From an uncultured Bacteroidales bacterium (GTDB lineage Bacteria > Bacteroidota > Bacteroidia > Bacteroidales > P3): a DNA stretch of 64,000 bases. Numbering within the stretch: position 1 is the stretch's first letter; every line of letters starts with the position of its first letter. Position numbers and translations under genes: made by a program. Under the pieces are notes generated by a model, which saw nothing but the letters and a program-made list of their open reading frames with translations, was not told the origin of the DNA and made no database searches. The stretch spans positions 1-64,000 of the forward strand of contig CALUMK010000002.1 of assembly GCA_944321735.1 (NCBI GenBank), read 5' to 3'. Below, piece after piece: positions 1 to 64,000 of this stretch.

Positions 1-405
1 GCGGGCGAGTATGAAGCCGGTACGGAGGTGAGCGTGGAAGCCACGGCCAACGAGGGTTGGAAGTTCGTGGCCTGGATGTCGGAATCCGATACGGTAAGCA
101 AGGAAGCCGGATACGTTTTCACGATTGTCAGCGACACGGCTTTGACGGCCTTGTTCGCCGAAGAAACCGGCAGCGAAGCTTTGGATGCCGACGCTTGGGC
201 CTGCTATGGGCGCGACGGCCGTATCCTGATTGAGAACTCCGGTGTTCCGGCGGTTTACGAGGTGTTCAGCTTGGAAGGCAAGCTGGTGTCCAAAGGCGAG
301 GGCGCGGCCACGCTCTATGAAGTCCCGGTAGCTGTGGAGGGGGTTTATGTGGTACGTTTCCATAGTGCCGATGGCATAGGGGTAAGGAAAGTGTTCGTGC
401 GTTAG
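1..405 (+). CDS. C-terminal end of a T9SS-sorted surface protein (partial)
   Basis: The reading frame is open from base 1, so the gene begins outside the window. What remains (about 134 residues) has two parts. Residues about 1-55 resemble one unit of the divergent InlB B-repeat family: an AGEYEAGTEVSVEATANEG-type start, a KFVAW core and an ALTALFAEE end. The last 75 or so residues look like a type A T9SS C-terminal sorting domain, with beta-strand patterns such as YEVFSLEGKLVSKG and a final GVYVVRF...VRKVFVR. Family knowledge: such proteins are exported by T9SS and anchored at or released from the cell surface, and the CTD is usually cleaved. The catalytic or binding part of the protein lies upstream and cannot be seen. 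Similar sorting domains end the next two genes, so this is a run of T9SS cargo genes. Confidence 0.8.
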   Translation, partial: AGEYEAGTEVSVEATANEGWKFVAWMSESDTVSKEAGYVFTIVSDTALTALFAEETGSEALDADAWACYGRDGRILIENSGVPAVYEVFSLEGKLVSKGEGAATLYEVPVAVEGVYVVRFHSADGIGVRKVFVR

Positions 406-532
406 GGGTAGCCAGTTCCGGGGCGGGCTGTTCGCGCGTGACGCGGAGGCCTGCTTCCGGAAAACGGTCTCTGGTAGTCCGATGTTCGGACTCCGGAGCC
501 GGTTCGAATGGCAATCTTTGGCGATGGGTTCA

Positions 533-680
533 TTAAACCCAAATCGGTCATTAGACTTTGGGGAGATTGCCCGCTTGTGTCATGCAGGATGCGGACAGAA
601 GCGGGCAAGATGCCCGAAAGCTTCATTTTCCCAATCGGAAACAGGCCCGGCGAGAGTCTAATGGCCGATTGGGGTTAAAA
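533..680. repeat. MITE-like element, copy A
   Basis: The left end reads TTAAACCCAAATCGGTCATT at 533 and continues AGAC. The right end at 656-678 is its inverted complement with about three mismatches. The interior (557-655) holds a short dyad built on CCCGCTTNTGTC / GCGGGCAAGATG. The same interior, in the opposite orientation, makes up copy C at 40955-41158. It has no convincing open frame. It fills most of the gap between two T9SS cargo genes. Confidence 0.75.
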
Positions 681-702
681 TCAAGAATCAACAAAAAGAA
701 AT

Positions 703-2274
703 ATGTATTTGAAAACTAAGAAATGGATTATAGGGCTTCCCATATTGCTTTCGGGAAGCCTGTGCGCGATGCCTTCCGGGGCAGGGACGCAAGACGAGGC
801 CTTGCCGTTTTTCCGGATGAACGCGCCTTCGGTATCGGTTCTCAAGGCGGACAGCCTGGAAACGGAGGTGGTGGAATGGTGCCTGCCCGACACGGTGACC
901 ACCTGGAGGGAGACAGGTATCTATGAACAGTACGTTTACACTTTGGACAATCGGGGCAATGCCTTGGTGACCGAGTATTTCAATGCCGGTGGCGAGGACT
1001 GGATGCCGGTACAGCGCATCGATGCCGTTTTCAACGTCTGGGACGAGATAGACACGACGGTGAATTATGTATGGCAGGGTACGGGCTACGTGCCTACGGC
1101 CCGCAAGATTTCCACCTACGACCAGAACGGGAACCGCACGACCCTCCTGAACGAGATTTACGATATGGCCAGCGGGGAGTTCTATGTGGACAACCGTTAC
1201 ACCTACACCTATACGGAGGAAGGCCGCCTGCAGGAGTCCTTGAAGGAGGAACCTGCGAACACGATGCCGGTATCTTGGATGCCGCTTGAAAGACAGCTCT
1301 CCACCTACGATGCCGAGGGCAACGAAACGGCCTTCGAGTATTTCCTGTGGGACGGGGCTTCCTGGCGGGAATACCGCTGCCTTTACCGTGAATACGGGAA
1401 AAACCTGTTGCTGCGCGAGCTTTGCATGGCAATCCGTGTCGATGGTTCTTACGACAGTGCTTATGAGCAGGTTTACCAATACGATGCCCAAGGGAACAAC
1501 ACGGACTATCTTTACCGGACTTACGACAGCCTGGGCTGGTCCGATGCCGTGCACCGCACGATGACCTATTCGACGACCGGCCAGCTGCTTGAATATGTGA
1601 GCGCGATCTGGGACAATGCCATGAACGGCTGGATGAACCAAAGCCGGGAAGTGTATGTCTACGACCAGGCCGGGAACAACGACTCCCTGTATATCTACGC
1701 TTGGGAATCTTACGCTTGGAACCAGACCGCCTGCTATGACTACGAGTACGATGCCAACGGGCGTCTGAGTTCGTATGTGCGCGAGGGACTGCGTTACGAG
1801 ACTATGGAAAGGGACCGTTACGAGTTCGAGCGGGACGAGGACGGAAACGCGGTGTCGGGAACCTGCCTGCGGTATTCCGACACGGCTTGGGTCCCCGTGG
1901 GCTTGTATGACTTGCGCCTGACCTACGCGGACGGGTCATTGGCTTTCGGGGCAGGCAATGTGCCTTTGCACCATATCGAAATCAGCTATGCGAGAGGCGA
2001 GAAGGAACTCTACGACCCGACATCCGTCCGTCCTGCCTTGGCGGAATGCGAGTTCTCGGTATGGCCTAACCCGGTGCGGGATGTATTGCATGTGCAGCCG
2101 GCGGAGGACGGCCTGGCCGAAATCCGGTTGCTGGATGCATCCGGCCGTCTGCTGCAACGGGCGACATGCCGGGGCGGCAGTGTGGAATTCGATATGGAGG
2201 GATATTCCGGCTTGGTTTTCGTGCAGCTGAAGCAGGCCGGCGGGATGAGTGTGAAGAAAGTGGTCGTGTTATAG
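703..2274 (+). CDS. Secreted protein with YD-like repeats and T9SS sorting domain
   Basis: 523 residues. A signal peptide is visible at 1-22 (MYLKTKKWIIGLPILLSGSL, then CAM). The body (about 60-430) is made of repeated units of about 40 residues with a tyrosine/aspartate pattern, for example STYDAEGNETAFEYFLWDG, YQYDAQGNNTDYLY and YVYDQAGNNDSLYIYAW. This resembles the YD-repeat (RHS-like) stretched-strand fold rather than any enzyme. The last 75 or so residues (from FSVWPNPVRDVLHV) form a type A T9SS sorting domain ending MSVKKVVVL. I infer an exported, surface-attached or released protein of unknown function. RHS toxins have a core shell and a variable toxin tip; neither is visible here. It is followed by another T9SS cargo gene in the same orientation. 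Confidence 0.85.
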   Translation: MYLKTKKWIIGLPILLSGSLCAMPSGAGTQDEALPFFRMNAPSVSVLKADSLETEVVEWCLPDTVTTWRETGIYEQYVYTLDNRGNALVTEYFNAGGEDWMPVQRIDAVFNVWDEIDTTVNYVWQGTGYVPTARKISTYDQNGNRTTLLNEIYDMASGEFYVDNRYTYTYTEEGRLQESLKEEPANTMPVSWMPLERQLSTYDAEGNETAFEYFLWDGASWREYRCLYREYGKNLLLRELCMAIRVDGSYDSAYEQVYQYDAQGNNTDYLYRTYDSLGWSDAVHRTMTYSTTGQLLEYVSAIWDNAMNGWMNQSREVYVYDQAGNNDSLYIYAWESYAWNQTACYDYEYDANGRLSSYVREGLRYETMERDRYEFERDEDGNAVSGTCLRYSDTAWVPVGLYDLRLTYADGSLAFGAGNVPLHHIEISYARGEKELYDPTSVRPALAECEFSVWPNPVRDVLHVQPAEDGLAEIRLLDASGRLLQRATCRGGSVEFDMEGYSGLVFVQLKQAGGMSVKKVVVL

Positions 2275-2367
2275 TTTTGATTATTCAGGAATTTGAAAGA
2301 CTTTCCCGGAAGGTGCTTTGGATTTTTCTTCCGGGAAGGTTGCATAACGTGTAAAAAAAGACAAGAA

Positions 2368-5300
2368 ATGAAGAAATTCACTATTCTTTTGGCAGGCTTG
2401 CTCCTTGGCGGGCTTGCCGGTCGGGGGCATTCCCAGGAGCCGAACACGGCGCCGGAGGCTCCGGTTTTGGTCAGCGTGACGGACAAGGTGGTGGTCCTGG
2501 ACTGGGAAAGCCCGGAACCTGTGTACGGTCTCTTCGATGATTTCGAGAGCCATGAGGCGTTCGCCGTCAATTCGCCCGGGGAAGTGGGGTGGCAATATGT
2601 GGACATGGACAACGATGAAACCTACGGGATTGGAGATTACCAATGGAACGGGCGGGGGAACCCTTCGGCCTTCGTGGTATGGAATCCCGACCGGATGATG
2701 CCGGTCTATGACGGGCCGCGAGGCGTGGCGCATTCCGGCAAACAGATGCTGGTGTCCTTTGCCACCATCGGCGACCGGCGGAACGACTGGATCATCAGCC
2801 CGGATTTGACTTCCTACGGTTTTACCGATACGATTACCTTGGCTTTCTGGGCGGCCACGTTTGATCCCGGTTACGGTTTGGAGCAAATCAGGATAGGGCA
2901 CTCCACCACCGACATGATGCCTAATTCGTTCATCTGGCAGAACAACGGGGATTCGATAGCCGTGCCGGGCCGTTCCCAGTCTCATCCGGATTTGTATTAT
3001 TTTGAGTACAAGTTTCCGGCCGATGCCAAGTATGTGGCTATCAATTGCGTGACATATAGCGGGTTCGTGCTTTGCATCGACGATATCGCGATCGGGACCA
3101 ACAAGCTGATGCCGACCAAGGCGGACCACAACTACCTGCTGGGGTACAATCTCTACCGGGACGATGTCAAGCTGAACAGTTCCTTGATTACGGAAAACGG
3201 CTATACCGACGCGGTATCCGATTACGGTTCTTACGAATACTCGTTGGAAGCGGTTTACGAAGACGGGGTTTCGGCGCGTTCCGCCGCGCTGGAAGTGGAA
3301 GTCCCCGATATACACCAGCTTCCTTTCGTGGAGAATTTCGACAGCTACGGTTTGGAGGAGAATTTCTGGATACTGGATCCGTCGGGTACGGATTGCTATT
3401 GGGATGTGGACTGGATGGACGGAGGCCTGGTGGATCCGGCGGCTACCTGCCGCCCCCGGGTAAGTTTGACCAATTATGATAATTTCTGTCTGATTTCCAA
3501 AGAACTGGATGCGACCGGCCTGGATTCGGTCATGTTCAGCTACGATGTGGCGGGGGATTTCTTTGTGCCTACGACCGAACCGATGACGATGGAGTGCCTG
3601 AGCGCGGAGGTCTACGATGGCACGCGCTGGCGGACCGTGGCCCAGCATAATTCGTTGGAGGGCAATTTCGGTTACGAGCGTGTCTATTGCGATATTTCCC
3701 GGTATGTGGCGGGCAAGAAATTCCAGGTCCGTTTCCGTTGCTGGGGCGAGGATGCCATGCACGTGATAGGCTGGTTCGTCAGCTATGTGAAAGTCTATGA
3801 AAAGGCCAAGGCCACGATTGACGGGACGGTGACCACCAACGGAACCGCTGCCCAGGGTGCCACGCTGACTTTCACCAGCCAGGACAACGATGTCTATACG
3901 GCGGTTTCGGAAGCAGGCGGGGCATACCACCTGTCGGACGTGGATGCCGGTACGTATGCTTTGCGGGTGGATCTGCCGGGTTCCAACATCTACCGGGACA
4001 CGATGGAGATAGTCAAGGGAAGCAATACGGTGGATGTGCCTATGGTGAACCCGGAAATCAGCCTGGCGGAGGCTTCCGGTTCGGTCAGCCTTCCGGTCGA
4101 GTCCGCTTCGGAGGGCAGCATCGTGTTCAACAACACGGGCGACGGCCCTGCCTTGGCGGGTTTCCGTTTCGAGTATGCCGAGGGCGTTTCCGGTTTGGAA
4201 CCGGCGATGGAAAACCTCCTTACCTTCCGGCCTTCGGATCTGGCGCAAGCTTCCATCTGCTTCGACGGGGAATATTTCTATATGGGAAACCAAGCCAATG
4301 CCAACATCTGGAAATACGACCGGGAAGGGAACTTCATCGAGTCGTTCATGCCTTACCTTCATATCCGGCAGTATTACGCCATGGCGTTCGACGGCTTGTA
4401 TTTCTATGTGGCCGCCGGGGACAACAATATTTACATCCTGGATTTCTCCCGTCCGGCCGGGGATTGCCTGATCGGGCAGATTGCCACGCCGATCACGGAA
4501 CTGAAGCATATCTCCTACGATTCCCGGCAGGATGCCTTCTGGTGCGGGACTATGTACAGCCTGGCCTTGATTGGCCGGGACGGTTCGGTCATGAAGCCTG
4601 AGACCCAGATCAACGCTACCGTTTCCGGTTCGGCCTACGACCCTTATTTCGCGGACGGGCCTACCTTGTGGGTCATCGACCAGTCGCAAAGGGAGGATAT
4701 TGCCAATCCTTACGATCAGGCTGTCATCCGCCGCGTGGACTTGGAGACCCTTCAGGTGGCAGAAGACCACGCTTATGGATGCGAACAGCTGCCGGGCTAT
4801 GTGCATGGGACTCCCTGGGTTTCTACCTGGGGTACGGGTTTGTTCGGCAGCACCGATTACGTGGACGGGCATTTCGTGCTGATGGGCGCGATTGTTTCCG
4901 ATCCGGGCCTGGCCTTTGTCCTGGACATGTACGAGCTGCCGGGCTGGTTCTCGCTGGACACGATGCGGGTCGAGATTCCGGCCAACGGGAATTATACTTT
5001 GGATTACCATGTCAATACAGCGGATTTGCTGGACGGCGACCAGCGTCATGTCAAGGTGACGGCCCGCATGGATCCGGGCCTGGATGTCCTGGAATACGAT
5101 TTTACTTTGACGGTGGATGGCCATGCGGAGTATGCCAAGCCTTTGGACTTGACGGTGGATGTGGTGGATGATTCGGCGGCTCGTCTGGCTTGGAAAGCCC
5201 CGCAAGCGGACAATGCTCCCTTGCGTTACCGGGTGTACCGCAACGGCTTGGTGGTGGATTCCGTGGAAGGCTTGGCCTACGAGGATCCGTATCTGAAGGC

Positions 5301-8300
5301 GGGCGTTTACGAGTATGCGGTTTCGGCGGTGTACGCGGGAGGCCATGAATCGGCCTTGTCCCGTCCGGTTGAAATCGAGATTCTGGTGGGCGTGGCCTGT
5401 TACGCGCCCAAGAATCTGACGGCTGTCAATGTCATGAACCGTGCGGTGGCCCTTTCCTGGCTGGATCCTTCGGCCACGGGGACGGAGCCGGCGGTCCTGC
5501 GCTGGGGCAACGGATTCCATGACGATGGCATTTCCTTGTCATCGGGCGGATCCTTTATCGGGGCTGCCCGCTGGGAACCTGCCGATCTGGCCGATTACCG
5601 GGAGATGCCCTTGGAATCGGTGAGCTTCTTTGCCGTTTCGGAAGGAACGTATGTGCTGAAGATTTACGAGGACGGGACGTTGGTGCATGAACAACCCATC
5701 GAGGATTATGCCATAGGGAATTTCACGGAAGTAGTGCTGGATGAAGAATACATCATCAACGACCGTGTGGAACTGACCGTCGGCATCGAAGCGACGCCTT
5801 CGGCTGCCGGTGGCTTGCTCCTTGGAATCGATGCCGGCCCTGCCGTGGACGGCAAAGGCAACGTGGTGTACGTGGAAGGCCTTGGATGGTCCACCTTGCT
5901 TGCCTTGGGCGGTTCGGATGCCAATTTCAACATTGAAATGAATCTGGGAGCCAAGGAAAACCCGGGGACGGGCGAGCTGACGGCCGACGGCTTCAATGTG
6001 TACCGCAACGGTGTCAAGGTCAATGCAGAGCTTGTCACGGGATTTTCCTATACGGACTCCGTCTCGGTGGCTGGCTTGTATTCCTACAATGTGACGGCGG
6101 TCTACGACATTTGCGAGTCGGATTACTCCAACACCGCTATGGCCCGTATTGTGGACATATCCGGGCATTCCGCCCCGGAAGACCTGGATGCCGTGATTGC
6201 CATGAACCGTTACGTGAACCTGTTCTGGAACCAGCCGAACACGAATCTGGAAGGGGCCAAGGCCGGGTACGAGCCTTTCGATTACATCCGGGACTTTGAC
6301 CTGCATTCGACCGGGGAACAGGCCATAGCTACGGACGGGGTCAATATCTACACCTCTTACTGGAACCGGACGGGTGAATTCAACCGCTACGACATGGAAG
6401 GCAACTTCATCGAAAGCTTCGTTATCTCCGGTGTCGGTTCCATTTACGATCTGGCTTACGATGGCCGGTATTTCTATGGCGGCAGCAACGATGTGGTCCT
6501 GTACTGCCTTGATTTGCAGAACAAGACCTTGGTCAGCTCCATGGATGTGACTGCGCCGGTGCGCCACTGTGCCTATATACCCGAGCTGGACAATGGCAAG
6601 GGCGGCTTTGAAATCGGGGACTGGACCACGAGTTATTTCGTCAGCAAGACCGGGGCTTACCTGGACTTGGGTGTGCAAGGTTTGGACGGGGCTTACGGGT
6701 CTGCCTACCATGATGGCAAGCTGTTCTTCTTCCAGCAGGGCGAAGGCGGCTATTGCGAGTTGGTGGAATACGATTTCGAGACCTTGGAACCCACGGGCAA
6801 CCGGACGGATTTGTTCGAGGCCGTGCCTTTGGATCTGGAAGACGATGCACGTGCCGGCGGTTTGGAAGTCTATGCGATGCCCAATGGGACGGTGGCCTTG
6901 CTGGCTAATATCCAGCAGTCCGCGCCGCGGGCCAACAAATTGGTCTGGGTGGAAGCCGAACAGAGCGTTTATGTGCAAGGTTTCAATATTTTCCGTGACG
7001 GAGAACAACTCAATACGGAAATGCTGCCTAACCGCTCGTTTGCCGACACCTTGGCTAATCCCGGCAGCTATGAATACACGGTAACCGCCGTTTATGTGGA
7101 CGGGGAAGAAAGCGAGGAAAGCGAGGTCTTGGAAGTGGCGATTGCAAGTCCGGCTCATTGCGAGGCGCCTATCGGTTTGCAGGCCAAGGTGGACAAACGG
7201 AATGTCACCTTGACTTGGACTTCGGCATTGGATGCAGCCAAGCAGGGGGACAATATGGAGGCCTATGGGCATTTGGGTTCGATGGGGAACTGGTATTCCG
7301 TGGATCTGGACGGGCTGAAGGGCGTAGTTCCCGAAGATTTTGATTTTGAAGGGCGGAACGGACTTGTTACATTCATGGTGGTGGACCAGACACAGATGAA
7401 TCCGGTTCAGAGCGGCCTGACTTTCTCCGGAAACAAGGCCTTGCTGAGCTTGGCTCCGGCCGATACCTCTGCCGGCAGTTATTTGACTTATGCCAACGAC
7501 TGGATTATCGGTCCGGCGGCATTGGCGGCTTCGGCCGAGGGGCAGCCTCAGTGCTTCTCCTTCATGGCCAGAGGCTTGGATGTCGGCAAGGCTGAATCGT
7601 TCAAGGTGGCATACAGCTTGTCGGACAACAATCCGCAGAATTTCATCTTTGTGTCTTCCACGCCCGAGCAGGTGTACAACCTGTACACGCGCTTTACCTA
7701 TGAAATCCCGGCAGATGCTAAATATGTGGCTGTCAACTATGTATCTGGTAATGGCTCGGGTTTGTTGCTGGACGATATCTATGTGGGAGCCGAAGGCAAT
7801 GTGTTCGATGTTCAGGAAGAGGTTCGAGCCGGAGAGACGTTGACCGAGGCCGTGGCCGGGTACTACGTGTACCGTGACGGCGAGCTCCTGACTTCGGAAC
7901 CGATCCGGTCCAATGCGTATTTTGATGGCAATGTGTCCAATGGGGAACACGCCTATACCGTGAAGGCCTTGTACAACACTTCCTGCGAAAGCGAGCAGAG
8001 CGAGGCATGCGTGGTGAACGTGGAATACGAAGGCGTGCAGACGGCTCCGACCAATCTGCAGGCCGATGTGGACGGGAACAACGTGGTTCTTTCCTGGAGC
8101 GCTCCCGTTTCTGAAGAGCCTGTGATGCTGACCTATGCCGAGACCGATGTCGCCAGTGCCTTGATGCTTCAGGATGAAGCTACGTATTATGTGGCCTGCA
8201 AATGGGAACCGATGGACTTGATGGCGGTTTACGGCAGCGAGTTGCGTTCGGTGGCCGCCATGTTCTACACCCGGCCGATGGGCTTGACCTTGCTGGTTTA

Positions 8301-9021
8301 CCAAGGCGGGGAATTGGTCTACAGCCAGGATGTGCTTGACGATTGCCAGCAAACCTTGGCAGAGTTTTATCTGGATGAGCCATACCGGATTGATTTCAGC
8401 AAGGATCTGATGGTCGGTTTCGAGATCGAGGCCGATGCGGGGCAAGGCACGATGATTGTGGATAACGGTCCGGCTGTGCAAGGCAAGGGGGATCTTTATT
8501 CCGAGGACGGTGAATACTGGCTTTCCAATTACCAGTACACCGGGAGCAACTGCAACTGGGCCATGATAGCCACATTCTCGATGCCCGTATCGGCAAGCGG
8601 GGATCTTAGAGGCTATTTGGTTTACCGTGACGAAGTGGCGCTTGTCAAGGATTTTCTGTCAGAGACTTCTTATATGGACAGGTCTTTGCCTGACGGGACA
8701 TATGCTTATGTCGTCTCGGCGGTTTATGACGAGGGCCGGGAGATGAGCTCCGATCCGGTGACAGTGACTGTCGGTACGGCCAATGAGACGATGGAGAATG
8801 CCGGTGTTTGCATAAGGCCGAATCCTGCTTCGGATTATGTAGTTGTGTCGGGCGAATATTCCCGTATTGAAATATGGAACCTGCAAGGAGCCCTTGTTCT
8901 GGAGAGAGAAAGTGCCGGAAACGAGGAATTCGATGTGTCGGATTTGCCTTCGGGTCTGTATATGGTGAAGGTCTTCCTGGCAGAAGGAGAGTTTGCCGTT
9001 CATAAATTGTTGATTCGATAG
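2368..9021 (+). CDS. Giant T9SS-secreted adhesin-like protein with FN3 and cleaved-adhesin domains
   Basis: 2217 residues, starting at MKKFTILLAGLLLGGLAG with a signal peptide ending near residue 23; the upstream in-frame ATG at 2293 would put 25 extra residues before the signal peptide. Domains read by eye: a cleaved-adhesin / choice-of-anchor-J jelly roll (about 45-250, with RRNDWIISPDL), a second such domain (about 340-480), a carboxypeptidase-regulatory-like beta sandwich (about 480-550), a propeller-like block (about 610-850), fibronectin III-like modules with the phrase YRVYRNGLVVDS and variants, a second propeller-like block (about 1300-1500), a third jelly roll (about 1650-1810) and a type A T9SS sorting domain (about 2140-2217, PNPASDYVVVSGEY). 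The domain set recalls the hemagglutinin/adhesin regions of Porphyromonas gingipains, but no protease domain is present. Probably a surface adhesin or glycan binder. Confidence 0.85.
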   Translation: MKKFTILLAGLLLGGLAGRGHSQEPNTAPEAPVLVSVTDKVVVLDWESPEPVYGLFDDFESHEAFAVNSPGEVGWQYVDMDNDETYGIGDYQWNGRGNPSAFVVWNPDRMMPVYDGPRGVAHSGKQMLVSFATIGDRRNDWIISPDLTSYGFTDTITLAFWAATFDPGYGLEQIRIGHSTTDMMPNSFIWQNNGDSIAVPGRSQSHPDLYYFEYKFPADAKYVAINCVTYSGFVLCIDDIAIGTNKLMPTKADHNYLLGYNLYRDDVKLNSSLITENGYTDAVSDYGSYEYSLEAVYEDGVSARSAALEVEVPDIHQLPFVENFDSYGLEENFWILDPSGTDCYWDVDWMDGGLVDPAATCRPRVSLTNYDNFCLISKELDATGLDSVMFSYDVAGDFFVPTTEPMTMECLSAEVYDGTRWRTVAQHNSLEGNFGYERVYCDISRYVAGKKFQVRFRCWGEDAMHVIGWFVSYVKVYEKAKATIDGTVTTNGTAAQGATLTFTSQDNDVYTAVSEAGGAYHLSDVDAGTYALRVDLPGSNIYRDTMEIVKGSNTVDVPMVNPEISLAEASGSVSLPVESASEGSIVFNNTGDGPALAGFRFEYAEGVSGLEPAMENLLTFRPSDLAQASICFDGEYFYMGNQANANIWKYDREGNFIESFMPYLHIRQYYAMAFDGLYFYVAAGDNNIYILDFSRPAGDCLIGQIATPITELKHISYDSRQDAFWCGTMYSLALIGRDGSVMKPETQINATVSGSAYDPYFADGPTLWVIDQSQREDIANPYDQAVIRRVDLETLQVAEDHAYGCEQLPGYVHGTPWVSTWGTGLFGSTDYVDGHFVLMGAIVSDPGLAFVLDMYELPGWFSLDTMRVEIPANGNYTLDYHVNTADLLDGDQRHVKVTARMDPGLDVLEYDFTLTVDGHAEYAKPLDLTVDVVDDSAARLAWKAPQADNAPLRYRVYRNGLVVDSVEGLAYEDPYLKAGVYEYAVSAVYAGGHESALSRPVEIEILVGVACYAPKNLTAVNVMNRAVALSWLDPSATGTEPAVLRWGNGFHDDGISLSSGGSFIGAARWEPADLADYREMPLESVSFFAVSEGTYVLKIYEDGTLVHEQPIEDYAIGNFTEVVLDEEYIINDRVELTVGIEATPSAAGGLLLGIDAGPAVDGKGNVVYVEGLGWSTLLALGGSDANFNIEMNLGAKENPGTGELTADGFNVYRNGVKVNAELVTGFSYTDSVSVAGLYSYNVTAVYDICESDYSNTAMARIVDISGHSAPEDLDAVIAMNRYVNLFWNQPNTNLEGAKAGYEPFDYIRDFDLHSTGEQAIATDGVNIYTSYWNRTGEFNRYDMEGNFIESFVISGVGSIYDLAYDGRYFYGGSNDVVLYCLDLQNKTLVSSMDVTAPVRHCAYIPELDNGKGGFEIGDWTTSYFVSKTGAYLDLGVQGLDGAYGSAYHDGKLFFFQQGEGGYCELVEYDFETLEPTGNRTDLFEAVPLDLEDDARAGGLEVYAMPNGTVALLANIQQSAPRANKLVWVEAEQSVYVQGFNIFRDGEQLNTEMLPNRSFADTLANPGSYEYTVTAVYVDGEESEESEVLEVAIASPAHCEAPIGLQAKVDKRNVTLTWTSALDAAKQGDNMEAYGHLGSMGNWYSVDLDGLKGVVPEDFDFEGRNGLVTFMVVDQTQMNPVQSGLTFSGNKALLSLAPADTSAGSYLTYANDWIIGPAALAASAEGQPQCFSFMARGLDVGKAESFKVAYSLSDNNPQNFIFVSSTPEQVYNLYTRFTYEIPADAKYVAVNYVSGNGSGLLLDDIYVGAEGNVFDVQEEVRAGETLTEAVAGYYVYRDGELLTSEPIRSNAYFDGNVSNGEHAYTVKALYNTSCESEQSEACVVNVEYEGVQTAPTNLQADVDGNNVVLSWSAPVSEEPVMLTYAETDVASALMLQDEATYYVACKWEPMDLMAVYGSELRSVAAMFYTRPMGLTLLVYQGGELVYSQDVLDDCQQTLAEFYLDEPYRIDFSKDLMVGFEIEADAGQGTMIVDNGPAVQGKGDLYSEDGEYWLSNYQYTGSNCNWAMIATFSMPVSASGDLRGYLVYRDEVALVKDFLSETSYMDRSLPDGTYAYVVSAVYDEGREMSSDPVTVTVGTANETMENAGVCIRPNPASDYVVVSGEYSRIEIWNLQGALVLERESAGNEEFDVSDLPSGLYMVKVFLAEGEFAVHKLLIR

Positions 9022-9092
9022 GGGCTTTCAAGAAGAGGGCCGGATCGGTTTCGGTCCGGCTGTCTTGTTGGTTTCATTGGTTTTGGTTGGAA

Positions 9093-9115
9093 GGGGGTCG
9101 CAAGGCCCCCTTTTT
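9093..9115 (+). terminator. Rho-independent terminator after the giant adhesin gene
   Basis: A 7-bp stem GGGGGTC / GGCCCCC closes a GCAA loop and is followed directly by TTTTT. A second weaker hairpin, GCCGGA / TCCGGC, lies just upstream at 9039-9060. Confidence 0.85.
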
Positions 9116-9147
9116 CGTATCCGCTCATGAGGGAAGGCGGATATGCT

Positions 9148-9155
9148 TACTTTTG
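9148..9155 (+). promoter_or_regulatory. Bacteroidetes -7 element for the LysR gene
   Basis: TACTTTTG matches TAnnTTTG exactly and lies 23 bases before the chosen ATG at 9178. It argues against the ATG at 9127, which would lie upstream of the transcript start. I see no clear TTTG at -33. Confidence 0.5.
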
Positions 9156-9177
9156 CAAGTGCATAGAGGGAGGCGCT

Positions 9178-10062
9178 ATGATAGACCATAAGTATAAAGT
9201 GTTTTACCAGCTGTGCTTGACACCGAGCACGACCGCGGCGGCCGATATCCTGGGCTTGACCCAGCCTGCCGTGTCCAAGAATGTAAGGGAATTGGAAAAA
9301 GAACTGGGGATAACCCTGTTCGGACGAACTCGGAACGGGATGGTGCTGACCGAAGCCGGGCAGGAACTGATGCATGGCATGGAGCCATTGATAGCGCAGG
9401 AGCGTTTGCTGCGATATCGTCTGGACCAATGGAGGGGAGTGGACAGGGGCGAGCTGAAAATAGGAGGGAGCACGACGCTTAGCCAGTATGTCTTGCCGGA
9501 TGCCATTGCCGGCTTTGCCCGGAAATGGCCGGATATTTCCTTGGGCTTGATGAGCGGCAATACCCAGCAGATAGAAGAAATGGTCCTGAATAAAAGCTTG
9601 CATGTGGCTTTTATCGAGGGGAATAAGAATAGGAACGACTTGCATTACGAACCCTTTCTCAAAGACGAGCTGGTTTTGGTGGCATCCGCTTCCGGACGAT
9701 GGCCTGGACGTATGGCAAAGGCGGAGCTGCCATCCGGATGTTTCGTATTCAGGGAGAGGGGCTCTGGTACCTACCATGTGATCCGCAAGAGGCTGGAACA
9801 AGAAGGAATCGACATCCGTCGGCTTGCATCGAAAGTCTGTATCGGTTCCACCGAAGCCATCAAACGGTATGTGGCCGGTTCCGATACGCTGGCCTTCTTG
9901 TCCCGTTACAGTATCCGGGAGGAATTGGCGCAGGAACGGTTACGAGTGATAGAGGTCGATGGACTTTGCATAGAAAGGATGTTCTATTCCATTCATCTGC
10001 AAGGTGAAATCGACCCCTATGCAGCTAGGTTCATGGATTTTTCCCGGAAAATGTTTCAATAG
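9178..10062 (+). CDS. LysR family transcriptional regulator
   Basis: 294 residues. Residues about 1-60 form the LysR winged helix-turn-helix (FYQLCLTPSTTAAADILGLT, QPAVSKNVRELEKELGITLF, GRTRNGMVLTEAG). Residues about 88-290 form the periplasmic-binding-protein-like effector domain. The start at 9178 is preferred over 9127 because it follows a purine-rich GAGGGAGG and lies just downstream of a TAnnTTTG promoter element. The next gene, convergent, encodes a YeiH-type transporter. In enterobacteria a LysR regulator (YeiE) lies next to yeiH, so I infer that this protein controls that transporter, probably in response to a sulfur-containing or anionic ligand. The ligand cannot be read from the sequence. 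Only 21 bases separate the two convergent stops. Confidence 0.9.
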   Translation: MIDHKYKVFYQLCLTPSTTAAADILGLTQPAVSKNVRELEKELGITLFGRTRNGMVLTEAGQELMHGMEPLIAQERLLRYRLDQWRGVDRGELKIGGSTTLSQYVLPDAIAGFARKWPDISLGLMSGNTQQIEEMVLNKSLHVAFIEGNKNRNDLHYEPFLKDELVLVASASGRWPGRMAKAELPSGCFVFRERGSGTYHVIRKRLEQEGIDIRRLASKVCIGSTEAIKRYVAGSDTLAFLSRYSIREELAQERLRVIEVDGLCIERMFYSIHLQGEIDPYAARFMDFSRKMFQ

Positions 10063-10083
10063 TTTTTCAGGCCTCTTGCCATT

Positions 10084-11220
10084 TCATAGGAAACGGGCCA
10101 ACAAGTAGCCGCCGCCTAATAGCCAGATGTAAAGCAGGGCGGCCAGCAAAAACGGCCGGGGACCGGCTTGCTTGAACTTGTCGAAGCTGGTATCGGTGCC
10201 GAGGGCGGTCATGGCCATGGTCAGCAGGAAAGTGTCGAAAGAGTTGATGAAGTTCACGCAACTGAGGGGAAGCAGATTCAGGGAATTGAAGCCGATGGCC
10301 GCTAAGAACAAGAAAGCGAACCAAGGCACGGTGATTCTGGCTTTCTGCTTGTGCGGCTTTTCTGCAGGTACTGCACTTTCCGTGGGGGCCGGAATGCTTG
10401 CGGTGGCTGGCCCGGCTTCGACCAGGTTCGCCTTGCCTGTGATGCCTGTTTGAATCGCCGCCTTGGCTTTCAGTCCCCGTATCGCCTGCCGGCTCGCCCA
10501 AAAGGCTAGGACTAGCAAGACCGGCACTAACAATATTACTCGCATCATCTTGACAATGATGGCTGTGTCTTCAACCTCTGCGCCCATGGCGTTCCCGGCC
10601 CCCACGACATGGGCCACTTCGTGCAGTGTGGATCCTGTATAAATACCCATCTGATGCTCATCCAGTCCGAGCAGGCCGCTGCGGTACAGGGCCGGATACA
10701 GGAACATCGAGATGGTCCCGAAAATGACAACTGTCGAGACGGCGACCGCTGTCTTGTACGCTTTGGGCTTGAGCGTGGCATCCGCCCCCAGCACCGCAGC
10801 GGCCCCGCAGATGGCACTCCCTACCGAAGTCAGCAGGGCGGTCTCCTTGTCCATTTTGAGCAGTTTCCCCAGCAGGCAGCCTAAGAGAATGGTTGTTGTG
10901 ACAATAATCGCATCAATCAGGATGGCAGTTCCTCCGACTTCAACGATATTCTGCAGCGTGAGCCTGAAACCGTAAAGGATGATGCCCAGCCGCAGGATTT
11001 GTTTGGAGCAGAATTTGATGCCGGGAACCCATGTCTCCGGCAAGCGGTTGCGGAGGCTGTTGGCATAGAGCATTCCAAGAAGAATCCCTATAATCAGCGG
11101 GCTGAATGAAATCTTCTGGAAGAAGGGGAATTGAGCAATGTAGAACGCGGCGCAGGAAAAGAGGGTGATGAGCAGGATACCGTGCAAGGTGTTGCCTTTC
11201 TGTTCGCTGAGTTTTACCAT
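10084..11220 (-). CDS. YeiH family putative sulfate/anion exporter
   Basis: 378 residues with about ten hydrophobic segments and no signal peptide. Sequence hallmarks of the YeiH / conserved-hypothetical-698 family are present: FSPLIIGILLGMLYAN near the N-terminus, LRLGIILYGFRLT, SAICGAAAVLGA and GSTLHEVAHVVGAGNA. Members are annotated as putative sulfate exporters. Some are linked to sulfonate (taurine, sulfoacetate) metabolism, but direct transport evidence is thin. A hydrophilic stretch (about 280-310, rich in Ala, Thr and Pro, with EKPHKQKARI) separates the last membrane segments and is longer than usual. The convergent LysR gene is its likely regulator. The 300 bases upstream are AT-rich and include the small dyad TATATAA / TTATATA at about 11323-11343. 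Confidence 0.85.
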   Translation of the reverse strand: MVKLSEQKGNTLHGILLITLFSCAAFYIAQFPFFQKISFSPLIIGILLGMLYANSLRNRLPETWVPGIKFCSKQILRLGIILYGFRLTLQNIVEVGGTAILIDAIIVTTTILLGCLLGKLLKMDKETALLTSVGSAICGAAAVLGADATLKPKAYKTAVAVSTVVIFGTISMFLYPALYRSGLLGLDEHQMGIYTGSTLHEVAHVVGAGNAMGAEVEDTAIIVKMMRVILLVPVLLVLAFWASRQAIRGLKAKAAIQTGITGKANLVEAGPATASIPAPTESAVPAEKPHKQKARITVPWFAFLFLAAIGFNSLNLLPLSCVNFINSFDTFLLTMAMTALGTDTSFDKFKQAGPRPFLLAALLYIWLLGGGYLLARFL

Positions 11221-11469
11221 GGTGTTGCTTTTTTAGGCGGAGGAAACGCCTGTAATGGTGGTTGTGTGTTGTTTTCTGGCGGCAAAGTACGGGATAAACT
11301 TCCGGTTTATAAAATTAAATGTTTTATGATATATAATAAAAAGTTATATAATACTGCCGGGATACAGGGGATGTTTGTCGGGATGAGGCTCTTTTATGGC
11401 GTTTTATACGGGTTTTGAGCCGGATGCCGTGGGCTTTAGCGAAGTTTTTTTAAATTTATGCGTTCAAGA

Positions 11470-11500
11470 TTTGGCGGGTTCGAAAATATTTGTACCTTTG
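11470..11500 (+). promoter_or_regulatory. Promoter of tRNA-Arg
   Basis: TTTG at 11470-11473, a 19-base spacer and TACCTTTG at 11493-11500 give a full Bacteroidetes sigma-ABfr type promoter. The tRNA begins 18 bases after it. Confidence 0.8.
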
Positions 11501-11518
11501 CAGTCCCGTTTCGGGAAT

Positions 11519-11592
11519 GGCGCCGTAGCTCAACTGAATAGAGCATCTGACTACGGATCAGAAGGTTGCGGGTTTGAATCCCTCCGGCGTCA
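11519..11592 (+). tRNA. tRNA-Arg (anticodon ACG)
   Basis: The 74-base cloverleaf can be drawn by hand: acceptor GGCGCCG pairs with CGGCGTC (one G-T), the D arm is GCTC...GAGC, the anticodon stem is TCTGA / TCAGA with loop CTACGGA (ACG at positions 34-36), the T arm contains GGTTTGAATCC, and the discriminator is A. The CCA end is not encoded. A promoter lies directly upstream and a terminator downstream, so it is a single-gene unit. Confidence 0.97.
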
Positions 11593-11619
11593 CAAAGTTT
11601 TCATAGTTTTAGTTTTTGT

Positions 11620-11651
11620 CCCCGTGTGATTCGCTCGCACGGGGCTTTTTT
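11620..11651 (+). terminator. Terminator after tRNA-Arg
   Basis: CCCCGTG ... CACGGGG forms the stem with an ATTCGCT-rich loop, followed by CTTTTTT. It closes the tRNA unit before the ferredoxin gene. Confidence 0.85.
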
Positions 11652-11757
11652 GTATCTTCGCATCCGTAAACATTCTGGAAAATCTCGTTCGCCTTTCAAC
11701 GAAAAGGAAATGCGGGTCTTTTGCAAGAACGCGGGAAGGCAACACAAACCTTGAATC

Positions 11758-12618
11758 ATGAAGAACGTCAAAGCTGTTTATTTCAGTGGCACGGGGACTA
11801 CGCAGAGAACCGTTTGCCATATAGCGCGGAAACTGGCGGAGCGTTTGTCGCTGCCTTTTTCGGAGGTGGATTTCACTTTGCCTTCCGGCCGGATGTCGCC
11901 TTTGGTCTTCGGCCCGGAAGACATAGTGGTGATGGGTACGCCGGTATATGCCGGGCGGATACCCAATGTCCTGCTCAAATTCTTGCAGACGATGCAGGGG
12001 ACGGGAGCGGTCGGGATTCCGGTGGTGCTTTACGGGAACCGGAACTACGACGATGCGCTGATTGAACTGCGGGACTTGATGGAGAATGCCGGCATCAGGA
12101 CGATGGCGGCGGCCGCCTTCATCGGGGAGCATTCTTTTTCGAAAATACTGGCCGCAGGCCGTCCGGACAAGCAAGACGAAGCCAAGATGGATGAATTCGC
12201 GGCTCTGGCAGCCGGGAAGATTGCCGAGGCCCATTTGCTGGACCAAGCCGTGCCTTCCGATTTCCCGCATCCTGTCTTTGTGGAAGGCGTGCCTTTCCCT
12301 TACCGGGGCTATTATACGCCTCGCGACCGGCATGGCAACGGCATCGACATACGTAAAGTCAAGTCGTTGGTGAACGACAAATGCACCGACTGCAAGACTT
12401 GCTCCGATGTCTGCCCGATGGGTTCGATCAGCCGGGATAACGTGCGGGAATATACAGGTATCTGCATCAAATGCGGGGCTTGCATCAAAAAATGCCCGGA
12501 AGGAGCCCGTTATTATGTGGATGAAGGCTACTTGTACCATCAGCATGAGCTGGAAGCGATGTACGGGGAACGCAGGGTCGAGCCGGCCTTTTTCCTGCAA
12601 CCGGGCGGGGCGGAATAG
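11758..12618 (+). CDS. EFR1-type protein: flavodoxin-like domain plus two 4Fe-4S clusters
   Basis: 286 residues, no signal peptide, so cytosolic. Residues 1-170 form a flavodoxin-like fold with the FMN phosphate loop near the start (YFSGTGTTQRT) and GTPVYAGRIPN. Residues 205-250 hold two ferredoxin motifs: CTDCKTCSDVCP from Cys209 and CIKCGACIKKCP from Cys236. Each has the CxxCxxCxxxC pattern for a 4Fe-4S cluster. This order is that of the EFR1 family ferredoxins, common in anaerobic gut and oral bacteria. They probably carry electrons between FMN and iron-sulfur centres; the partner is unknown. The gene stands alone between the tRNA terminator and a lipoprotein gene, and nothing nearby suggests a specific pathway. 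Confidence 0.88.
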   Translation: MKNVKAVYFSGTGTTQRTVCHIARKLAERLSLPFSEVDFTLPSGRMSPLVFGPEDIVVMGTPVYAGRIPNVLLKFLQTMQGTGAVGIPVVLYGNRNYDDALIELRDLMENAGIRTMAAAAFIGEHSFSKILAAGRPDKQDEAKMDEFAALAAGKIAEAHLLDQAVPSDFPHPVFVEGVPFPYRGYYTPRDRHGNGIDIRKVKSLVNDKCTDCKTCSDVCPMGSISRDNVREYTGICIKCGACIKKCPEGARYYVDEGYLYHQHELEAMYGERRVEPAFFLQPGGAE

Positions 12619-12704
12619 CAGTCTTTCGCCTTCTCGGCATGATGGAATCAGGACGGCGGATATAGGTATGCCATTGGAATCGAAATAAAGAAAAATTTGA
12701 AAAG

Positions 12705-13160
12705 ATGCGCAATAGCAAGAATGGGATAAGGCATCTCGGCCTTTTGTTGGTTGGGATGCTATGTTTTTCTTCCTGCCAAAGGGAAGTTACTGAAGTCTAT
12801 ACCTTCACTTTCGATGAGGATTTGTTCATTTCCGGAGGATGGTCTTCGGTGGGGATTACCAGCTCGTTCCTGAATACGGTGGGCTGGAGCGATGTGAAGA
12901 AATACGGCAACGAGGCCTATTCGGACAAAAATGCCCGCAAGGCCAATAAGGAAGCCGCCTTGGTGGACTTCGATTATAAGCTGGCCAATTTCGACAGGCG
13001 GCTTCCGTCCTTGTACGAGGAGTACCGTCTTGCCGGGGTCGATTCGGCTTCGGGTTCGGTGACATTGCGTCTTACTTGCATGAGCGACGAGGGGCAGATT
13101 GTCAAGGAGGCGAGTCGGGAAATCTTTTATGTGGCTCCGGCCGATACCGTCGCGCAATAG
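12705..13160 (+). CDS. Small lipoprotein, paralog of the one at 33709
   Basis: 151 residues. The N-terminus is a lipoprotein signal with lipobox-like LCFSSC, cysteine near residue 24, followed by QREVTEVYTFTFDEDLF. No family is recognised. The gene at 33709-34131 encodes a clear relative with the same order: SSC-(E/Q)(R/K)EV-x-x-(V/L)YTF near the cysteine, a middle segment with D.A..(D/S)KA..(A/Q)(N/Q) and a final segment RLPSLYEEYRLAGVDSASG matched by NLSSLYMYYGQQGVQSATG. It is probably exported to the periplasmic face of a membrane. The start follows an A-rich stretch typical of Bacteroidetes translation starts. Confidence 0.75.
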   Translation: MRNSKNGIRHLGLLLVGMLCFSSCQREVTEVYTFTFDEDLFISGGWSSVGITSSFLNTVGWSDVKKYGNEAYSDKNARKANKEAALVDFDYKLANFDRRLPSLYEEYRLAGVDSASGSVTLRLTCMSDEGQIVKEASREIFYVAPADTVAQ

Positions 13161-13232
13161 CCTCGCCATTGAGTATGCGGATGGCTGAATGCTGGAAAAG
13201 CCAAGGATATTTTGTACTTTTACATTCTCATC

Positions 13233-13339
13233 GGCGGAAAGGATCGACGGGTTGGTGTGAGTTAAAAGAGCCAAGGATGCCGTTGAGTGGCGGAAAGGCT
13301 CGACGGTTTGATGCGGATTGAAAGAGTCAAGGATGCCGT
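13233..13339 (+). repeat. Two tandem imperfect copies of a 56-bp unit upstream of udk
   Basis: The unit starts GGCGGAAAGG at 13233 and again at 13289 and ends AAGGATGCCGT in both copies. The copies differ at roughly ten positions. A fragment AAAGCCAAGGAT at about 13198 suggests a third, degraded unit. No reading frame is conserved between the copies. It occupies most of the leader before the uridine kinase gene. Confidence 0.7.
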
Positions 13340-13363
13340 GAAAAGAAAAACAGGATTGATAGT

Positions 13364-14020
13364 ATGCTGATAATCGGTATTGCCGGAGGTTCCGGTTCAG
13401 GTAAGACCACGGTGGTCAACAAGATTGCGGCCAATTGCGGCAGCAACTCGGTCACGATTATCCCGCAGGATGCCTATTACAAGGATAAGGGTGACTTGCC
13501 GGAGGAGGAAAAACGGGCCATCAACTTCGACCATCCCTCTTCCATCGAATTTCCGCTTCTGGTCAAGCATCTGGATATGCTCAAGAAAGGCTTGCCGATA
13601 GAGATGCCGGTGTATTCCTATATCACTTGCGCCCGTTCCAAGGAAACGGTGACGGTGTGTCCTACAGATGTGGTTATTGTGGAAGGTATTTTGATCCTGT
13701 CTAACCCGCAGCTTCGCAAAAGGTTGGATATTAAGGTTTTTGTGGATGCCGACAGCGACGACCGCTTGATGCGGATTATCTTGCGCGACATTCATGAGCG
13801 GAACAGGACTTACGAGCAGGCCTTGAGTCATTACGCGGATTGGGTCAAGCCGATGCATGAACAGTTCATAGAACCGACCAAGCGATATGCCGACATTATC
13901 GTGCCTCAGGGCGGGGAAAACGAGAAAGCCATCGGGATTATCAGTTCCCATTTGCATCGGTATATGCAGAAAGCAAAGGAAGAGAAAGGAAAAAATAAGA
14001 ACTCAAAGCAAAACGCATAA
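13364..14020 (+). CDS. udk: Uridine kinase
   Basis: 218 residues, cytosolic. It phosphorylates uridine and cytidine to UMP and CMP with ATP or GTP in pyrimidine salvage. The P-loop GGSGSGKTT is at 8-16, followed by IPQDAYYKD, the INFDHPSSIEF motif typical of uridine kinases, VVIVEGILIL and the lid region RIILRDIHERNRT. Length matches the family (about 205-215), with an extra Lys/Asn-rich tail (KEEKGKNKNSKQNA). The stop lies 12 bases before the next gene, suggesting one transcript with the H1-PurL-like gene, porW and polA. A second kinase domain of the same superfamily is present in the protein at 47888-49588, so the strain has two such enzymes. Confidence 0.93.
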   Translation: MLIIGIAGGSGSGKTTVVNKIAANCGSNSVTIIPQDAYYKDKGDLPEEEKRAINFDHPSSIEFPLLVKHLDMLKKGLPIEMPVYSYITCARSKETVTVCPTDVVIVEGILILSNPQLRKRLDIKVFVDADSDDRLMRIILRDIHERNRTYEQALSHYADWVKPMHEQFIEPTKRYADIIVPQGGENEKAIGIISSHLHRYMQKAKEEKGKNKNSKQNA

Positions 14021-14032
14021 AAGCAAATTCCT

Positions 14033-16870
14033 ATGACAACAGAATCCAAACCCAAGAAAAGGCCCGCTTCCAAGGCATCGGCCAGCAAGAAGGAGGCGGA
14101 AAAGACTAATTCCAAACAGGAAAAAGCGGTCAAGGCACTGCGTGTAGCCAAAGACCGTGTAGAGAAAGCCGCCGTGGATGCCAAGAAGAAGGTCAAGGCG
14201 GTGAAGGAACAGATTGACACGGAAGAAAACCGCACCAAGGTGAAGGCGGCGGCCCGGCTTTCCCGGATGAAAGCGGGTAAGGCTAAGGACAAGGCGGAGA
14301 CCTTGCTTCAAAAGGCCAAGGCCAAGGCGGAAGAAGTGGCAGGTCAGATGGAAAAAGCGGCTAAGGGGCATCCTAAGGCCGAGGCGGCTTTGAAACAGGC
14401 CAAAAAAGCCAAGGCCAAGGTAGAAGCGGCAGGCGAAAAGTTGAAATCGGTAAAGGAAACCGTAGCGGAGCAAGGAAAGAAGGCACGGAAAGCGACCAAG
14501 GAAGCCGTAGGCAAGACGAAATCTACGGTTGACAAGGCAGTGAAGACGGCCAAGAAATTCAAGGATACGGTGGATACGCCGGAAAACCGGGCCAAGGTCA
14601 AGGATGCGGCTTATTCGATAGGCAGCAGTTTGAAAGAAGCTGTAAGCGATGTGGTCAAGGAGGTGGCCAAATCGAGGACCGCCAGCAAGGCCAAATCCAA
14701 GACAGGCAAGTCTGCGGCGGCCAAACCGGCAAAGCCCAAAGCGACGAAGCCGGTTTCGAAAGCGGCACCGGCCAAGGCGGCAGCCAAGACCACGAAGGCG
14801 TCTGCTACCAAGGCCAAGCCCAAGGCGACAAAGGCGACAGCTAAGTCGACAGCAGCCAAGCCGGCTCAAGGAGGGCGTGCGGAGGAAGATGTGACCGAGC
14901 TTACGGCCAAGGAGCTGGGGTTGTCTTTCGATGAATACGGGCGGATTTGCCAGCTTCTTGGCCGAAATCCTAATTTTACGGAATTGAGCTTCTACGCTCG
15001 GATGTGGAGCGAGGAGGTTTCTTATAAGAATTCGTTTAAATGGCTTAGGGCTTTTCCTGCGGGGGGGGATTCCCTGCGGCCTCAGGAAACGGCAAGTGAT
15101 GCGCATGGGGTGGATCTTGGGAACGGGGAGGCTTGTGTCTTGAAAGTGGAAGCCGGTCTGTCCGCTTCCGAGGAAGAATCGGAAAAGGAAATCCTGTCCC
15201 GTTTGGATATGACGCTCATGGCCGAAGGAGCGCGGCCTGTTCTTTCCTCTGTTTTGCAATCGGAGGGTTTGGAATCGGAAACAAACCGTGTCTTCTGTCG
15301 GTTCGAGGGTGATTCTTATCGGCACAATACTGGGTTCAACGGGGAAAAACCGCTTTCCGTGCAGGAGCAAAAGGGGATGCCGTTTCGGGATTTCTTGTCT
15401 GTGGGTGTTGTGCCTGCGGGTTTCCGCTTGGAAAAAGAAACTCCCGGAAAGGGGGATTCGTTTTACTTGATTGTCCTGCCCGAAGGTCTTTCCCGGGCCG
15501 AGCAATGGCAAATGAGCCGTTCCTTGCTTGAGGACAAGGCTGTGCTTGCATTGACGGCCATCGGCCGTTCGGGTTTGGTCGGCGCGCTTGTCAGGCTTTG
15601 CGGTCAGGCCGGCATCGGGGGACGGATTGATTGTTCCCACGATTGGATGGAAGGCAAAGAGGTTTGGGAATCCATGACATCCCGAATACCGGGATGTTAT
15701 CTTGCTGCGGTTCGCCGGAAAGAGGGAGCGCCGGGTCTGAAAGTTTCGAAAGCGGCGGTGTATCCGATAGGAGAAGCGATTTCCGAGAATTGTTTGCAAT
15801 GCCTTGAAAAAGAGAAGGTCCGGGTCGATATTCCTGTTTCGAGTCTGGTTGTCGGGCAGGGGACGCCGGTTTACGACCTCAAATACAAGGAAGCCAAGAA
15901 TTTTGCCCAATGCAAACGTTTCGATATCCATACGGTAAAAGACATCGATTTGGAGGAAGCGGTCGAGGTAGCTCGTTTTCTGGCCAAGGAGACAGGATCC
16001 GTTTTCGGAATTTCGGAGGCTTTTCGTGCCGGTTCTGAAAATGCAGAGGAATCCATGGTGTTGACGATGGGCGGTAATGCGGCTTATTTGTTTGCCAATC
16101 CCTTGGCTGGTGCCCAAATCGCAGTGGCTGAAGCGGGGCGTATTCTGGTTTGTACCGGTGCCAATCCTCGATGCATAGCGTCCTGTCTGCATTTCGGGAC
16201 ACCCCAGAATCCGGAAGCTTACTGGCAGTTTGTCAGTGCTGTGAAAGGCTTGAAGACGGTTTGCGAGAGCTTGCGGCTGCCAGTGGCCGGGCTTGATTCG
16301 CGTTTTGCGAAACCTGCCGATTCCAAGCTTGATACGGGGAATCCGGCGATGGTCGTGGGGATGATTGGCTCTTTGGACAGTGGCAAGCGGCTGAGCCGAG
16401 GCTTTGCTCAGAAAGGCCATGCGATATACCTGCTTGGAAAATGCGTGGAAGATATCAATAGTTCGCGTTATCTGTCGGCATACCGCAAGCAAGCTTATTC
16501 CCCGGCACCGTATTTTAACCTGGAAGAAGAGTACAAGTTGCAGCGCGTGCTGCTCGATGCGATTGATTCGCATTTGCTGGAGTCGGCTTGTCCGGTAACG
16601 GAAGGCGGTTTGTTCATGGCTTTGATCGAAAGCGCCAAGCTCAATAATCTTGGCTTCGATATCATGGTGGATGATTCTTTCCGTCTGGATTCCTACTTGT
16701 TCGGGGAAAGCCAGGGCCGTGTCGTGGTGACGATTGATGCCGCGGTGGATACCGAATTCAAGGATTTGATGATGGAGACAAAGACGCCGATGGTGTGCTT
16801 GGGAGAAGTGACAGGCGGAGAGATTCTGGTGGACGACTGCGATTTTGGAAAGATAGAAGATTACAAGTAA
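14033..16870 (+). CDS. Lys/Ala-rich histone H1-like region fused to a degenerate PurL (FGAM synthase-like) domain
   Basis: 945 residues. Residues 1-282 are Lys/Ala/Thr-rich with histone H1-like repeats (KPAKPKATKP, TKAKPKATKATA) and an internal duplication: IDTEENRTKVKAAA at 61-74 and VDTPENRAKVKDAA at 180-193. Residues 285-945 follow the order of small-type PurL: ELGLSFDEYGRI, LGRNPNFTELSFYARMWSE, then VAEAGRILVCTGANP, VTEGGLFMALIES and LFGESQGRVVV. Key catalytic motifs are altered. The family MWSEHCSYK reads MWSEEVSYK (324-332), ESHNHP reads EAGLSA (373-378), and the GAATGVGG glycine loop is gone. I infer a pseudoenzyme that kept the AIRS scaffold and may bind DNA or RNA through its basic tail. 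Adjacent genes are udk and porW. Product names transferred automatically as PurL should be doubted. Confidence 0.75.
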   Translation: MTTESKPKKRPASKASASKKEAEKTNSKQEKAVKALRVAKDRVEKAAVDAKKKVKAVKEQIDTEENRTKVKAAARLSRMKAGKAKDKAETLLQKAKAKAEEVAGQMEKAAKGHPKAEAALKQAKKAKAKVEAAGEKLKSVKETVAEQGKKARKATKEAVGKTKSTVDKAVKTAKKFKDTVDTPENRAKVKDAAYSIGSSLKEAVSDVVKEVAKSRTASKAKSKTGKSAAAKPAKPKATKPVSKAAPAKAAAKTTKASATKAKPKATKATAKSTAAKPAQGGRAEEDVTELTAKELGLSFDEYGRICQLLGRNPNFTELSFYARMWSEEVSYKNSFKWLRAFPAGGDSLRPQETASDAHGVDLGNGEACVLKVEAGLSASEEESEKEILSRLDMTLMAEGARPVLSSVLQSEGLESETNRVFCRFEGDSYRHNTGFNGEKPLSVQEQKGMPFRDFLSVGVVPAGFRLEKETPGKGDSFYLIVLPEGLSRAEQWQMSRSLLEDKAVLALTAIGRSGLVGALVRLCGQAGIGGRIDCSHDWMEGKEVWESMTSRIPGCYLAAVRRKEGAPGLKVSKAAVYPIGEAISENCLQCLEKEKVRVDIPVSSLVVGQGTPVYDLKYKEAKNFAQCKRFDIHTVKDIDLEEAVEVARFLAKETGSVFGISEAFRAGSENAEESMVLTMGGNAAYLFANPLAGAQIAVAEAGRILVCTGANPRCIASCLHFGTPQNPEAYWQFVSAVKGLKTVCESLRLPVAGLDSRFAKPADSKLDTGNPAMVVGMIGSLDSGKRLSRGFAQKGHAIYLLGKCVEDINSSRYLSAYRKQAYSPAPYFNLEEEYKLQRVLLDAIDSHLLESACPVTEGGLFMALIESAKLNNLGFDIMVDDSFRLDSYLFGESQGRVVVTIDAAVDTEFKDLMMETKTPMVCLGEVTGGEILVDDCDFGKIEDYK

Positions 16871-16923
16871 ATTATAACACGCCCTTGAAAGCAACGTGGA
16901 ATAGAGCCTGGCTGAGGCTGGGT

Positions 16924-19665
16924 ATGTGCAAGTTCTTCTTTTTTGGCATGGCGGCCTGTTTGCTGTTATTGGCAGCAGGCTGTTCTACCAAAAAGAATAC
17001 GTTTCTGAGCCGAAACTTTCATAATCTGACCTCTTACTACAACGTTTATTGGAACGGGAAGGAAACCTTGCTCGATGCCGATTATCTGCTGCAAGATCAG
17101 TCTGTGGACAATTACTTCAACGTGATTCCGGTTTTCAAGTACGGGAATCCGGCAGATACGTCCCTGATAGCCGAGCAGACTAAAAGGATGATAGAGAAGG
17201 CTTTAATTACTATTAAGAAGCATTCGATTTCCATTCGGGGCAAGGAATACGTCAAGACGATAGATGATGCCTATATCCTGTTGGGCAAGGGGTTCTTTTA
17301 TCAGCAAGACTATTCCAAAGCCCGTTCCGTTTTCAATTTCGTGTTGTCCGAATACCCTAAGAATCCGGAAAGGTTCGAGGCGATGTTGTGGATTGCCAGA
17401 ACCTATATGCGTGAAGGCGAGTACGGCATGGCCTCTTCGTTTATCAGTCAAGTGGAAGCTCAGCCCCAGTCTTCGTTGATGAAAGAGACATTTCGCGATT
17501 TGCCTCTGGTTCAGGCTCAGTTCAATATCCAGCAGGAGAAGTACAAGGAGGCTATTCCTTTTTTGCAGCAAGGGTTGCAACGGGCCAAGGATGTGGATAT
17601 GAAGTCGCGGATTATCTTCATTCTAGGGCAGATTGCACAGAATGACGGGGATAAGGCAAAGGCTGTTAACTATTATCGGGAATGTTTGAAGCTGAATCCT
17701 CCTTTGGATTTGGTTTTCAACGCCCGGCTGAATATTGTATTGTGTTCGGAAGGTAATTCCGTGGCCATGCATGATGTGCTGAAGGATTTGCAGAAGATGT
17801 TGAAAGATCCCAAGAATGCGGCTTATTTCGGGCGTATCTATTACGTGATGGGAGAGATGGCATTCCGCCAAGGCCGGGAAGAGGATGCTGTAAGGTATAT
17901 GGATCAGTCTATTGCGGCGAGTCAGGGGGATCCGGCTAGGACATTGTTGGCCGCCAAACGTTTGTCTGCCTATTTTTATGGCAAGAAAGAGTATATCCGT
18001 TCACAGCAGTATTATGCGGCGGCGGCCGAGGTGGTGGAAATGGATGATCCTGACTACTATACGATTGTAAGCAGAGCCAAAAATCTGGAAGATTTGACGG
18101 GCTATTATACCCAGCTGACAGAAGCGGACACCCTGCGGATAGTGGGTCGGATGGATGAGAAAGATCAGAAGAAGTACGCGGAGCGTAAGGCCAAGGAATA
18201 CCAAAAGGCGCAAGAAGCAGCTCGTTTGGCTCGGGAGCAATCAGGCGGCACGGACATGTCCACTCCGGGGCGTTCCAATTGGTATTTTTACAATGCGCAG
18301 ACCAAGAATGCCGGTTTGGCTGAATTTAATCGTTTATGGGGGCGCAGGACATTGGAAGACTTATGGTTTCTGTCCGCCAAGCCGGCGGCGGCCATGCTTC
18401 GTCCTCCATCGCAAACGGGGGATGACGAGGAAGTGGCAGAAGCTCCCAAGATTATCACGCAGGCGAATCCTGAGTATTATTTGCAGAATCTGCCTACTAC
18501 GGATAGCGCATTCGCTCGTTTGGATTCCATCATTGAGCCGGCGCTGTATCATGTGGGCATGGTGTATTCGGATCAGTTGAGCGAGAATGAGGAAGGAAAG
18601 AAATACCTGGTTCGTTTGATTGAGGAATTCCCCGCATCGGATTATATTCCATCGGCTTGCGAGACACTTTGCAAGATTTTTCATCAAGAGGGGGATTTGG
18701 TTAATTACCAGAAGTATTCCGGTATCCTGGCAAGCCGGTATGCTGGGACGATTCAGGATCAGCGTGTGAATAATCCAAATTATTACAAGGATTTGGAGGC
18801 AAATTCCCAGACGGTGGAGTCTTTGTACACGCAGGCGTATAATTGCTTTTTAAGAAATGATTTTCAGGGAGTTTTGGCTATTGTGAACCAAGTAGAGGAA
18901 GAATTTCCCATTAATACTTTTCAGGAGCAGTTGTCCTTTTTGAAAACAATGGCGACCGCTCATGTGAAAGGGTATAACGATATGATTCCGATGGCAGATA
19001 ATTTCATGAAATCCTACCCGGAAAGTGAGCTGAAATCGCGGATGCAGTCTGCATACGATCGGGCTCAGTCGGATTTGAAAAAGAATATCCTGTTTCCCGA
19101 TTCCGATCCGGTACTGCCGGAGGACATGCCATTGCCTCAATCTTCAAGCGAGTCCTCGTTGGCAGAAGGTTCGGGAAAGACGGACGGCTCTGTCTCGGAG
19201 GCTGGGACCGGTCCTTCGGACGAGGGGGAAGCTTCTGTTGTGGCGGATGCATCTCTGGTAGTACAGGATACGATGCCCTCAGAACCCGTTCATGTGGAAT
19301 ATGTACTGCCGAAAAGCGCGGAAAAGCATAGTATTATTATGGTTTGCGACCCCGAGGAGCGGGAACCGGATGTAATGCTTTTGCGCGTGGCAGAGTTTAA
19401 CAAGCGGCATTACGGTCAAACGGATTTATCGGTAGAAACTGTGCAGGCTGGCGAGAGGTATATGGTCGTTGTCTCTTCGTTCCCGGTTTTGCGTGGGGCA
19501 ACGAATTATCTGAATATGATAAAGTCGGATGATTATGTTTTAGGCACATTGGAATACAAATTGCTTTTCCTGGCCAATGAGGCCAATGTGGAATTGTTGA
19601 AGGAGTATGGGGATTACGAAGGGTACGATGCTTATTACAAGGAAACTTATAATGTGAAGGATTAG
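16924..19665 (+). CDS. porW: T9SS accessory lipoprotein PorW/SprE, TPR-rich
   Basis: 913 residues. The start at 16924 gives a compact lipoprotein signal, MCKFFFFGMAACLLLLAAGC, with the lipobox LAAGC; upstream in-frame codons overlap the previous gene and would not. The mature N-terminus CSTKKNTFLSRNFHNLTSYY, followed by NVYWNGKE, is the signature of the SprE/PorW family. Tetratricopeptide repeats run from about 110 to 400 and again near 560-720. The C-terminal part has a Ser/Glu-rich linker followed by a compact domain (about 820-913). Family knowledge: PorW links the GldK/PorN ring and the outer-membrane translocon and is needed for T9SS secretion in Porphyromonas and for gliding in Flavobacterium. 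The other core genes are 35 kb away at 54681-60529, which is usual for this gene. Confidence 0.9.
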   Translation: MCKFFFFGMAACLLLLAAGCSTKKNTFLSRNFHNLTSYYNVYWNGKETLLDADYLLQDQSVDNYFNVIPVFKYGNPADTSLIAEQTKRMIEKALITIKKHSISIRGKEYVKTIDDAYILLGKGFFYQQDYSKARSVFNFVLSEYPKNPERFEAMLWIARTYMREGEYGMASSFISQVEAQPQSSLMKETFRDLPLVQAQFNIQQEKYKEAIPFLQQGLQRAKDVDMKSRIIFILGQIAQNDGDKAKAVNYYRECLKLNPPLDLVFNARLNIVLCSEGNSVAMHDVLKDLQKMLKDPKNAAYFGRIYYVMGEMAFRQGREEDAVRYMDQSIAASQGDPARTLLAAKRLSAYFYGKKEYIRSQQYYAAAAEVVEMDDPDYYTIVSRAKNLEDLTGYYTQLTEADTLRIVGRMDEKDQKKYAERKAKEYQKAQEAARLAREQSGGTDMSTPGRSNWYFYNAQTKNAGLAEFNRLWGRRTLEDLWFLSAKPAAAMLRPPSQTGDDEEVAEAPKIITQANPEYYLQNLPTTDSAFARLDSIIEPALYHVGMVYSDQLSENEEGKKYLVRLIEEFPASDYIPSACETLCKIFHQEGDLVNYQKYSGILASRYAGTIQDQRVNNPNYYKDLEANSQTVESLYTQAYNCFLRNDFQGVLAIVNQVEEEFPINTFQEQLSFLKTMATAHVKGYNDMIPMADNFMKSYPESELKSRMQSAYDRAQSDLKKNILFPDSDPVLPEDMPLPQSSSESSLAEGSGKTDGSVSEAGTGPSDEGEASVVADASLVVQDTMPSEPVHVEYVLPKSAEKHSIIMVCDPEEREPDVMLLRVAEFNKRHYGQTDLSVETVQAGERYMVVVSSFPVLRGATNYLNMIKSDDYVLGTLEYKLLFLANEANVELLKEYGDYEGYDAYYKETYNVKD

Positions 19666-19733
19666 GCCTGTGTGCACGTCTTGCTGGGGAATGTAGGGAA
19701 GAAAAGCGAGGAATGGCAATGGGAAGAGAGAAA

Positions 19734-22700
19734 ATGGAAGAGAAAAAATTGTTTTTATTGGATGCGATGGCTTTGATTTACAGGGCATATTTTGCTCTGA
19801 ACAAGAATCCCCGCATCACCTCCAAGGGCGTGAACACTTCGGCGTTCCTGGGGTTCGCCAATGCTTTGCTCGATTTGTTGAAGAAAGAGAAGCCCACCCA
19901 TCTTGGGGTGGCTTTCGATACGATGGCTCCTACGGCCCGGCATCTGGAGTTTACTGATTACAAGGCAAACCGGGAGAAGATGCCCGAAGACATCTCGGTG
20001 GCCATTCCTTATATCAAGAGGCTCTTGCAGGCTTTGAATATCCCGATTCTGTATGCGGAGGGCTATGAGGCCGATGATGTGATTGGAACGCTGAGCAAGA
20101 AGGCGGAAAAAGAGGGTTTCAAGGTCTATATGGTGACTCCTGACAAGGATTTCGGGCAATTAGTGGATGAGAATGTGTTGATCTATAAGCCGTCCCGTTC
20201 AGGAAACGGGGTGGAAATCATGGGCGTTGCCGAGGTCTGCGCCAAATTCGGCATCGAGCATCCTTGGCAGGTCATCGATATGTTAGGGTTGTGGGGGGAC
20301 GCATCGGACAATATTCCGGGAGTGCCCGGAGTGGGGGAAGTGACGGCTCGCAAGCTGCTGGCCCGCTTCGGCTCGATGGAGAACCTGTTGGAACATGTGG
20401 ACGAGGTGGAGAACGAGAAGCTGCGCGAGAAGATTCGTCAGAACGCGGCCCAGGCGAGGGAGTCTAAGATGCTGGCTACGATTATCTTGGATGCTCCGGT
20501 TCCATTCGACGAGGAAGGTTTGCGTTTGTCTGCCCCGGATATCAAAGCCGTATCGGAACTTTTAGATGAATTGGAGATGCGTTCGTTTGCTGGCCGCCTG
20601 TTGTCCTATTATCGGCTGGAAGCCCCCTTGAGCCAGCAGACAGAAGCGAAGCCAGCAGCAAAGACGGGCAGGAAAAAAGCGGAGGTTCAGGATACAACCT
20701 TGGATATGTTTTCCGAGGAGGCGATGATAGAGGAGAAGCCTTTTGTTTGTCTGGATTTGAATGGGGTGGAATATTGGAAGGACGAAGCCGGGTTGAAGGC
20801 GGGATTGGAAGACCTTTCGAAGATGTTGGAAGAAGGGGCTGACGAGGGTGGAAAGCCGCGTATGGTGGCCGGTTTTTACCTGATGCCGGTCTCGGCAGCT
20901 TCGATACGGCATTCGGCCATCGCCTGCATGGCGTTTTGCGTTTTGGAAAATGCGGCAGAGCCTGTTGTGGGGGAAAATTCGGAAACTGCGGGGATGGGAG
21001 AAAAGGTGGTGTCTGCGGCTAAGGTTCGTTTGTGGGCCTATTATATTCCGTCCTGTTTTGCCGGAGCGAGGCCGGAAACGGCTTCGGATGCTCGTTTGGA
21101 CGAAGCGGGCAGATTCCCGTTGACTTCCGATGAAAAGGAAGTGTTGGCTGCGTTTTTGAGCCGGCATGCCGGAAGCCGGAATTTGGTCTGCCATGATTTG
21201 AAGAACCAGATGCATCTGCTGGCGAACCAAGGAATCGAATTGGAATTGCAGGCATTCGACATCATGTTAGCGCATTACCTGATGGATCCGGAAGGCAGCC
21301 ACGATTTGATGCGCATGACCCGTAATTACCTGCCTTTCTCCTATCAGGATGCGCCTGAGCCGGAACTTTTATCCGCCTTGACGGCATCTTCTGCCGGTTT
21401 ATTGGAAACAGAGGCTCTCTGGGCCGACCCGGAGAATCCGTTGCGGAGCGAGGCCGTCCGGTATTCGTTGCAGAATGCCAAGGTGGCGTGCCTGTTGCAG
21501 GAATGTTTCAAGCCGGAATTAGAGCGTGTGGAGGCAGGGGGCTTGTTCTGGAATGTGGAGATTCCCTTATCGCGGGTGCTGTGCCGGATGGAGCGCGTGG
21601 GGGTCAAAATCGATACGGGACGGCTGAAACAATACGGGGATGCCCTTCAGGCTCAGATAAGCCAGGTGGAGAATGAAATATACGGTTTGGCAGGGGAAAA
21701 GTTCAATATCGCTTCCCCCAAGCAGTTGGGAGAAGTGCTGTTCGAGAAATTGCAGATTACAGACAAGCCCAAGCATACGCGGACCAAGCAGTTCAGCACG
21801 GCCGAGGATGTGTTGCAAAAGCTGACTCACAAGCATCCGATTGTGGAGAAGGTGCTTTTTTACCGCAGCTTGACCAAATTGAAATCCACCTATGTGGATG
21901 CGCTGCCTCTGCTGATAGACCCTTGGACGGGTAAGATACATACTACCTACAATCAGGCGGTGACGGCTACCGGGCGTTTGAGTTCGCAGAACCCGAATTT
22001 GCAGAATATCCCGGTTCGGACCGATTTGGGTCGGGAAATCCGCAAATGCTTTGTTCCGGAACAGGAAGGCGAGAGCTTGCTTTCGGCCGATTATTCGCAG
22101 ATAGAATTGCGGATTATCGCCCATCTGAGCGAGGACAAGACCATGTTGCAGGATTTCGGCAAGCATAAGGACGTGCATACGGCCACGGCGGCCAATGTCT
22201 TTGGCGTGAAGCCGGAGGAAGTGACGCCGGCCATGCGCCGTCAGGCCAAGACGGTCAATTTCGGCATCATCTACGGCATCTCGGCTTTCGGGCTTGCCGA
22301 ACGGCTTCAGATTCCGCGCAAGGAGGCGGCGGATTTGATTGAGAGGTACTACCGGAATTACGGCCAGCTGAAGGCCTATATGGAAAAGGTGGTGGCCGAT
22401 GCCAAGGAAAAAGGTTATGTGGAGACCTTGCTGCACCGTCGGCGTTACCTGAAGGATATCAATTCGGGCAATGCTGTGGTTCGGGCTTACGCCGAGCGCA
22501 ATGCGGTGAACGCCCCGGTGCAGGGGTCGAGTGCGGATATGATCAAATTGGCCATGATTGCCATCGACCGGCGGATCCGTCAGGAGAAGATGGCTTCGCG
22601 GATGATTCTGCAAGTGCATGACGAACTGGTTTTCAACGTGCCGGGTTCGGAAGTGGAAAGACTGGCGGCTTTGGTGGAAAAAGAGATGAAGGAGGCTTTG

Positions 22701-22763
22701 CCGATGCGGGTGCCGGTGGAGGTGGAGGTGTGTGCGGCGTCCAATTGGCTCGATGCCCATTAG
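19734..22763 (+). CDS. polA: DNA polymerase I, proofreading site apparently lost
   Basis: 1009 residues from the ATG at 19734, which is preceded by GGAAGAG; an in-frame ATG at 19713 is also possible. Residues 1-290 are the 5'-3' exonuclease (LLDAMALIYRAYFAL, YEADDVIGTL, TPDKDFGQLV, DNIPGVPGVGEVTA). The polymerase domain is intact: LLSADYSQIELRI with Asp786, RRQAKTVNFGIIYGIS, and HDELVF with Asp963. The middle 3'-5' exonuclease domain is present but its metal ligands are not visible. There is no FDTET motif, the GQNLKYD segment reads CHDLKNQ, and the GEDADVT segment reads LQNAKVA. A long linker rich in Ala and Glu replaces the first motif. It fills Okazaki gaps and acts in repair. Last gene of the udk-porW run; its stop codon abuts a REP-like repeat. 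Confidence 0.95.
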   Translation: MEEKKLFLLDAMALIYRAYFALNKNPRITSKGVNTSAFLGFANALLDLLKKEKPTHLGVAFDTMAPTARHLEFTDYKANREKMPEDISVAIPYIKRLLQALNIPILYAEGYEADDVIGTLSKKAEKEGFKVYMVTPDKDFGQLVDENVLIYKPSRSGNGVEIMGVAEVCAKFGIEHPWQVIDMLGLWGDASDNIPGVPGVGEVTARKLLARFGSMENLLEHVDEVENEKLREKIRQNAAQARESKMLATIILDAPVPFDEEGLRLSAPDIKAVSELLDELEMRSFAGRLLSYYRLEAPLSQQTEAKPAAKTGRKKAEVQDTTLDMFSEEAMIEEKPFVCLDLNGVEYWKDEAGLKAGLEDLSKMLEEGADEGGKPRMVAGFYLMPVSAASIRHSAIACMAFCVLENAAEPVVGENSETAGMGEKVVSAAKVRLWAYYIPSCFAGARPETASDARLDEAGRFPLTSDEKEVLAAFLSRHAGSRNLVCHDLKNQMHLLANQGIELELQAFDIMLAHYLMDPEGSHDLMRMTRNYLPFSYQDAPEPELLSALTASSAGLLETEALWADPENPLRSEAVRYSLQNAKVACLLQECFKPELERVEAGGLFWNVEIPLSRVLCRMERVGVKIDTGRLKQYGDALQAQISQVENEIYGLAGEKFNIASPKQLGEVLFEKLQITDKPKHTRTKQFSTAEDVLQKLTHKHPIVEKVLFYRSLTKLKSTYVDALPLLIDPWTGKIHTTYNQAVTATGRLSSQNPNLQNIPVRTDLGREIRKCFVPEQEGESLLSADYSQIELRIIAHLSEDKTMLQDFGKHKDVHTATAANVFGVKPEEVTPAMRRQAKTVNFGIIYGISAFGLAERLQIPRKEAADLIERYYRNYGQLKAYMEKVVADAKEKGYVETLLHRRRYLKDINSGNAVVRAYAERNAVNAPVQGSSADMIKLAMIAIDRRIRQEKMASRMILQVHDELVFNVPGSEVERLAALVEKEMKEALPMRVPVEVEVCAASNWLDAH

Positions 22764-22886
22764 CGGCGTGTGATAATGGGCGATCTGCGGCGTTGCCTTC
22801 GGGATTCGGACTCGGTCACGTACTAGAGTACGCTCCCTCGTCCTCACCCTTGGCGGCCTTGCATCTCGCCCATTCTGACACGCCGC
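22763..22886. repeat. REP-like palindromic repeat, copy 1, at the polA stop codon
   Basis: 124 bases bounded by GCGGCGTGTGATAATGGGCG and its near inverted complement ending TCTGACACGCCGC (22874-22886). The centre holds the perfect palindrome CGTACTAGAGTACG. Its reverse complement carries the same landmarks in the same order as the copies at 42636 and 41155: GGCAAGATGCAAGGC-like, GGGAGCNTACT, GTATGTGACCGA-like and AACGCNGCAGATNGCC. The first base is the last base of the polA stop codon, so it may act as a terminator or mRNA end structure. Confidence 0.75.
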
Positions 22887-23005
22887 TCCGGCGCGCAAGG
22901 AGGGTCGGGGAATTCGGATGCTGTCCGTTGCGATGTTGTGGAGGATGCTCGTTCTGACACGTCGCCCCGGCGCGAGGAGGGAGGACGGGCGAGTCGGCTG
23001 CCGTT
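22871..23005. repeat. Direct duplication of the repeat edge
   Basis: A segment beginning TTCTGACACG and running through CCGGCGCG, AGGAGGG and a GTCGG occurs at about 22873 and again, diverged, at about 22952, a period of 79 bases. It overlaps the end of the REP-like copy and fills the rest of the gap before the PASTA gene. Confidence 0.5.
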
Positions 23006-23065
23006 GATTTGAAGCCTCGGATTGCGTGTAAAATGTGAGATAGAATAAAACTTAAAACAAGAACG

Positions 23066-23734
23066 ATGAGTTTCTTTTCGTATATGAGAACGGCCGATTT
23101 CTGGAAACAGATAGGCTTGATTATCGTGGCCGGTGTTTTGGTGGTGACGATAGTGATGTGGTCGCTCAAACTGTTCACCCGCCATGGGGAAGAAATAAAA
23201 GTGACCGATATCCGGGGCATGAAGATGGATCAGCTGGCTCCTTATACCGAGGAGTTCGGCTTCCAGTTCGTGGTCCGGGATTCGGTTTACAGTCCGGAAA
23301 TCGAGGCCGGGACCATCATCTCCCAGTCTCCGCTGCCGGGTTCGGTAGTGAAACGGGACCGCACCTTTTATTTGGTGGTGGCCGCTGCCTTGCCGCCTTC
23401 GGTACAGATGCCCAACTTGGTGGACCTTTCGATTCGTCAGGCGGCTTCGCTGTTGGAAACCTACGGGCTACAGGTCGGACAGCAGATTCCGGTGCCTTCG
23501 ATTGCCCACGGGGCGGTTATCCGTCAGTTGTACCAAGGCGAGGAGATAGAGCCGGGCACGCTGATTCGCCGGGGCGAGCTGATTGATTTGGAAGTGGGCG
23601 ATGGCGGCGGAGAACAGCCTGTAATCCAAGATAGTACCTTGGTGGATTCATTGTCTATGGATGCCGAATATATGGAAGAACCGATGCTGATAGAAGAAAG
23701 CGCGGAACCGGATTGGGCGGTTGAAGAACGTTGA
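23066..23734 (+). CDS. PASTA domain membrane protein
   Basis: 222 residues. One membrane span near residues 15-38 (IGLIIVAGVLVVTIVMW) leaves a short cytosolic N-terminus and a periplasmic remainder. Two to three PASTA units follow at about 45-200: VTDIRGMKMDQLAPY, VQMPNLVDLSIRQAASLLET and VIRQLYQGEEIEPGTLIRRG. PASTA modules bind peptidoglycan or lipid II-like muropeptides in other proteins, though here there is no kinase or penicillin-binding domain. The acidic tail (AEYMEEPMLIEESAEPDW) is not part of the PASTA fold. In Bacteroidetes this stand-alone PASTA gene usually sits just before an RluD-type pseudouridine synthase, and that is the arrangement here. I infer a cell-envelope role, details unknown. 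Confidence 0.85.
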   Translation: MSFFSYMRTADFWKQIGLIIVAGVLVVTIVMWSLKLFTRHGEEIKVTDIRGMKMDQLAPYTEEFGFQFVVRDSVYSPEIEAGTIISQSPLPGSVVKRDRTFYLVVAAALPPSVQMPNLVDLSIRQAASLLETYGLQVGQQIPVPSIAHGAVIRQLYQGEEIEPGTLIRRGELIDLEVGDGGGEQPVIQDSTLVDSLSMDAEYMEEPMLIEESAEPDWAVEER

Positions 23735-23835
23735 TGGGCAAAAAAAATGCCTTTCAGCGCATTTCTGAGGAAGTTGAGATAGAGCGAAAAAGGAATTTGG
23801 GATTCGGCCGGGGCTGGATTTTGGCGGATTCCTGA
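23734..23835 (+). CDS. Possible 33-residue small protein overlapping the PASTA stop codon
   Basis: The sequence TGATG joins the stop of the PASTA gene to a new ATG, and the frame continues for 33 codons (MGKKNAFQRISEEVEIERKR, then NLGFGRGWILADS) before TGA. Stop-start overlap favours coupled translation. It has a basic start and no membrane segment. There is no recognised family and no independent evidence that it is expressed. It ends 14 bases before the rluD start. Confidence 0.3.
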   Translation: MGKKNAFQRISEEVEIERKRNLGFGRGWILADS

Positions 23836-23849
23836 AATCAGAAACAAGA

Positions 23850-25145
23850 ATGAAGAAAACAGAAAATAGATGGCCGGAAAGCGAAGAAGCACAGGACGGC
23901 ATTACGCAGGAGGCTGAAAAGAACGGAGACGGATTTCCCTTGGCTTCGGGGTTAGGGGAAGAAAGGCTTGCGGGCGATGCCGAGGAGCAGAGTGTGGATG
24001 ACGATGTATGGGAAAACGATGACAATAAGAATGGAAATGAATCTGTTGCGGTAGGCATTGGGGCGGAGGAAGACGAGCCGGAAGACGACGAGGAAGCCCA
24101 AGGACTGTACGAGCATTTCAGCGTCAAGGCCGACCCGGGGCAAGCCCCTTTGCGTCTGGACAAGTTCCTGGTGGATCGTTTGCAGAAAACGGCCCGGAAC
24201 CGGATTCAGAACGCGGCCAAGGCAGGCAATATCTTAGTCAACGGCAAGGCGGAGAAGTCCAATTATAAAGTGAAGCCGGGCGATGTGGTGAGCTTGGTGC
24301 TGCCCAATCCGCCCCAGCATGTGGAACTGGCACCGGAAAACATTCCAATCAAGGTGGTCTATGAGGACGAGGATGTCTTGGTGGTGGACAAGGACCCCGG
24401 CATGGTGGTTCATCCGGGTTTCGGTAACTTCACCGGCACTTTGGTCAACGCCTTGATGTACCATCTGAAAGGCGAAAAGCCTTATTTGGTACACCGGATT
24501 GACAAGGACACTTCCGGCTTGCTGCTCGTGGCCAAGACCGAGGAAGCCCAGACCTATCTGGCGCGGCAGTTCTTCGACCATAGCACCGAGCGTTGCTACC
24601 GGGCTTTGGTCTGGGGCAATTTCAGCGAGGACGAAGGCACGATAGAAGGCAATATCGCCCGGAGCGTGCAGGACCGCAAGGTGATGGCTGTCTATCCGGA
24701 AGGGGACAAAGGGAAACATGCGGTGACCCACTACAAGGTGCGGGAGCGTTTCGGCTATGTGACTTTGGTGGACTGTGTTCTGGAGACCGGTCGGACGCAT
24801 CAGATCCGTTGCCACATGAAGTATATCAAGCATCCGTTGTTCAACGATGCCACCTACGGGGGCGACCGGATTCTGAAAGGGACCACTTTTACCAAGTACA
24901 AGCAGTTTGTGGAGAACTGTTTCGCGCTGCTGCCTCGCCAGGCCTTGCATGCAGCCACCTTGGGCTTCGACCATCCCCGCACGCATAAGCGGATGCATTT
25001 CGAAAGCCCGATGCCGGCGGACATGGAGGCCGTCCTGGAAAAATGGCGGACGTACAGCAAGAGCCGGGAATTCGTGGAAGAAGACCCGGAACTGACCCCC
25101 AAGGAACTCCGGGAAAAGGAAAAACTGATGAACTTGAAGAAGTAG
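23850..25145 (+). CDS. rluD: 23S rRNA pseudouridine synthase, RluD type, with acidic N-terminal extension
   Basis: 431 residues. Residues about 1-88 are a strongly acidic, low-complexity extension (for example DDDVWENDDNKNGNE and EDEPEDDEEAQ) not found in the usual 320-350 residue enzymes. The conserved protein starts at YEHFSVKADPGQAPLRLDKF with an S4 RNA-binding domain (about 95-160), followed by the catalytic domain. The motif HRIDKDTSGLLLVAK holds the catalytic aspartate (Asp218), and RTHQIRCHMKYIKHPLFND is also present. Family knowledge: RluD isomerises uridines in helix 69 of 23S rRNA and aids 50S maturation. Which sites this enzyme modifies cannot be told from sequence alone. It follows the PASTA gene, a common Bacteroidetes pairing. 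Confidence 0.9.
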   Translation: MKKTENRWPESEEAQDGITQEAEKNGDGFPLASGLGEERLAGDAEEQSVDDDVWENDDNKNGNESVAVGIGAEEDEPEDDEEAQGLYEHFSVKADPGQAPLRLDKFLVDRLQKTARNRIQNAAKAGNILVNGKAEKSNYKVKPGDVVSLVLPNPPQHVELAPENIPIKVVYEDEDVLVVDKDPGMVVHPGFGNFTGTLVNALMYHLKGEKPYLVHRIDKDTSGLLLVAKTEEAQTYLARQFFDHSTERCYRALVWGNFSEDEGTIEGNIARSVQDRKVMAVYPEGDKGKHAVTHYKVRERFGYVTLVDCVLETGRTHQIRCHMKYIKHPLFNDATYGGDRILKGTTFTKYKQFVENCFALLPRQALHAATLGFDHPRTHKRMHFESPMPADMEAVLEKWRTYSKSREFVEEDPELTPKELREKEKLMNLKK

Positions 25146-25172
25146 GCATGGCCTCGGCCTATCTGTGTATGG

Positions 25173-25203
25173 TTTCGTGAGTCATGCAGATCAGCTATCT
25201 TAG
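25173..25203 (+). promoter_or_regulatory. Promoter of the amidase-like secreted protein gene
   Basis: TTTC, a 19-base spacer and TATCTTAG fit the TTTG / TAnnTTTG pattern with one mismatch in each box. It lies 40 bases before the ATG at 25244 and downstream of the ATG-like codon at 25184, so it supports the later start. Confidence 0.45.
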
Positions 25204-25243
25204 CGCGACAAAGGAAAACAAGAGTGGAATAAAGATAAACATC

Positions 25244-27214
25244 ATGAAACGAGTATTGTTAATTATTGTATTGTCAAGTGTTTATGTTGGTCTGTGTGCA
25301 CAGAAAACGGAGACTCTTGGGCAGCAAGCGCTTGAGAGTTTTTTGGAGACAAAGACGGAGTTCCAGCAGGAGCGTAAGCAAAGGGTGTGCAACGACACTT
25401 TGATTGCCGGGCAGGAAGAGATATACCTGCATTCTCCCGATTGGGAAGAGAAATGGTGGGCATTGAAGCGGATAGCGGGATACGTTTGCCCCGAATCGCA
25501 GGAATTCCTGACGAGGGTGGCCTTGCAGGATTCTTCCATGGAGTTCCGCAAACTGGCACTACAGTATTTGGTGTGGGTGGATGCCCGGCAATCGGTTCCT
25601 TTGCTGCGGGAAAGGGCTAAAGAAAGCTTGCGTCCTTCGGAAAGAGTCCGCTTAGGCAGGGTGTTGATTGATTTGGGAGATACTACCGGGTATCGTCTTT
25701 TGGAGGAGGAGTGCTACCAGGATGCGGATGATGCGCTTTGCGAGGATTGCTTTAATGCCTATTACCTGATGCCGCCCAAATACGCCGTGCCTTTTTACCG
25801 TTATGCGCTACGGACGGTCAAGACGGACGGGTGGAAAGTTGCTTGTGCGAGACAGCTGGCCATGATGGGCGATTGCAAGACAGCCATGCCCGTATTTAAG
25901 CAGTACATCGGCCATGAGGATGCGGATGTGCGAGGCGGGGTTGCTTTCGGGCTAGGCCTTGTGGAGAGCAAGGAGAGCTTCCGCATGCTGGAAAACATGT
26001 TGGCAGACACATCCTTTCCCGTGCGAGATAACGCCCAGCAATCCATACGTTCCATGGAACAGTTCCGGCAATCGAAAGGGAAACGGCTTTGGAAGCGGAA
26101 GGCATCTTCGGCATCGCCTACGGCAATGAAGAGCGGTGCAAACGCGTACAATCCCGCTGCTGCGGTGGCGTATGCGGAAAAGTGGTGCGATAGCTATAAT
26201 CCCGAGTATGTGAATTACTCTGCACAGGGCGGAGATTGTGCGGCTTTCCTTTCCCAATGTTTGAGAGCAGGAGGCTTGGATTTAAGTGCCGGTGCAGACG
26301 GCTATGGTCTAGGCGTGCAACGTGACAAGGTTATTGCCAATGTAGAGTTGATGATTCGGCATTTGGCCGACGTGCAGGGGTTCGAGCATGTGATTATGAG
26401 CAATAGGGGCCCCGAACCTGCCTTGACCGTTCCGGGAGACCCGACATTGTTTTTCGATGCGAGCAATCGGCATTCGCTCATCTGTGTCGGCGAAGAAGAA
26501 GGACACAACCTGTATGATTGCCATTCGGCAACGAGGACATGCCATCTATCTATGGACAAATGGAATCAAGCGGTGACTTATTATTTCCATATAGGGGAGG
26601 ACGATTACCCGGAACATTGCACCAATTGCACGCACGATGCCGCATTGGGTGAGGAAGACATTGATTGTGGTGGGCCGTGCAATCCTTGCGAGGATGCTCC
26701 GGAGACAAGAACCTTATCCTTTCTATTGCCTGGAAAAAGAGAGTATAAAGCGCAGCAGCTTATCCAAACCCGAAATAATATCAGGATGAAAAGAGGTCAT
26801 TATGAGTTTATGTCGGGAGGCGAGATTGTCTTGAATCCGGGGTTTTCCGTAGAAGAGGGTGTCACGTTTTCTGCCAGCATTGAGCCGAAGACTAACCTAA
26901 CCCGGCAGTTCCGTCATGTCTGTATGGACTTCCCCGATGTAATAACTCCCAATGGCGATGGCTGGAACGACACATGGATGCCGGGTTTTGTGGGCTGCAC
27001 CCATGTGAAAGGGCTGATACGGGATTTGGATAACAAGAATGTGTGCGTGATAGATGAGGATATAACACAGGATGGCGTATTGTCTTTGTGGGATGGGCGT
27101 AGGAGCGGGGGTGATTTGCTTCCCAACCGTAGCGTATGTGGATTCTGGTTGGAGGTGACTGATTTCAAAGGCGAGGTGCATGATGTCTCTGGCGAGATTT
27201 CGGTGCTTTATTGA
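25244..27214 (+). CDS. Secreted protein: HEAT-like repeats, Amidase_6-like domain, T9SS type B tail
   Basis: 656 residues. Signal peptide at 1-19 (MKRVLLIIVLSSVYVGLCAQ); the start at 25244 was chosen over 25184 because it opens directly with the signal. Residues about 60-270 are helical repeats of HEAT type (EEKWWALKRIAGYV, MEFRKLALQYLVWVDARQSV, DADVRGGVAFGLGLV). Residues about 298-450 match the putative amidase domain PF12671: NAYNPAAAVAYAEKWC, then GGDCAAFLSQCLRAGGL with the likely nucleophile Cys331, then NRHSLICVGEEEGHN with a possible catalytic His. A cysteine-rich linker follows. Residues 562-656 (DFPDVITPNGDGWNDTW) form the gliding-associated C-terminal / type B T9SS sorting domain. 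I infer an extracellular peptidase or amidase; the substrate is unknown. The domain combination is unusual. Confidence 0.82.
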   Translation: MKRVLLIIVLSSVYVGLCAQKTETLGQQALESFLETKTEFQQERKQRVCNDTLIAGQEEIYLHSPDWEEKWWALKRIAGYVCPESQEFLTRVALQDSSMEFRKLALQYLVWVDARQSVPLLRERAKESLRPSERVRLGRVLIDLGDTTGYRLLEEECYQDADDALCEDCFNAYYLMPPKYAVPFYRYALRTVKTDGWKVACARQLAMMGDCKTAMPVFKQYIGHEDADVRGGVAFGLGLVESKESFRMLENMLADTSFPVRDNAQQSIRSMEQFRQSKGKRLWKRKASSASPTAMKSGANAYNPAAAVAYAEKWCDSYNPEYVNYSAQGGDCAAFLSQCLRAGGLDLSAGADGYGLGVQRDKVIANVELMIRHLADVQGFEHVIMSNRGPEPALTVPGDPTLFFDASNRHSLICVGEEEGHNLYDCHSATRTCHLSMDKWNQAVTYYFHIGEDDYPEHCTNCTHDAALGEEDIDCGGPCNPCEDAPETRTLSFLLPGKREYKAQQLIQTRNNIRMKRGHYEFMSGGEIVLNPGFSVEEGVTFSASIEPKTNLTRQFRHVCMDFPDVITPNGDGWNDTWMPGFVGCTHVKGLIRDLDNKNVCVIDEDITQDGVLSLWDGRRSGGDLLPNRSVCGFWLEVTDFKGEVHDVSGEISVLY

Positions 27215-27258
27215 CTTTTCCTTGCAAGGATTTCAAGACGAATTTTGCGGATTCTGTG

Positions 27259-27266
27259 TACCTTTG
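27259..27266 (+). promoter_or_regulatory. -7 element before the alpha/beta hydrolase gene
   Basis: TACCTTTG matches TAnnTTTG perfectly. The -33 TTTG is not evident at the usual distance. The leader to the ATG at 27369 would be about 95 bases. Confidence 0.45.
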
Positions 27267-27368
27267 GCTTGTTTAATCAAAATCCAATAAACCGATTTGA
27301 GTTTAAAATCTCCGTGTGAAGCAGCATGCATAGGCGTAGCATGGAGTCATTTTGAAACATTTTCAGTC

Positions 27369-28184
27369 ATGACGGATAAATACATAGAAGATCAAGGCGG
27401 CCATCGGGTGCATTACACGGTCAATTGCTTGAACCGGGGTGCGTTGAAGCCGGTGGTCCTGCTGCATGGATTCACGGAAAGCGTGTTTGTCTGGGATTCG
27501 CTTTCGCGTTATCTTTGCGAAAAAGGCTATTGCGTCATTTGCGTGGATTTGGCCGGGCATGGCAAGACCGACAGTGTCGGCAGCACGCATGGCATGGGCT
27601 TGCAGGCATTGATAGTCAGAAGCGTGTTCGAGGCCGAAGGTATCCGGAAAGCGGTGGTCATCGGGCATTCGATGGGCGGCTACGTGGCTTGCGAGTTCGC
27701 GGCCCGTTATCCGGACTTGCTTTTAGGTTTGGGTCTGTTCCATTCCTCGGCCCAGGCCGACACGGAAGAATCCAAGCAGAACCGGCAGCGGATGGTGGAC
27801 TTGATAGAGGCCGGAAAGACCTATTTCATCGGGGATTCCACGCCCGATTTGTTCGCGCCCGGAATGGCGGAGCGGTATCCGGAAGCCTTGGAGGCTTTGG
27901 TGGCCTCGGCCAAAAGCATGGATCCGATGGCGGTAGCGGCGGCGCAACGGGGCATGATGGAACGTCAGAACCGCTTGGAAATTTACAGTTTGCCGATTCC
28001 TTTCCTGTTCATCGTAGGCAAATTGGACAGCCGGGCGAATCTTCCGCAGATGCTGGTGCAGGCTTCGATGCCGCAGCGTTCGCATTTGCTGCTCTTGCCG
28101 GTAGGGCATATGGGAATGTTCGAAGCGCCCAAGGCTACGGAAAGTTTCGTGGCAGGTTATTTGGACGGGCTGGATTGGGAATAG
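27369..28184 (+). CDS. Alpha/beta hydrolase
   Basis: 271 residues, no signal peptide. The alpha/beta hydrolase fold is shown by VVLLHGFTESVFVWD (oxyanion region), CVDLAGHGKTDS, the nucleophile elbow GHSMGG with Ser101, the acid region FIVGKLDSRAN and the histidine region LPVGHMGMFEAP. The length is normal for single-domain esterase/lyase-like members. Substrate cannot be deduced. The first in-frame start, TTG at 27297, would add 24 residues with no conserved feature, so the ATG at 27369 is used. The gene has its own promoter element and no operon partner. Confidence 0.88.
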   Translation: MTDKYIEDQGGHRVHYTVNCLNRGALKPVVLLHGFTESVFVWDSLSRYLCEKGYCVICVDLAGHGKTDSVGSTHGMGLQALIVRSVFEAEGIRKAVVIGHSMGGYVACEFAARYPDLLLGLGLFHSSAQADTEESKQNRQRMVDLIEAGKTYFIGDSTPDLFAPGMAERYPEALEALVASAKSMDPMAVAAAQRGMMERQNRLEIYSLPIPFLFIVGKLDSRANLPQMLVQASMPQRSHLLLLPVGHMGMFEAPKATESFVAGYLDGLDWE

Positions 28185-28373
28185 GGAAGATGCCTGTCCG
28201 CGCCGAGGTGGCAGGGGACTGGGTTTGAAAGGGCGGCTGAGGTGCGCTATCCCTGATAGGTTCGATAAAGGAGCAAAATCTCCCGCGCAAGGAGGAAAAC
28301 GTATGGGAAACCGCTTTGCCAAAACAGGATTGTTAAGAAATAAACGGAGTAGAAAATACTAAAAATTAAAGTT

Positions 28374-29612
28374 ATGGGCTTGGATCACAAACTTTTTCAT
28401 GGCAAGACTTTGGCCATTTTGTCGGGTGGTGGCGATACGCCGGCGATTAATTCCAGTATTGAGAGTGTCCGGAATCGGGCTTCGATTCTCGGTTACAAGG
28501 TGTATGGTATCCGTCAGGGCTGGAAAGGCCTGCTGGGCGATGGCCAAGTGGTGGATCTGACTTGCCAGCCGTACAATGGGCTTTACGGGGGGACCGCATT
28601 GGGTTCGAGCCGTACCAACCCGTTCTCGTCCAAGGAAGGGGAAAACCGGGTGGAACAGATTTTGCGCAATTTGGAACGCTACAAGATTGATGTTCTGGTG
28701 ACTATTGGAGGCGATGATACCAACGGAGCAGCCAAGAAGCTGTACGAGACGGAAGGGATTCCGGTGATAGGATTCCCTAAGACCATCGATAACGATTTGA
28801 GGACGCGCACGATGCATCATTACAACGGCCAGGATATCGAGGCGGTTATCTGTCCTGGATTCCCTTCGGCGGCGCGCACGGTGACCCGTCTGACCAATAT
28901 GTTGCGTACCACCACCGAGTCGCATAAGCGAGTGATGGTGATGGAGGTGATGGGACGCGATGCGGGCTGGCTGACGGCCACGGCTATGCATGGCGGGGCG
29001 GATATGGTTTTGATTCCGGAATGTCCGATGACGGCCGAACGCAAGGAGTTCTTCTTTGAAAGAGTGAAGGAACTGTATATGCGTAACCGCAAGCGTTGCT
29101 TGGTGATTGCCGTTTCGGAAGGAACTCGTTGGTATGACGATGAATCCGGCAAGGTGGACGTGGTTTATGCCAGCTCGGAAAAGGACGAATACGGCCATGC
29201 CCGTTTCGGAGGCGTGAGCGGGGTAATCGCCAATGAGATTTCCCGCCGTCTCGGTCTGGATGCCCGTTCGCAGATTAGCGGCTACTATGCTCGTGCTGGG
29301 GAATGCCGGGAATATGACCGCCGTCTTACTTCCACTTTGGCCGACAAGGTGGTGGACTTGCTGCTTCGTCAGGCTTACGGGCAGATGCCGGTGTTGAACA
29401 AGGTGGTTCATTACGATGCGCTGGAAGAGTTCAACACTTCTTCGATCGACATGGGCTCCATCGGAAATATTCCGTTGCCGGATGTGTACTACGACAAGAA
29501 CACGTTCAGCGTGACCGATGCCTACCGGGATTTCCTGGGTCATGTGATGGAACCGATGAAGATGATGCAGTTTGATTATGATTTTCCGGTGGTTCTTCCT
29601 GAAAATAAGTAG
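28374..29612 (+). CDS. 6-phosphofructokinase, predicted PPi-dependent
   Basis: 412 residues, cytosolic. It phosphorylates fructose 6-phosphate in glycolysis. The nucleotide/PPi loop reads GGDDTNG at 112-118, where the second Asp (Asp115) replaces the Gly of ATP-dependent enzymes. The catalytic motif is PKTIDND at 135-141, with Lys136 where ATP enzymes have Gly. In characterised families this Asp plus Lys pair marks PPi-dependent phosphofructokinases, whose reaction is reversible. The substrate motif MEVMGRDAGWLT and the region SEGTRWYDDESGKV are also present. A single gene with its own terminator. The phosphoryl donor is inferred from motifs, not measured. Confidence 0.9.
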   Translation: MGLDHKLFHGKTLAILSGGGDTPAINSSIESVRNRASILGYKVYGIRQGWKGLLGDGQVVDLTCQPYNGLYGGTALGSSRTNPFSSKEGENRVEQILRNLERYKIDVLVTIGGDDTNGAAKKLYETEGIPVIGFPKTIDNDLRTRTMHHYNGQDIEAVICPGFPSAARTVTRLTNMLRTTTESHKRVMVMEVMGRDAGWLTATAMHGGADMVLIPECPMTAERKEFFFERVKELYMRNRKRCLVIAVSEGTRWYDDESGKVDVVYASSEKDEYGHARFGGVSGVIANEISRRLGLDARSQISGYYARAGECREYDRRLTSTLADKVVDLLLRQAYGQMPVLNKVVHYDALEEFNTSSIDMGSIGNIPLPDVYYDKNTFSVTDAYRDFLGHVMEPMKMMQFDYDFPVVLPENK

Positions 29613-29632
29613 AATCTGATTGAAAAAAAGAA

Positions 29633-29682
29633 GGGCTGCAAGGCGGAGGTCCGTTAACGGGCTTTCCGTTTTGCAGCCTTTT
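29633..29682 (+). terminator. Terminator after phosphofructokinase
   Basis: GGGCTGCAA ... TTGCAGCC with an additional inner pairing GCGGA / TCCGT, followed by TTTT. It ends 88 bases before the S9 peptidase ATG. Confidence 0.75.
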
Positions 29683-29769
29683 GATAAAAGAAACGGCAAG
29701 CCGGGTGCGGCTTGTACGGTTTTCGCCGAGGTGCGATTTTCCCTTTGTGTGGATTTTAAAATATTGAAT

Positions 29770-32463
29770 ATGAAAAAGAATTGGATTGCCTCCGTGTTGT
29801 TGCTTGGGACATGGATGGCAGGATGCCTGATGGGGTCGGCATCGGCTTCTCCGGCATGGGGAGTTGAAACGCTTCCGGAATCATCGGTGTCGGAACAAAA
29901 CCAGGAAACGGAGTACCGTTTGGAAAGTTATTTGCAGGCCGGGCCTCTGTCTTTCAGACTGCCGGCATTCCATCAGGAAAAGGACATCAATGGCAAGGCT
30001 TTCGACATGGCGGCCTTGTTCGCTTATCCGGCTTTTGAAAAGGAGATGGATCCCTTTTTCCGGGTCAAGGCCGGGGATGTATTGGATTGGAGAGGCTTGG
30101 ATTACGAATGGAAAGAAGTGGGCGCGGACGAGGATTTGGCTTATGGCGTGAGCGATTCCAATTGGAATGCCTGGGTGCTGACTTCGTTTGCCTTGCGCAC
30201 GCCGATCTATGACAAGGCTTCGTTGGAGCTGGCTTTCGCACCGGCTTTCGAGCTGTATATGGACGGCAAGAAGGTGATGAGCCAGATGCAGGCGCAGGAT
30301 ACGAACCGGCCTTCTTCGCATAAAGCGGTTCTGAAGCTGGAGCCGGGCTATCATCAGTTCATGCTCAAGGCTTTGTACACTTCGGAAACGGTCGATTCCA
30401 AATTGGAGGTGACGGTCAAGGCTTCGGCGGACGTGGCTTTGGGGGCGGAAGTGCAGGAATACTACGACTTGCATCATTACCTGGACGGAGCGGTTGTGGC
30501 TGCGCCCCAGCTCTCGGCCAGCGGGAAATACTTCAAACTGGCTTTTACCCAGTCCAATCCGGAAGCGGAAAAGTATGAGACCGTTTACCGGATTTACCGG
30601 ACTTCGGACGTGAAGGCGGGTTCGTACCTTGAGCCGGTCTGCGAGCTGAGCGGGATTTCGGGCTTGGCCTTTGCCGGCAGGGTGGACAAATACGCTTATA
30701 TGAAGCGCGAGGGATCGACGGTTCGGATTTATGCCGGGGAACTCGGCCAGCCGGCTTCTTTGATTTACGAGACCAAGGAAAGCCTTTCGGGTTTTGCCTG
30801 GGATCCGCAAGGTCGTTATATGATTCTGAGCGTGACCACGCAAGGCAAGCAGCCGGAAAACGGTTTGAAGAATATCATCGACCCGATGGACCAATGGCCT
30901 TATTACCGGATGCGGACCACTTTGAGCATGCTGGATCTGGCTTCGGGGACCCGTGTCCCGTTGACTTACGGTTACTTGTCCACCGATTTGATGGATATTT
31001 CGTTGGACGGGCGTTACCTCTTGTTCACCACTATAGAAGTGGCCGATACGATGCGTCAGTACACGTACCAGCGGATTTACCGGATGGATTTGGAAAGCTT
31101 TGAAACCGAGGAATTGTATGGTTCGTATTTCCAGCATTCGGCTTCGTTCAGCCCGGATGGCAGCCGCTTGCTGGTGATGGGTTCGGAGCGTATCTTTACC
31201 GACCCGATGCAGCCGGGCGTTTCCGTGCCTTGCCAGGAGGAAGACTGCTTCATTCCGAACGATTATGATGTGAATGCGTTCATCTACGATATCGCCACGG
31301 GGGAAGCCGAGCTGATTTCGGACGATTTTGCGCCCTCTTTCCAGCGGGCGGTCTGGGAATCGACCGGTCAGTACATCTATTTGTATGCCGATGACCGGGA
31401 TGAGGTGAATCTGTTCTCCTACCGGGTTTCGGATGGGACTTTTGCCCGTGTTCCGGCGCAGGTGCAGGTGGTGAGCGGCATGGATGTCTGCGATAACGGG
31501 CTGTTGTATGTGGGTAGCAGCATCGACAAGCCGTCCCGGGCTTATTGGGTCAAGGGAAGCGCGGCCAAGAACGAGTTCGCTTCGTCCAAAGGCTTGAAGA
31601 ATACTTTCTGCGTGGCTTACCCGCAGCAGGCAGAGATGGAGCAGGTGGCGCAAGGGGCGAACCGGGATTGGTCTTTCCTGAACGCTTTCGGGGATACCAT
31701 CGAGGCTACGTATTACCTGCCGCCCGATTTCGATGCCATGAAGAAGTATCCTTGCATTGTCTATTATTACGGGGGAACCACGCCTACGCCCAAGGCGATT
31801 GCGGTGCGTTATCCCAAGACGGTCTGGGCTTCGGAAGGCTATGTGGTCTTGGTGTTGCAGCCTTCGGGGGCTATCGGCTACGGACGGGAATTCGCGGCTA
31901 AGCATGTGAACGATTGGGGCAAGATTGTGGCCGATGAAATCGTGATGGGGGTAAAGCAGTTCTGCCAGGAACATCCGTTTGTGGACGCTTCCCGTCTGGG
32001 GTGCATCGGGGCTTCCTACGGGGGCTTTACTACCCAGTTGTTGCAGACGAGGACGGATATCTTCGCGGCGGCGATTTCCCATGCGGGCATCAGTTCCATT
32101 TCATCCTACTGGGGCGAGGGCTATTGGGGCTATCTCTACGGCTCTACGGCCAATGCGTTCTCTTTTCCTTGGAACCGCAAGGATATCTTTGTGGACCAGA
32201 GTCCTTTGTTCAATGCGGACAAAATCCATACGCCTTTGCTACTGTTGCATGGGACGGCGGATGTGAATGTGCCTATCGGGGAAAGCTACCAGATGTTCAA
32301 GGCTTTGCGTCTGTTGGGCCGTCCGGTGGCGATGGTGACGGTGGCCGGTGAGGACCACGGTATTGTGGATTACGCCAAGCGGGTGGATTGGGAGAAGACG
32401 ATATTGGCGTGGTTCGAGAAGTATTTGAAGGGGAATCCGGCTTGGTGGTCTGATTTATATTAA
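29770..32463 (+). CDS. S9 family (prolyl oligopeptidase-like) serine peptidase
   Basis: 897 residues. The N-terminus MKKNWIASVLLLGTWMAGCL is a signal peptide, possibly lipoprotein type (WMAGC). A large beta-rich region (about 60-620), including beta-propeller strands such as FSPDGSRLLVMGSERIF, precedes the C-terminal alpha/beta hydrolase. The catalytic triad is readable: Ser749 in GASYGG, Asp831 in HGTADVNVP and His863 in GEDHGI. Family knowledge: S9 enzymes cleave short peptides after proline or other residues, and in Bacteroidales several periplasmic members (DPP4, PTP-A, DPP5) feed peptide use. The N-terminal segment is longer than in DPP5 and unlike DPP4, so I leave the specificity open. 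The ATG at 29770 is chosen because upstream codons fall inside the terminator. Confidence 0.9.
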   Translation: MKKNWIASVLLLGTWMAGCLMGSASASPAWGVETLPESSVSEQNQETEYRLESYLQAGPLSFRLPAFHQEKDINGKAFDMAALFAYPAFEKEMDPFFRVKAGDVLDWRGLDYEWKEVGADEDLAYGVSDSNWNAWVLTSFALRTPIYDKASLELAFAPAFELYMDGKKVMSQMQAQDTNRPSSHKAVLKLEPGYHQFMLKALYTSETVDSKLEVTVKASADVALGAEVQEYYDLHHYLDGAVVAAPQLSASGKYFKLAFTQSNPEAEKYETVYRIYRTSDVKAGSYLEPVCELSGISGLAFAGRVDKYAYMKREGSTVRIYAGELGQPASLIYETKESLSGFAWDPQGRYMILSVTTQGKQPENGLKNIIDPMDQWPYYRMRTTLSMLDLASGTRVPLTYGYLSTDLMDISLDGRYLLFTTIEVADTMRQYTYQRIYRMDLESFETEELYGSYFQHSASFSPDGSRLLVMGSERIFTDPMQPGVSVPCQEEDCFIPNDYDVNAFIYDIATGEAELISDDFAPSFQRAVWESTGQYIYLYADDRDEVNLFSYRVSDGTFARVPAQVQVVSGMDVCDNGLLYVGSSIDKPSRAYWVKGSAAKNEFASSKGLKNTFCVAYPQQAEMEQVAQGANRDWSFLNAFGDTIEATYYLPPDFDAMKKYPCIVYYYGGTTPTPKAIAVRYPKTVWASEGYVVLVLQPSGAIGYGREFAAKHVNDWGKIVADEIVMGVKQFCQEHPFVDASRLGCIGASYGGFTTQLLQTRTDIFAAAISHAGISSISSYWGEGYWGYLYGSTANAFSFPWNRKDIFVDQSPLFNADKIHTPLLLLHGTADVNVPIGESYQMFKALRLLGRPVAMVTVAGEDHGIVDYAKRVDWEKTILAWFEKYLKGNPAWWSDLY

Positions 32464-32510
32464 CTTTTCTTCTTTTCTTTTGAAAAGCCCAAAAGAAAAG
32501 AAGAAAAGTT
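32462..32510. terminator. Perfect 21-bp inverted repeat, probable bidirectional terminator
   Basis: Arm 32462-32482 (AACTTTTCTTC..., pyrimidine-rich) is the exact inverted complement of 32490-32510, around a 7-base loop AAAAGCC. It starts at the last base of the S9 peptidase stop codon. The arms are A/T-rich with runs of T, so it could end transcription from either side. Confidence 0.6.
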
Positions 32511-32536
32511 GGCAAAAGAAGAAAAGAAAGAGGCTA

Positions 32537-32939
32537 GAACCAAGCGTTTGCCGATTGCGAACGGATGAGACTGTAGAGAAAGCGTGGTGAAATCCCGTGT
32601 TACACGGCGCGCTGGCAACATTCAGGGCACACGGCAAACGCCCTTCGCACGAGGCCGAGATTTCCAACGCGCAAGGCTGGAAGTTCGATGTGAGGGCTGA
32701 TTTCGAATCTGTGACTGGCGATTCGGCAGGTTGGCAAGCCCTTTTAACCCAAATCGGTCATTGAGTGCGCCGAGTCGTTCTTGACCGGGCAATCTGCTCA
32801 AGACCGGTTTGGGTTTAACGCTGCAAATATCCTGTTGGCTGTTCCGGCTTTTTTGCGAAGGTCCTCCAGCGTCCGGGCCGGTTGTCCGTCGCGATGGCCG
32901 ATGCTCGCCTGCGGCGGGGAACCAAGCGTTTGCCGATTG
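32537..32939. repeat. Direct repeats in a non-coding patch
   Basis: The string AACCAAGCGTTTGCCGATTG occurs at 32538-32557 and again at 32920-32939. The stretch between the S9 peptidase and the adenosyltransferase (32464-33006) shows no convincing gene, only these repeats, the long hairpin and one MITE-like copy, so it looks like accumulated repeat debris. Confidence 0.55.
32743..32818. repeat. MITE-like element, short copy B
   Basis: The left end TTTAACCCAAATCGGTCATT is at about 32743-32763. The right end GACCGGTTTGGGTTTAA closes it at 32818. The inner part is only about 35 bases and unlike copies A and C, so it is a deleted or solo-end form. Confidence 0.6.
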
Positions 32940-33006
32940 TAGAAATCGGGTTTCCCGTGGATGGAATGATGTTTTTTTGAGAAAACACTTTGAAAGACAG
33001 AATAAG

Positions 33007-33558
33007 ATGAAGATATATACGAGAGGTGGAGACAAGGGAACGACATCGTTGATAGGCGGAAAGCGTGTGGGAAAGAGCGACCCGCAGGTGGAAGTCTATG
33101 GGCAGATTGACGAGTTGAATGCGTGGATAGGCTTATTGGTGGCGGAATCTGGCTTCCCTGATGTTTGCCGGTTCTTGACGGATATCCAGCAGGATTTATT
33201 CAAGATAGGCGGTTTTTATTCTTTTGATTTTTCGGAGGGCAAGCCGTATCCCTATCATTTTATGGAGGAAGCTTCGGTGGAACGCTTGGAAAAGGAAATC
33301 GACCGGATGCAGGCCGGATTGCCGGAGCTGAAAGCCTTTATCCTGCCCGGAGGATGTCCTTTGGCGGCTCGGACACATGTGGCAAGGACGGTCTGCCGCC
33401 GGGTGGAACGCTGCATGGATGGTTTTGGCGGCATTCCTGAAGCCGCACAAGTCCAAGGAAGTTTGGCCAAAGCCTACATCAACCGTCTCTCCGACTATCT
33501 CTTTGTGCTGGCTCGTTTCTTCCAGCATCAATCCGGCTTGGCCGATGTGCTTTTATAG
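33007..33558 (+). CDS. Cob(I)yrinic acid a,c-diamide adenosyltransferase, PduO type
   Basis: 183 residues. It transfers the adenosyl group of ATP to cobalamin to form coenzyme B12. The N-terminal MKIYTRGGDKGTTSL is the PduO-type ATP-binding motif (TRTGDxGTT in other members). LPGGCPLAARTHVARTVCRR, followed by VER, is the conserved helix that carries the ATP- and cobalamin-contacting Arg and Glu. Length fits the family (about 180-190). The start at 33007 gives the standard N-terminus; the open frame extends further upstream through repeat sequence and is not used. No cobalamin biosynthesis genes or B12 riboswitch were recognised next to it. A solitary gene with repeats on its 5' side. Confidence 0.9.
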   Translation: MKIYTRGGDKGTTSLIGGKRVGKSDPQVEVYGQIDELNAWIGLLVAESGFPDVCRFLTDIQQDLFKIGGFYSFDFSEGKPYPYHFMEEASVERLEKEIDRMQAGLPELKAFILPGGCPLAARTHVARTVCRRVERCMDGFGGIPEAAQVQGSLAKAYINRLSDYLFVLARFFQHQSGLADVLL

Positions 33559-33708
33559 GCTCGATTTAGCGAAGGAGGGACGAGTTTGGCTGTCGGCAAA
33601 TATTTTTTGCTAAACTTTTGCGTATTTTGAATTCTTTATAGAATTATTGTGCCATCTTTGCACTGTGAATGTTTTCCCGAACGGATAACCAATAAAAATA
33701 CTATAAAG

Positions 33709-34131
33709 ATGAAGACAAAAATTTTTGCCCTTTTTCTGGCGGTAGCCGGTTTGTTCATGTTCTCTTCCTGCGAGAAGGAAGTCAGCACCTTGTACACTTT
33801 CAAAGTGGATACGTTGAATGTAGTGGAAGACGGCGGTGCCGCTTATAAGACCCATGAGTATCTGACCAGCCCCCGGTATCTGGACTGGGAAGAATCCGAA
33901 TACATCGACAACGATGCCATGACTTCGGACAAGGCTGCTCAACAGAACGATGATGAGGCTATCCGGGAATTTACCGAGAATTTCTCCCGCTTCAATCTTT
34001 CTTCCTTGTACATGTATTACGGGCAGCAAGGTGTCCAGTCGGCAACCGGCTATTTCACCTACACTTTGACGCGCGAGGATGGTCAGGTCTTGCGTTCGGA
34101 AAGAGTGGATGTATCATATCCGATAAGATAA
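33709..34131 (+). CDS. Small lipoprotein, paralog of the one at 12705
   Basis: 140 residues. Lipoprotein signal MKTKIFALFLAVAGLFMFSS with Cys21, then EKEVSTLYTFKVDTLNV. It aligns along its whole length with the protein encoded at 12705-13160; shared spots are the post-cysteine (E/Q)xEVxxxYTF, the central MTSDKAAQQNDDEA / YSDKNARKANKEAA and SSLYMYYGQQGVQSATGYF / PSLYEEYRLAGVDSASGSV. No known family is recognised. A near-match -7 box CATCTTTG lies at 33653-33660, 49 bases before the ATG, and a good terminator follows, so the gene is expressed alone. Confidence 0.75.
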   Translation: MKTKIFALFLAVAGLFMFSSCEKEVSTLYTFKVDTLNVVEDGGAAYKTHEYLTSPRYLDWEESEYIDNDAMTSDKAAQQNDDEAIREFTENFSRFNLSSLYMYYGQQGVQSATGYFTYTLTREDGQVLRSERVDVSYPIR

Positions 34132-34159
34132 TACGGCAAGGAAACCTGCTTGTTGTGAG

Positions 34160-34197
34160 ACCGGCCTTGTGCAAATCCGCGCTTGGCCGGTTTTTTG
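34160..34197 (+). terminator. Terminator after the 33709 lipoprotein gene
   Basis: ACCGGCC ... GGCCGGT forms the stem, with T6 following directly. Confidence 0.85.
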
Positions 34198-34242
34198 TTT
34201 CTCCTCTTATGATGGGCGACACGTTCTGACGTTCATCGGTAT

Positions 34243-34400
34243 TACTTTTGTCCCGTGCCTGCCGATAGGGGTGCAGGCATACAGCAACAGCCCTTGAAGG
34301 ATGCGTATGGGCAAAGAAACCACGCCTATCGGATGGGAAGCAGTGTGCGGCAGGACAAATCCGGGCGGAAACCTCGGAGGCGTTCCTGCCGAATCGTCTT
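34243..34400 (+). ncRNA. Candidate structured RNA with its own promoter
   Basis: A perfect -7 box TACTTTTG (34243-34250) is followed by sequence with several exact pairings: GCCTGC (34257-34262) with GCAGGC (34273-34278); CCGATAGG (34262-34269) with CCTATCGG (34325-34332); and CGGCAGGA (34348-34355) with TCCTGCCG (34384-34391). The first two compete, so alternative folds are possible. No open frame of note covers it. I checked by eye for TPP, FMN, glycine, cobalamin, RNase P, SRP and tmRNA landmarks and did not recognise any. The RNA class is unassigned. Confidence 0.4.
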
Positions 34401-34433
34401 ACGGTTTAGCTGCTGCAAATCCGTAAATTGTAG

Positions 34434-34441
34434 TATCTTTG
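34434..34441 (+). promoter_or_regulatory. -7 element inside the 34.1-34.8 kb non-coding region
   Basis: TATCTTTG matches TAnnTTTG exactly and points toward the 6S-like RNA at 34605. About 170 bases lie between it and the hairpin, so it may serve a longer precursor. Confidence 0.4.
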
Positions 34442-34604
34442 CCGAGCCGAAAGCAGGTGAATTCCGGGACAATGACAAGCTTGCAGTTTGTGGCGTCCGC
34501 ATGGAATCCTTTGCTTAGGCATCGCGGAAACAGGTTTGTCCTGCGGAGGCGGCAGGCGGCGTGCCGGAACGATGGTTTTGGCATGAAGCCGGACATACGG
34601 GACA

Positions 34605-34778
34605 CAAAGGAAGTGTCTTAGCATTATTCCTGAGTTACGAATCTGGCACGTTCAACACAGGTAAGGAATAAGCCATTCTTGCGTCTATCGCATAGGCGTG
34701 GGCTGTTGCTTATTTATACCTGTGGGCTTGCCAGAGCCTGTAACTTTAGATAAGCTAGCGGTTCCACGCTTTCTTTTT
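34605..34778 (+). ncRNA. Candidate 6S-like RNA
   Basis: One long irregular hairpin can be drawn. From the outside in: TTAGC with GCTAG; AGTTAC (34633-34638) with GTAACT (34740-34745); CTGGCA (34643-34648) with TGCCAG (34729-34734). An unpaired bubble follows (CGTTCAACA against TGGGCT), then CAGGTA (34658-34663) with TACCTG (34717-34722), GAATAAGC (34666-34673) with GCTTATTT (34708-34715), and GCGTCTAT with ATAGGCGT around a CGC loop. A T-rich run (34771-34782) ends it. About 175 bases and a central bubble in a single hairpin are the architecture of 6S RNA, which mimics an open promoter. The identity is inferred from shape, not from a database match. The exact ends are uncertain. Confidence 0.5.
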
Positions 34779-34830
34779 TTTCTCCCGGAATCCTATAACG
34801 AACCACGTCATTTGATTAATATTAATAGTG

Positions 34831-37662
34831 ATGAAAACCAAACTATTATTGTTTATTGCCTGTACCTTGTTCTGTGACTATGTTTCAGCGCAAGAGAGAA
34901 TTTATTTTGAGGAGACCTTTACGAATGGACGCTTGGGGGATATGTGGAACAAGGAAGAGAGCTCGTATATCGATGCTGCCGGCGATCCTGTGTATGTGGT
35001 AGATATCAGTCCGATGACCGCGATTGCCGGCTGGGTGTACGACCCGGACGGGAATGTGATTGCGGGCCAGACCGGGCGCGGGGTGGCCACGACCATGCTG
35101 GATGGGCAGTACCTGCTTGTGACCAATCCGTTCCAGATGGAAAGCAGCCGGACTCTCAACATGCTGAGCCTTGATTTCGAGTACATGGCATCGACCACGG
35201 TGAAAGGGGATGTGCGGAATTTCGGCTTGATGGTGAGGGACACGGCGGTAGGTGTCTGGGATACGGTCTTCACGTTGTTCGAAGCCGATGAAACGCTGGA
35301 GACCAGTCTGACGGGGACCGTGGGCATGACTTTGCCGGAGTCCTATACGGGCAAAGTGGTGGAACTGGCCTTGTATTTCACGAACGAGGATTTGACAGAA
35401 GCCGGGAATTTGTATTTCGGATTCTTTGTCTCGAACCTGAAATTCGCTGCCTACGAAGCCGAGGCTCTGTTCTCGATGTCGAACCTGTCCCGTCCGTATG
35501 CAATCGGCAATCCCGCGACGATGAGAATCCAGGTGGTGAATGAAGGTGCGTTGGCGATAGATTCCATGGATTTCTCGTACCAGTTGGGCGAGGGGGCAGC
35601 CAAGACGCTCCATGTGGCAGGCGATATAGCGGCTTTGTCGTCGGCCACCCTGGACTTGCCTTTGGATTTGAGCGAGGCGGAAGCCAACGCGGATTACACC
35701 CTGACGCTGCGCTGCACGGCCGTCAACGGGGTGGGCTGTCCGGAGCCGAAGAGCCTGAGCTGGAATTTCACTTATCTGGACACGACGGATGTCGTGCCTT
35801 TTGTGCCGGTAGTGGAACATTTCACGGCATCGACCTGTTCTCCGTCCTATGTTGCTGCCAATATGTTAAACCCTATCTATGAGAAAGTGAAAGGGGAAGG
35901 CAGGTTGAACATCATCAAGTACCAGATGAACTTTCCGGCAATGGATCCCTATTATATTGCCGACAATGGGGTGAGGGCCAATTATTACGGGGTGGATGCC
36001 ATTCCGACCATTGTCTATTGCGGGACATCCGCGGTCAGCTATGCGGCCTTGGCCAGCAATATGGAGACATTGCTCGCCGTTGATTACGGCCAGCCGACAC
36101 CGGTATCCATCGAATGCCTCGAATTCAAGGTGGACACGCTGAACGAGCGCATGTCCGCCCGCCTGGAAGTGCGCTCGGCCATCGATATCCGTTCGGCCAA
36201 ATTCTTCGCCACCTTGATAGAAGGGACAACGACACGCAACAGGAGAACCAACGGGGAAACGGAGTTCCACTACGTGACGATGTCGCACCTGGCAGGGCCG
36301 CGCGGCGAGGATGCTCGTTATACGGCAGGTGAAACGGTTGAATATGAGTATAATATAGATTTGAGCGGCACGCATATTGAAGAAATGACCGATTTGGAAC
36401 TGGTTTGCTTTGTACAGGATCCGGATGCAGGGGATGTGTTCCAAAGTGCCGGTTTTGCGGATGTGGTTTATGGCGAAGTGGAAGTTCTCAATCCCGAAAA
36501 TCACATAAAAATCACAATCGCTAATGACACCGTTCACGATGGAGGAACTTACTGGATTAGGAAGATAGTCGATACTGCCGACCTTGCTCTTGACTATCTC
36601 GAGATTCCGACTTATCTGACCGTGTCGAATCAGACAAATGCCAATTTGAATTTGCATATAAGCGTCAGCCCCATTGATTTGCCGGTCGGTTCTACCATGC
36701 AATTCTGTGCGCTTGGGCAATGCCAAGAGATTCCGGCTGATGTTTCCGGGATTACATTAGCACCTAATCAAGTGCTTGGTGGTAATCCGAATACGGCAGA
36801 CGAAATCTGTCTACGCTATACTATTCCAACAGCCAATCTCATTGCGGATTCAGCATCGGTGTCCTTGGTGTTCGAAGATTTAACACATGACACAAGCACT
36901 TCGTTTATAATTAATTTTGTAACTATTCCTGATAGGGATTCTATTTCGGAAATCTTTATTCCTATCGACGAGGACCATTTCCCTGACGCATTCTTTAGGG
37001 GCTACATGACAGAATATGCCGACATGGACGCGGACGGCCAGCTGAGTGAGGAGGAAGTCTCCGGAGTGACCGGCATCGATGTTTCCGGCATGGGCATCCA
37101 GGACTTAAAGGGCATCGAATACTTTACCGAATTGGAAAGCCTCGACTGCTCGGACAACGAGCTGACCAGCCTCGATTTGTCTGCCAACGCCAAGCTGCAG
37201 ATTCTGAAGGCGGAAAGCAACCGTTTGAACATCGCCCTTGACGAACAAAGCCGCTTCGACCTTTCTCAATTGCCTGACTTTGATATAACTAAAGCCTCGG
37301 ATTGGGAGGGTTGTACCCGCATTGGCAACAGCTTGACTTTCATTCGGCAGGAGGTTTCCTATAGTTATGCCACCGGTTACAATGGGGAAAATGAGGATGT
37401 AAGCCTGCAATCGGTAATCTTCCGCCTGATGGCCGACCGTGACCCTTCGGTAGCCAACGAGGCATCGGGCTTGCAGTCCCAAGGCCGGGTCTATGCCAAG
37501 GACCACGTGATTTGCACCGAGGGCATCGAGGGCGAAATCAGCATCTACTCGGCTTCCGGTAGCCTGCTTTACCGAGGCTTCGACAAAGAAATCCCCGTCC
37601 GCCACAATGGACTTTATCTTGTCCGCTCCGGCTCTCGGACTTGGAAAGTCTTGGTGATGTAA
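34831..37662 (+). CDS. T9SS-secreted Omp28-like protein with EF-hand-like and leucine-rich segments
   Basis: 943 residues. Signal peptide MKTKLLLFIACTLFCDYVSA (1-20). Residues about 25-210 are a beta-sandwich with choice-of-anchor-J character. Residues about 325-560 resemble the Omp28 family, a thioredoxin-like fold: VEHFTASTCSPSYVAANML, then YYGVDAIPTIVYCG. The usual CxxC site is reduced to a single Cys in STCSPSY, so a redox role is unlikely. Residues 731-742 read DMDADGQLSEEE, a canonical 12-residue EF-hand calcium loop. A short leucine-rich stretch follows (LESLDCSDNELTSLDLS). The last 80 or so residues form a T9SS type A sorting domain (GEISIYSASGSLLYRG, ending WKVLVM). The function is unknown, but secretion to the surface is likely. 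Confidence 0.82.
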   Translation: MKTKLLLFIACTLFCDYVSAQERIYFEETFTNGRLGDMWNKEESSYIDAAGDPVYVVDISPMTAIAGWVYDPDGNVIAGQTGRGVATTMLDGQYLLVTNPFQMESSRTLNMLSLDFEYMASTTVKGDVRNFGLMVRDTAVGVWDTVFTLFEADETLETSLTGTVGMTLPESYTGKVVELALYFTNEDLTEAGNLYFGFFVSNLKFAAYEAEALFSMSNLSRPYAIGNPATMRIQVVNEGALAIDSMDFSYQLGEGAAKTLHVAGDIAALSSATLDLPLDLSEAEANADYTLTLRCTAVNGVGCPEPKSLSWNFTYLDTTDVVPFVPVVEHFTASTCSPSYVAANMLNPIYEKVKGEGRLNIIKYQMNFPAMDPYYIADNGVRANYYGVDAIPTIVYCGTSAVSYAALASNMETLLAVDYGQPTPVSIECLEFKVDTLNERMSARLEVRSAIDIRSAKFFATLIEGTTTRNRRTNGETEFHYVTMSHLAGPRGEDARYTAGETVEYEYNIDLSGTHIEEMTDLELVCFVQDPDAGDVFQSAGFADVVYGEVEVLNPENHIKITIANDTVHDGGTYWIRKIVDTADLALDYLEIPTYLTVSNQTNANLNLHISVSPIDLPVGSTMQFCALGQCQEIPADVSGITLAPNQVLGGNPNTADEICLRYTIPTANLIADSASVSLVFEDLTHDTSTSFIINFVTIPDRDSISEIFIPIDEDHFPDAFFRGYMTEYADMDADGQLSEEEVSGVTGIDVSGMGIQDLKGIEYFTELESLDCSDNELTSLDLSANAKLQILKAESNRLNIALDEQSRFDLSQLPDFDITKASDWEGCTRIGNSLTFIRQEVSYSYATGYNGENEDVSLQSVIFRLMADRDPSVANEASGLQSQGRVYAKDHVICTEGIEGEISIYSASGSLLYRGFDKEIPVRHNGLYLVRSGSRTWKVLVM

Positions 37663-37866
37663 AGGCGGAGTGCTTGATTTCTGTGGTGTGAAGTGGAAAA
37701 TTGGTTGAAAATTAGTAAATTATCGTGTCTTCACACAGTGTGGCGGCATTTGATTCCGCATGGATTCGCTGAGCTAAACAGGCCGGGTATAGGAGCATGC
37801 GTGATAACCGAGTGTTAGCCGGCTTGGTATTGCTGGTGATATTAAAGTATTAAAAATAAATAGAGT

Positions 37867-38136
37867 ATGGAAAAGTACAAAGTGGTGAATCGAAACATCA
37901 GATTTGACAGCAGGGAATTATCAAGCCCGTACAGATGCAAGTATGGCGATAAGAACGACTTTGAAATCCTGCGAGTGACCTGTACATACGGATCGGAAAC
38001 CCGTGTTTACGAGGTAGAATCGAAATACCTTCCAGGTACGGATTCCATTCGTTTCAAGGCTTTTCCGGATGGTGATTCGTTCACAATAGAATGGGGACCG
38101 ACAGCTATCAGGCCTTATGTCAAGCGGGTACAGTGA
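37867..38136 (+). CDS. Unknown 89-residue protein, first gene of the HARE-HTH/GIY-YIG cluster
   Basis: No signal peptide or membrane segment. The composition (MEKYKVVNRNIRFDSREL..., many charged and aromatic residues, EVESKYLPGTDSIRFKAFP) suggests a small all-beta fold. No family is recognised. It starts after an A-rich leader (AAAATAAATAGAGTATG) and ends 25 bases before the HARE-HTH gene, which points to one transcript. The 200 bases upstream are AT-rich with no clear promoter box. Confidence 0.65.
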   Translation: MEKYKVVNRNIRFDSRELSSPYRCKYGDKNDFEILRVTCTYGSETRVYEVESKYLPGTDSIRFKAFPDGDSFTIEWGPTAIRPYVKRVQ

Positions 38137-38161
38137 ATATAAATCTTAAAAAGTAAGCGAT

Positions 38162-38362
38162 ATGACATTACACGAAGCTATTCAGGTTGTGCTCCAAAAC
38201 GGACCTATGACTGCCAGCGAGATTGCTAGCGCGGTCAACAGAAGGCAATTGTATCAACGTAAGGACGGTGCGCCCGTTCCCAGTTCGCAGATTCATGCCC
38301 GGATCAAGAATTATCCGCAGTATTTCGAGCGTTTGGGAGACCGATACAAGAACCGGGAATAA
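38162..38362 (+). CDS. HARE-HTH (winged-helix) small DNA-binding protein
   Basis: 66 residues, the length of one domain. MTLHEAIQVVLQNGPMTASE, IASAVNRRQLYQRKDGAPVP and a final FERLGDRYKN fit the HB1/ASXL/restriction-endonuclease HTH (HARE-HTH) pattern: an N-terminal helix, a turn at NGPMTASEI, a recognition helix with SSQIHARI, and a wing ending in (F)xRLGDRY. Family knowledge: HARE-HTH domains occur in restriction enzymes, RNA polymerase delta subunits and chromatin factors. A free-standing copy could be a regulator or the DNA-recognition subunit for the downstream nuclease-like protein; this is inference. Confidence 0.7.
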   Translation: MTLHEAIQVVLQNGPMTASEIASAVNRRQLYQRKDGAPVPSSQIHARIKNYPQYFERLGDRYKNRE

Positions 38363-38475
38363 GGTGGCATGGCTGCCTTGTTGCCGGACGAGAGGGGGAT
38401 GTCCGGCCGTTCGCTTAACAGGACGGCCGGACAGATCATCTGTCAGAGTTGTGCAAATTATTAAAATTCAGAAAA

Positions 38476-39033
38476 ATGACGGTAAAAGAACTTTTTGATC
38501 AGATTGGAGTCCAGTCGTTCCAATCCGTAAAATGGGGATGTCCTGTTCCGTGCATGGGGCAAGGCATCTATATCGTATCGGGCAGCGCGAAAGCCGATGA
38601 GGAAAATGCAAGTCCGGTTGCACCTTTGTTTGATGATGCGATGATTCAACGCTGGATTGACCGTCTGCCTCTTTTCACTTTGGACGGCGTCAAGCCTACG
38701 GTGGAAAGTTTGAAAGAACGTCTTTCGGAATTCTGGCATCCGAAAGAAAACGTGCTGTATATCGGTATGACGACCAGTAGTCTGCAGGGACGGGTCAATG
38801 ACTATTATTATACGCCTATCGGAGCCAAGCGTCCTCATTCCGGAGGGCAATGGATCAAGACCTTGGCAAACTTGGAGCAAATGCATGTCTATTATGCGCC
38901 CAGCTCGCAACCAAAGGCGGATGAATATGCTATGCTGGCTTATTTTTTCAACAAGGCTGGAGAGCTTCCCTTTGCCAATTTGGAAGGACCTTATGGCCGG
39001 AAGCGGCATGGGATGCAAAAGCAGCGGGGATAG
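38476..39033 (+). CDS. GIY-YIG nuclease-like protein
   Basis: 185 residues from the ATG at 38476; an earlier in-frame start at 38449 lacks support. The GIY-YIG core can be followed: GIYIVSGS near residue 30, VLYIGMTT near 94, the conserved Arg in LQGRVNDYY, and the catalytic-type Glu in KADEYAMLAYFF, followed by LPFANLEG. The family cuts DNA with this Tyr/Arg/Glu set. The spacing between GIY and YIG is much longer than the usual 10-20 residues, because about 60 residues (DDAMIQRWIDRLPLFTLDG...) are inserted. It closes the three-gene cluster that begins at 37867. It could be a homing-type or defence nuclease, or an inactive relative. Confidence 0.65.
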   Translation: MTVKELFDQIGVQSFQSVKWGCPVPCMGQGIYIVSGSAKADEENASPVAPLFDDAMIQRWIDRLPLFTLDGVKPTVESLKERLSEFWHPKENVLYIGMTTSSLQGRVNDYYYTPIGAKRPHSGGQWIKTLANLEQMHVYYAPSSQPKADEYAMLAYFFNKAGELPFANLEGPYGRKRHGMQKQRG

Positions 39034-39147
39034 CCAAAACTACCGCCTGTCGTGGCGGGCAGATTCAATATCAAGAAACACCGTTTGTGAGGTTTAGTCG
39101 TTTTCCGCGGTGGTCGGCATCATGGATTGTTTTGTCCAACGTAAATC

Positions 39148-40689
39148 TCAGGCAATTTTCCATTCCTCGATTCGTCGGGTCTGTTTGGAGAATGCCACGC
39201 CAATCTTAAAAATCTGCCGCGGGTCGGCGGCAAAGGGCTTGGCATAGGCCTTGTCCTCGATTTGTTTTAATGCCTCGTCCGCCGTAGCATCCATCTTCAA
39301 CTCCATGATATAAACGTATTTGTCGGTCTGCACCACGATGTCCATTCTTCCGTTGCTGGTATGGCGTTCCACTTGTACATACTGTCCCATCAATTTGCAC
39401 ATGACGTACATGGTGTTCTGGAAGTAGAGTTCGGCATCTCCTGCAATTTCGTAATCAGCATCGGCAAAGAATGCCTCGAAGCGTTTCATCAAGCCTTCGG
39501 CATCGCCCTTCTTGAAATCTTCGGCAAACTTCCTTACCGCAAAGGGGCTATTGTACCGGGCGGAAGGCACGTAGATGTTGGCCAAGCCTTGTATGAAGCC
39601 GCGTTCCACTTCCTTGTTGGGGTATTTCAGGGAGTATTCCTCTGTCAGTTCATCGTATGATTTGATGGTCAGGTAACCGCTTTGGTAAAGGATGGGCATT
39701 GGGTCGGAATCATCGGCGTTGACCCCGGTAAGAGCCGAGGCAGGTACACCGTCTAAGGTCAAATCCTCCAGATTGAACTTGCCGTTGCGCAAGGCCTTAA
39801 CCACAAAGGTGGGAGTGCCGGTCTCGTACCAGTAGTCCTTGAACCGCTGACTGTCCAAGGCATTGAGCAGGCTGAAAGGATTGTAAATATCGGCGGAGTT
39901 TTCGCAGAAATGGTAGCCATCGTAATAGTCCTTGAGTTTGGCGTAGCATTCTTCCTTGCTCAGCCCGTTGGCATCGGCCATTTCCTGCACGCTTTCATCG
40001 AAACAGGCATGGAGGTCTTCTTCGGAGATGCCGCAGATGTCCACGTAGCGGTGGTCCATCGAGATGTCCTTGAGGTTGTTGAGCCCGCTGAAAATGCTGA
40101 GTTTACCCATCTTGGTGATGCCGGTCAGGAAACCGAAGCGAATCTTGCCATCCTGGCTCTTCATGACGCTGTAAAAGCCTTGCAGTCGACTTCGATAGGC
40201 TTCCCTGAGCGGTTCGTTGCCTGCCGAATCCAGGATAGGCTTGTCGTATTCGTCAATCAGAATCACCACCGGTTTCCCGGTCTTCTCGTAGGCGGTATCG
40301 ATGATGTCCGAAAACCGGGCATCGGCCATCGGATAGCGTTTTGCCGCATCGAAAGACAACTCCCAGAGGCTCAGATGCCTGTCCAAGCGGACATCGAGGT
40401 CTTCCATGCTCTTGTATTCCTTCCCGCTCAGATCCAAATGCAACACCGGATATTCTGTCCATTCATTTTCCAACTTCTCAAGCGCCAAGCCCTTGAAAAG
40501 ATCCTTCTTCCCTTGGAAATAGGCTTCCATGGTCGAAACCAAGAGGCTTTTGCCGAAGCGGCGCGGACGGCCTAAGAAATAGTATCCTCCGTTTTTGGCT
40601 ATCTGGTGAATCAAATCGGTCTTGTCCACATAGGAGAATCCTCCTTGGCGGAGTTTTTCAAAATTCTGGATTCCAATCGGGTACAGCAT
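39148..40689 (-). CDS. AAA-ATPase-like protein with C-terminal PD-(D/E)XK nuclease-type domain
   Basis: 513 residues. It belongs to the ATP-binding protein family (AAA-ATPase_like plus PDDEXK_9 / DUF1703) that is abundant and multicopy in Bacteroidetes. The opening MLYPIGIQNFEKLRQGGFSY is typical. Walker A GRPRRFGKS is at 40-48. Walker B VVILIDEYDKPI has Asp146-Glu147. The C-terminal third has the nuclease-type pattern RMDIVVQTDKYVYIMELK, with the Asp and the Glu-x-Lys pair near 460-476. The biological role is unproven; a link to mobile elements or defence has been proposed. It is convergent with the GIY-YIG gene, and the repeat-dense stretch 40.7-41.3 kb lies directly upstream. Confidence 0.85.
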   Translation of the reverse strand: MLYPIGIQNFEKLRQGGFSYVDKTDLIHQIAKNGGYYFLGRPRRFGKSLLVSTMEAYFQGKKDLFKGLALEKLENEWTEYPVLHLDLSGKEYKSMEDLDVRLDRHLSLWELSFDAAKRYPMADARFSDIIDTAYEKTGKPVVILIDEYDKPILDSAGNEPLREAYRSRLQGFYSVMKSQDGKIRFGFLTGITKMGKLSIFSGLNNLKDISMDHRYVDICGISEEDLHACFDESVQEMADANGLSKEECYAKLKDYYDGYHFCENSADIYNPFSLLNALDSQRFKDYWYETGTPTFVVKALRNGKFNLEDLTLDGVPASALTGVNADDSDPMPILYQSGYLTIKSYDELTEEYSLKYPNKEVERGFIQGLANIYVPSARYNSPFAVRKFAEDFKKGDAEGLMKRFEAFFADADYEIAGDAELYFQNTMYVMCKLMGQYVQVERHTSNGRMDIVVQTDKYVYIMELKMDATADEALKQIEDKAYAKPFAADPRQIFKIGVAFSKQTRRIEEWKIA

Positions 40690-40733
40690 ATTTGTCGGTT
40701 TTTGCTTGGATTATCTTCGCAGGCCGTATCAAG

Positions 40734-40741
40734 CAAAGTTA
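40734..40741 (-). promoter_or_regulatory. -7 element for the AAA/PD-(D/E)XK gene
   Basis: On the minus strand the sequence is TAACTTTG, an exact TAnnTTTG match, 45 bases before the ATG at 40689. No -33 box is obvious. Confidence 0.4.
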
Positions 40742-40825
40742 CTAAATTTTTGGGAGTCTACTCTCGCTGCGGCGCAGCAGATACTACAGGAGTTTTGATT
40801 TTACAACTGTTTGACATTCTGACGG

Positions 40826-40945
40826 AAAAAGCGTTTTCAGCGAGCAGATGCGAGGCGTCGAGCCGCAGCGTAGCGCGGGAGCGTACCCTGTTGCTACTCC
40901 GCAGCCGGACAGGTTACGGCTTGGAAAAGTCAACGCAGTTTCTCA
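40826..40945. repeat. Degenerate REP-like repeat, copy 4
   Basis: It shares AAAAGCGTTTT at the left, AGCAGATGCGAGGCGTCGAG and GGGAGCGTAC in the interior, and AACGCAG near the right, with the copies at 41155 and 42636, but the middle has diverged. It directly precedes MITE-like copy C. Confidence 0.45.
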
Positions 40946-40954
40946 TACATGGGA

Positions 40955-41158
40955 TTAAACCCAAATCGGTCATTAGACACGCCGTGTCCGTTTCTGATTG
41001 GGGAAATGAGGCTTTCGGGCATCTTGCCCGCCTCTGTCCGCATCCTGTTTCTCGCTACGCCTCGACGTAGCCCGCTACGCCTTCGGCTAAGCGAGAAGCA
41101 TGCTGCATGACACAAGCGGGCAATCTCCCCAAAGTCTAATGACCGATTTGGGTTAAAA
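40955..41158. repeat. MITE-like element, copy C, with an internal insertion
   Basis: Both ends carry the about 24-bp terminal inverted repeat. Left: TTAAACCCAAATCGGTCATT (+AGAC). Right: its complement ending GGGTTAAA, with one mismatch. The interior is the inverted equivalent of copy A (533-680) except for 58 extra bases at 41048-41105. It sits between two REP-like copies with almost no spacer. Confidence 0.75.
41048..41105. repeat. Hairpin-forming 58-bp insertion inside MITE-like copy C
   Basis: Absent from copy A at the matching site. It is bounded by CTG on both sides (possible short duplication). TTCTCGCT at 41049 pairs with AGCGAGAA at 41090-41097, and the middle holds two GCTACGCC motifs, so the insert can fold into a GC-rich hairpin. 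Confidence 0.55.
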
Positions 41159-41278
41159 GCGTTTTAAGGGGTAAGATGCGAGGCGTCGAGGAGAAAGCCA
41201 AGGAGGGAGCATACTTAGGTATGTGACCGACTTGGCTGAGCCTCGCAACGAAGCAGATTGCCTCTTAAAACGCTTTTA
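41155..41278. repeat. REP-like palindromic repeat, copy 3, at the permease stop codon
   Basis: Bounded by AAAAGCGTTTTAAGGGG and its inverted complement TCTTAAAACGCTTTT. The core (AGATGCGAGGCGTCGAGG, GGGAGCATACTTAGGTATGT, GACCGACTTGGCTGAGCC, TCGCAACGAAGCAGATTGCC) is nearly identical to the copy at 42636. It ends 2 bases from the stop codon of the permease gene at 41280. Confidence 0.75.
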
Positions 41279-41279
41279 A

Positions 41280-42437
41280 TTATTTGGCAGTCTTGCGGAA
41301 AGTCAACAACGCCAACCCATTAAAAAACACCGCAAAGCTCAGCGTGGCCCAGAACTGGTCCCAAAGGTCGGCAAAGCCGCTGCCTTTGAGGATGATAAGC
41401 CGCATGGCATCGATCAAGTAAGCCGTCGGGTTCAAGTAAGTGATGTACTGCGCCCAGCGCGGCATGCTGCTCACCGGCGTGAAAAGCCCGCCCATCAAAA
41501 AGAAAATCAGCAAGAAGAAAAACGCAATGAACATAGCCTGCTGCTGGCTTTTGGACACCGACGAGATAAACAGCCCGAAGCCGATAAACCCCATATTGTA
41601 AATCGTCGCGAATACAATCAGCGTCCAGAAACTGCCCTTAGGCACAATGCCGTACAGCAGCCAGGCAATACCCAAACCGAAACAGATAATCACCAGGCCC
41701 ATGATCCAGAACGGAATCAGCTTGCCCAGGAGGTAATCCACCTTGCGCACCGGGCTCACATTGATTTGCTCCAGCGTGCCTAACTCCCGTTCGCCCGAAA
41801 TGTTCAGCGCCGCTAGAATCCCGCCCACCAAGGTCAGCAGCAGCGCCAAGATGCCTGGCACCATGTACGTCTTATAGTCCAATCCCGGATTGAAACGGAA
41901 CACCGGTATCGCCTCGATTTGCGCCGGCAACTCCCTCTGAACCACCGCCACCGGCGACTTCATGGCCAGTTCCTCCCTTTCCCGGATTGAGAAATCCTGG
42001 ATAATCCCGTTCAGGTAATTCGTCCCGATGCTCGCCTTGGTCCCGTCCACCGCATCAGCCGCCACGAACAGCTGCACCTCTTCCCCCGCGTTCATTTCCC
42101 GCTCGAAATTCTCCGGAATTTCCAATATCATGCTGGCCGTTCCCTCTTCGATATGCGTCAAAGCCTCCTGGTAAGTGTCTGTGTGATAAGCAATCTCAAA
42201 GTATCCCGACGAGGCGATTTTCTGTTGCAAGGCCCGCGACACGCTGCTTTGGTCATGGTCCACCACCACCATCTGGATGTTCCGGATTTCATACGTGGCC
42301 GCATACGGCAGCAGAATCAGCTGGATCAGCGGTAGCGCGATAATCAGCGGCAGCATGATCGGATTGCGCAGCATCTGCTTGAACTCCTTCTCCAGCAAGT
42401 ATTTCAAAACCCGGTTTCTCCGCATAATTTCATTCAT
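41280..42437 (-). CDS. ABC transporter permease, YbhR-like (ABC-2 type)
   Basis: 385 residues. One N-terminal membrane span (LPLIIALPLIQLILLPY), a large extracytoplasmic domain (about 50-170) and five C-terminal spans ending near 380 (MVPGILALLLTLVGG, FWIMGLVIICFGLGIAWLL, YNMGFIGFGLFISSV, FIAFFFLLIFFLMGGLF). This is the ABC-2 layout of the YbhS/YbhR/YhhJ permeases. It is the last gene of the minus-strand operon adaptor - ATPase - ATPase - permease - permease. In E. coli ybhGFSR exports drugs and cations; the substrate here is unknown. A REP-like element separates it from the other permease, which may lower its expression relative to the upstream genes. Confidence 0.85.
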   Translation of the reverse strand: MNEIMRRNRVLKYLLEKEFKQMLRNPIMLPLIIALPLIQLILLPYAATYEIRNIQMVVVDHDQSSVSRALQQKIASSGYFEIAYHTDTYQEALTHIEEGTASMILEIPENFEREMNAGEEVQLFVAADAVDGTKASIGTNYLNGIIQDFSIREREELAMKSPVAVVQRELPAQIEAIPVFRFNPGLDYKTYMVPGILALLLTLVGGILAALNISGERELGTLEQINVSPVRKVDYLLGKLIPFWIMGLVIICFGLGIAWLLYGIVPKGSFWTLIVFATIYNMGFIGFGLFISSVSKSQQQAMFIAFFFLLIFFLMGGLFTPVSSMPRWAQYITYLNPTAYLIDAMRLIILKGSGFADLWDQFWATLSFAVFFNGLALLTFRKTAK

Positions 42438-42635
42438 TTTTTTTGCGAACCAATCGCTTTATAACGCACTCCAGTCTCCCGTCTCTTTCTTTCCCGCAGG
42501 AACCCGCCTTCACCCGCTCGCCCCGCCCGATTTTGCTTGCGGCAATCTTGTTTCGCGCTTCGTACCGAAACTTCCAATCCAATCATGCGCGGCAATCTTC
42601 GTCCGGGCAGCCTTCAAAATATTTTCCCTCGTCCT

Positions 42636-42760
42636 GCGGCGTGTCAGAACGGGCAAGATGCAAGGCGTCGAGGTGAAGGCCAAGGCGGGAGCATACTTTG
42701 GTATGTGACCGACTTGGCTGAACCTCGCAACGCAGCAGATTGCCCGTTATCACACGCCGC
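42636..42760. repeat. REP-like palindromic repeat, copy 2, after the upstream permease stop
   Basis: Bounded by GCGGCGTGTCAGAACGGGC and the inverted GCCCGTTATCACACGCCGC. A short echo GTCACACGCCGC follows at 42762-42773, running into the stop codon of the permease gene. The core matches copy 3 almost base for base over about 75 bases. The remaining sequence of this gap (42438-42635) shows no gene. Confidence 0.8.
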
Positions 42761-42772
42761 GGTCACACGCCG

Positions 42773-43879
42773 CTACGTCAACCGAACCTTAAACCCCCTC
42801 ACACTCAACCCCAAAAACAAAATCGCCATCCCCATCAGGATCGTCCATTGCATCCAGATGTAGCCGAATCCCAAGCCCTTGATCATGATGATTCGTCCCA
42901 TTTCGATGAACCAGCGGGCCGGCAGCAGGTACGACAAGCCTTGCAGCACCGCCGGCATGCTCTCGATGGGGAACATCAGCCCCGACAGCAGCACCGTAGG
43001 CAGCATCAGCCCCATCAGCGAGATAATCATCGCGATTTGCTGCGTCTTGGACACCGTCGAGATGAAGATGCCCAGGCAGAGCGAAGTGAAGATATAGGTG
43101 ATGCTGGCCAGGAAGAACATCAGGAAGCTCCCCCGGATAGGCACGTCAAAGGCGAAAATCGAAAGGAGAATGATGACAAGCAGGTTGAAGATGGAGACCG
43201 CGAAGTAGGGGACCGTCTTGGCAAAGATGATGTAGATAGGCTTGGACGGCGCCACCAACAAAGCCTCCATCGTGCCCAGTTCCCTTTCCCGGACAATCGA
43301 GACCGAGGTCATCAGCGTGCAAATCAGCATCAGGACCAATCCGATAACCCCCGGCACGAAAGTGTAGGCACTTTTGAGCTGCGGGCTGTACAACATCCTC
43401 GTTTCCACCGTGGTGCCGACTACCGGTGCATCGCCCGGATAACGATTCAGCGAATACGCGCCGATGATGTTCTGCAAGTAGCCGTTCACGATGCTGGCTT
43501 CATTGGGGTTGCTGGCATCGGTCACCAACTGCACCTTGGTCTTCTGTCCGGCCGCCATGTCGTCGCTGAAATCCGGAGGAATGATCAAGCCTATCTTGAT
43601 ATCTCCTTTCTTGAAAAGCTTTTCCAGTTGCGCCGAAGAAGCCAGCCTCTCCGTCACATGGAAATACGTCCCCGCATCGATTTTGTCAATCAAGCCCCGG
43701 CTGTCGGGCGTGTTGGAAAGGTCCACCACCGCCACTTCCGTGTTCTGGATGTCGGTCGTGATGGCGAAACCGAAAATAAGCACCTGCACCACAGGCATCA
43801 ACAAGATGATCAGCATGGTCGCCTTGTCCCTGAAGATGTGGTAGAACTCTTTTTCCACAAAAGCGAAAAACTGTTTCAT
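42773..43879 (-). CDS. ABC transporter permease, YbhS-like (ABC-2 type)
   Basis: 368 residues. An N-terminal span (ATMLIILLMPVVQVLIFGFA), a roughly 140-residue outside loop with VVDLSNTPDSRGLIDKID, and five or so further spans (FVPGVIGLVLMLICTLMTSV, YFAVSIFNLLVIILLSIFAF, ITYIFTSLCLGIFIS). The coupling stretch after the second span reads SIVREREL, as in ABC-2 permeases. It pairs with the permease at 41280 as a heterodimeric channel, driven by the two ATPases just upstream; the ATPase stop lies 3 bases before this start. The substrate is not readable. Confidence 0.87.
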   Translation of the reverse strand: MKQFFAFVEKEFYHIFRDKATMLIILLMPVVQVLIFGFAITTDIQNTEVAVVDLSNTPDSRGLIDKIDAGTYFHVTERLASSAQLEKLFKKGDIKIGLIIPPDFSDDMAAGQKTKVQLVTDASNPNEASIVNGYLQNIIGAYSLNRYPGDAPVVGTTVETRMLYSPQLKSAYTFVPGVIGLVLMLICTLMTSVSIVRERELGTMEALLVAPSKPIYIIFAKTVPYFAVSIFNLLVIILLSIFAFDVPIRGSFLMFFLASITYIFTSLCLGIFISTVSKTQQIAMIISLMGLMLPTVLLSGLMFPIESMPAVLQGLSYLLPARWFIEMGRIIMIKGLGFGYIWMQWTILMGMAILFLGLSVRGFKVRLT

Positions 43880-43882
43880 AAT

Positions 43883-44677
43883 CTAATCGTCGCTTCTCGT
43901 GGCCCGCTGCGCCACCAACGTAAACACTTCCTCCATCGTCTCCACCCCGAAGTGCGTCCGGAGGTTCTTGGGCGTGTCCAGCATCTCGATGCGCCCGTCC
44001 ACCATCATGCTCACCCGGTTGCAGTATTCGGCCTCGTCCATGTAATGCGTGGTCACGAAGACCGTGATGCCCCGGCTCACCGCCTCGTAAATCAATTCCC
44101 AGAACTGCCGCCTCGTCAGCGGATCCACCCCTCCGGTAGGCTCGTCCAAGAACACGATTTCCGGTTCATGGAAAATCGCCACCGAGAACGCTAACTTCTG
44201 TTTCCATCCCAATGGCAGCTCGCCCACCATCGTGTTCTTCTCGGCCATGAAGCCCAAACGGTCCAGCATCTGGTCGGTCTTCTTGGCTATCGCCGAATCG
44301 CTCATTCCGTAAATGCCTGCAAAGAGCCGGATGTTTTCCCAGACTTTGAGGTCGTTGTAGAGCGCGAACTTCTGGCTCATGTAGCCGATATGCCGCTTGA
44401 TGTCCTCCTGTTGCGTGGCAATGTCGAAGCCCGCCACCATGCCGCTGCCCGAAGTGGGCCGGTGCAGGCCGCAGAGCATACGGATGGCCGTGGTCTTGCC
44501 CGCTCCGTTGGCACCGAGGAAACCGAAGATTTCCCCTTTCTTGACCTCGAAGCTGATATGGTCCACCGCCGTGAAGTCCCCGAACTTCTTGGTCAAGTCT
44601 TTCACCTTGATGACATATCCGTCCTGCAAGGCCTGTATCGCCTTGCGTTCGCGAAGCAAACGTTCTCTAATTCCCAT
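43883..44677 (-). CDS. ABC transporter ATPase, second YbhF-like half, divergent signature
   Basis: 264 residues. Walker A GANGAGKTT is at 55-63 and Walker B is IVFLDEPTGGVDP. The H-loop is VTTHYMDEAE. The ABC signature is LPLGWKQKL instead of LSGGMKQ; a comparable change is known from the second nucleotide-binding half of YbhF-type proteins. The first 20 residues precede the usual domain start and overlap by 11 bases with the upstream ATPase gene. Together the two ATPases equal one E. coli YbhF split in two. One site of the ATPase pair may be degenerate. Confidence 0.88.
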   Translation of the reverse strand: MGIRERLLRERKAIQALQDGYVIKVKDLTKKFGDFTAVDHISFEVKKGEIFGFLGANGAGKTTAIRMLCGLHRPTSGSGMVAGFDIATQQEDIKRHIGYMSQKFALYNDLKVWENIRLFAGIYGMSDSAIAKKTDQMLDRLGFMAEKNTMVGELPLGWKQKLAFSVAIFHEPEIVFLDEPTGGVDPLTRRQFWELIYEAVSRGITVFVTTHYMDEAEYCNRVSMMVDGRIEMLDTPKNLRTHFGVETMEEVFTLVAQRATRSDD

Positions 44678-45608
44678 GTTCCCCTCCTTGGCTCATCAGT
44701 TCCATGAAACAGTCCTCTATGGTCGGCTCGCTTTCCTTGATTTTGATTTCCTCATGCTGGAGCGATGCCAGGTAGGATTCCAATTCCTCCATCCGGATAG
44801 TCCCTTCCTTGTAGTAAAAATGGTGGTAGGCACCGAAGGGATAGCAGGCATGGCAGGCCGGGAAATTCCTCAAGTCGCCCAAGAGCCGGAACTTGTCGGC
44901 GCTCTTGACCGAAAAGACCTTGAAAGGAAAGGCTTTGCGTATGTTCTCGGGTGTATCGCAGCCCACTACCTTGCCGTTTTGCAGGAAACAGAGCCGCTGG
45001 CAGCGCATGGCCTCGTTCATATAAGGCGTGGAAGCGATGACCGTGATGCCTTGGGCTTTCAGTAAATCCAGCATTTCCCAGAACTCCAGGCGTGAGACCG
45101 GATCGACGCCGGTAGTCGGCTCGTCCAGCAGCAAGACCTTGGGATTATGGATCAAGGCGCAGCAGAGGGCCAGCTTTTGTTTCATCCCGCCGGAGAGCTT
45201 GCCGGCTTTGCGGGTCTTGAACGGCTCCAAGTAACGGTAGATGGGACGGATGTTAGGGTATGACTTCTCGATATCGCTGCCGAAAAGAGTAGCGAAGAAT
45301 TTGAGGTTTTCCTCCACGCTCAAATCCTGGTAAAGCGAGAACCGCCCCGGCATATAGCCGATAATCTTGCGGATGTCGCGATACTGGCTCACCGTGTCGA
45401 AGTCCTCGATATAGGCGCGGCCTTTGTCGGGCAGCATCAGCGATGCCAGAATCCGGAAGAGGGTGGTCTTGCCCGAACCGTCCGGGCCGATGATGCCGAA
45501 AAGCTCGCCTCGTCCTATCCGCAAGGAAACCCCGTCCAAAGCCTGGACACGATGATTCCCGTGTCCGAAGCTCTTGCTGACCAATGAAGCGACTACCGAG
45601 GTTTCCAT
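44667..45608 (-). CDS. ABC transporter ATPase, first YbhF-like half
   Basis: 313 residues. Walker A GPDGSGKTT is at 41-49, the signature LSGGMKQKL is intact, and Walker B is VLLLDEPTTGVDP. The switch histidine region reads STPYMNEAMRC, so the usual TTHYM histidine is replaced by proline-tyrosine. A C-terminal extension of about 90 residues (FSVKSADKFRLLGDLRNFP and beyond) follows the nucleotide-binding domain. The gene overlaps the next ATPase by 11 bases and follows the adaptor by 3, so the operon is tightly coupled. With the second ATPase it should drive the two ABC-2 permeases. Confidence 0.88.
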   Translation of the reverse strand: METSVVASLVSKSFGHGNHRVQALDGVSLRIGRGELFGIIGPDGSGKTTLFRILASLMLPDKGRAYIEDFDTVSQYRDIRKIIGYMPGRFSLYQDLSVEENLKFFATLFGSDIEKSYPNIRPIYRYLEPFKTRKAGKLSGGMKQKLALCCALIHNPKVLLLDEPTTGVDPVSRLEFWEMLDLLKAQGITVIASTPYMNEAMRCQRLCFLQNGKVVGCDTPENIRKAFPFKVFSVKSADKFRLLGDLRNFPACHACYPFGAYHHFYYKEGTIRMEELESYLASLQHEEIKIKESEPTIEDCFMELMSQGGEHGN

Positions 45609-45611
45609 AGT

Positions 45612-46313
45612 TTAGAAATTCACATTGGCGTACATCCCGATCTTCAAATACCCGTCATTCTCCACGGCAATCCTGACCGCATAGACTAAGTTGTCGCGTT
45701 CGTCTTGGGTCTGGACCGACTTGGGCGTGAATTCGGCTTGGTCGGAGATATGGCGGATACGGCCCTTGTAAGCTATTTCCTTTCCGTCTCGTTTGGAGAA
45801 TACTTCCACTTCCTGTCCCAGTTTGAGCGATTCCAACTGGGTGGCCGACAGATAGACGCGGACATACATCTTGTCCAAGTCGGCTACCTTGAGCAAGGGC
45901 CGTCCTATGTAAGCCTGTTCCCCGGCTTGGGCGTATTTTTCCAGCACGACCCCTTGCGTAGGCACGCTGATCCGGCATTTATCCAGCATGTCTTCCACTT
46001 GCGCCAATTGGATTTCCTGCCCCGTGTAGCGAGGGTCGCCCTTGCGCCGTCCGGAAGGCAGCCCGGCTTCGATCAGTTCTTTCTGCAACGAAAGCTGCAC
46101 GGTGTCGATCCAGCCCAAGGTCTGGGCGGAATCCACTTTCTGGCCTTCTTCTATCGGGAGGGAGAGTATGAGCCCGTTGCCTTGGGCCGAGAGGGTCATC
46201 GTAGTGGCTTCCAAGGTGCCGCCGGCATCGTAAGCGCTTTGGCTGTCCTGGCAGGAAGCCAGAAGTCCGAGGGTGGCGGCCAAGCCTAGTATGGATAATG
46301 CAGAATGTTTCAT
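45612..46313 (-). CDS. HlyD/YbhG-like periplasmic adaptor lipoprotein, short hairpin
   Basis: 233 residues. A lipoprotein signal (MKHSALSILGLAATLGLLAS, Cys21) targets it to a membrane facing the periplasm. The two half-motifs of the lipoyl domain are visible: GTLEATTMTLSAQGNGLILS, then GQKVDSAQTLGWID, and CRISVPTQGVVLEKYAQAGE, followed by a beta-barrel (MYVRVYLSATQLESLKLGQE). Between the lipoyl halves most members carry a coiled-coil hairpin of 80-120 residues; here it is about 45. A short hairpin would not reach far toward an outer-membrane partner. It is the first gene of the ABC operon, so its product probably links the pump to the envelope. Confidence 0.8.
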   Translation of the reverse strand: MKHSALSILGLAATLGLLASCQDSQSAYDAGGTLEATTMTLSAQGNGLILSLPIEEGQKVDSAQTLGWIDTVQLSLQKELIEAGLPSGRRKGDPRYTGQEIQLAQVEDMLDKCRISVPTQGVVLEKYAQAGEQAYIGRPLLKVADLDKMYVRVYLSATQLESLKLGQEVEVFSKRDGKEIAYKGRIRHISDQAEFTPKSVQTQDERDNLVYAVRIAVENDGYLKIGMYANVNF

Positions 46314-46477
46314 GTTATGGTGTTTTTGGTCGGCAAATTCGAGGCGAAGCCCGATTCCCCGATTCGGTCGGGAACTATGCCAAGCCGCTTCCTTGCTTGG
46401 GCATGAACGAGCAGGGACGATGGAAGCGGTTTTCGATTGCTTCGCAACGAAGATACGAAATTTTGAGGAAAACCGCT

Positions 46478-47809
46478 TTAAACCGGATTGCTTTTGAAGA
46501 AATCCACTACTTTTTCCAAGTGGACTCCATGCGAGCCTTTGATCAGGATGCAGCGATGTTCCACCGGGTTCTGCTTAAGGAATTCGATCAGTTCTTCCGT
46601 CTTGGAGAACAGTTTGTATCCGGCTTGCTTGGGTGTTTTTGCAAAGCTTCCGCCCACGAGGAAGGCTTCCGGGATTCTTTGGTGCTGGAGCAAATCGAAT
46701 ACTTTTTGATGTTCATCCTTGCTGGCTTTGCCCAATTCGAGCATTTCGCCCAAGATGGCCAGTTTGATCCCTTGCGATGGCAACGAGCTGATGTTTTCAA
46801 TCGCTGCTTTCATGCTGGAAGGATTGGCATTGTAGGTGTCTGCAATAATCAGGTTGCTGCCGCATTGGATACATTGGGAACGCAGGTTGGTGGGCTGGTA
46901 TTCCATGATGCCGTCCTGTATTTCCCGGTCATTGAGCCCGAAGTAACGTCCGGCGCAAGCCGCCGCTGCTACATTGTCCAGATTGTAGCCGCCGGTGAGC
47001 TTGGTTCGGATTTCGGTCAGGTTCGGAGCCGAACTGGGCCCGTGCAGGCAGCAGAAAAGATGGATTTTGTCTCCTTCCATCGGGGTCATTTGCAGGAACA
47101 CGTTGTCCTGCGTGCCGTAGCAGAATCGTTCCAAGCCTTCGGATTGGCTCATCAGCAGCGGGTCGGAGGCGTTGACAAAGGCTTTTCCGTGGATACGTTC
47201 CAAGAAGCGGTACAGGGCCAGTTTGGTTTCCGCAATCGTGGCGAAGTTGCCGAAACCTTCCAGATGGGCTTCGCCTATGTTGGTGATGATGCCGAAAGTA
47301 GGCAGGGCAATGCGGCAAAGCTGGGCTATTTCGCCGGGATGGCTGGCCCCCATTTCGATGATGGCTATTTCGGTATCGGAAGGCATCGAAAGCAGGCTCA
47401 GAGGAACGCCGATATGGTTGTTCAGGTTTCCCTCGGTGGCATAGACCCGGTATCGCTGGCTTAGTACGGAGCGGAGCAGTTCCTTGGTCGTGGTCTTGCC
47501 GTTGGTGCCGGTAACGCCGATGACAGGAATGATCATGTCTTTCCGGTACAGGACGGCTACCTTTTGCAAGCATTGCAGGCAGTCTTCCACCAAGAATATC
47601 TTTTCATCATTTGCATATTTTGGATTGTCCACTACCGCGTAGCAGCAGCCTTTTTCCAAGGCCTCCTTGGCAAAGGTGTTGGCATCGAAATTCTCCCCTT
47701 TCAAGGCAAAGAAGATGGAGCCGGGCTGTATCTGGCGGGTGTCGGTACAGACCGATTTACATTTCTTGTACAATTTGTAAATGTCTTCTGCACTGCTTTT
47801 TGCTTTCAT
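46478..47809 (-). CDS. murF: UDP-N-acetylmuramoyl-tripeptide--D-Ala-D-Ala ligase
   Basis: 443 residues. It joins D-Ala-D-Ala to the UDP-MurNAc tripeptide with ATP, the last cytosolic step of the peptidoglycan stem. The Mur P-loop GVTGTNGKTTTK lies at 98-109 (GTNGKTT 101-107), followed by NNHIGVPLSLL, IIEMGASHPGEIA and NIGEAHLEGFG. The central ATPase domain has VNASDPLL and GGYNLDNVAAA, and the C-terminal domain opens with ADTYNANPSSMKAA. Length fits the family (about 430-460). It lies 78 bases behind the nucleoside kinase gene on the same strand. No other mur gene is in the window, so it is outside the main cell-wall cluster, as is common in Bacteroidales. Confidence 0.93.
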   Translation of the reverse strand: MKAKSSAEDIYKLYKKCKSVCTDTRQIQPGSIFFALKGENFDANTFAKEALEKGCCYAVVDNPKYANDEKIFLVEDCLQCLQKVAVLYRKDMIIPVIGVTGTNGKTTTKELLRSVLSQRYRVYATEGNLNNHIGVPLSLLSMPSDTEIAIIEMGASHPGEIAQLCRIALPTFGIITNIGEAHLEGFGNFATIAETKLALYRFLERIHGKAFVNASDPLLMSQSEGLERFCYGTQDNVFLQMTPMEGDKIHLFCCLHGPSSAPNLTEIRTKLTGGYNLDNVAAAACAGRYFGLNDREIQDGIMEYQPTNLRSQCIQCGSNLIIADTYNANPSSMKAAIENISSLPSQGIKLAILGEMLELGKASKDEHQKVFDLLQHQRIPEAFLVGGSFAKTPKQAGYKLFSKTEELIEFLKQNPVEHRCILIKGSHGVHLEKVVDFFKSNPV

Positions 47810-47887
47810 CGCGACATGTTTTTGTAGCTGTTACCCGTTTGGTGGATGCGCCGTTTCATTGGGAAAGGTGCATTTTCATTCGGGGTT

Positions 47888-49588
47888 TTAATAAACAAAA
47901 CTGCTGCCCCCTAAGAATTCCCGCAGAATCGATGTGGGCGGTATTTCCTTTTCTTCGATAGGCAGGAAGTAGGAGAGGAATTTGAGTAGGCGGTGGGCTT
48001 CCCCGTAATGTTCCGAGTTTTCAGGGATGGCTCGCAGCAAGGCTTCGGCATCCTGTTTGAGCACGCCTAACTCAAAGAGCAAGGCGGAGTTGAACATCAC
48101 ATCGGCCTGCTCCTGGTAGGGGAAGATATTCTTGTTCTCGCCCCGTCTTACACTGGGCCAGCGGTCCAATGTGGCCAAGGCGGAATTGCCCCGGAACTTG
48201 CTGTCGCGGACCATGCGCCGGATGAGGCGGTTGTCGGTGCTGCTGACGGGATTCTGGGTATCGATGCTGATATGGGTCAGGGCCGAGACGAAAATCTTGA
48301 AGGTGAACCGGCTGTCCAGATCGGTCAGGGCAGGGTTCAAGCCGTGGATGCCTTCCACGAGCACGATGGTCTTGGGCGATACCCGGATTTTCTTGTCCAT
48401 CCGGCGGACACCGACCTTGAAATCATAGACAGGCATCTTGATTTCAGTCTCTTTCTGGACATTCAGGATTTGCTGGAGCTGCTGGTTGAAGAATTCCCGG
48501 TCAATGGCCTCCAGGCATTCAAAGTCGTAGTCCCCGTTGGCATCCCGGGGGGTCTTTTCCCGATCCACGAAATAGTCGTCCAACGAGATTTCGGCCGTGC
48601 TGTAGCCCAATACCTGCAATTGGATCGAGAGCCGTTTGCAGAAGGTGGTCTTGCCCGAGGAGGAAGGCCCGCTGATGAGCACGATGCGGCAATCCGCTTT
48701 CTTGGCCACGGCATCGGCGATGCTGGCTATTTTCTTCTCTTGCAAGGCTTCGGAGAGCTTGATCAGGCGGCCTGCCCCTTCCTGTTGCAGAATCCGGTTG
48801 AGGTTGCCTACGTAAGGCACGCCCATGATTTCCAGCCAGTCTTTCTGTTCCTGGAAAGTCTTGAAAAGCTTGCTGCCGCCTTGGCAGGCCGCCTTGACCA
48901 TATCCGACAGGAACCGCTTGGTGTCTTTCCCTACGGTCTCGTTCAGGTCAGGACGGATGGCAATCAGGCCGTTGCCGAAATAGCGGTCGATATGGAAATG
49001 CTTGATATAGCCCGTGCTGGGTACTAGGTAGCCGTAGAAATAGTTGGAAACATTACCTATGCTATAGACCGAGGTATAGAGTTCGTTCCGGGTCTGGAAG
49101 AGAAGTACTTTTTCGTAGAGTCGGTTCTGTTTGAACACTTCGATGGCCTCGGTGGTGGGAATCTGCCGCCGGGTGATAGGCAGGTCTTCATCGATGATTT
49201 CCTGGACCCGTTTCCGGAGTTGAATCACCATGCTCAGGCTGAGCTTTCCTTGGATGCCGATCAGTTCGCAATAGGTTCCCAAGGGCAGGGTGTGCTCCAC
49301 TTTCAGCGTGCTTTCCGGCCAAAGGTCGCGGGCGGCTTTAAACATGATGAAAATCATCGAACGCATGTACATCGCGTAACCCATCGGGTCGTGGATGTCG
49401 ATGAATTCCACGGTCTTGGGCTTGAACAGTTCAAAGGAAAGCTCCCGGAGGGAGTTGTTGACCCTGGCTGCCAGGATATCGTCTTCAAGCTGGATATTCT
49501 GGTCTTTGGCTATTTCGGCCAAGGTGGTTCCGATGGGGTATTCCTTGCGGATTCCCGTGTTCTTGCAGATGATTTCTATCTTCGACAT
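47888..49588 (-). CDS. Nucleoside kinase with TGS-like and tRNA-synthetase-type N-terminal domains
   Basis: 566 residues. Residues 1-65 look like a TGS/ubiquitin-like domain (IICKNTGIRKEYPIGTTLAE). Residues about 70-280 resemble the second additional domain of threonyl-tRNA synthetase (HDPMGYAMYMRSMIFIMF region). From about 300 comes a uridine-kinase-like P-loop domain, with GPSSSGKTTF at 307-316, DDYFVDREKTPRD and VLVEGIHGLNP. This combination defines a family annotated as nucleoside kinase or uridine kinase-related, common in Bacteroidetes and Clostridia. The physiological substrate is unsettled. It differs from the simple udk at 13364. It lies 21 bases behind uvrA on the same strand. Confidence 0.88.
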   Translation of the reverse strand: MSKIEIICKNTGIRKEYPIGTTLAEIAKDQNIQLEDDILAARVNNSLRELSFELFKPKTVEFIDIHDPMGYAMYMRSMIFIMFKAARDLWPESTLKVEHTLPLGTYCELIGIQGKLSLSMVIQLRKRVQEIIDEDLPITRRQIPTTEAIEVFKQNRLYEKVLLFQTRNELYTSVYSIGNVSNYFYGYLVPSTGYIKHFHIDRYFGNGLIAIRPDLNETVGKDTKRFLSDMVKAACQGGSKLFKTFQEQKDWLEIMGVPYVGNLNRILQQEGAGRLIKLSEALQEKKIASIADAVAKKADCRIVLISGPSSSGKTTFCKRLSIQLQVLGYSTAEISLDDYFVDREKTPRDANGDYDFECLEAIDREFFNQQLQQILNVQKETEIKMPVYDFKVGVRRMDKKIRVSPKTIVLVEGIHGLNPALTDLDSRFTFKIFVSALTHISIDTQNPVSSTDNRLIRRMVRDSKFRGNSALATLDRWPSVRRGENKNIFPYQEQADVMFNSALLFELGVLKQDAEALLRAIPENSEHYGEAHRLLKFLSYFLPIEEKEIPPTSILREFLGGSSFVY

Positions 49589-49609
49589 GATACGTTCAAT
49601 TTATGTTTT

Positions 49610-52477
49610 TTAGCCGATTTTCCGGCCTTGGGCTTCTAATAAAGGCCGCAGGTATCGTCCTGTATAGCTTTCCGGACAGGCGGCTATCTCTTCCGGCCTG
49701 CCTTCGGCTACGATGCGTCCGCCGGCCGCCCCGCCTTCCGGTCCCATGTCCACGATATGGTCGGCGCATTTGATTACATCCAGATTGTGTTCGATGACCA
49801 GGACCGTATTGCCGGCATCCACTAATTTTTGAAGCACATCCAAAAGGATGCGGATATCCTCGAAATGCAAGCCGGTAGTGGGTTCGTCCAAAATGTACAA
49901 GGTTCTTCCCGTCTCTTTTTTGGAAAGTTCGGCGGCTAACTTGATACGCTGGGCCTCTCCTCCCGAAAGGGTAGTGGAAGGCTGCCCCAGCGTGATGTAT
50001 CCCAAGCCTACATCGTTCAAAGTCTTGAGCTTGGAGGCGATGGAAGGAATATTCTCGAAAAATTCCACAGCCTGGGCGATGCTCATGTTCAGCACATCGT
50101 TGATGTTCTTTCCCCGGTAGCGGATTTCCAAGGTCTCCCGGTTGTAGCGTTTCCCATTGCATTCCTCGCAGGTCACATACACATCGGGCAGGAAGTTCAT
50201 CTCGATGGTTTCCACCCCGGCTCCCCCGCATTTCTCGCAGCGTCCTCCTTTCACATTGAACGAGAAGCGCCCGGCCTTGTATCCTCGGATTTTGGAGTCG
50301 GGCAGGGAAGCGAAAAGCTGGCGGATTTCATCGAACACCCCCACGTAGGTGACAGGATTGGAGCGCGGGGTGCGTCCGATGGGCGCTTGATCCACTTCTA
50401 TCACCTTGTCGATGCCGGATAGCCCCTCAAGCCTGTCGAACGGCAGGGGTTCGGGATGGGCGCGGTAGAAATAGGCGCTCAGATAGGGTTGCAGGGTTTG
50501 GGTAATCAAGGAAGACTTGCCGCTGCCCGAAACCCCGGTCACGCAGGTGAAGGTATTGAGCGGCAAAGTGAAATTCACATGTTTGAGGTTATGGCCGCAG
50601 GCATCGAGCAAGCGGAGCGTATCCCCGTTGCCCGGGCGCCGGCGGGCCGGAATCTCGATTTTCCGGATGCCGTTCAGGTAGTCGGTGGTGATGGATTTCT
50701 GCTTCAGGAATTCTTCCGGCCTGCCTTGAGCCACCACGCGCCCGCCTTCCACGCCGGCGCCCGGCCCCATGTCCACGATATAGTCGGCCGCCCGCATCAT
50801 GTCCTCGTCGTGTTCCACCACGATGACGGTATTGCCCAAGTCCCGCAGCTGTTTAAGGGAAGCAATCAGCCGTTGATTGTCGCGCTGGTGCAGCCCGATG
50901 CTGGGTTCGTCCAGGATATACAGCACCCCTACCAATTTGGACCCGATCTGGGTCGCCAGGCGGATACGCTGGGATTCCCCGCCGGATAGACTGGAAGCTT
51001 CCCGGTCCAGACTTAAATAACCGATGCCCACGTCCAGCAGGAAACCGATTCGGTTGCGGATTTCCTTCAGGATTTCATGGCCGATTTTCTTTTGGGATTC
51101 GTTCAGTTGCGGTTCTACATGGGCGACCCAGTCATGCAGTTCTTCCAGGCTCATGGCCGAGAGTTCGGCTATGTTCTTTCCGGCAATGCGGAAATGCCGC
51201 GAAACCTGTTGCAGGCGGGTTCCGTGGCATTCGGAGCAAGTTCGGGCCGTCATGAACTGCATGGCCCATTTCTGGGCGCTGGGCAATCCTTCTTCGTAAA
51301 GCCGTTGCAAGTAGGCGTAAATGCCATCGAAGTCGATGTCTATCTTGCGGGTGACACCTAAGGTGGTGTTCTTGAATTCGAAAGTCCTGTGCTCCCCGTT
51401 CAGGATCGCGTTCATGCCCTCTTCGCTGATACGTTGGATAGGCGTTTTCAGGTCAAAATCGTAGGCCCGTCCGATCATTTCAATCTGCGACAGGATCCAG
51501 CCTTCCCCCAAGAGGTTCTCTTTTCGGTCGTGCAGGTGCTCCGGCTTGATAGGCGCCAGCCCTCCGGCATGGATGCTGAGGCTGGGGGCGGGAATGATTT
51601 TATCTATGTCCGGACTGATTTCCACCCCTAATCCGTTGCAGCGCGGGCACGCTCCGTAAGGAGAATTGAAGGAAAACGTGTTCGGTTCGGGATCCGGATA
51701 GGAAATGCCCGAGGTGGGACACATCAAAGTCCGGCTGAAATGCCTTGCCTTGCCGCTGGCTTCGTCCAAAATCAGGATTTGTCCCTTGCCCTGTTTCATG
51801 GCCGCCTTGACGCTTTGCACCAGGCGGGCGCGGTTCTTGTCGCTCACTTGCAGCTTGTCCACCACCAGTTCGATGTCGTGGGTCTTGTACCGGTCCACGT
51901 ACATGCCGAAGCTGAGGTCTGTTACCTCGCCGTCCACCCGTACTTTGAGGTATCCTTGCTTGCGGACGTTCTCGAAAAGTTCCCGGTAATGCCCTTTGCG
52001 CCCGATTACCAAAGGCGAGAGCACCGAGATTTTCTTTTCATTGTATTCATGCAGAATCAGGTCGATGACCTTTTCTTCGGTATATTTGACCATCTTTTCG
52101 CCCGTCACATACGAATAGGCTTCGCCAATGCGGGCAAAGAGCAGTCGCAAGTAGTCGTAGATTTCGGTCACCGTCCCCACAGTGGAACGGGGGTTCTTGT
52201 TGGTGGTCTTCTGCTCGATGGCGATGACCGGGCTCAGGCCGTCGATCTTGTCCACGTCAGGCCGCTCCAAGCCCCCGATGAACTGGCGGGCATAGGACGA
52301 AAAGGTCTCCATATAGCGTCTCTGTCCTTCGGCGTAAATCGTGTCGAACGCAATCGACGACTTTCCGCTTCCGCTCAAGCCGGTAATCACGATGAGCTTG
52401 CCATGGGGCAAGACAAGGTCTATGTTTTGCAGGTTATGGGCACGGGCCCCGTAAACCGAAAGTTTCTGGTTGTCCAT
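49610..52477 (-). CDS. uvrA: UvrABC excinuclease subunit A
   Basis: 955 residues. DNA-damage recognition ATPase of nucleotide excision repair. It has two ABC ATPase modules: the first with [12 protein letters not shown] (about 34-45) and the second with [10 protein letters not shown] (about 650). The signatures [12 protein letters not shown] and [12 protein letters not shown] and both Walker B motifs ([20 protein letters not shown]) are intact. Zinc-binding CxxC pairs are present at [16 protein letters not shown] and CEKCGGAG...CEECNGKR. Length is standard (about 940). It is followed on the same strand by the nucleoside kinase gene and preceded by recG, with one base between the two reading frames. 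Confidence 0.96.
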
Positions 52478-52478
52478 A

Positions 52479-54581
52479 TCAGCTTATTTTGGCCCAAAAG
52501 TTCTCTTTTCCATTCTTTTTCATTTCCCGGAGCAAGGCTTGGTTCTTGGGCGATGCCAAGGCGGGGTCTTGCTGCAGTATCTCCACGGCCGTATGCCGCG
52601 CCGCCCTTACGATATTCTCGTCCTGGGCGATATCGGCGATTTTCAAGGCCAGCAGCCCGCTTTGCTGCGTGCCTTGCAGGTCGCCCGGTCCGCGTAGCCT
52701 CAGGTCGGCTTCGGCAATCTTGAAGCCGTCGTTGGTAGCTACCATCGTGTTGATGCGCTCGTTGGCATCCTTGCTGAGCTTGTCGGCGGTCATCAGGATG
52801 CAGTACGACTGCTCTGCGCCCCGGCCTACGCGCCCCCGGAGCTGATGCAGCTGCGCCAAGCCGAAGCGTTCGCTGTTCTCAATCACCATCACGCTGGCAT
52901 TGGGCACATCCACACCTACTTCGATTACGGTTGTAGCCACCATGATCTGGGTCTCTCCCTTTTTGAAGCGTTGCATCTCGAACTCCTTGTCTTCGGCTTT
53001 CATCTTGCCGTGGACAATGCTCAGCTGGTAATCCGGTATCGGGAAAGCCCGGCTGATGCTTTCGTATCCGTCCATCAGGTCTTTCAGATCCAAGGTCTCC
53101 GACTCCTGAATCAGCGGATAGACCACGTAAATCTGCCGGCCTTTGGCAATCTCTTGCTTCATGAAGGCGAAGAGCTTGAGCCTGTCATGGTCGGTGAGGT
53201 GCAGGGTCTTGATGGGTTTTCGGTTCGGCGGCAGCTCGTCGATGACCGAAAGGTCCAAATCCCCGTACAGGGTCATTCCCAGCGTCCGGGGAATGGGCGT
53301 GGCCGTCATGACCAGGATATGCGGCGGCACCGAGTTCTTGTTCCAGAGCTTTGCCCGTTGGGCGACCCCGAAGCGGTGTTGCTCGTCAATCACCACCAAG
53401 CCCAAGTTCTTGAACACCACATTGTCCTCTAACAAGGCATGGGTGCCAATTAGCAAGTGCAGTTGGCCGTCAGCCAGCATGTTGAGCAGTACCGTCCTGT
53501 CTTTTTTCGTGCTCGAACCGGTCAGCAAGGCCACCCGGACCTTCATCGTGTTCAGGTATTTAGAAATGCTGGCGAAATGCTGGCGGGCGAGGATTTCGGT
53601 AGGTGCCATCAGGCAGGCCTGGAAGCCGTTGTCCACGGCCAGCAGCATGCTCATCAACGCCACGATGGTCTTTCCGCTGCCCACATCCCCTTGCAAGAGA
53701 CGGTTCATCTGGAATCCTGTCCGTGTATCGGCCCGGATTTCCTTGACCACTCTTTTCTGGGCTCCGGTGAGTTCAAAGTTAAGGTTGTTTTGGTAAAAAT
53801 AGTTGAAGTTGTCCCCAACTTTTGTGAACACGAAGCCGGGAGTTTTTCCCCGGTTCATTTTTTGCTTGAGGATATTGAGCTGGAGCAAAAGCAGTTCCTC
53901 GAATTTGAGCCTTTGCCGGGCGCAGTCGGCATGGGCCAGGCTCAGCGGGTGATGGACTTGGATGAAGGCTTGTTCGCGCGACATCAGCTGGTATCGGGAA
54001 AGGATGTCCTGGCTTAGGATTTCAGGGATGCTGCCTTCGGCCTGCTTGCAGAGATTCTGCGTGATAGCGGCCATTGCCTTGGGCGAAAGTCCCCGGTTCT
54101 TCATCGTTTCCGTAGTAGGGTAGAGGGGCTGGATGCCAGCGCTTTGCGGCTGGTCGGGCTTGTTCGGGTCGATGACTTCTATTTCCGGATGGCTGAACTG
54201 GAGCTGATGGTTATAGATGCTGGGTTTGCCGAAGATGCTCAGATAGACACCTTGCCGGATTTTGGGTTCGATCCATTTCAAACCGGAGAACCAGGTCAGT
54301 TCCACCGTGCCGGTTCCGTCTCCAAACACGGCGGAGAGCCTTTTGCTTTTGCCGAAACCCTTGCTTTCCACTTTGAGGATTTTCCCTTTGACAGCCACAT
54401 ACGATTGGTCGTCCCGGATTTGGCTGATTGTGATGAAGTGGCCTTTGTCGATATAGCGGAATGGGAAATAAGTGAGCAGATCCCCGTAGGTGAAGACATG
54501 GGCTTCCTGCCGCAGCGTCTGGGCTTTGGCCGGGCCTACGCCCTTGAGGTATTCTATGTTCTGGCCGAAAAAATCGAACAT
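52479..54581 (-). CDS. recG: ATP-dependent DNA helicase RecG
   Basis: 700 residues. Branch-migration helicase for stalled forks and Holliday junctions. Residues about 1-240 form the wedge/OB region (YLKGVGPAKAQTL, FGDGTGTVELTWF). Helicase motifs: Walker A GDVGSGKT near 295, APTEILARQHF, DEQHRFGVAQR (DExH), MTATPIPRTL, then the second RecA fold with ATTVIEVGVDVPNASVMVIE and QLRGRVGRG, and finally the TRG motif region with RLRGPGDLQGTQQSG. All expected motifs are present. It shares the strand and orientation with uvrA, which starts one base past its stop, so the two repair genes are likely cotranscribed. Confidence 0.95.
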   Translation of the reverse strand: MFDFFGQNIEYLKGVGPAKAQTLRQEAHVFTYGDLLTYFPFRYIDKGHFITISQIRDDQSYVAVKGKILKVESKGFGKSKRLSAVFGDGTGTVELTWFSGLKWIEPKIRQGVYLSIFGKPSIYNHQLQFSHPEIEVIDPNKPDQPQSAGIQPLYPTTETMKNRGLSPKAMAAITQNLCKQAEGSIPEILSQDILSRYQLMSREQAFIQVHHPLSLAHADCARQRLKFEELLLLQLNILKQKMNRGKTPGFVFTKVGDNFNYFYQNNLNFELTGAQKRVVKEIRADTRTGFQMNRLLQGDVGSGKTIVALMSMLLAVDNGFQACLMAPTEILARQHFASISKYLNTMKVRVALLTGSSTKKDRTVLLNMLADGQLHLLIGTHALLEDNVVFKNLGLVVIDEQHRFGVAQRAKLWNKNSVPPHILVMTATPIPRTLGMTLYGDLDLSVIDELPPNRKPIKTLHLTDHDRLKLFAFMKQEIAKGRQIYVVYPLIQESETLDLKDLMDGYESISRAFPIPDYQLSIVHGKMKAEDKEFEMQRFKKGETQIMVATTVIEVGVDVPNASVMVIENSERFGLAQLHQLRGRVGRGAEQSYCILMTADKLSKDANERINTMVATNDGFKIAEADLRLRGPGDLQGTQQSGLLALKIADIAQDENIVRAARHTAVEILQQDPALASPKNQALLREMKKNGKENFWAKIS

Positions 54582-54596
54582 CCTGTTATACGAAAA

Positions 54597-54636
54597 GCCG
54601 TACAGCCTCAGACGTTAGCGCTGTTGACTGTACGGC
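54597..54636 (-). terminator. Hairpin between gldN and recG
   Basis: A perfect 9-bp pairing GCCGTACAG / CTGTACGGC, followed by a second dyad GGGCTTGAGCCC (54641-54652). There is no T run directly after it, so it may attenuate or mark an mRNA boundary rather than fully terminate. Confidence 0.5.
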
Positions 54637-54680
54637 GTACCGGGCTTGAGCCCGAAGCGTTTGATATTACACATTCAATC

Positions 54681-55559
54681 TTAGTAAACCCACAAGTCGT
54701 GCTCTATTTCAAACAGCATTTCCTCGATTCGATCCGATTCGCGCAATTGCGTCTTGATATCGGGATAGAAATACTCGACGGTCTGGTTCTGTAGGTTATC
54801 TATCTTGTAGATATAGCTTTGGAAATAGCGGTTCCATGCAAAAACATCATCGTACGACTGCCGCATGGCGCTGTTGCGAGGATTGAAGGCTTCTGTCTTG
54901 GCAAACAATTCCCGCAAGTGAGGGTAATACAACCAGCAGACATCCTGGATTCCGGTTTCCTTTTGGAGTACCGGCGCGATGCCTATAATCCGGATATCCC
55001 GTACGCCTCTTTGTTTGTCGATGAACCATTCTTCTTTTATCCGGTACATTAGGATGTCCTTGGCCGTGTAATAGTTGGTGATTTCATTGCTGGCAACCTC
55101 GTTATTCTCGTCAGATTCTGTTCCTTCCAAGGCTTCAAAATCGCCCAGAATATCTGCATCCACGGTTTTTTCGAGCTGGGTCCTGTATTCTTCCATCGTG
55201 AACTCTTCCGAGAAAAAATCATCCTTGTACGGAATGATTTCTCCCGATTCGATGCCTTCGAAAATCAGGTTCGTCAGGCTTTTCCTGTCCGGATTCACGG
55301 TAGTCTCTGTTGGAAAATACAGGTATTGGTTCATTTTCAACCTTAAATCGATAACCCTCCATACCCGCCATTTGATGAAGACATCGGCTTCTCTGACAGG
55401 CACGTAAGGACGAGGCTTCCTGCCTTGTGTGTTGACTTTTTCATAGAACCCGTCTTGGGGAGTGCCTCCGTTCGAGCCGTCCAGGATTTGTCCTCGGACA
55501 GGTATTGCGAACAGGATGCCCGCCATCAGCAGGAGTGTTATGACAAAGATTCGTTTCAT
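54681..55559 (-). CDS. gldN: T9SS ring protein GldN/PorN
   Basis: 292 residues from the ATG at 55559 (MKRIFVITLLLMAGILFAIP, a signal peptide ending near VRG); the frame can be extended six codons to a TTG, which is less likely. The mature part has family landmarks: EADVFIKWRVWRVIDLRLKM, NQYLYFP, SLTNLIFEGIESGEI, YTAKDILMYRIKEEWFIDKQ, and WLYYPHLRELFAKTEAFNP. Family knowledge: GldN (PorN) sits in the periplasm and builds the outer-membrane-associated ring with the lipoprotein GldK. It is the last gene of the porP-gldK-L-M-N run. An inserted acidic patch (GTESDENNEVASNE) is seen near residue 140. Confidence 0.93.
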   Translation of the reverse strand: MKRIFVITLLLMAGILFAIPVRGQILDGSNGGTPQDGFYEKVNTQGRKPRPYVPVREADVFIKWRVWRVIDLRLKMNQYLYFPTETTVNPDRKSLTNLIFEGIESGEIIPYKDDFFSEEFTMEEYRTQLEKTVDADILGDFEALEGTESDENNEVASNEITNYYTAKDILMYRIKEEWFIDKQRGVRDIRIIGIAPVLQKETGIQDVCWLYYPHLRELFAKTEAFNPRNSAMRQSYDDVFAWNRYFQSYIYKIDNLQNQTVEYFYPDIKTQLRESDRIEEMLFEIEHDLWVY

Positions 55560-55592
55560 CGGTGTTAGTTTTTGCAAGGTTTTGCCCCTGGA

Positions 55593-57197
55593 TTAGTCTA
55601 TGGTGATGGTATAATCGTTCAGTCGTTCTTTCCCGTTCAAGGTTTCAGCCTGGATATCCTGGAAATAGACTTTGTTGCCCGGAGAGCATTGTCTGAAGTT
55701 TTCAACCATGTCCTTGGAAAACCGGCTTCCGTTGGATTCCATCACGTAGCCTAGCTGGTTCCCTCTCGAAATTTGTACCTTGAAGGATATGATTCGCAAT
55801 TTCCCTTTAGGAATCGCTAAATCGAAGTCCGGCATGTCCACAACCAAGCCGCCTTGCGGGTGGGTCAGGAGTGCCAAGGGTACGTTCTGCACGCTGGAGG
55901 AAGATAAGCCGTTGAGCTTTGCCGATGGAAGAGGCGTCTCTTTGATGCGGAACTCCTTCGACCCCATTAGCTTTCTGCCTTGGCTGCTATTGGCATAGAT
56001 GTTGATTTTCACCATTTTGTTTTTATTGGCGCCGGGACGGATATAAATGGAGTCGCTGGCATTGCTACCCGGTTTCTTGCGGATGAGTTTTGCATCCTTG
56101 GTGTCCTCCAGTTCGATCACAATATCCTTGTCCGCAACGCCTGCCGCAATGGCGGAAATCGGGTTATTGACCCCCATGTAGAGGACGTTCATCGCATCGG
56201 CCGATACGGTTGCCATGGGTTCGCTGACATTGTAGGTGTATTCGAACGGGTAGGATTTGATACCGAAGGTGCTAGGCACATCGATGGTTCCTCGCAGTAC
56301 TTTTTCCCCTGCGCTGGTGGACGGAATCCTGTAGCGGATGCTGCCGGCCTCGCCTTCGTAAGTTTTCCCGTTGATGGTGGCTGTGATTTTCGAACGGGAA
56401 TCGAAGGCTGCTACGAAGATGTCGGCTTCGAAATCACTGCCGACAACAGCATTGGATGTAGTGGGAACCACTCTGGCGGAGATGGTATCGAACTTGAAGT
56501 CATCTTCGCTTACCGAGGAATAGAGCTGGGATACTACATCCGATTCCGCATTGCGGATATTGGTCTGCAAACGATTCAGCAGGGCTAAGTCTGCTACGAT
56601 GATGGTGTGCGAGAAATTGAAAGTCTCCCAATCTACCGGTGTGCCGCTGGCATCTTTGTAATCCCCGTCCACTTCCAAGGATTTCAAGGATACTTTGCTG
56701 GTATCCTTTCCAAGTGCGTTTAGCAAGAATGTCCTGTATTCGTCTATCTTGTCGTGCAAGATATAGGCTCGGCCGTTTTTGAGAATCTCGCTTCCCAAGA
56801 AGAAGTTGGTCGGGATATCGTAATTGTCTTGTTTCCCGAACTCGCTGGGGTGGAGGGTCTTGGCTTCTTCGATGGTCACGCCCTCTGTCTTGGCGACTAC
56901 TTCGTATTTGGTTTGCTGGATATAGTCGTACAATTCCTGGCTCTTGGCTCTGACTTCCTGAGCCTTTGCCCATTGTTCGGCCACTTTGGTTTCGTTGGCA
57001 GCATAGGCTCTTTGGAATACATCGTAAAGAGCCTCGTTCTTTTCCGTATAATTAAGGTTGGTCTTTTCCATGGCATCGTTGACCGTAATGAACGACTTGA
57101 GGACTTCGGTCGATACATTCAAGGCCAGCATGGCAGTCAGTACAAGGTACATCATGCCAATCATCTTTTGCCGTGGGGTCTCTTTTGGTGCGCTCAT
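55593..57197 (-). CDS. gldM: T9SS motor/periplasmic rod protein GldM/PorM
   Basis: 534 residues. A short cytosolic start (MSAPKETPRQKMIGMMYLVL) precedes one membrane helix (about 13-30, MMYLVLTAMLALNVS), then a long periplasmic rod with a helical D1 (about 35-220) and three beta domains. Family knowledge: two GldM copies with GldL form the proton-driven rotary motor of T9SS, and the far domains contact the GldK/GldN ring. The Ig-like stretches ADIFVAAFDSRSKITATING and GDSIYIRPGANKNK match the D2-D4 layout. The intergenic distance to gldL is 24 bases. Length is about that of characterised PorM proteins (about 515). Confidence 0.93.
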   Translation of the reverse strand: MSAPKETPRQKMIGMMYLVLTAMLALNVSTEVLKSFITVNDAMEKTNLNYTEKNEALYDVFQRAYAANETKVAEQWAKAQEVRAKSQELYDYIQQTKYEVVAKTEGVTIEEAKTLHPSEFGKQDNYDIPTNFFLGSEILKNGRAYILHDKIDEYRTFLLNALGKDTSKVSLKSLEVDGDYKDASGTPVDWETFNFSHTIIVADLALLNRLQTNIRNAESDVVSQLYSSVSEDDFKFDTISARVVPTTSNAVVGSDFEADIFVAAFDSRSKITATINGKTYEGEAGSIRYRIPSTSAGEKVLRGTIDVPSTFGIKSYPFEYTYNVSEPMATVSADAMNVLYMGVNNPISAIAAGVADKDIVIELEDTKDAKLIRKKPGSNASDSIYIRPGANKNKMVKINIYANSSQGRKLMGSKEFRIKETPLPSAKLNGLSSSSVQNVPLALLTHPQGGLVVDMPDFDLAIPKGKLRIISFKVQISRGNQLGYVMESNGSRFSKDMVENFRQCSPGNKVYFQDIQAETLNGKERLNDYTITID

Positions 57198-57221
57198 GAC
57201 TATCCCTTCAACTTTTAATGA

Positions 57222-58028
57222 TTAGGCCTTTGTGGGATTGGCGTTCTGCATGGCAGCCAGCATCTGGCCGTACATCTTGTTCAAAGCGGCTACCTTTTTC
57301 GACAGTTCGTCAATTTCCTCACGGTATTTCAGCGAACTTTGCAGCGAACTGCTCAGAGTTTCCATGATTTTGTTCACGTCTTCTTGCAGTTTGGCATTCG
57401 ATTCGGCTTGCACCTTGGAAGCTTGGATCTGGTCTGTATAAAATTTGTTGAGGGTGCTGATATGTTCGGTCATCTTGCCCATTTCGGCGGCATAGCTTTG
57501 GTTTACGCCTGCAATGCTGGTCAAGTTGCTCAGGTTCTGCGTGGTTTTGGTCAAGTTCTCCAATCCGGCACTGAGGTTTTCAAAGACCGCAGGGGTCACA
57601 TTGGCTTTTGCCAGCATTTCTTCCAGCTTTTCGGAAAGCAGGTTTTCATTGGCCGAAACGCCACTGCCATGGGCATAGTAGGACGGCGCTTCACCTGGAG
57701 CGTATTTGCGAGTGCCGTCTTCGTTCTTTTCCAGTGCGGGATAAACCCAGTCCCAGTCATATTCCGGGTGGGGTCTCTCGAAAGCGGAGAAGAAGAAGAT
57801 GATGGCTTCTGTTCCCATACCTATCATAAGCATGATATTTGCTCCTGGCCAGTGCAGAATCTTGAAGAGGGCGCCGATGATGACGACAGAAGCCCCCCAT
57901 CCGTACAACATTGCAATGAATTTCTTGTACCCTGGTTTATCGACAAGACGCATCTTTTTTTCTTTGCCTCCCACGATGTGTGTTGGTTGCGTTTCTGATA
58001 CGTCTCCCTCTTTCTTTTGCTTTGCCAT
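57222..58028 (-). CDS. gldL: T9SS inner-membrane motor protein GldL/PorL
   Basis: 268 residues. Two membrane helices near residues 36-57 (FIAMLYGWGASVVIIGALFK, then ILHWPG) and 64-84 (MLMIGMGTEAIIFFFSAF), with a Glu (GTEAI) in the second helix that family studies tie to proton flow, and a conserved HWPG turn between them. A long cytosolic C-terminus follows with coiled-coil character (SLKYREEIDELSKKVAALNK). It forms the pentameric stator around GldM. Upstream of its start (minus strand) is a run of about 15 A/T-rich bases. The N-terminal 30 residues are Lys/Glu-rich. Confidence 0.93.
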   Translation of the reverse strand: MAKQKKEGDVSETQPTHIVGGKEKKMRLVDKPGYKKFIAMLYGWGASVVIIGALFKILHWPGANIMLMIGMGTEAIIFFFSAFERPHPEYDWDWVYPALEKNEDGTRKYAPGEAPSYYAHGSGVSANENLLSEKLEEMLAKANVTPAVFENLSAGLENLTKTTQNLSNLTSIAGVNQSYAAEMGKMTEHISTLNKFYTDQIQASKVQAESNAKLQEDVNKIMETLSSSLQSSLKYREEIDELSKKVAALNKMYGQMLAAMQNANPTKA

Positions 58029-58060
58029 GATTTTTTTAGTTTTTTTTGTTTCAGCAATTT

Positions 58061-58079
58061 GCCTTCGGGGGTAGAAGGC
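58061..58079 (-). other. Small hairpin between gldK and gldL
   Basis: GCCTTC / GAAGGC around a seven-base G/T-rich loop in the 74-base spacer. No T run follows on the minus strand, so it is more likely an mRNA processing or stability element than a terminator. Confidence 0.35.
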
Positions 58080-58102
58080 GATCCTTTTATCCGATTAGGT
58101 TT

Positions 58103-59494
58103 TTAGTACACGTGTGAACTGTTTCCGCCTTGGAAAAGCCCTGTAGATAGCAACGGTTGTACACAACGGAACCCTACGTAGGATTTGCAGGTGTCCTGGT
58201 ATTCGTAAGACCGGTAGAATACTTTGCAAAGGTCTGCAAAGTCTTTGAACGAGCCGCCACGGAGGACTTTGCGCTTGAGTCCTACACCGTCTTCCGGCTT
58301 GGCATTATAGGTATAAACCGGATTGAAGTCGTGGTTGTTGGCAATCGTTTCATCATAGGCATCGATGCACCATTCCGCTACGTTGCCCATCATGTCGTAT
58401 AGACCATAATCGTTGGGAGCGTAGTGGCCGACAATGCAGGGATAGAGAGCGCCGTCAGCTCCGTAATCCCCGCGTCCGGGCTTGAAGTTGCCCAAGAGGC
58501 ATCCTTCCGCGTTGCGGGCATAGTTTCCACCCCACGGGTACGGACTGGCATCGATTCCGCCCCGGGCGGCATATTCCCATTGGGCTTCGGTCGGGAGACG
58601 GAACTCTTGCGAGGCAGGATAGCCTTTCTGTGCCATGTAATCGTTATACATATTGCTCCGCCATTTGCAGAAGGCTTCGGCCTGTTTCCAGTTTACGCCT
58701 ACTACGGGGTAATTATCATACCAAGGGCTGCTGAAATAGCCTGTCACCATGGGTTCGTTATACGAATATGCCCAGTCGAAAATCCAGCAAAGCGTGTCAG
58801 GGTAGATGTTGACCTTGTGGGTCGTATAGAGGCCGTTTTCACCGGGCAAAGACAAAGACCGGTTTGCAAAAGCTCCGTAATACACGTCTTCTTCCCGCAT
58901 GTCGTCTTCTATTTCCCCGAACGTCTTCTGCGCGGCCATTCGGAAGTCGCAGGTCGTGTAAACATAATTGAGCTTTGCGATATTGAAGATCTTGCGGTGG
59001 GAAAAGCGTTCGTCCAGAGAAATGAACAGGTCGCTTTCATCCAAGGCTTCCCGTACGGCCGGATCATCGTATTTTATCTTGGCGCGCCAGTCGATTTGGG
59101 GAGGCAGGTCTTCGTCTTCATTCTCGTTTACGATGAAATAACCTTCGATTTCATTCTCTGCCAAGAGGCTGCGAATCAAGTATTCTTTCACCCATTCCAC
59201 GAACTGCCTGTACTCGTTGTTTGTGATTTCCGTTTCGTCCATGAAAAAGTCGCTCACAGTCACCGATTTGAAATTGAGCATCTGGTAAGTGGGGTCGAAT
59301 CCTCCGGATCCGAATACAAAGCTGCCTCCCGGAACATAAGTCATTCCAAAAGGGACTTGTATGTCGGGGGCTTTACGCCCTGAAACGCCGACCAGCTCGC
59401 CATTGCCTCCCGTATTGCCGCAGCTTGCTAGGAAGATGCCGGAAAACAGGATCGTGGCCAGGTTTCGTACACCGCACAAATCGATTTTTTTCAT
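58103..59494 (-). CDS. gldK: T9SS ring lipoprotein GldK/PorK
   Basis: 463 residues. The N-terminus ends in a lipobox (GIFLASC, Cys25), so it is a lipoprotein of the outer membrane. The body is a formylglycine-generating-enzyme (SUMF1) fold without the enzyme's catalytic role: FVFGSGGFDPTYQMLNF, EITNNEYRQFVEWV, VVGVNWKQAEAFCKWRSNMY, RLPTEAQWEYAARGG, YDMMGNVAEWCIDAY and VLRGGSF. Family knowledge: GldK and GldN form the 50-nm ring. It is followed by gldL with 74 bases between, and preceded by porP by 39 bases. Confidence 0.94.
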   Translation of the reverse strand: MKKIDLCGVRNLATILFSGIFLASCGNTGGNGELVGVSGRKAPDIQVPFGMTYVPGGSFVFGSGGFDPTYQMLNFKSVTVSDFFMDETEITNNEYRQFVEWVKEYLIRSLLAENEIEGYFIVNENEDEDLPPQIDWRAKIKYDDPAVREALDESDLFISLDERFSHRKIFNIAKLNYVYTTCDFRMAAQKTFGEIEDDMREEDVYYGAFANRSLSLPGENGLYTTHKVNIYPDTLCWIFDWAYSYNEPMVTGYFSSPWYDNYPVVGVNWKQAEAFCKWRSNMYNDYMAQKGYPASQEFRLPTEAQWEYAARGGIDASPYPWGGNYARNAEGCLLGNFKPGRGDYGADGALYPCIVGHYAPNDYGLYDMMGNVAEWCIDAYDETIANNHDFNPVYTYNAKPEDGVGLKRKVLRGGSFKDFADLCKVFYRSYEYQDTCKSYVGFRCVQPLLSTGLFQGGNSSHVY

Positions 59495-59533
59495 TGGTTC
59501 AGGGTTATAAGGTTCTTGTTTGACGACCGGCCC

Positions 59534-60529
59534 CTATAAGTACCGGGCGTTCTTGTATTCTGTATTCACTTTGTCTCCTTCCAGCCCGAAGCAATAGCGG
59601 ACGAACACCTCGAACGCGCCTCCCATCTTGCTCGCCCGGATGAATCGGGACGCGGTGATATCGTAAGATAGGCCGAGCTGGAACTTTCCTATATGGACGC
59701 CACCCAGAATGGATACGGCATCTTGCAACCTGTAGGAGAGCCCTGCCCAGAATTTCTTGTTGAATGTTCCGGTCATCGCAATGCTCCAGTTAAAGGTGCT
59801 GAAGTCGGTTTCCAGATAGGTGGAGGGAGTGAATTCTACTTTAGGAAGATCAGGGAATGTAAATGTATAGCCGCCATGCAAGGCAAAAGTCCTCGATGGC
59901 TGATAGGCTATTTTCTTCCCTTTATGGGCAATTAGGTTGTTGGCGGCAATGCCTACAAAATAGTTGCCATTCCCTTGCAGGTAGAAACCAATCGACACGT
60001 CGCCATACACACCGGTTTCGCTTTCCTGGATGTTGGAGATAATCGGGTCTCCTTCATCGCGGGGGTTGAAGTTCCCGTCCATCCCCAAGGTTTGCACCTG
60101 TGCCCGTATCCCCATGCCAATGACCCCAAACGAGGTTTGCAGGTGGTAGGCATAGCCCAATTTCACGTACGTCTGGCGGAAAAGGCTCGCATTGATCGAG
60201 GCCACTTCGAGCCCGATGCCTCCTTTGATAGCACGTATCGGCATATGAGCCATGATAAGGGTGCTGTTCGGGGCTGTGATGTTGACGTTTTCCCCCAAGC
60301 CCTTGCCTATGCCCAACCATTGCTGGCGATGCAAGGCCGATACGCAAATCCCATTCGACATCCCGGCAAAGCCCGGGTTGTACGAATAGGTGTTGTACAT
60401 GAACTGAGTGATTTGGTTTCCCTCTTGCTGTGCAGAGACGGGGTTCAATCCCAGCAGAACCAGCAGTCCTCCCATCCATAGGCGGATGTGCCAAGCTTTC
60501 CGCTCTCCCCTTTTTAGGGATGCGTCCAT
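59534..60529 (-). CDS. porP: T9SS outer membrane protein PorP/SprF family
   Basis: 331 residues from the ATG at 60529, preceded by AGGAG and giving the signal peptide MDASLKRGERKAWHIRLWMG, then GLLVLLGLNPVSAQ. The ATG at 60565 would add 12 hydrophilic residues; both lie downstream of the promoter at 60618. The mature protein has the PorP/SprF pattern: ITQFMYNTYSYNPGFAGMSN, HRQQWLGI, a glycine-rich beta-barrel body (GMGIRAQVQTLG, IGFYLQGNGNYFVGIAANNL) and the end FEVFVRYCFGLEGDKV. Family knowledge: PorP anchors the GldK/GldN ring to the outer membrane. First gene of the T9SS operon. Confidence 0.9.
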   Translation of the reverse strand: MDASLKRGERKAWHIRLWMGGLLVLLGLNPVSAQQEGNQITQFMYNTYSYNPGFAGMSNGICVSALHRQQWLGIGKGLGENVNITAPNSTLIMAHMPIRAIKGGIGLEVASINASLFRQTYVKLGYAYHLQTSFGVIGMGIRAQVQTLGMDGNFNPRDEGDPIISNIQESETGVYGDVSIGFYLQGNGNYFVGIAANNLIAHKGKKIAYQPSRTFALHGGYTFTFPDLPKVEFTPSTYLETDFSTFNWSIAMTGTFNKKFWAGLSYRLQDAVSILGGVHIGKFQLGLSYDITASRFIRASKMGGAFEVFVRYCFGLEGDKVNTEYKNARYL

Positions 60530-60617
60530 GCACTCCTGATTCGTATCTGGTTGGTTCGCTGACATATTTGTTAGTTGTCCTCGTCCGCTCTGCAAAACGT
60601 CCCCTATTTTAGGGGGA

Positions 60618-60650
60618 CAAAGGTAGCCATTTTTGGCGCTCTTTTGCAAA
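60618..60650 (-). promoter_or_regulatory. Promoter of the T9SS operon (porP-gldKLMN)
   Basis: Read on the minus strand: TTTG (60650-60647), a 21-base spacer and TACCTTTG (60625-60618). Transcription should start near 60610, leaving a leader of about 45-80 bases depending on the start used. It contains the small dyad TCCCCCTAAAATAGGGGA. Confidence 0.75.
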
Positions 60651-60688
60651 TTATTTTTGAAAAACTATGCATTCTGTGACGTTTTAGA

Positions 60689-60731
60689 GCCACACAGGGG
60701 GCGTTTTGCCAGTATGTGTTCCCTGTGTGGC
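60689..60731. terminator. Perfect 11-bp inverted repeat after the 60770 gene
   Basis: GCCACACAGGG (60689-60699) pairs with CCCTGTGTGGC (60721-60731) around a 21-base loop. It lies just past the stop of the secreted-protein gene and before the T9SS promoter. There is no long T run on either side. Confidence 0.55.
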
Positions 60732-60769
60732 CGTCATGGATGCATGTCCGGATTCCGGCAGTAAGGTGC

Positions 60770-61510
60770 TTACTGGGCGTTGGCCAAGTTGACCAGGTTG
60801 ATTACGTCCTCGGGATTTTCCAGGTCGGGTTTTTGCTCGTCGATATATTTCTTGATGTAATCGGCGGCTTTGGGAAACATTTTGGCCAAGTTCTTTTTGG
60901 ATACGGGCAGCAGCTTGGTCCCTTGCATCAGGAATAAGCGAATATCTGTGGTCAGTTCCGCATTGCTGGCAAAGTCGTAGTTGACTGTGGTGAAAGTGGT
61001 TTTCCCTGTATAATTGCCGCTTCCGCTTACTCCGCTGGCGCCTGTGAAGCTGGATACGCTCTGGATGGACGAAGTGGAACCGCCAGTGCCGTATGCGCCG
61101 ACCTTCTTTTCTTCGATGTTCACTTTCTTGGTCATGACCAAGCTGATGTTCCGGTTGTCCCAGATGATTTCCCCGAGGCTGACGCCCATGACGGGTACGA
61201 AGGCACGGTCTCCGATTTCAATTAACATGACACTGTTCAGGTCGTCAAGCCTGCGCAAGGTGTCTTCCGGGCTGGTAGGCTTGTCGTTGATAAACAACAC
61301 TTGGGGTTCGTAGTAGTTGTAGTTGAGCCTGTTTTTGGCAATGGAACCGTCTTTCATGTACACGGTGCCCGGGGTGCAGCGGGGGAAAGCAAAGATGATG
61401 CTGTCTTGTTGCTGCTTTGTCAAATCTCCCATCGTGATTTGGGCGGATGCCGGTTTGGTGGCGAGCAACGCCACTAATAGTGCCGGAAGTAAAGCCAGTT
61501 TCGCTTTCAT
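60770..61510 (-). CDS. Secreted protein of unknown function upstream of the T9SS operon
   Basis: 246 residues. Signal peptide MKAKLALLPALLVALLATKP, then ASA. The mature chain begins QITMGDLTKQQQDSIIFAF and has a beta-rich middle (GTVYMKDGSIAKNRLNYNYY, VLFINDKPTSPEDTL), a Ser/Gly-rich stretch (about 145-170: GGSTSSIQSVSSFTGASG) and a helical end (SKKNLAKMFPKAADYIKKYI). No family is recognised. It is close to porP on the same strand, separated by a hairpin and a promoter, so it need not be part of the T9SS unit. Confidence 0.7.
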   Translation of the reverse strand: MKAKLALLPALLVALLATKPASAQITMGDLTKQQQDSIIFAFPRCTPGTVYMKDGSIAKNRLNYNYYEPQVLFINDKPTSPEDTLRRLDDLNSVMLIEIGDRAFVPVMGVSLGEIIWDNRNISLVMTKKVNIEEKKVGAYGTGGSTSSIQSVSSFTGASGVSGSGNYTGKTTFTTVNYDFASNAELTTDIRLFLMQGTKLLPVSKKNLAKMFPKAADYIKKYIDEQKPDLENPEDVINLVNLANAQ

Positions 61511-61591
61511 ATTTGGTAATGTTTAATGTTTTTTTGCCTTTTGTGTTCCGTGCCTTGCGATACCGGACGTCTGCGTTCCAATCAGGTATTC

Positions 61592-62038
61592 TTAATTGGA
61601 TACGACAAAACTGCCATTGGAGAGGTAAGTGATGTTGTATTTCAGCAGACTGTATCCTGAAATGGTGGTGCAGAAGCCCGTGAAGATGCTGAATTTTTGG
61701 TTGCATTTGCTGACGAACGCGCCTTCGGCAGCATTGTAAGTCACATAGCAATCACTGCTCCGGCAGTCGAAAGGGCAGGCTCGGTCAAAAGCCACGAATT
61801 CCTCCTCCATGTCGCCTATGTGATAGACGAAAACCCCCCATACGCCTTCATTTTCGAAAACTTTGTAATTGCCTACGGCGGCCAGCCTGTTGTCCAGGCT
61901 GTACGGGTAAACGCTGAAATTGACATAGATGTCTTCCCAAGGGATTTCGCCATAGTCGATGGAATCCCCGCATGATTGGAATCCGAGGAGGAAAATCGCT
62001 GTGCCGAACAGGAATCTCAGTTGTTTTATTGTATGCAT
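61592..62038 (-). CDS. Small lipoprotein with degenerate Rieske-like fold
   Basis: 148 residues. The ATG at 62038 opens MHTIKQLRFLFGTAIFLLGF with lipobox-like FQSC (Cys23). The segment VAFDRACPFDCRSSDCYVTY, followed by EGAFVSKCNQKFSIFTG, follows the layout of Rieske 2Fe-2S domains, but the two histidine ligands are missing: the first motif reads CPF in place of CPH and the second CNQK in place of CxxH. Bacteroidales often carry such Rieske-like lipoproteins without the metal site. Longer in-frame starts exist upstream but fall outside the promoter. The extent of the fold and any function are unknown. Confidence 0.65.
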   Translation of the reverse strand: MHTIKQLRFLFGTAIFLLGFQSCGDSIDYGEIPWEDIYVNFSVYPYSLDNRLAAVGNYKVFENEGVWGVFVYHIGDMEEEFVAFDRACPFDCRSSDCYVTYNAAEGAFVSKCNQKFSIFTGFCTTISGYSLLKYNITYLSNGSFVVSN

Positions 62039-62043
62039 AGCCC

Positions 62044-62051
62044 ACAAAGTT
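62044..62051 (-). promoter_or_regulatory. -7 element of the Rieske-like lipoprotein gene, possibly leaderless
   Basis: TAACTTTG on the minus strand ends 6 bases before the ATG at 62038. A start point 6-8 bases after this box would fall at or within one or two bases of the ATG, so the mRNA may have almost no leader. Confidence 0.45.
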
Positions 62052-62102
62052 ACGTATTTTTTGAAAATATTGTAATTTAGCCTCGAATTAAGTGTTTGCC
62101 AT

Positions 62103-62627
62103 ATGGAAGAACTGATAGGATTGCTTCTGGTTTTGCTTTTTGGCGGCATTGAGGCCTGGAATAAAGCCAAGAAGAAAAAGATGAAGGCGGGCTCGAAACA
62201 AAGGGCGGAGGCGCACAAGGGGAGCGGATTGCCGGAGGCTTGGCCTGCAGTGCCGATGGAAGTCGCTCCTGTCCCGCAGGAAGTGATGGGCAGTGAGTCC
62301 CGGCGAGATGGAGGCGGTGAAGCGGCGCCCTCGTTTGAAGAATTGGACGCGGAACAGCCGGTGTTGTGGGATGTTCCTGTTTCAAGGGATGCCTCATCTG
62401 AGGCGCATAAGGCGTCTGCGGCCGGGGACTTGGGCGATTCGACCTCCTTTCTATTGGCAACGCCTGGCTTTGGCAAGGAGTCGCCAATAGGCGGAGCAGG
62501 CGTGCAAGAGAAAGTTTCCGAAGATTCTTATGAAGAATCTCGTGATGAGGTTCGGCTTCCCGGTACCGATCTTTCGATGCGGGATGCCGTGATAGCTTCC
62601 GTGATAGTGGAACGGAAATATTCGTGA
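62103..62627 (+). CDS. Unknown protein with N-terminal membrane helix
   Basis: 174 residues. MEELIGLLLVLLFGGIEAWN gives one membrane helix, followed at once by a basic patch (KAKKKKMKAG). The rest (about 35-145) is low-complexity, rich in Glu, Ala, Ser and Pro, and looks disordered. The end (LPGTDLSMRDAVIASVIVER) may be a short ordered motif. No family is recognised. It is divergent from the Rieske-like gene. It may be a tail of a scaffold or an N-terminally anchored regulator; nothing in the context decides. Confidence 0.55.
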   Translation: MEELIGLLLVLLFGGIEAWNKAKKKKMKAGSKQRAEAHKGSGLPEAWPAVPMEVAPVPQEVMGSESRRDGGGEAAPSFEELDAEQPVLWDVPVSRDASSEAHKASAAGDLGDSTSFLLATPGFGKESPIGGAGVQEKVSEDSYEESRDEVRLPGTDLSMRDAVIASVIVERKYS

Positions 62628-62655
62628 AAGGTTTTGCGGGGTGAATTTGTGCCAG

Positions 62656-62689
62656 TTTGCCGTGCGTATCGTTTTTTTTCGTATCTTTG
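62656..62689 (+). promoter_or_regulatory. Promoter before the greA leader
   Basis: TATCTTTG at 62682-62689 is an exact -7 match. TTTG at 62656-62659 could be the -33 box with a 22-base spacer, slightly long. Transcription should begin near 62696, giving a leader of about 127 bases before greA. Confidence 0.6.
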
Positions 62690-62739
62690 CTCCGTGATTT
62701 AAAAGGTCACGAATTTTTCATAGATTAATTGTTTTTGAA

Positions 62740-62770
62740 GTTACGGGATGCGAGTCCCGTAACTTTTTTT
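62740..62770 (+). terminator. Intrinsic terminator inside the greA leader
   Basis: GTTACGGGA / TCCCGTAAC is a perfect 9-bp stem with loop TGCGAG, followed by seven T. It lies after the promoter at 62682 and before the greA Shine-Dalgarno, so it could yield a short RNA of about 75 bases or act as an attenuator. A second hairpin (GGCCCGGCTTGTCCGGCC, 62778-62795) and a T-rich stretch follow. Confidence 0.75.
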
Positions 62771-62822
62771 GCAACAGGCCCGGCTTGTCCGGCCTTTGTT
62801 TTTATAAAGGAGGAACACAGAC

Positions 62823-63296
62823 ATGGGAGAAATCAAGTATTACAGCAAGGAAGGCTTGCAGAAGCTCAAGGATGAATTGGAATACCTGACCAAGGTGGAA
62901 CGTCCCAAGATCTCGCAGCAGATAGCCGAAGCCCGCGACAAGGGCGACTTGTCGGAAAATGCCGAATACGATGCGGCCAAGGAAGCCCAGGGCTTGTGCG
63001 AACTCAAGATTTCCAAGTTGCAGATGGAATTGGCGAATGCTCGGATACTGGATGAGTCGAAGATGGATACCAGCAAGGTGCTGCTGCTTTCGACGGTGAC
63101 CATCAAGAACCTCAAGAACGGGGCCAAAATGAAATACACCTTGGTGCCCGAGAACGAAGCCAACTTGAAAGAAGGCAAGATTTCCATCAGTTCCCCGATA
63201 GCCAAGGGCCTGTTGGGCAAGGAAGTGGGAGATAAAGTGGACGTGACGGTGCCTGCCGGAGTGATTCCTTTTGAAATAACCGAAATAACCCGATAA
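62823..63296 (+). CDS. greA: Transcription elongation factor GreA
   Basis: 157 residues. It binds RNA polymerase and stimulates cleavage of backtracked RNA. Residues 1-78 form the coiled-coil finger (GLQKLKDELEYLTKVERPKI) with the acidic tip GDLSENAEYDAAKEAQG, which holds the catalytic-type Asp and Glu. Residues about 80-157 form the FKBP-like globular part (VTIKNLKNGAKMKYTLV, ISSPIAKGLLGKEVGDKVDV). The start has a strong AGGAGG 8 bases upstream, which is rare in this genome. Its leader contains a terminator, so expression may be controlled by readthrough. It is followed by a HIT protein after 3 bases. Confidence 0.95.
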   Translation: MGEIKYYSKEGLQKLKDELEYLTKVERPKISQQIAEARDKGDLSENAEYDAAKEAQGLCELKISKLQMELANARILDESKMDTSKVLLLSTVTIKNLKNGAKMKYTLVPENEANLKEGKISISSPIAKGLLGKEVGDKVDVTVPAGVIPFEITEITR

Positions 63297-63299
63297 GAA

Positions 63300-63701
63300 A
63301 TGGCAAGTATTTTTTCAAAGATTGTGGCAGGCGAGATACCCTGCTATAAAGCGGCTGAAGACGAAAAGCATCTGGCTTTTTTGGATATTGCCCCTGTGGC
63401 GAAAGGTCATGTCTTGGTGGTGCCTAAAAAAGAAGTCGATTATATCTTCGATATGGAAGATGCCGAGCTTGCCGAATTGATGGTCTTTGCCAAGAAAGTG
63501 GCCAAGGCCTTGATTAAAGTCTGCCCGGCTCCCAAAATAGGGATGTCGGTTATCGGATTGGATGTGCCTCATGCCCATGTGCATCTGATTCCTATTCATG
63601 GAGGTACCGATATTGATTTTGGCAAGGAGAAGCTGAAGTTGCCCGAAGAGGAAATGAAGGGCCTTGCCAGTCGGATTCTGGCAGAGTTCGAAAAGTTGTA
63701 A
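63300..63701 (+). CDS. HIT family nucleotide hydrolase (HinT-like)
   Basis: 133 residues. The histidine triad reads HAHVHL at 91-96 within VPHAHVHLIPIHGG, and the N-terminal IFSKIVAGEIPCYKA and GHVLVVPKKEVDYI match the Hint branch. Such proteins hydrolyse AMP-lysine and related phosphoramidates; the in vivo role is unsettled. Only 3 bases separate it from greA, and the greA-HIT pair is common in Bacteroidetes. Length is typical (about 110-135). Confidence 0.92.
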   Translation: MASIFSKIVAGEIPCYKAAEDEKHLAFLDIAPVAKGHVLVVPKKEVDYIFDMEDAELAELMVFAKKVAKALIKVCPAPKIGMSVIGLDVPHAHVHLIPIHGGTDIDFGKEKLKLPEEEMKGLASRILAEFEKL

Positions 63702-63748
63702 TTGGTTCCGGTTCTCGAGCAGCGGTGGACTCGGTTTGATACTTGCAT

Positions 63749-63792
63749 AGCGGTGTGCGGCTCTTTTTGACGGCATACCGCTTTTATTTTAT
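63749..63792. terminator. Shared terminator between the HIT gene and ruvC
   Basis: AGCGGTGTGC / GCATACCGCT pair with one mismatch; TTTATTTT follows on the plus side. It overlaps the last codons of ruvC, so the two convergent genes share the end structure. Confidence 0.65.
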
Positions 63793-64000
63793 TCGTTCAG
63801 GATGCGTTGAAAGGAAATCTGTCCATGATGATTTCTTTCGGGGCGTCTTGGCGGCAGTCAGCAGTGCTTTGCCCGTTTTCCCCGCTTTTTCATAGATAGC
63901 ATCGAACCGGCTGTGGATTCCGTGGCAGATGGCTGCAGCCAAGGCGTCAGTGGCATCCAGATGCTTGGGCTGTTCTCCCTGGATGCCGGATAAGCGCATG
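63784..64000 (-). CDS. ruvC: Holliday junction endodeoxyribonuclease RuvC (C-terminal end only)
   Basis: The frame runs off the window at base 64000, leaving about 72 residues. MRLSGIQGEQPKHLDATDAL, followed by AAAICH, matches the RuvC C-terminal motif, with the aspartates (DATDAL) that carry the last metal ligands, and a variable basic tail (KTPRKKSSWTDFLSTHPERI). The N-terminal catalytic residues are outside the window. It resolves Holliday junctions together with RuvAB. The ATG at 63999 seen within the window is internal. Confidence 0.75.
   Translation of the reverse strand, partial: MRLSGIQGEQPKHLDATDALAAAICHGIHSRFDAIYEKAGKTGKALLTAAKTPRKKSSWTDFLSTHPERIK

What the first reader, a model, noticed from the sequence alone, without database searches (positions are those of the whole stretch)
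14033..16870. Histone H1-like tail fused to a catalytically degraded PurL
Residues 1-282 are Lys/Ala-rich with an internal duplication; residues 285-945 follow small-type PurL order but lose the catalytic His in MWSEHCSYK (reads MWSEEVSYK), the ESHNHP motif and the GAATGVGG loop. A purine-synthesis scaffold joined to a nucleic-acid-binding tail is an unexpected combination. It may be a pseudoenzyme with a nucleoid, regulatory or nucleotide-sensing role, and it lies between udk and porW. It also risks being misnamed FGAM synthase.
Basis: partly seen in the sequence, partly recalled or inferred. Interest (0 to 1): 0.7.

Follow-up and report, generated by a model that had tools for sequence, protein, structure and literature searches.

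The report
Dead purine enzyme kept for parts
This bacterium carries the remains of an old purine-making enzyme whose active sites are gone but whose last domain is still under selection, fused to a positively charged tail; related bacteria have kept the same leftover domain, probably several times over, after another enzyme took over the job, which suggests a second, unknown function.

Summary
In detail: window 14033-16870 encodes 945 aa, a Lys/Ala-rich tail (1-284) joined to a small-type PurL without the catalytic His, ESHNHP, the GAATGVGG loop and the second-half nucleotide motifs. It is an in-place relic. Of 13 genomes of the genus, nine have PurS, PurQ and intact small purL; four, including this one, have a full-length large PurL, no PurS or stand-alone PurQ found, and this degraded gene. 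Decay is uneven: the C-terminal AIRS_C domain (B2) has dN/dS 0.06-0.19, close to neighbouring genes, the tail 0.12-0.21, the first catalytic domain 0.36-0.66 or saturated. Relics turned up in 12 groups of Bacteroidales, among them linker + B2 (at least 68 of 79 genomes of one genus), B2 alone, or B2 fused to MenG; one possible relic without B2 (G044) was left out. Stand-alone PurQ in seven carriers lacks its nucleophile Cys. The tail resembles a Lys/Ala-rich gene between udk and purL in congeners; for the window that rests on position and composition. Best reading: a selected pseudoenzyme that acts by binding.

The parts
14033..16870 (+). whole gene (945 aa + stop): K/A-rich tail fused to degraded small-type PurL
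   Evidence: full-length in the congeners G001 (928 aa) and G011 (945 aa), shorter tail in G009 (816 aa)
14033..14884 (+). Lys/Ala-rich basic tail, residues 1-284; structure not predicted
   Evidence: composition; dN/dS 0.12-0.21 in the three pairs among G000/G001/G011; no Pfam match
14216..14254 (+). first copy of DTxENRxKVKxAA motif in the tail (residues 62-74)
14573..14611 (+). second copy of the motif (residues 181-193)
14885..15043 (+). PurL linker domain, residues 285-337; catalytic His replaced by Glu at residue 328 (15014-15016)
   Evidence: Pfam PF18072 over cut-off; alignments
15044..15502 (+). eroded A1 (first AIRS) domain, residues 338-490; ESHNHP and GAATGVGG gone. Domain borders are approximate and set by eye
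15503..15952 (+). B1-like region, residues 491-640, divergent
   Evidence: weak AIRS_C match at 15503-15787; dN/dS
15953..16402 (+). A2 (second AIRS) domain, residues 641-790; nothing aligns to the YEQYDSMVG segment, GGNVSFYN lost
   Evidence: Pfam PF00586
16403..16867 (+). B2 (C-terminal AIRS_C) domain, residues 791-945: the best conserved part
   Evidence: Pfam PF02769; dN/dS 0.06-0.19; present in the 34 degraded relatives scored
13364..14020 (+). udk, uridine kinase, upstream neighbour, 12 nt away
   Evidence: NCBIfam PRK05480 over cut-off
16924..19665 (+). porW/sprE, type IX secretion lipoprotein, downstream neighbour (likely ATG at 16924, own reading of the lipobox)
   Evidence: NCBIfam NF052312 over cut-off; sequence

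Best explanation
It is a selected pseudoenzyme made in place from the small PurL subunit. Shown by sequence: in this sub-clade a large one-chain PurL is present where congeners have the PurL/PurQ/PurS type; PurS and stand-alone PurQ are no longer found; the small purL gene stayed between udk and porW, lost the motifs of both nucleotide sites, and kept its C-terminal B2 domain under strong purifying selection, with a conserved basic tail in front. Shown in relatives: B2 is the part common to the relics classed here. Inferred: the protein works by binding. The B2 domain holds a partner, most likely another protein, and the Lys/Ala tail anchors the molecule to nucleic acid or another polyanion, so the two together act as an adaptor. 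The partner is not identified; the large PurL (regulation or recruitment, as inactive viral FGARATs do with the cellular enzyme) and MenG (fused to B2 in one family) are the leading candidates.
For: Displacement: of the 13 genomes of the genus, 4 (G000, G001, G009, G011) have a large PurL of 1234-1242 aa, no PurS hit and no stand-alone PurQ hit, and 9 have PurS, stand-alone PurQ, no large PurL and an intact small PurL (47-48 of 48 motif residues). The order udk-purL-porW-polA is the same in the window and 8 congeners, 3 degraded and 5 intact. The four large PurLs sit beside that of another family (G057, f22), SH-aLRT 100, in a tree of 25, consistent with transfer; all 25 keep the glutaminase Cys. 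Selection: B2 dN/dS 0.06-0.19 over six pairs, porW 0.07-0.11, polA 0.10-0.16, A1 region 0.36-0.66 or saturated. Recurrence: 34 degraded proteins score 1-38 of 48 motif residues against 41-48 for 45 intact ones; PurS is found in 0 of 34 and 39 of 45 of those genomes. In a 295-genome search the small-PurL type of B2 stands apart: 100 genomes at E<=7e-27, everything else at 2.7e-13 or weaker. Minis under selection: B2 dN/dS 0.04-0.15 in five close g3 pairs; of two wider ones, 0.18 and saturated. PurQ of seven carriers lacks the nucleophile Cys, 7 of 7, while 4 of 4 controls keep it.
Against: No stand-alone PurQ was detected in the window's own genome. dS is high or saturated in many pairs, so dN/dS is rough. 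'B2 is what survives' is partly built into the searches: relics were found with a PurL profile and a B2 profile, and G044 of f9 has a 420-aa protein that matches the B1 half and gave no B2 match; it was left out. The PurS contrast is not perfect: G019, G020, G030, G184, G214 and G338 have intact small PurL without a PurS hit; G042 has PurS, intact small PurL and a partial large PurL; G094 has small PurL, PurS and large-PurL fragments. The other 195 of 295 genomes show no small-PurL-type B2, so the function is dispensable or replaced there, or the relic is beyond detection.
Confidence: 0.6

Rival explanations
1. Regulatory pseudo-subunit of purine synthesis: the relic still docks on the large PurL (or on a PurQ-like relic) and tunes it.
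For: 22 of 26 genomes tested have the relic together with a large PurL of the E. coli kind; of the other four, three (f104) hold a different ~1000-aa PurL and were not classed as relics, and G044 has only a weak, divergent match. PurQ relics are kept beside PurL relics in f8, f75, f80 and f93. Inactive viral FGARATs recruit the cellular enzyme (PMC5691659, passage read).
Against: The most reduced forms keep only B2 (139 and 188 aa), whereas the glutaminase contact described in the passages read of PMC3815217 is made by A2 loops. In genus g3 the long PurL matches the large-PurL model only weakly, yet the mini is kept.
Confidence: 0.25
2. Position effect: the reading frame is kept because its translation drives the downstream genes (translational coupling to menG or porT).
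For: In f73 (3 of 3) and in G370 of f9 the relic overlaps menG by one base, in G273 the gap is 6; in f93 it is fused to MenG in 3 of 3.
Against: In the window the gap to porW is 53 nt. In the 20 g3 loci read, neither menG, porT nor porW is among the three frames on either side. Conservation is at amino-acid level with high or saturated synonymous change and covers the domain, not only its 3' end.
Confidence: 0.1
3. A decaying pseudogene on its way out.
For: A1, B1 and A2 diverge fast, with deletions; 195 of 295 genomes show no small-PurL-type B2.
Against: Open frame in all four congeners although synonymous distance in the A1 region is about 1 or more; 153 random codons would be free of stops with a chance of about 6e-4 (61/64 to the power 153, own arithmetic). 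B2 and tail evolve not much faster than neighbouring genes; minis are seen in at least 68 of 79 genomes of g3.
Confidence: 0.1
4. Still an enzyme, with a rebuilt active site or a new reaction of the AIR-synthase superfamily.
For: The AIRS and AIRS_C domains are recognisable in the second half.
Against: Both sets of ligand motifs are gone and the replacements differ between the four congeners; g3 minis lack the A domains.
Confidence: 0.04

Closest known systems
Small-type PurL, FGAM synthase subunit II (TIGR01736 / NF002290)
   Same: Direct ancestor: same domains, same gene place in congeners, linker and AIRS/AIRS_C domains recognisable
   Different: Catalytic His, ESHNHP, GAATGVGG, YEQYD, GGNVSFYN and the Asp of DGG lost; PurS and stand-alone PurQ not found in the genome; far under the family cut-offs
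Gammaherpesvirus vFGARAT tegument proteins (ORF75 family; TIGR01739)
   Same: PurL-derived proteins; those that lost enzyme activity can recruit the cellular FGARAT to another protein (PMC5691659, passage read)
   Different: Viral; that they derive from the large one-chain form is recalled; the window protein gave no TIGR01739 match at E<=1
Histone H1-like / Hc1-type Lys/Ala-rich bacterial proteins (recalled)
   Same: Composition: about a quarter Lys and a quarter Ala, net charge +50
   Different: No Pfam match for the tail even at E 1; tail is fused to a PurL remnant; DNA binding untested
PDX1.2-type pseudoenzyme of plants (PMC6829848, start of abstract seen in the listing)
   Same: Non-catalytic relative of an enzyme, kept and regulatory
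   Different: Here the active enzyme is a distant form that appears to have come in from elsewhere, not the product of a duplication

Membership tests
Small-type PurL as an enzyme (FGAM synthase II) | Whole-protein score over the curated family cut-off | tested here: not met
   251.1 vs 648 bits and 227.4 vs 525.75 bits
Small-type PurL as an enzyme (FGAM synthase II) | Catalytic His of MWSEH and the ESHNHP / GAATGVGG motifs | tested here: not met
   Glu at residue 328; both motifs absent. That these residues are catalytic is recalled knowledge
Small-type PurL as an enzyme (FGAM synthase II) | PurS and PurQ partners encoded in the genome | tested here: not met
   No PurS hit; the only PurQ hit is inside the large PurL. 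Genome 94.67% complete
Small-type PurL as an enzyme (FGAM synthase II) | Descent from small PurL | tested here: met
   Pfam domains over cut-off; synteny with intact orthologs; the B2 tree groups it with intact PurL of its genus and of G020, 100/99
Small-type PurL as an enzyme (FGAM synthase II) | FGAM synthase activity | not testable with these tools
   Needs complementation or assay
Histone H1 / Hc1 | Match to a curated Pfam model | tested here: not met
   No family at E<=1 for the tail
Histone H1 / Hc1 | Nucleic-acid binding | not testable with these tools
   -
Gammaherpesvirus vFGARAT (TIGR01739) | Match to the family model | tested here: not met
   Not among the matches of the window protein at E<=1; weak matches under cut-off for some relatives

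The most novel reading that the evidence does not exclude
Small PurL of Bacteroidales already carried a second, non-catalytic function in its C-terminal AIRS_C domain. When large PurL displaced the enzyme in several lineages independently, that domain was kept and the rest was stripped, down to a 139-aa one-domain protein, while in some lineages PurQ became a pseudo-amidotransferase beside it. In the window's lineage the domain was wired to a basic tail that came from a neighbouring nucleic-acid-binding gene, giving a new adaptor.
Probability: 0.35. Interest if true: 0.86.

Novelty: new variant of a known kind. Interest (0 to 1): 0.72.

Why it matters
It shows a textbook purine enzyme being displaced while its remains are kept, in many lineages of one order of bacteria, with graded forms from nearly intact to a single domain. 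This makes a hidden second function of small PurL directly testable, exposes proteins that can be named PurL or PurQ in databases although they should not catalyse, and matters for metabolic models that count such genes as enzymes.

Tried and rejected
Rejected: a frameshift or chimera artefact (same open frame in G001 and G011, degraded ortholog in G009). A duplicate of an active small PurL in the same genome: the AIRS_C search of the genome gave six matches, two in the large PurL, two in this gene, and two in loci that are SelD and ThiL by NCBIfam. H1 homology of the tail by Pfam model or solved structure (best E 0.047, ribosomal uL13). Sequence homology of the window tail with the stand-alone K/A genes: not above shuffled composition (1.9 sd for G007, 1.3 sd for G002); only the G005 tail is clearly homologous to them (16 and 10.6 sd). 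Against the 118-aa tail of G004 the signal is mixed: 6.4 sd for G001, 2.8 for the window, 1.3 for G011. Family f104 (G251, G433, G350) was first fetched as degraded and then dropped: a different ~1000-aa PurL with a separate PurQ. G044 (B1-half match, no B2) was dropped from the motif table and trees. G023 and G202 were dropped from the B2 tree for want of an anchor match. Promoter and terminator scans gave nothing clearly above chance (4 vs 2.2 and 7 vs 5.9 expected).

Literature: ten searches of the held open library; I saw listings and starts of abstracts, and passages of PMC10912719, PMC3815217, PMC5811070 and PMC5691659. None of what I saw describes PurL-derived pseudoenzymes in bacteria; subscription papers are not held. 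One search was useless because 'port' is a common word. Residue roles in PurL, the A1/B1/A2/B2 naming and the catalytic Cys of PurQ rest on recalled knowledge except where a paper is cited.
Full report
What is there. Window 14033-16870 (+) is one open frame of 945 codons. Residues 1-284 are Lys/Ala-rich (25% and 23%, net +50). The rest aligns with small-type PurL: linker, AIRS and AIRS_C domains over the Pfam cut-offs, but only 251.1 and 227.4 bits against NCBIfam cut-offs of 648 and 525.75. Aligned to the intact congener G007 it keeps 9 of 48 residues in six ligand-type motifs; the catalytic His is Glu, ESHNHP and the GAATGVGG loop are gone, nothing aligns to YEQYDSMVG, GGNVSFYN reads GLDSRFAK and HDVSDGGL reads CPVTEGGL. 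So the motifs of both halves are broken. The choice of motifs and their roles rest on recalled knowledge of PurL.

It is the ortholog of an intact enzyme, in place. Own genome and 60 relatives were searched with the protein, large PurL, PurS and PurQ. In the genus (13 genomes including the window's) four have a large PurL of 1234-1242 aa and no hit for PurS or stand-alone PurQ; nine have PurS and PurQ, no large PurL, and a small PurL with 47-48 of 48 motif residues. The order udk - purL - porW - polA is the same in the window and in eight congeners (G001, G011, G009 degraded; G005, G004, G007, G010, G002 intact); G012 shows purL - porW - polA up to its contig end, and G003, G006 and G008 were not looked at for porW. 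In a tree of 25 large PurLs the four of this genus group together (SH-aLRT 88) beside the one of G057 from family f22, support 100, within a clade with f3 and f20, which fits a transfer into this sub-clade.

The tail. In four congeners (G002, G006, G007, G010) a separate Lys/Ala-rich frame of 188-242 codons lies between udk and purL, and in three more (G003, G008, G012) the end of such a frame overlaps the purL start as TAATG (the rest lies beyond the fetched stretch). In G005 a 325-aa tail homologous to these genes (16 and 10.6 sd over shuffles) is in frame with an INTACT small PurL, and G004 has a 118-aa tail on an intact PurL. Fusion and loss of catalysis are therefore separate events. For the window the descent of the tail from that gene is inferred from place and composition only: its similarity to the stand-alone genes is at the level of composition, although the tails of G000, G001 and G011 are clearly homologous to each other (52-73 sd).

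Selection. Pairwise dN/dS over the four degraded congeners, six pairs: B2 0.06-0.19; tail 0.12-0.21 over the three pairs among G000, G001 and G011 (over only 44-46 codons against G009 it is 0.25 once and saturated twice); linker 0.26-0.49; A1 region 0.36-0.66 or saturated; B1 0.26-0.58 or saturated; A2 0.19-0.34. Neighbours: udk 0.03-0.10, porW 0.07-0.11, polA 0.10-0.16. Synonymous distances are large, so these are rough. The A1 region is not free of constraint, only much less constrained than B2.

The same thing elsewhere. In 149 genomes of the family, genus g3 (79 genomes) has no PurS hit, and at least 68 of 79 (the printed list is cut) have a frame, mostly 260-335 codons and up to 627, that matches only the C-terminal part of the profile. 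Twenty of these were read: all have the linker domain and B2, with at most a short piece matching between them. In 295 genomes of the order a B2 profile gives 100 genomes at E<=7e-27, then a gap to 2.7e-13 and weaker for large PurLs and others. Of the 100, 69 have PurS. Of the 31 without PurS, 23 carry forms that I class as degraded (families f1, f8, f9, f11, f17, f30, f36, f73, f75, f80, f93; with genus g3 of f1 counted apart, 12 groups); three of the other eight were read and are intact (G184, G214, G338) and five were not read. The 22 degraded genomes among 26 tested have a large PurL: 20 in one long match, one in two matches of one frame (G369), one split over two contigs (G372). Motif scores fall in steps: f8 34-38, f30 28-29, f17 22, all others 17 or lower, against 41-48 for 45 intact proteins. 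The f8 proteins still have His and ESHNHP and may be early cases. On a tree of B2 (64 rows, two dropped; bootstrap not settled) the degraded label needs 9 changes, 7-10 in bootstraps, of which 3 are forced by well-supported branches: repeated loss is likely, its number uncertain.

What survives. Over 46 aligned proteins of carriers the columns kept in at least 90% include GGLF, GxDI, FLFGE and LGxxT. f9 has proteins of 139 and 188 aa with B2 alone (two genomes); f73 keeps A2 and B2; f93 has an unmatched N-terminal part, B2 and then MenG/UbiE in one frame, in 3 of 3 genomes. The third f9 genome, G044, has a 420-aa protein that matches the B1 half and no B2, so survival of B2 is a strong tendency and not a rule, and the searches themselves lean to B2. 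In many families outside g1 the gene lies in purL - menG - porT, intact or not (PorT confirmed by model for two examples and MenG for one), so a place beside secretion genes is not special to the relic. Five close pairs of g3 minis have B2 dN/dS 0.04-0.15; two wider pairs give 0.18 and saturation.

PurQ. Seven stand-alone PurQ-like proteins from carriers in f8, f75, f80 and f93 have Gly, Asn or Gln for the nucleophile Cys of GICNGF (7 of 7), while four PurQs of PurS-bearing relatives keep it; the seven were those that happened to show, not a full survey. Three of five tested still pass the PurQ cut-off of TIGR01737. The 25 large PurLs read keep their Cys. So in those families both subunits look dead as enzymes and both are kept.

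Mechanism. Shown by sequence: displacement, loss of both sites, uneven constraint, repeated survival of B2. Inferred: action by binding. B2 is the piece to which a partner should bind; the tail, by its charge, is likely to hold nucleic acid or another polyanion. Viral FGARATs that lost activity recruit the cellular enzyme (PMC5691659, passage read), which makes the large PurL a candidate; the fusion in f93 makes MenG another. In Salmonella PurL the contact with the glutaminase domain described in the passages read of PMC3815217 is made by loops of A2, so PurQ is not an obvious partner of B2 alone.

Against. No partner, fold or expression is known. PurS is missing by search in six genomes with intact PurL (G019, G020, G030, G184, G214, G338), and G042 and G094 hold both systems or parts of them, so the contrast is strong and not absolute. 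The window genome is 94.67% complete. 195 of 295 genomes of the order show no small-PurL-type B2.

Verdict. It is best read as a relic of small PurL under selection for a non-catalytic task, one case of a pattern repeated in the order. Not found in print in the searches listed under Tried and rejected.

Noticed in passing
window 9000-25500 against L054 (G011): Mosaic: per 300 nt, window and G011 are 98-100% identical over 9.0-12.3 kb and mostly 93-100% over 19.8-25.5 kb (one bin 83%), but only 55-88% between about 12.3 and 19.8 kb and about 75% at 8.4-9.0 kb, pointing to exchange of DNA between strains.
   Followed up: partly
L089:3966-6584, L090:4720-7296, L091:4573-7167: In family f93 the PurL relic is fused in one frame to MenG/UbiE methyltransferase in all three genomes sampled.
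   Followed up: partly
L132-L138: Seven PurQ-like proteins without the nucleophile Cys, the three f8 members also with PQPER for PHPER; pseudo-amidotransferases that can be named PurQ.
   Followed up: partly
L058:10702-11397, L060:6909-7451: Stand-alone Lys/Ala-rich genes between udk and purL in congeners, no Pfam family over its cut-off.
   Followed up: partly
genome G000: The AIRS_C search of the window's genome shows the large PurL, this gene, SelD and ThiL but no PurM, which should carry the domain too (recalled); a gap in the assembly or a real absence.
   Followed up: no
L067:6382-7650 (G044, f9): A protein of about 420 aa matching only the B1 half of small PurL, no B2-type match: a different kind of remnant.
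   Followed up: no
window 11519-11593: tRNA-Arg(ACG); likely explains the island of 96% DNA identity with G001 at 11465-11696.
   Followed up: yes
window 22787-22898: A stretch of about 112 nt after polA matches three copies spaced 185 nt apart in G001, a possible tandem repeat there.
   Followed up: no
genomes G042, G094: PurS plus small PurL together with a partial or fragmented large PurL: an early stage of displacement or contamination.
   Followed up: no
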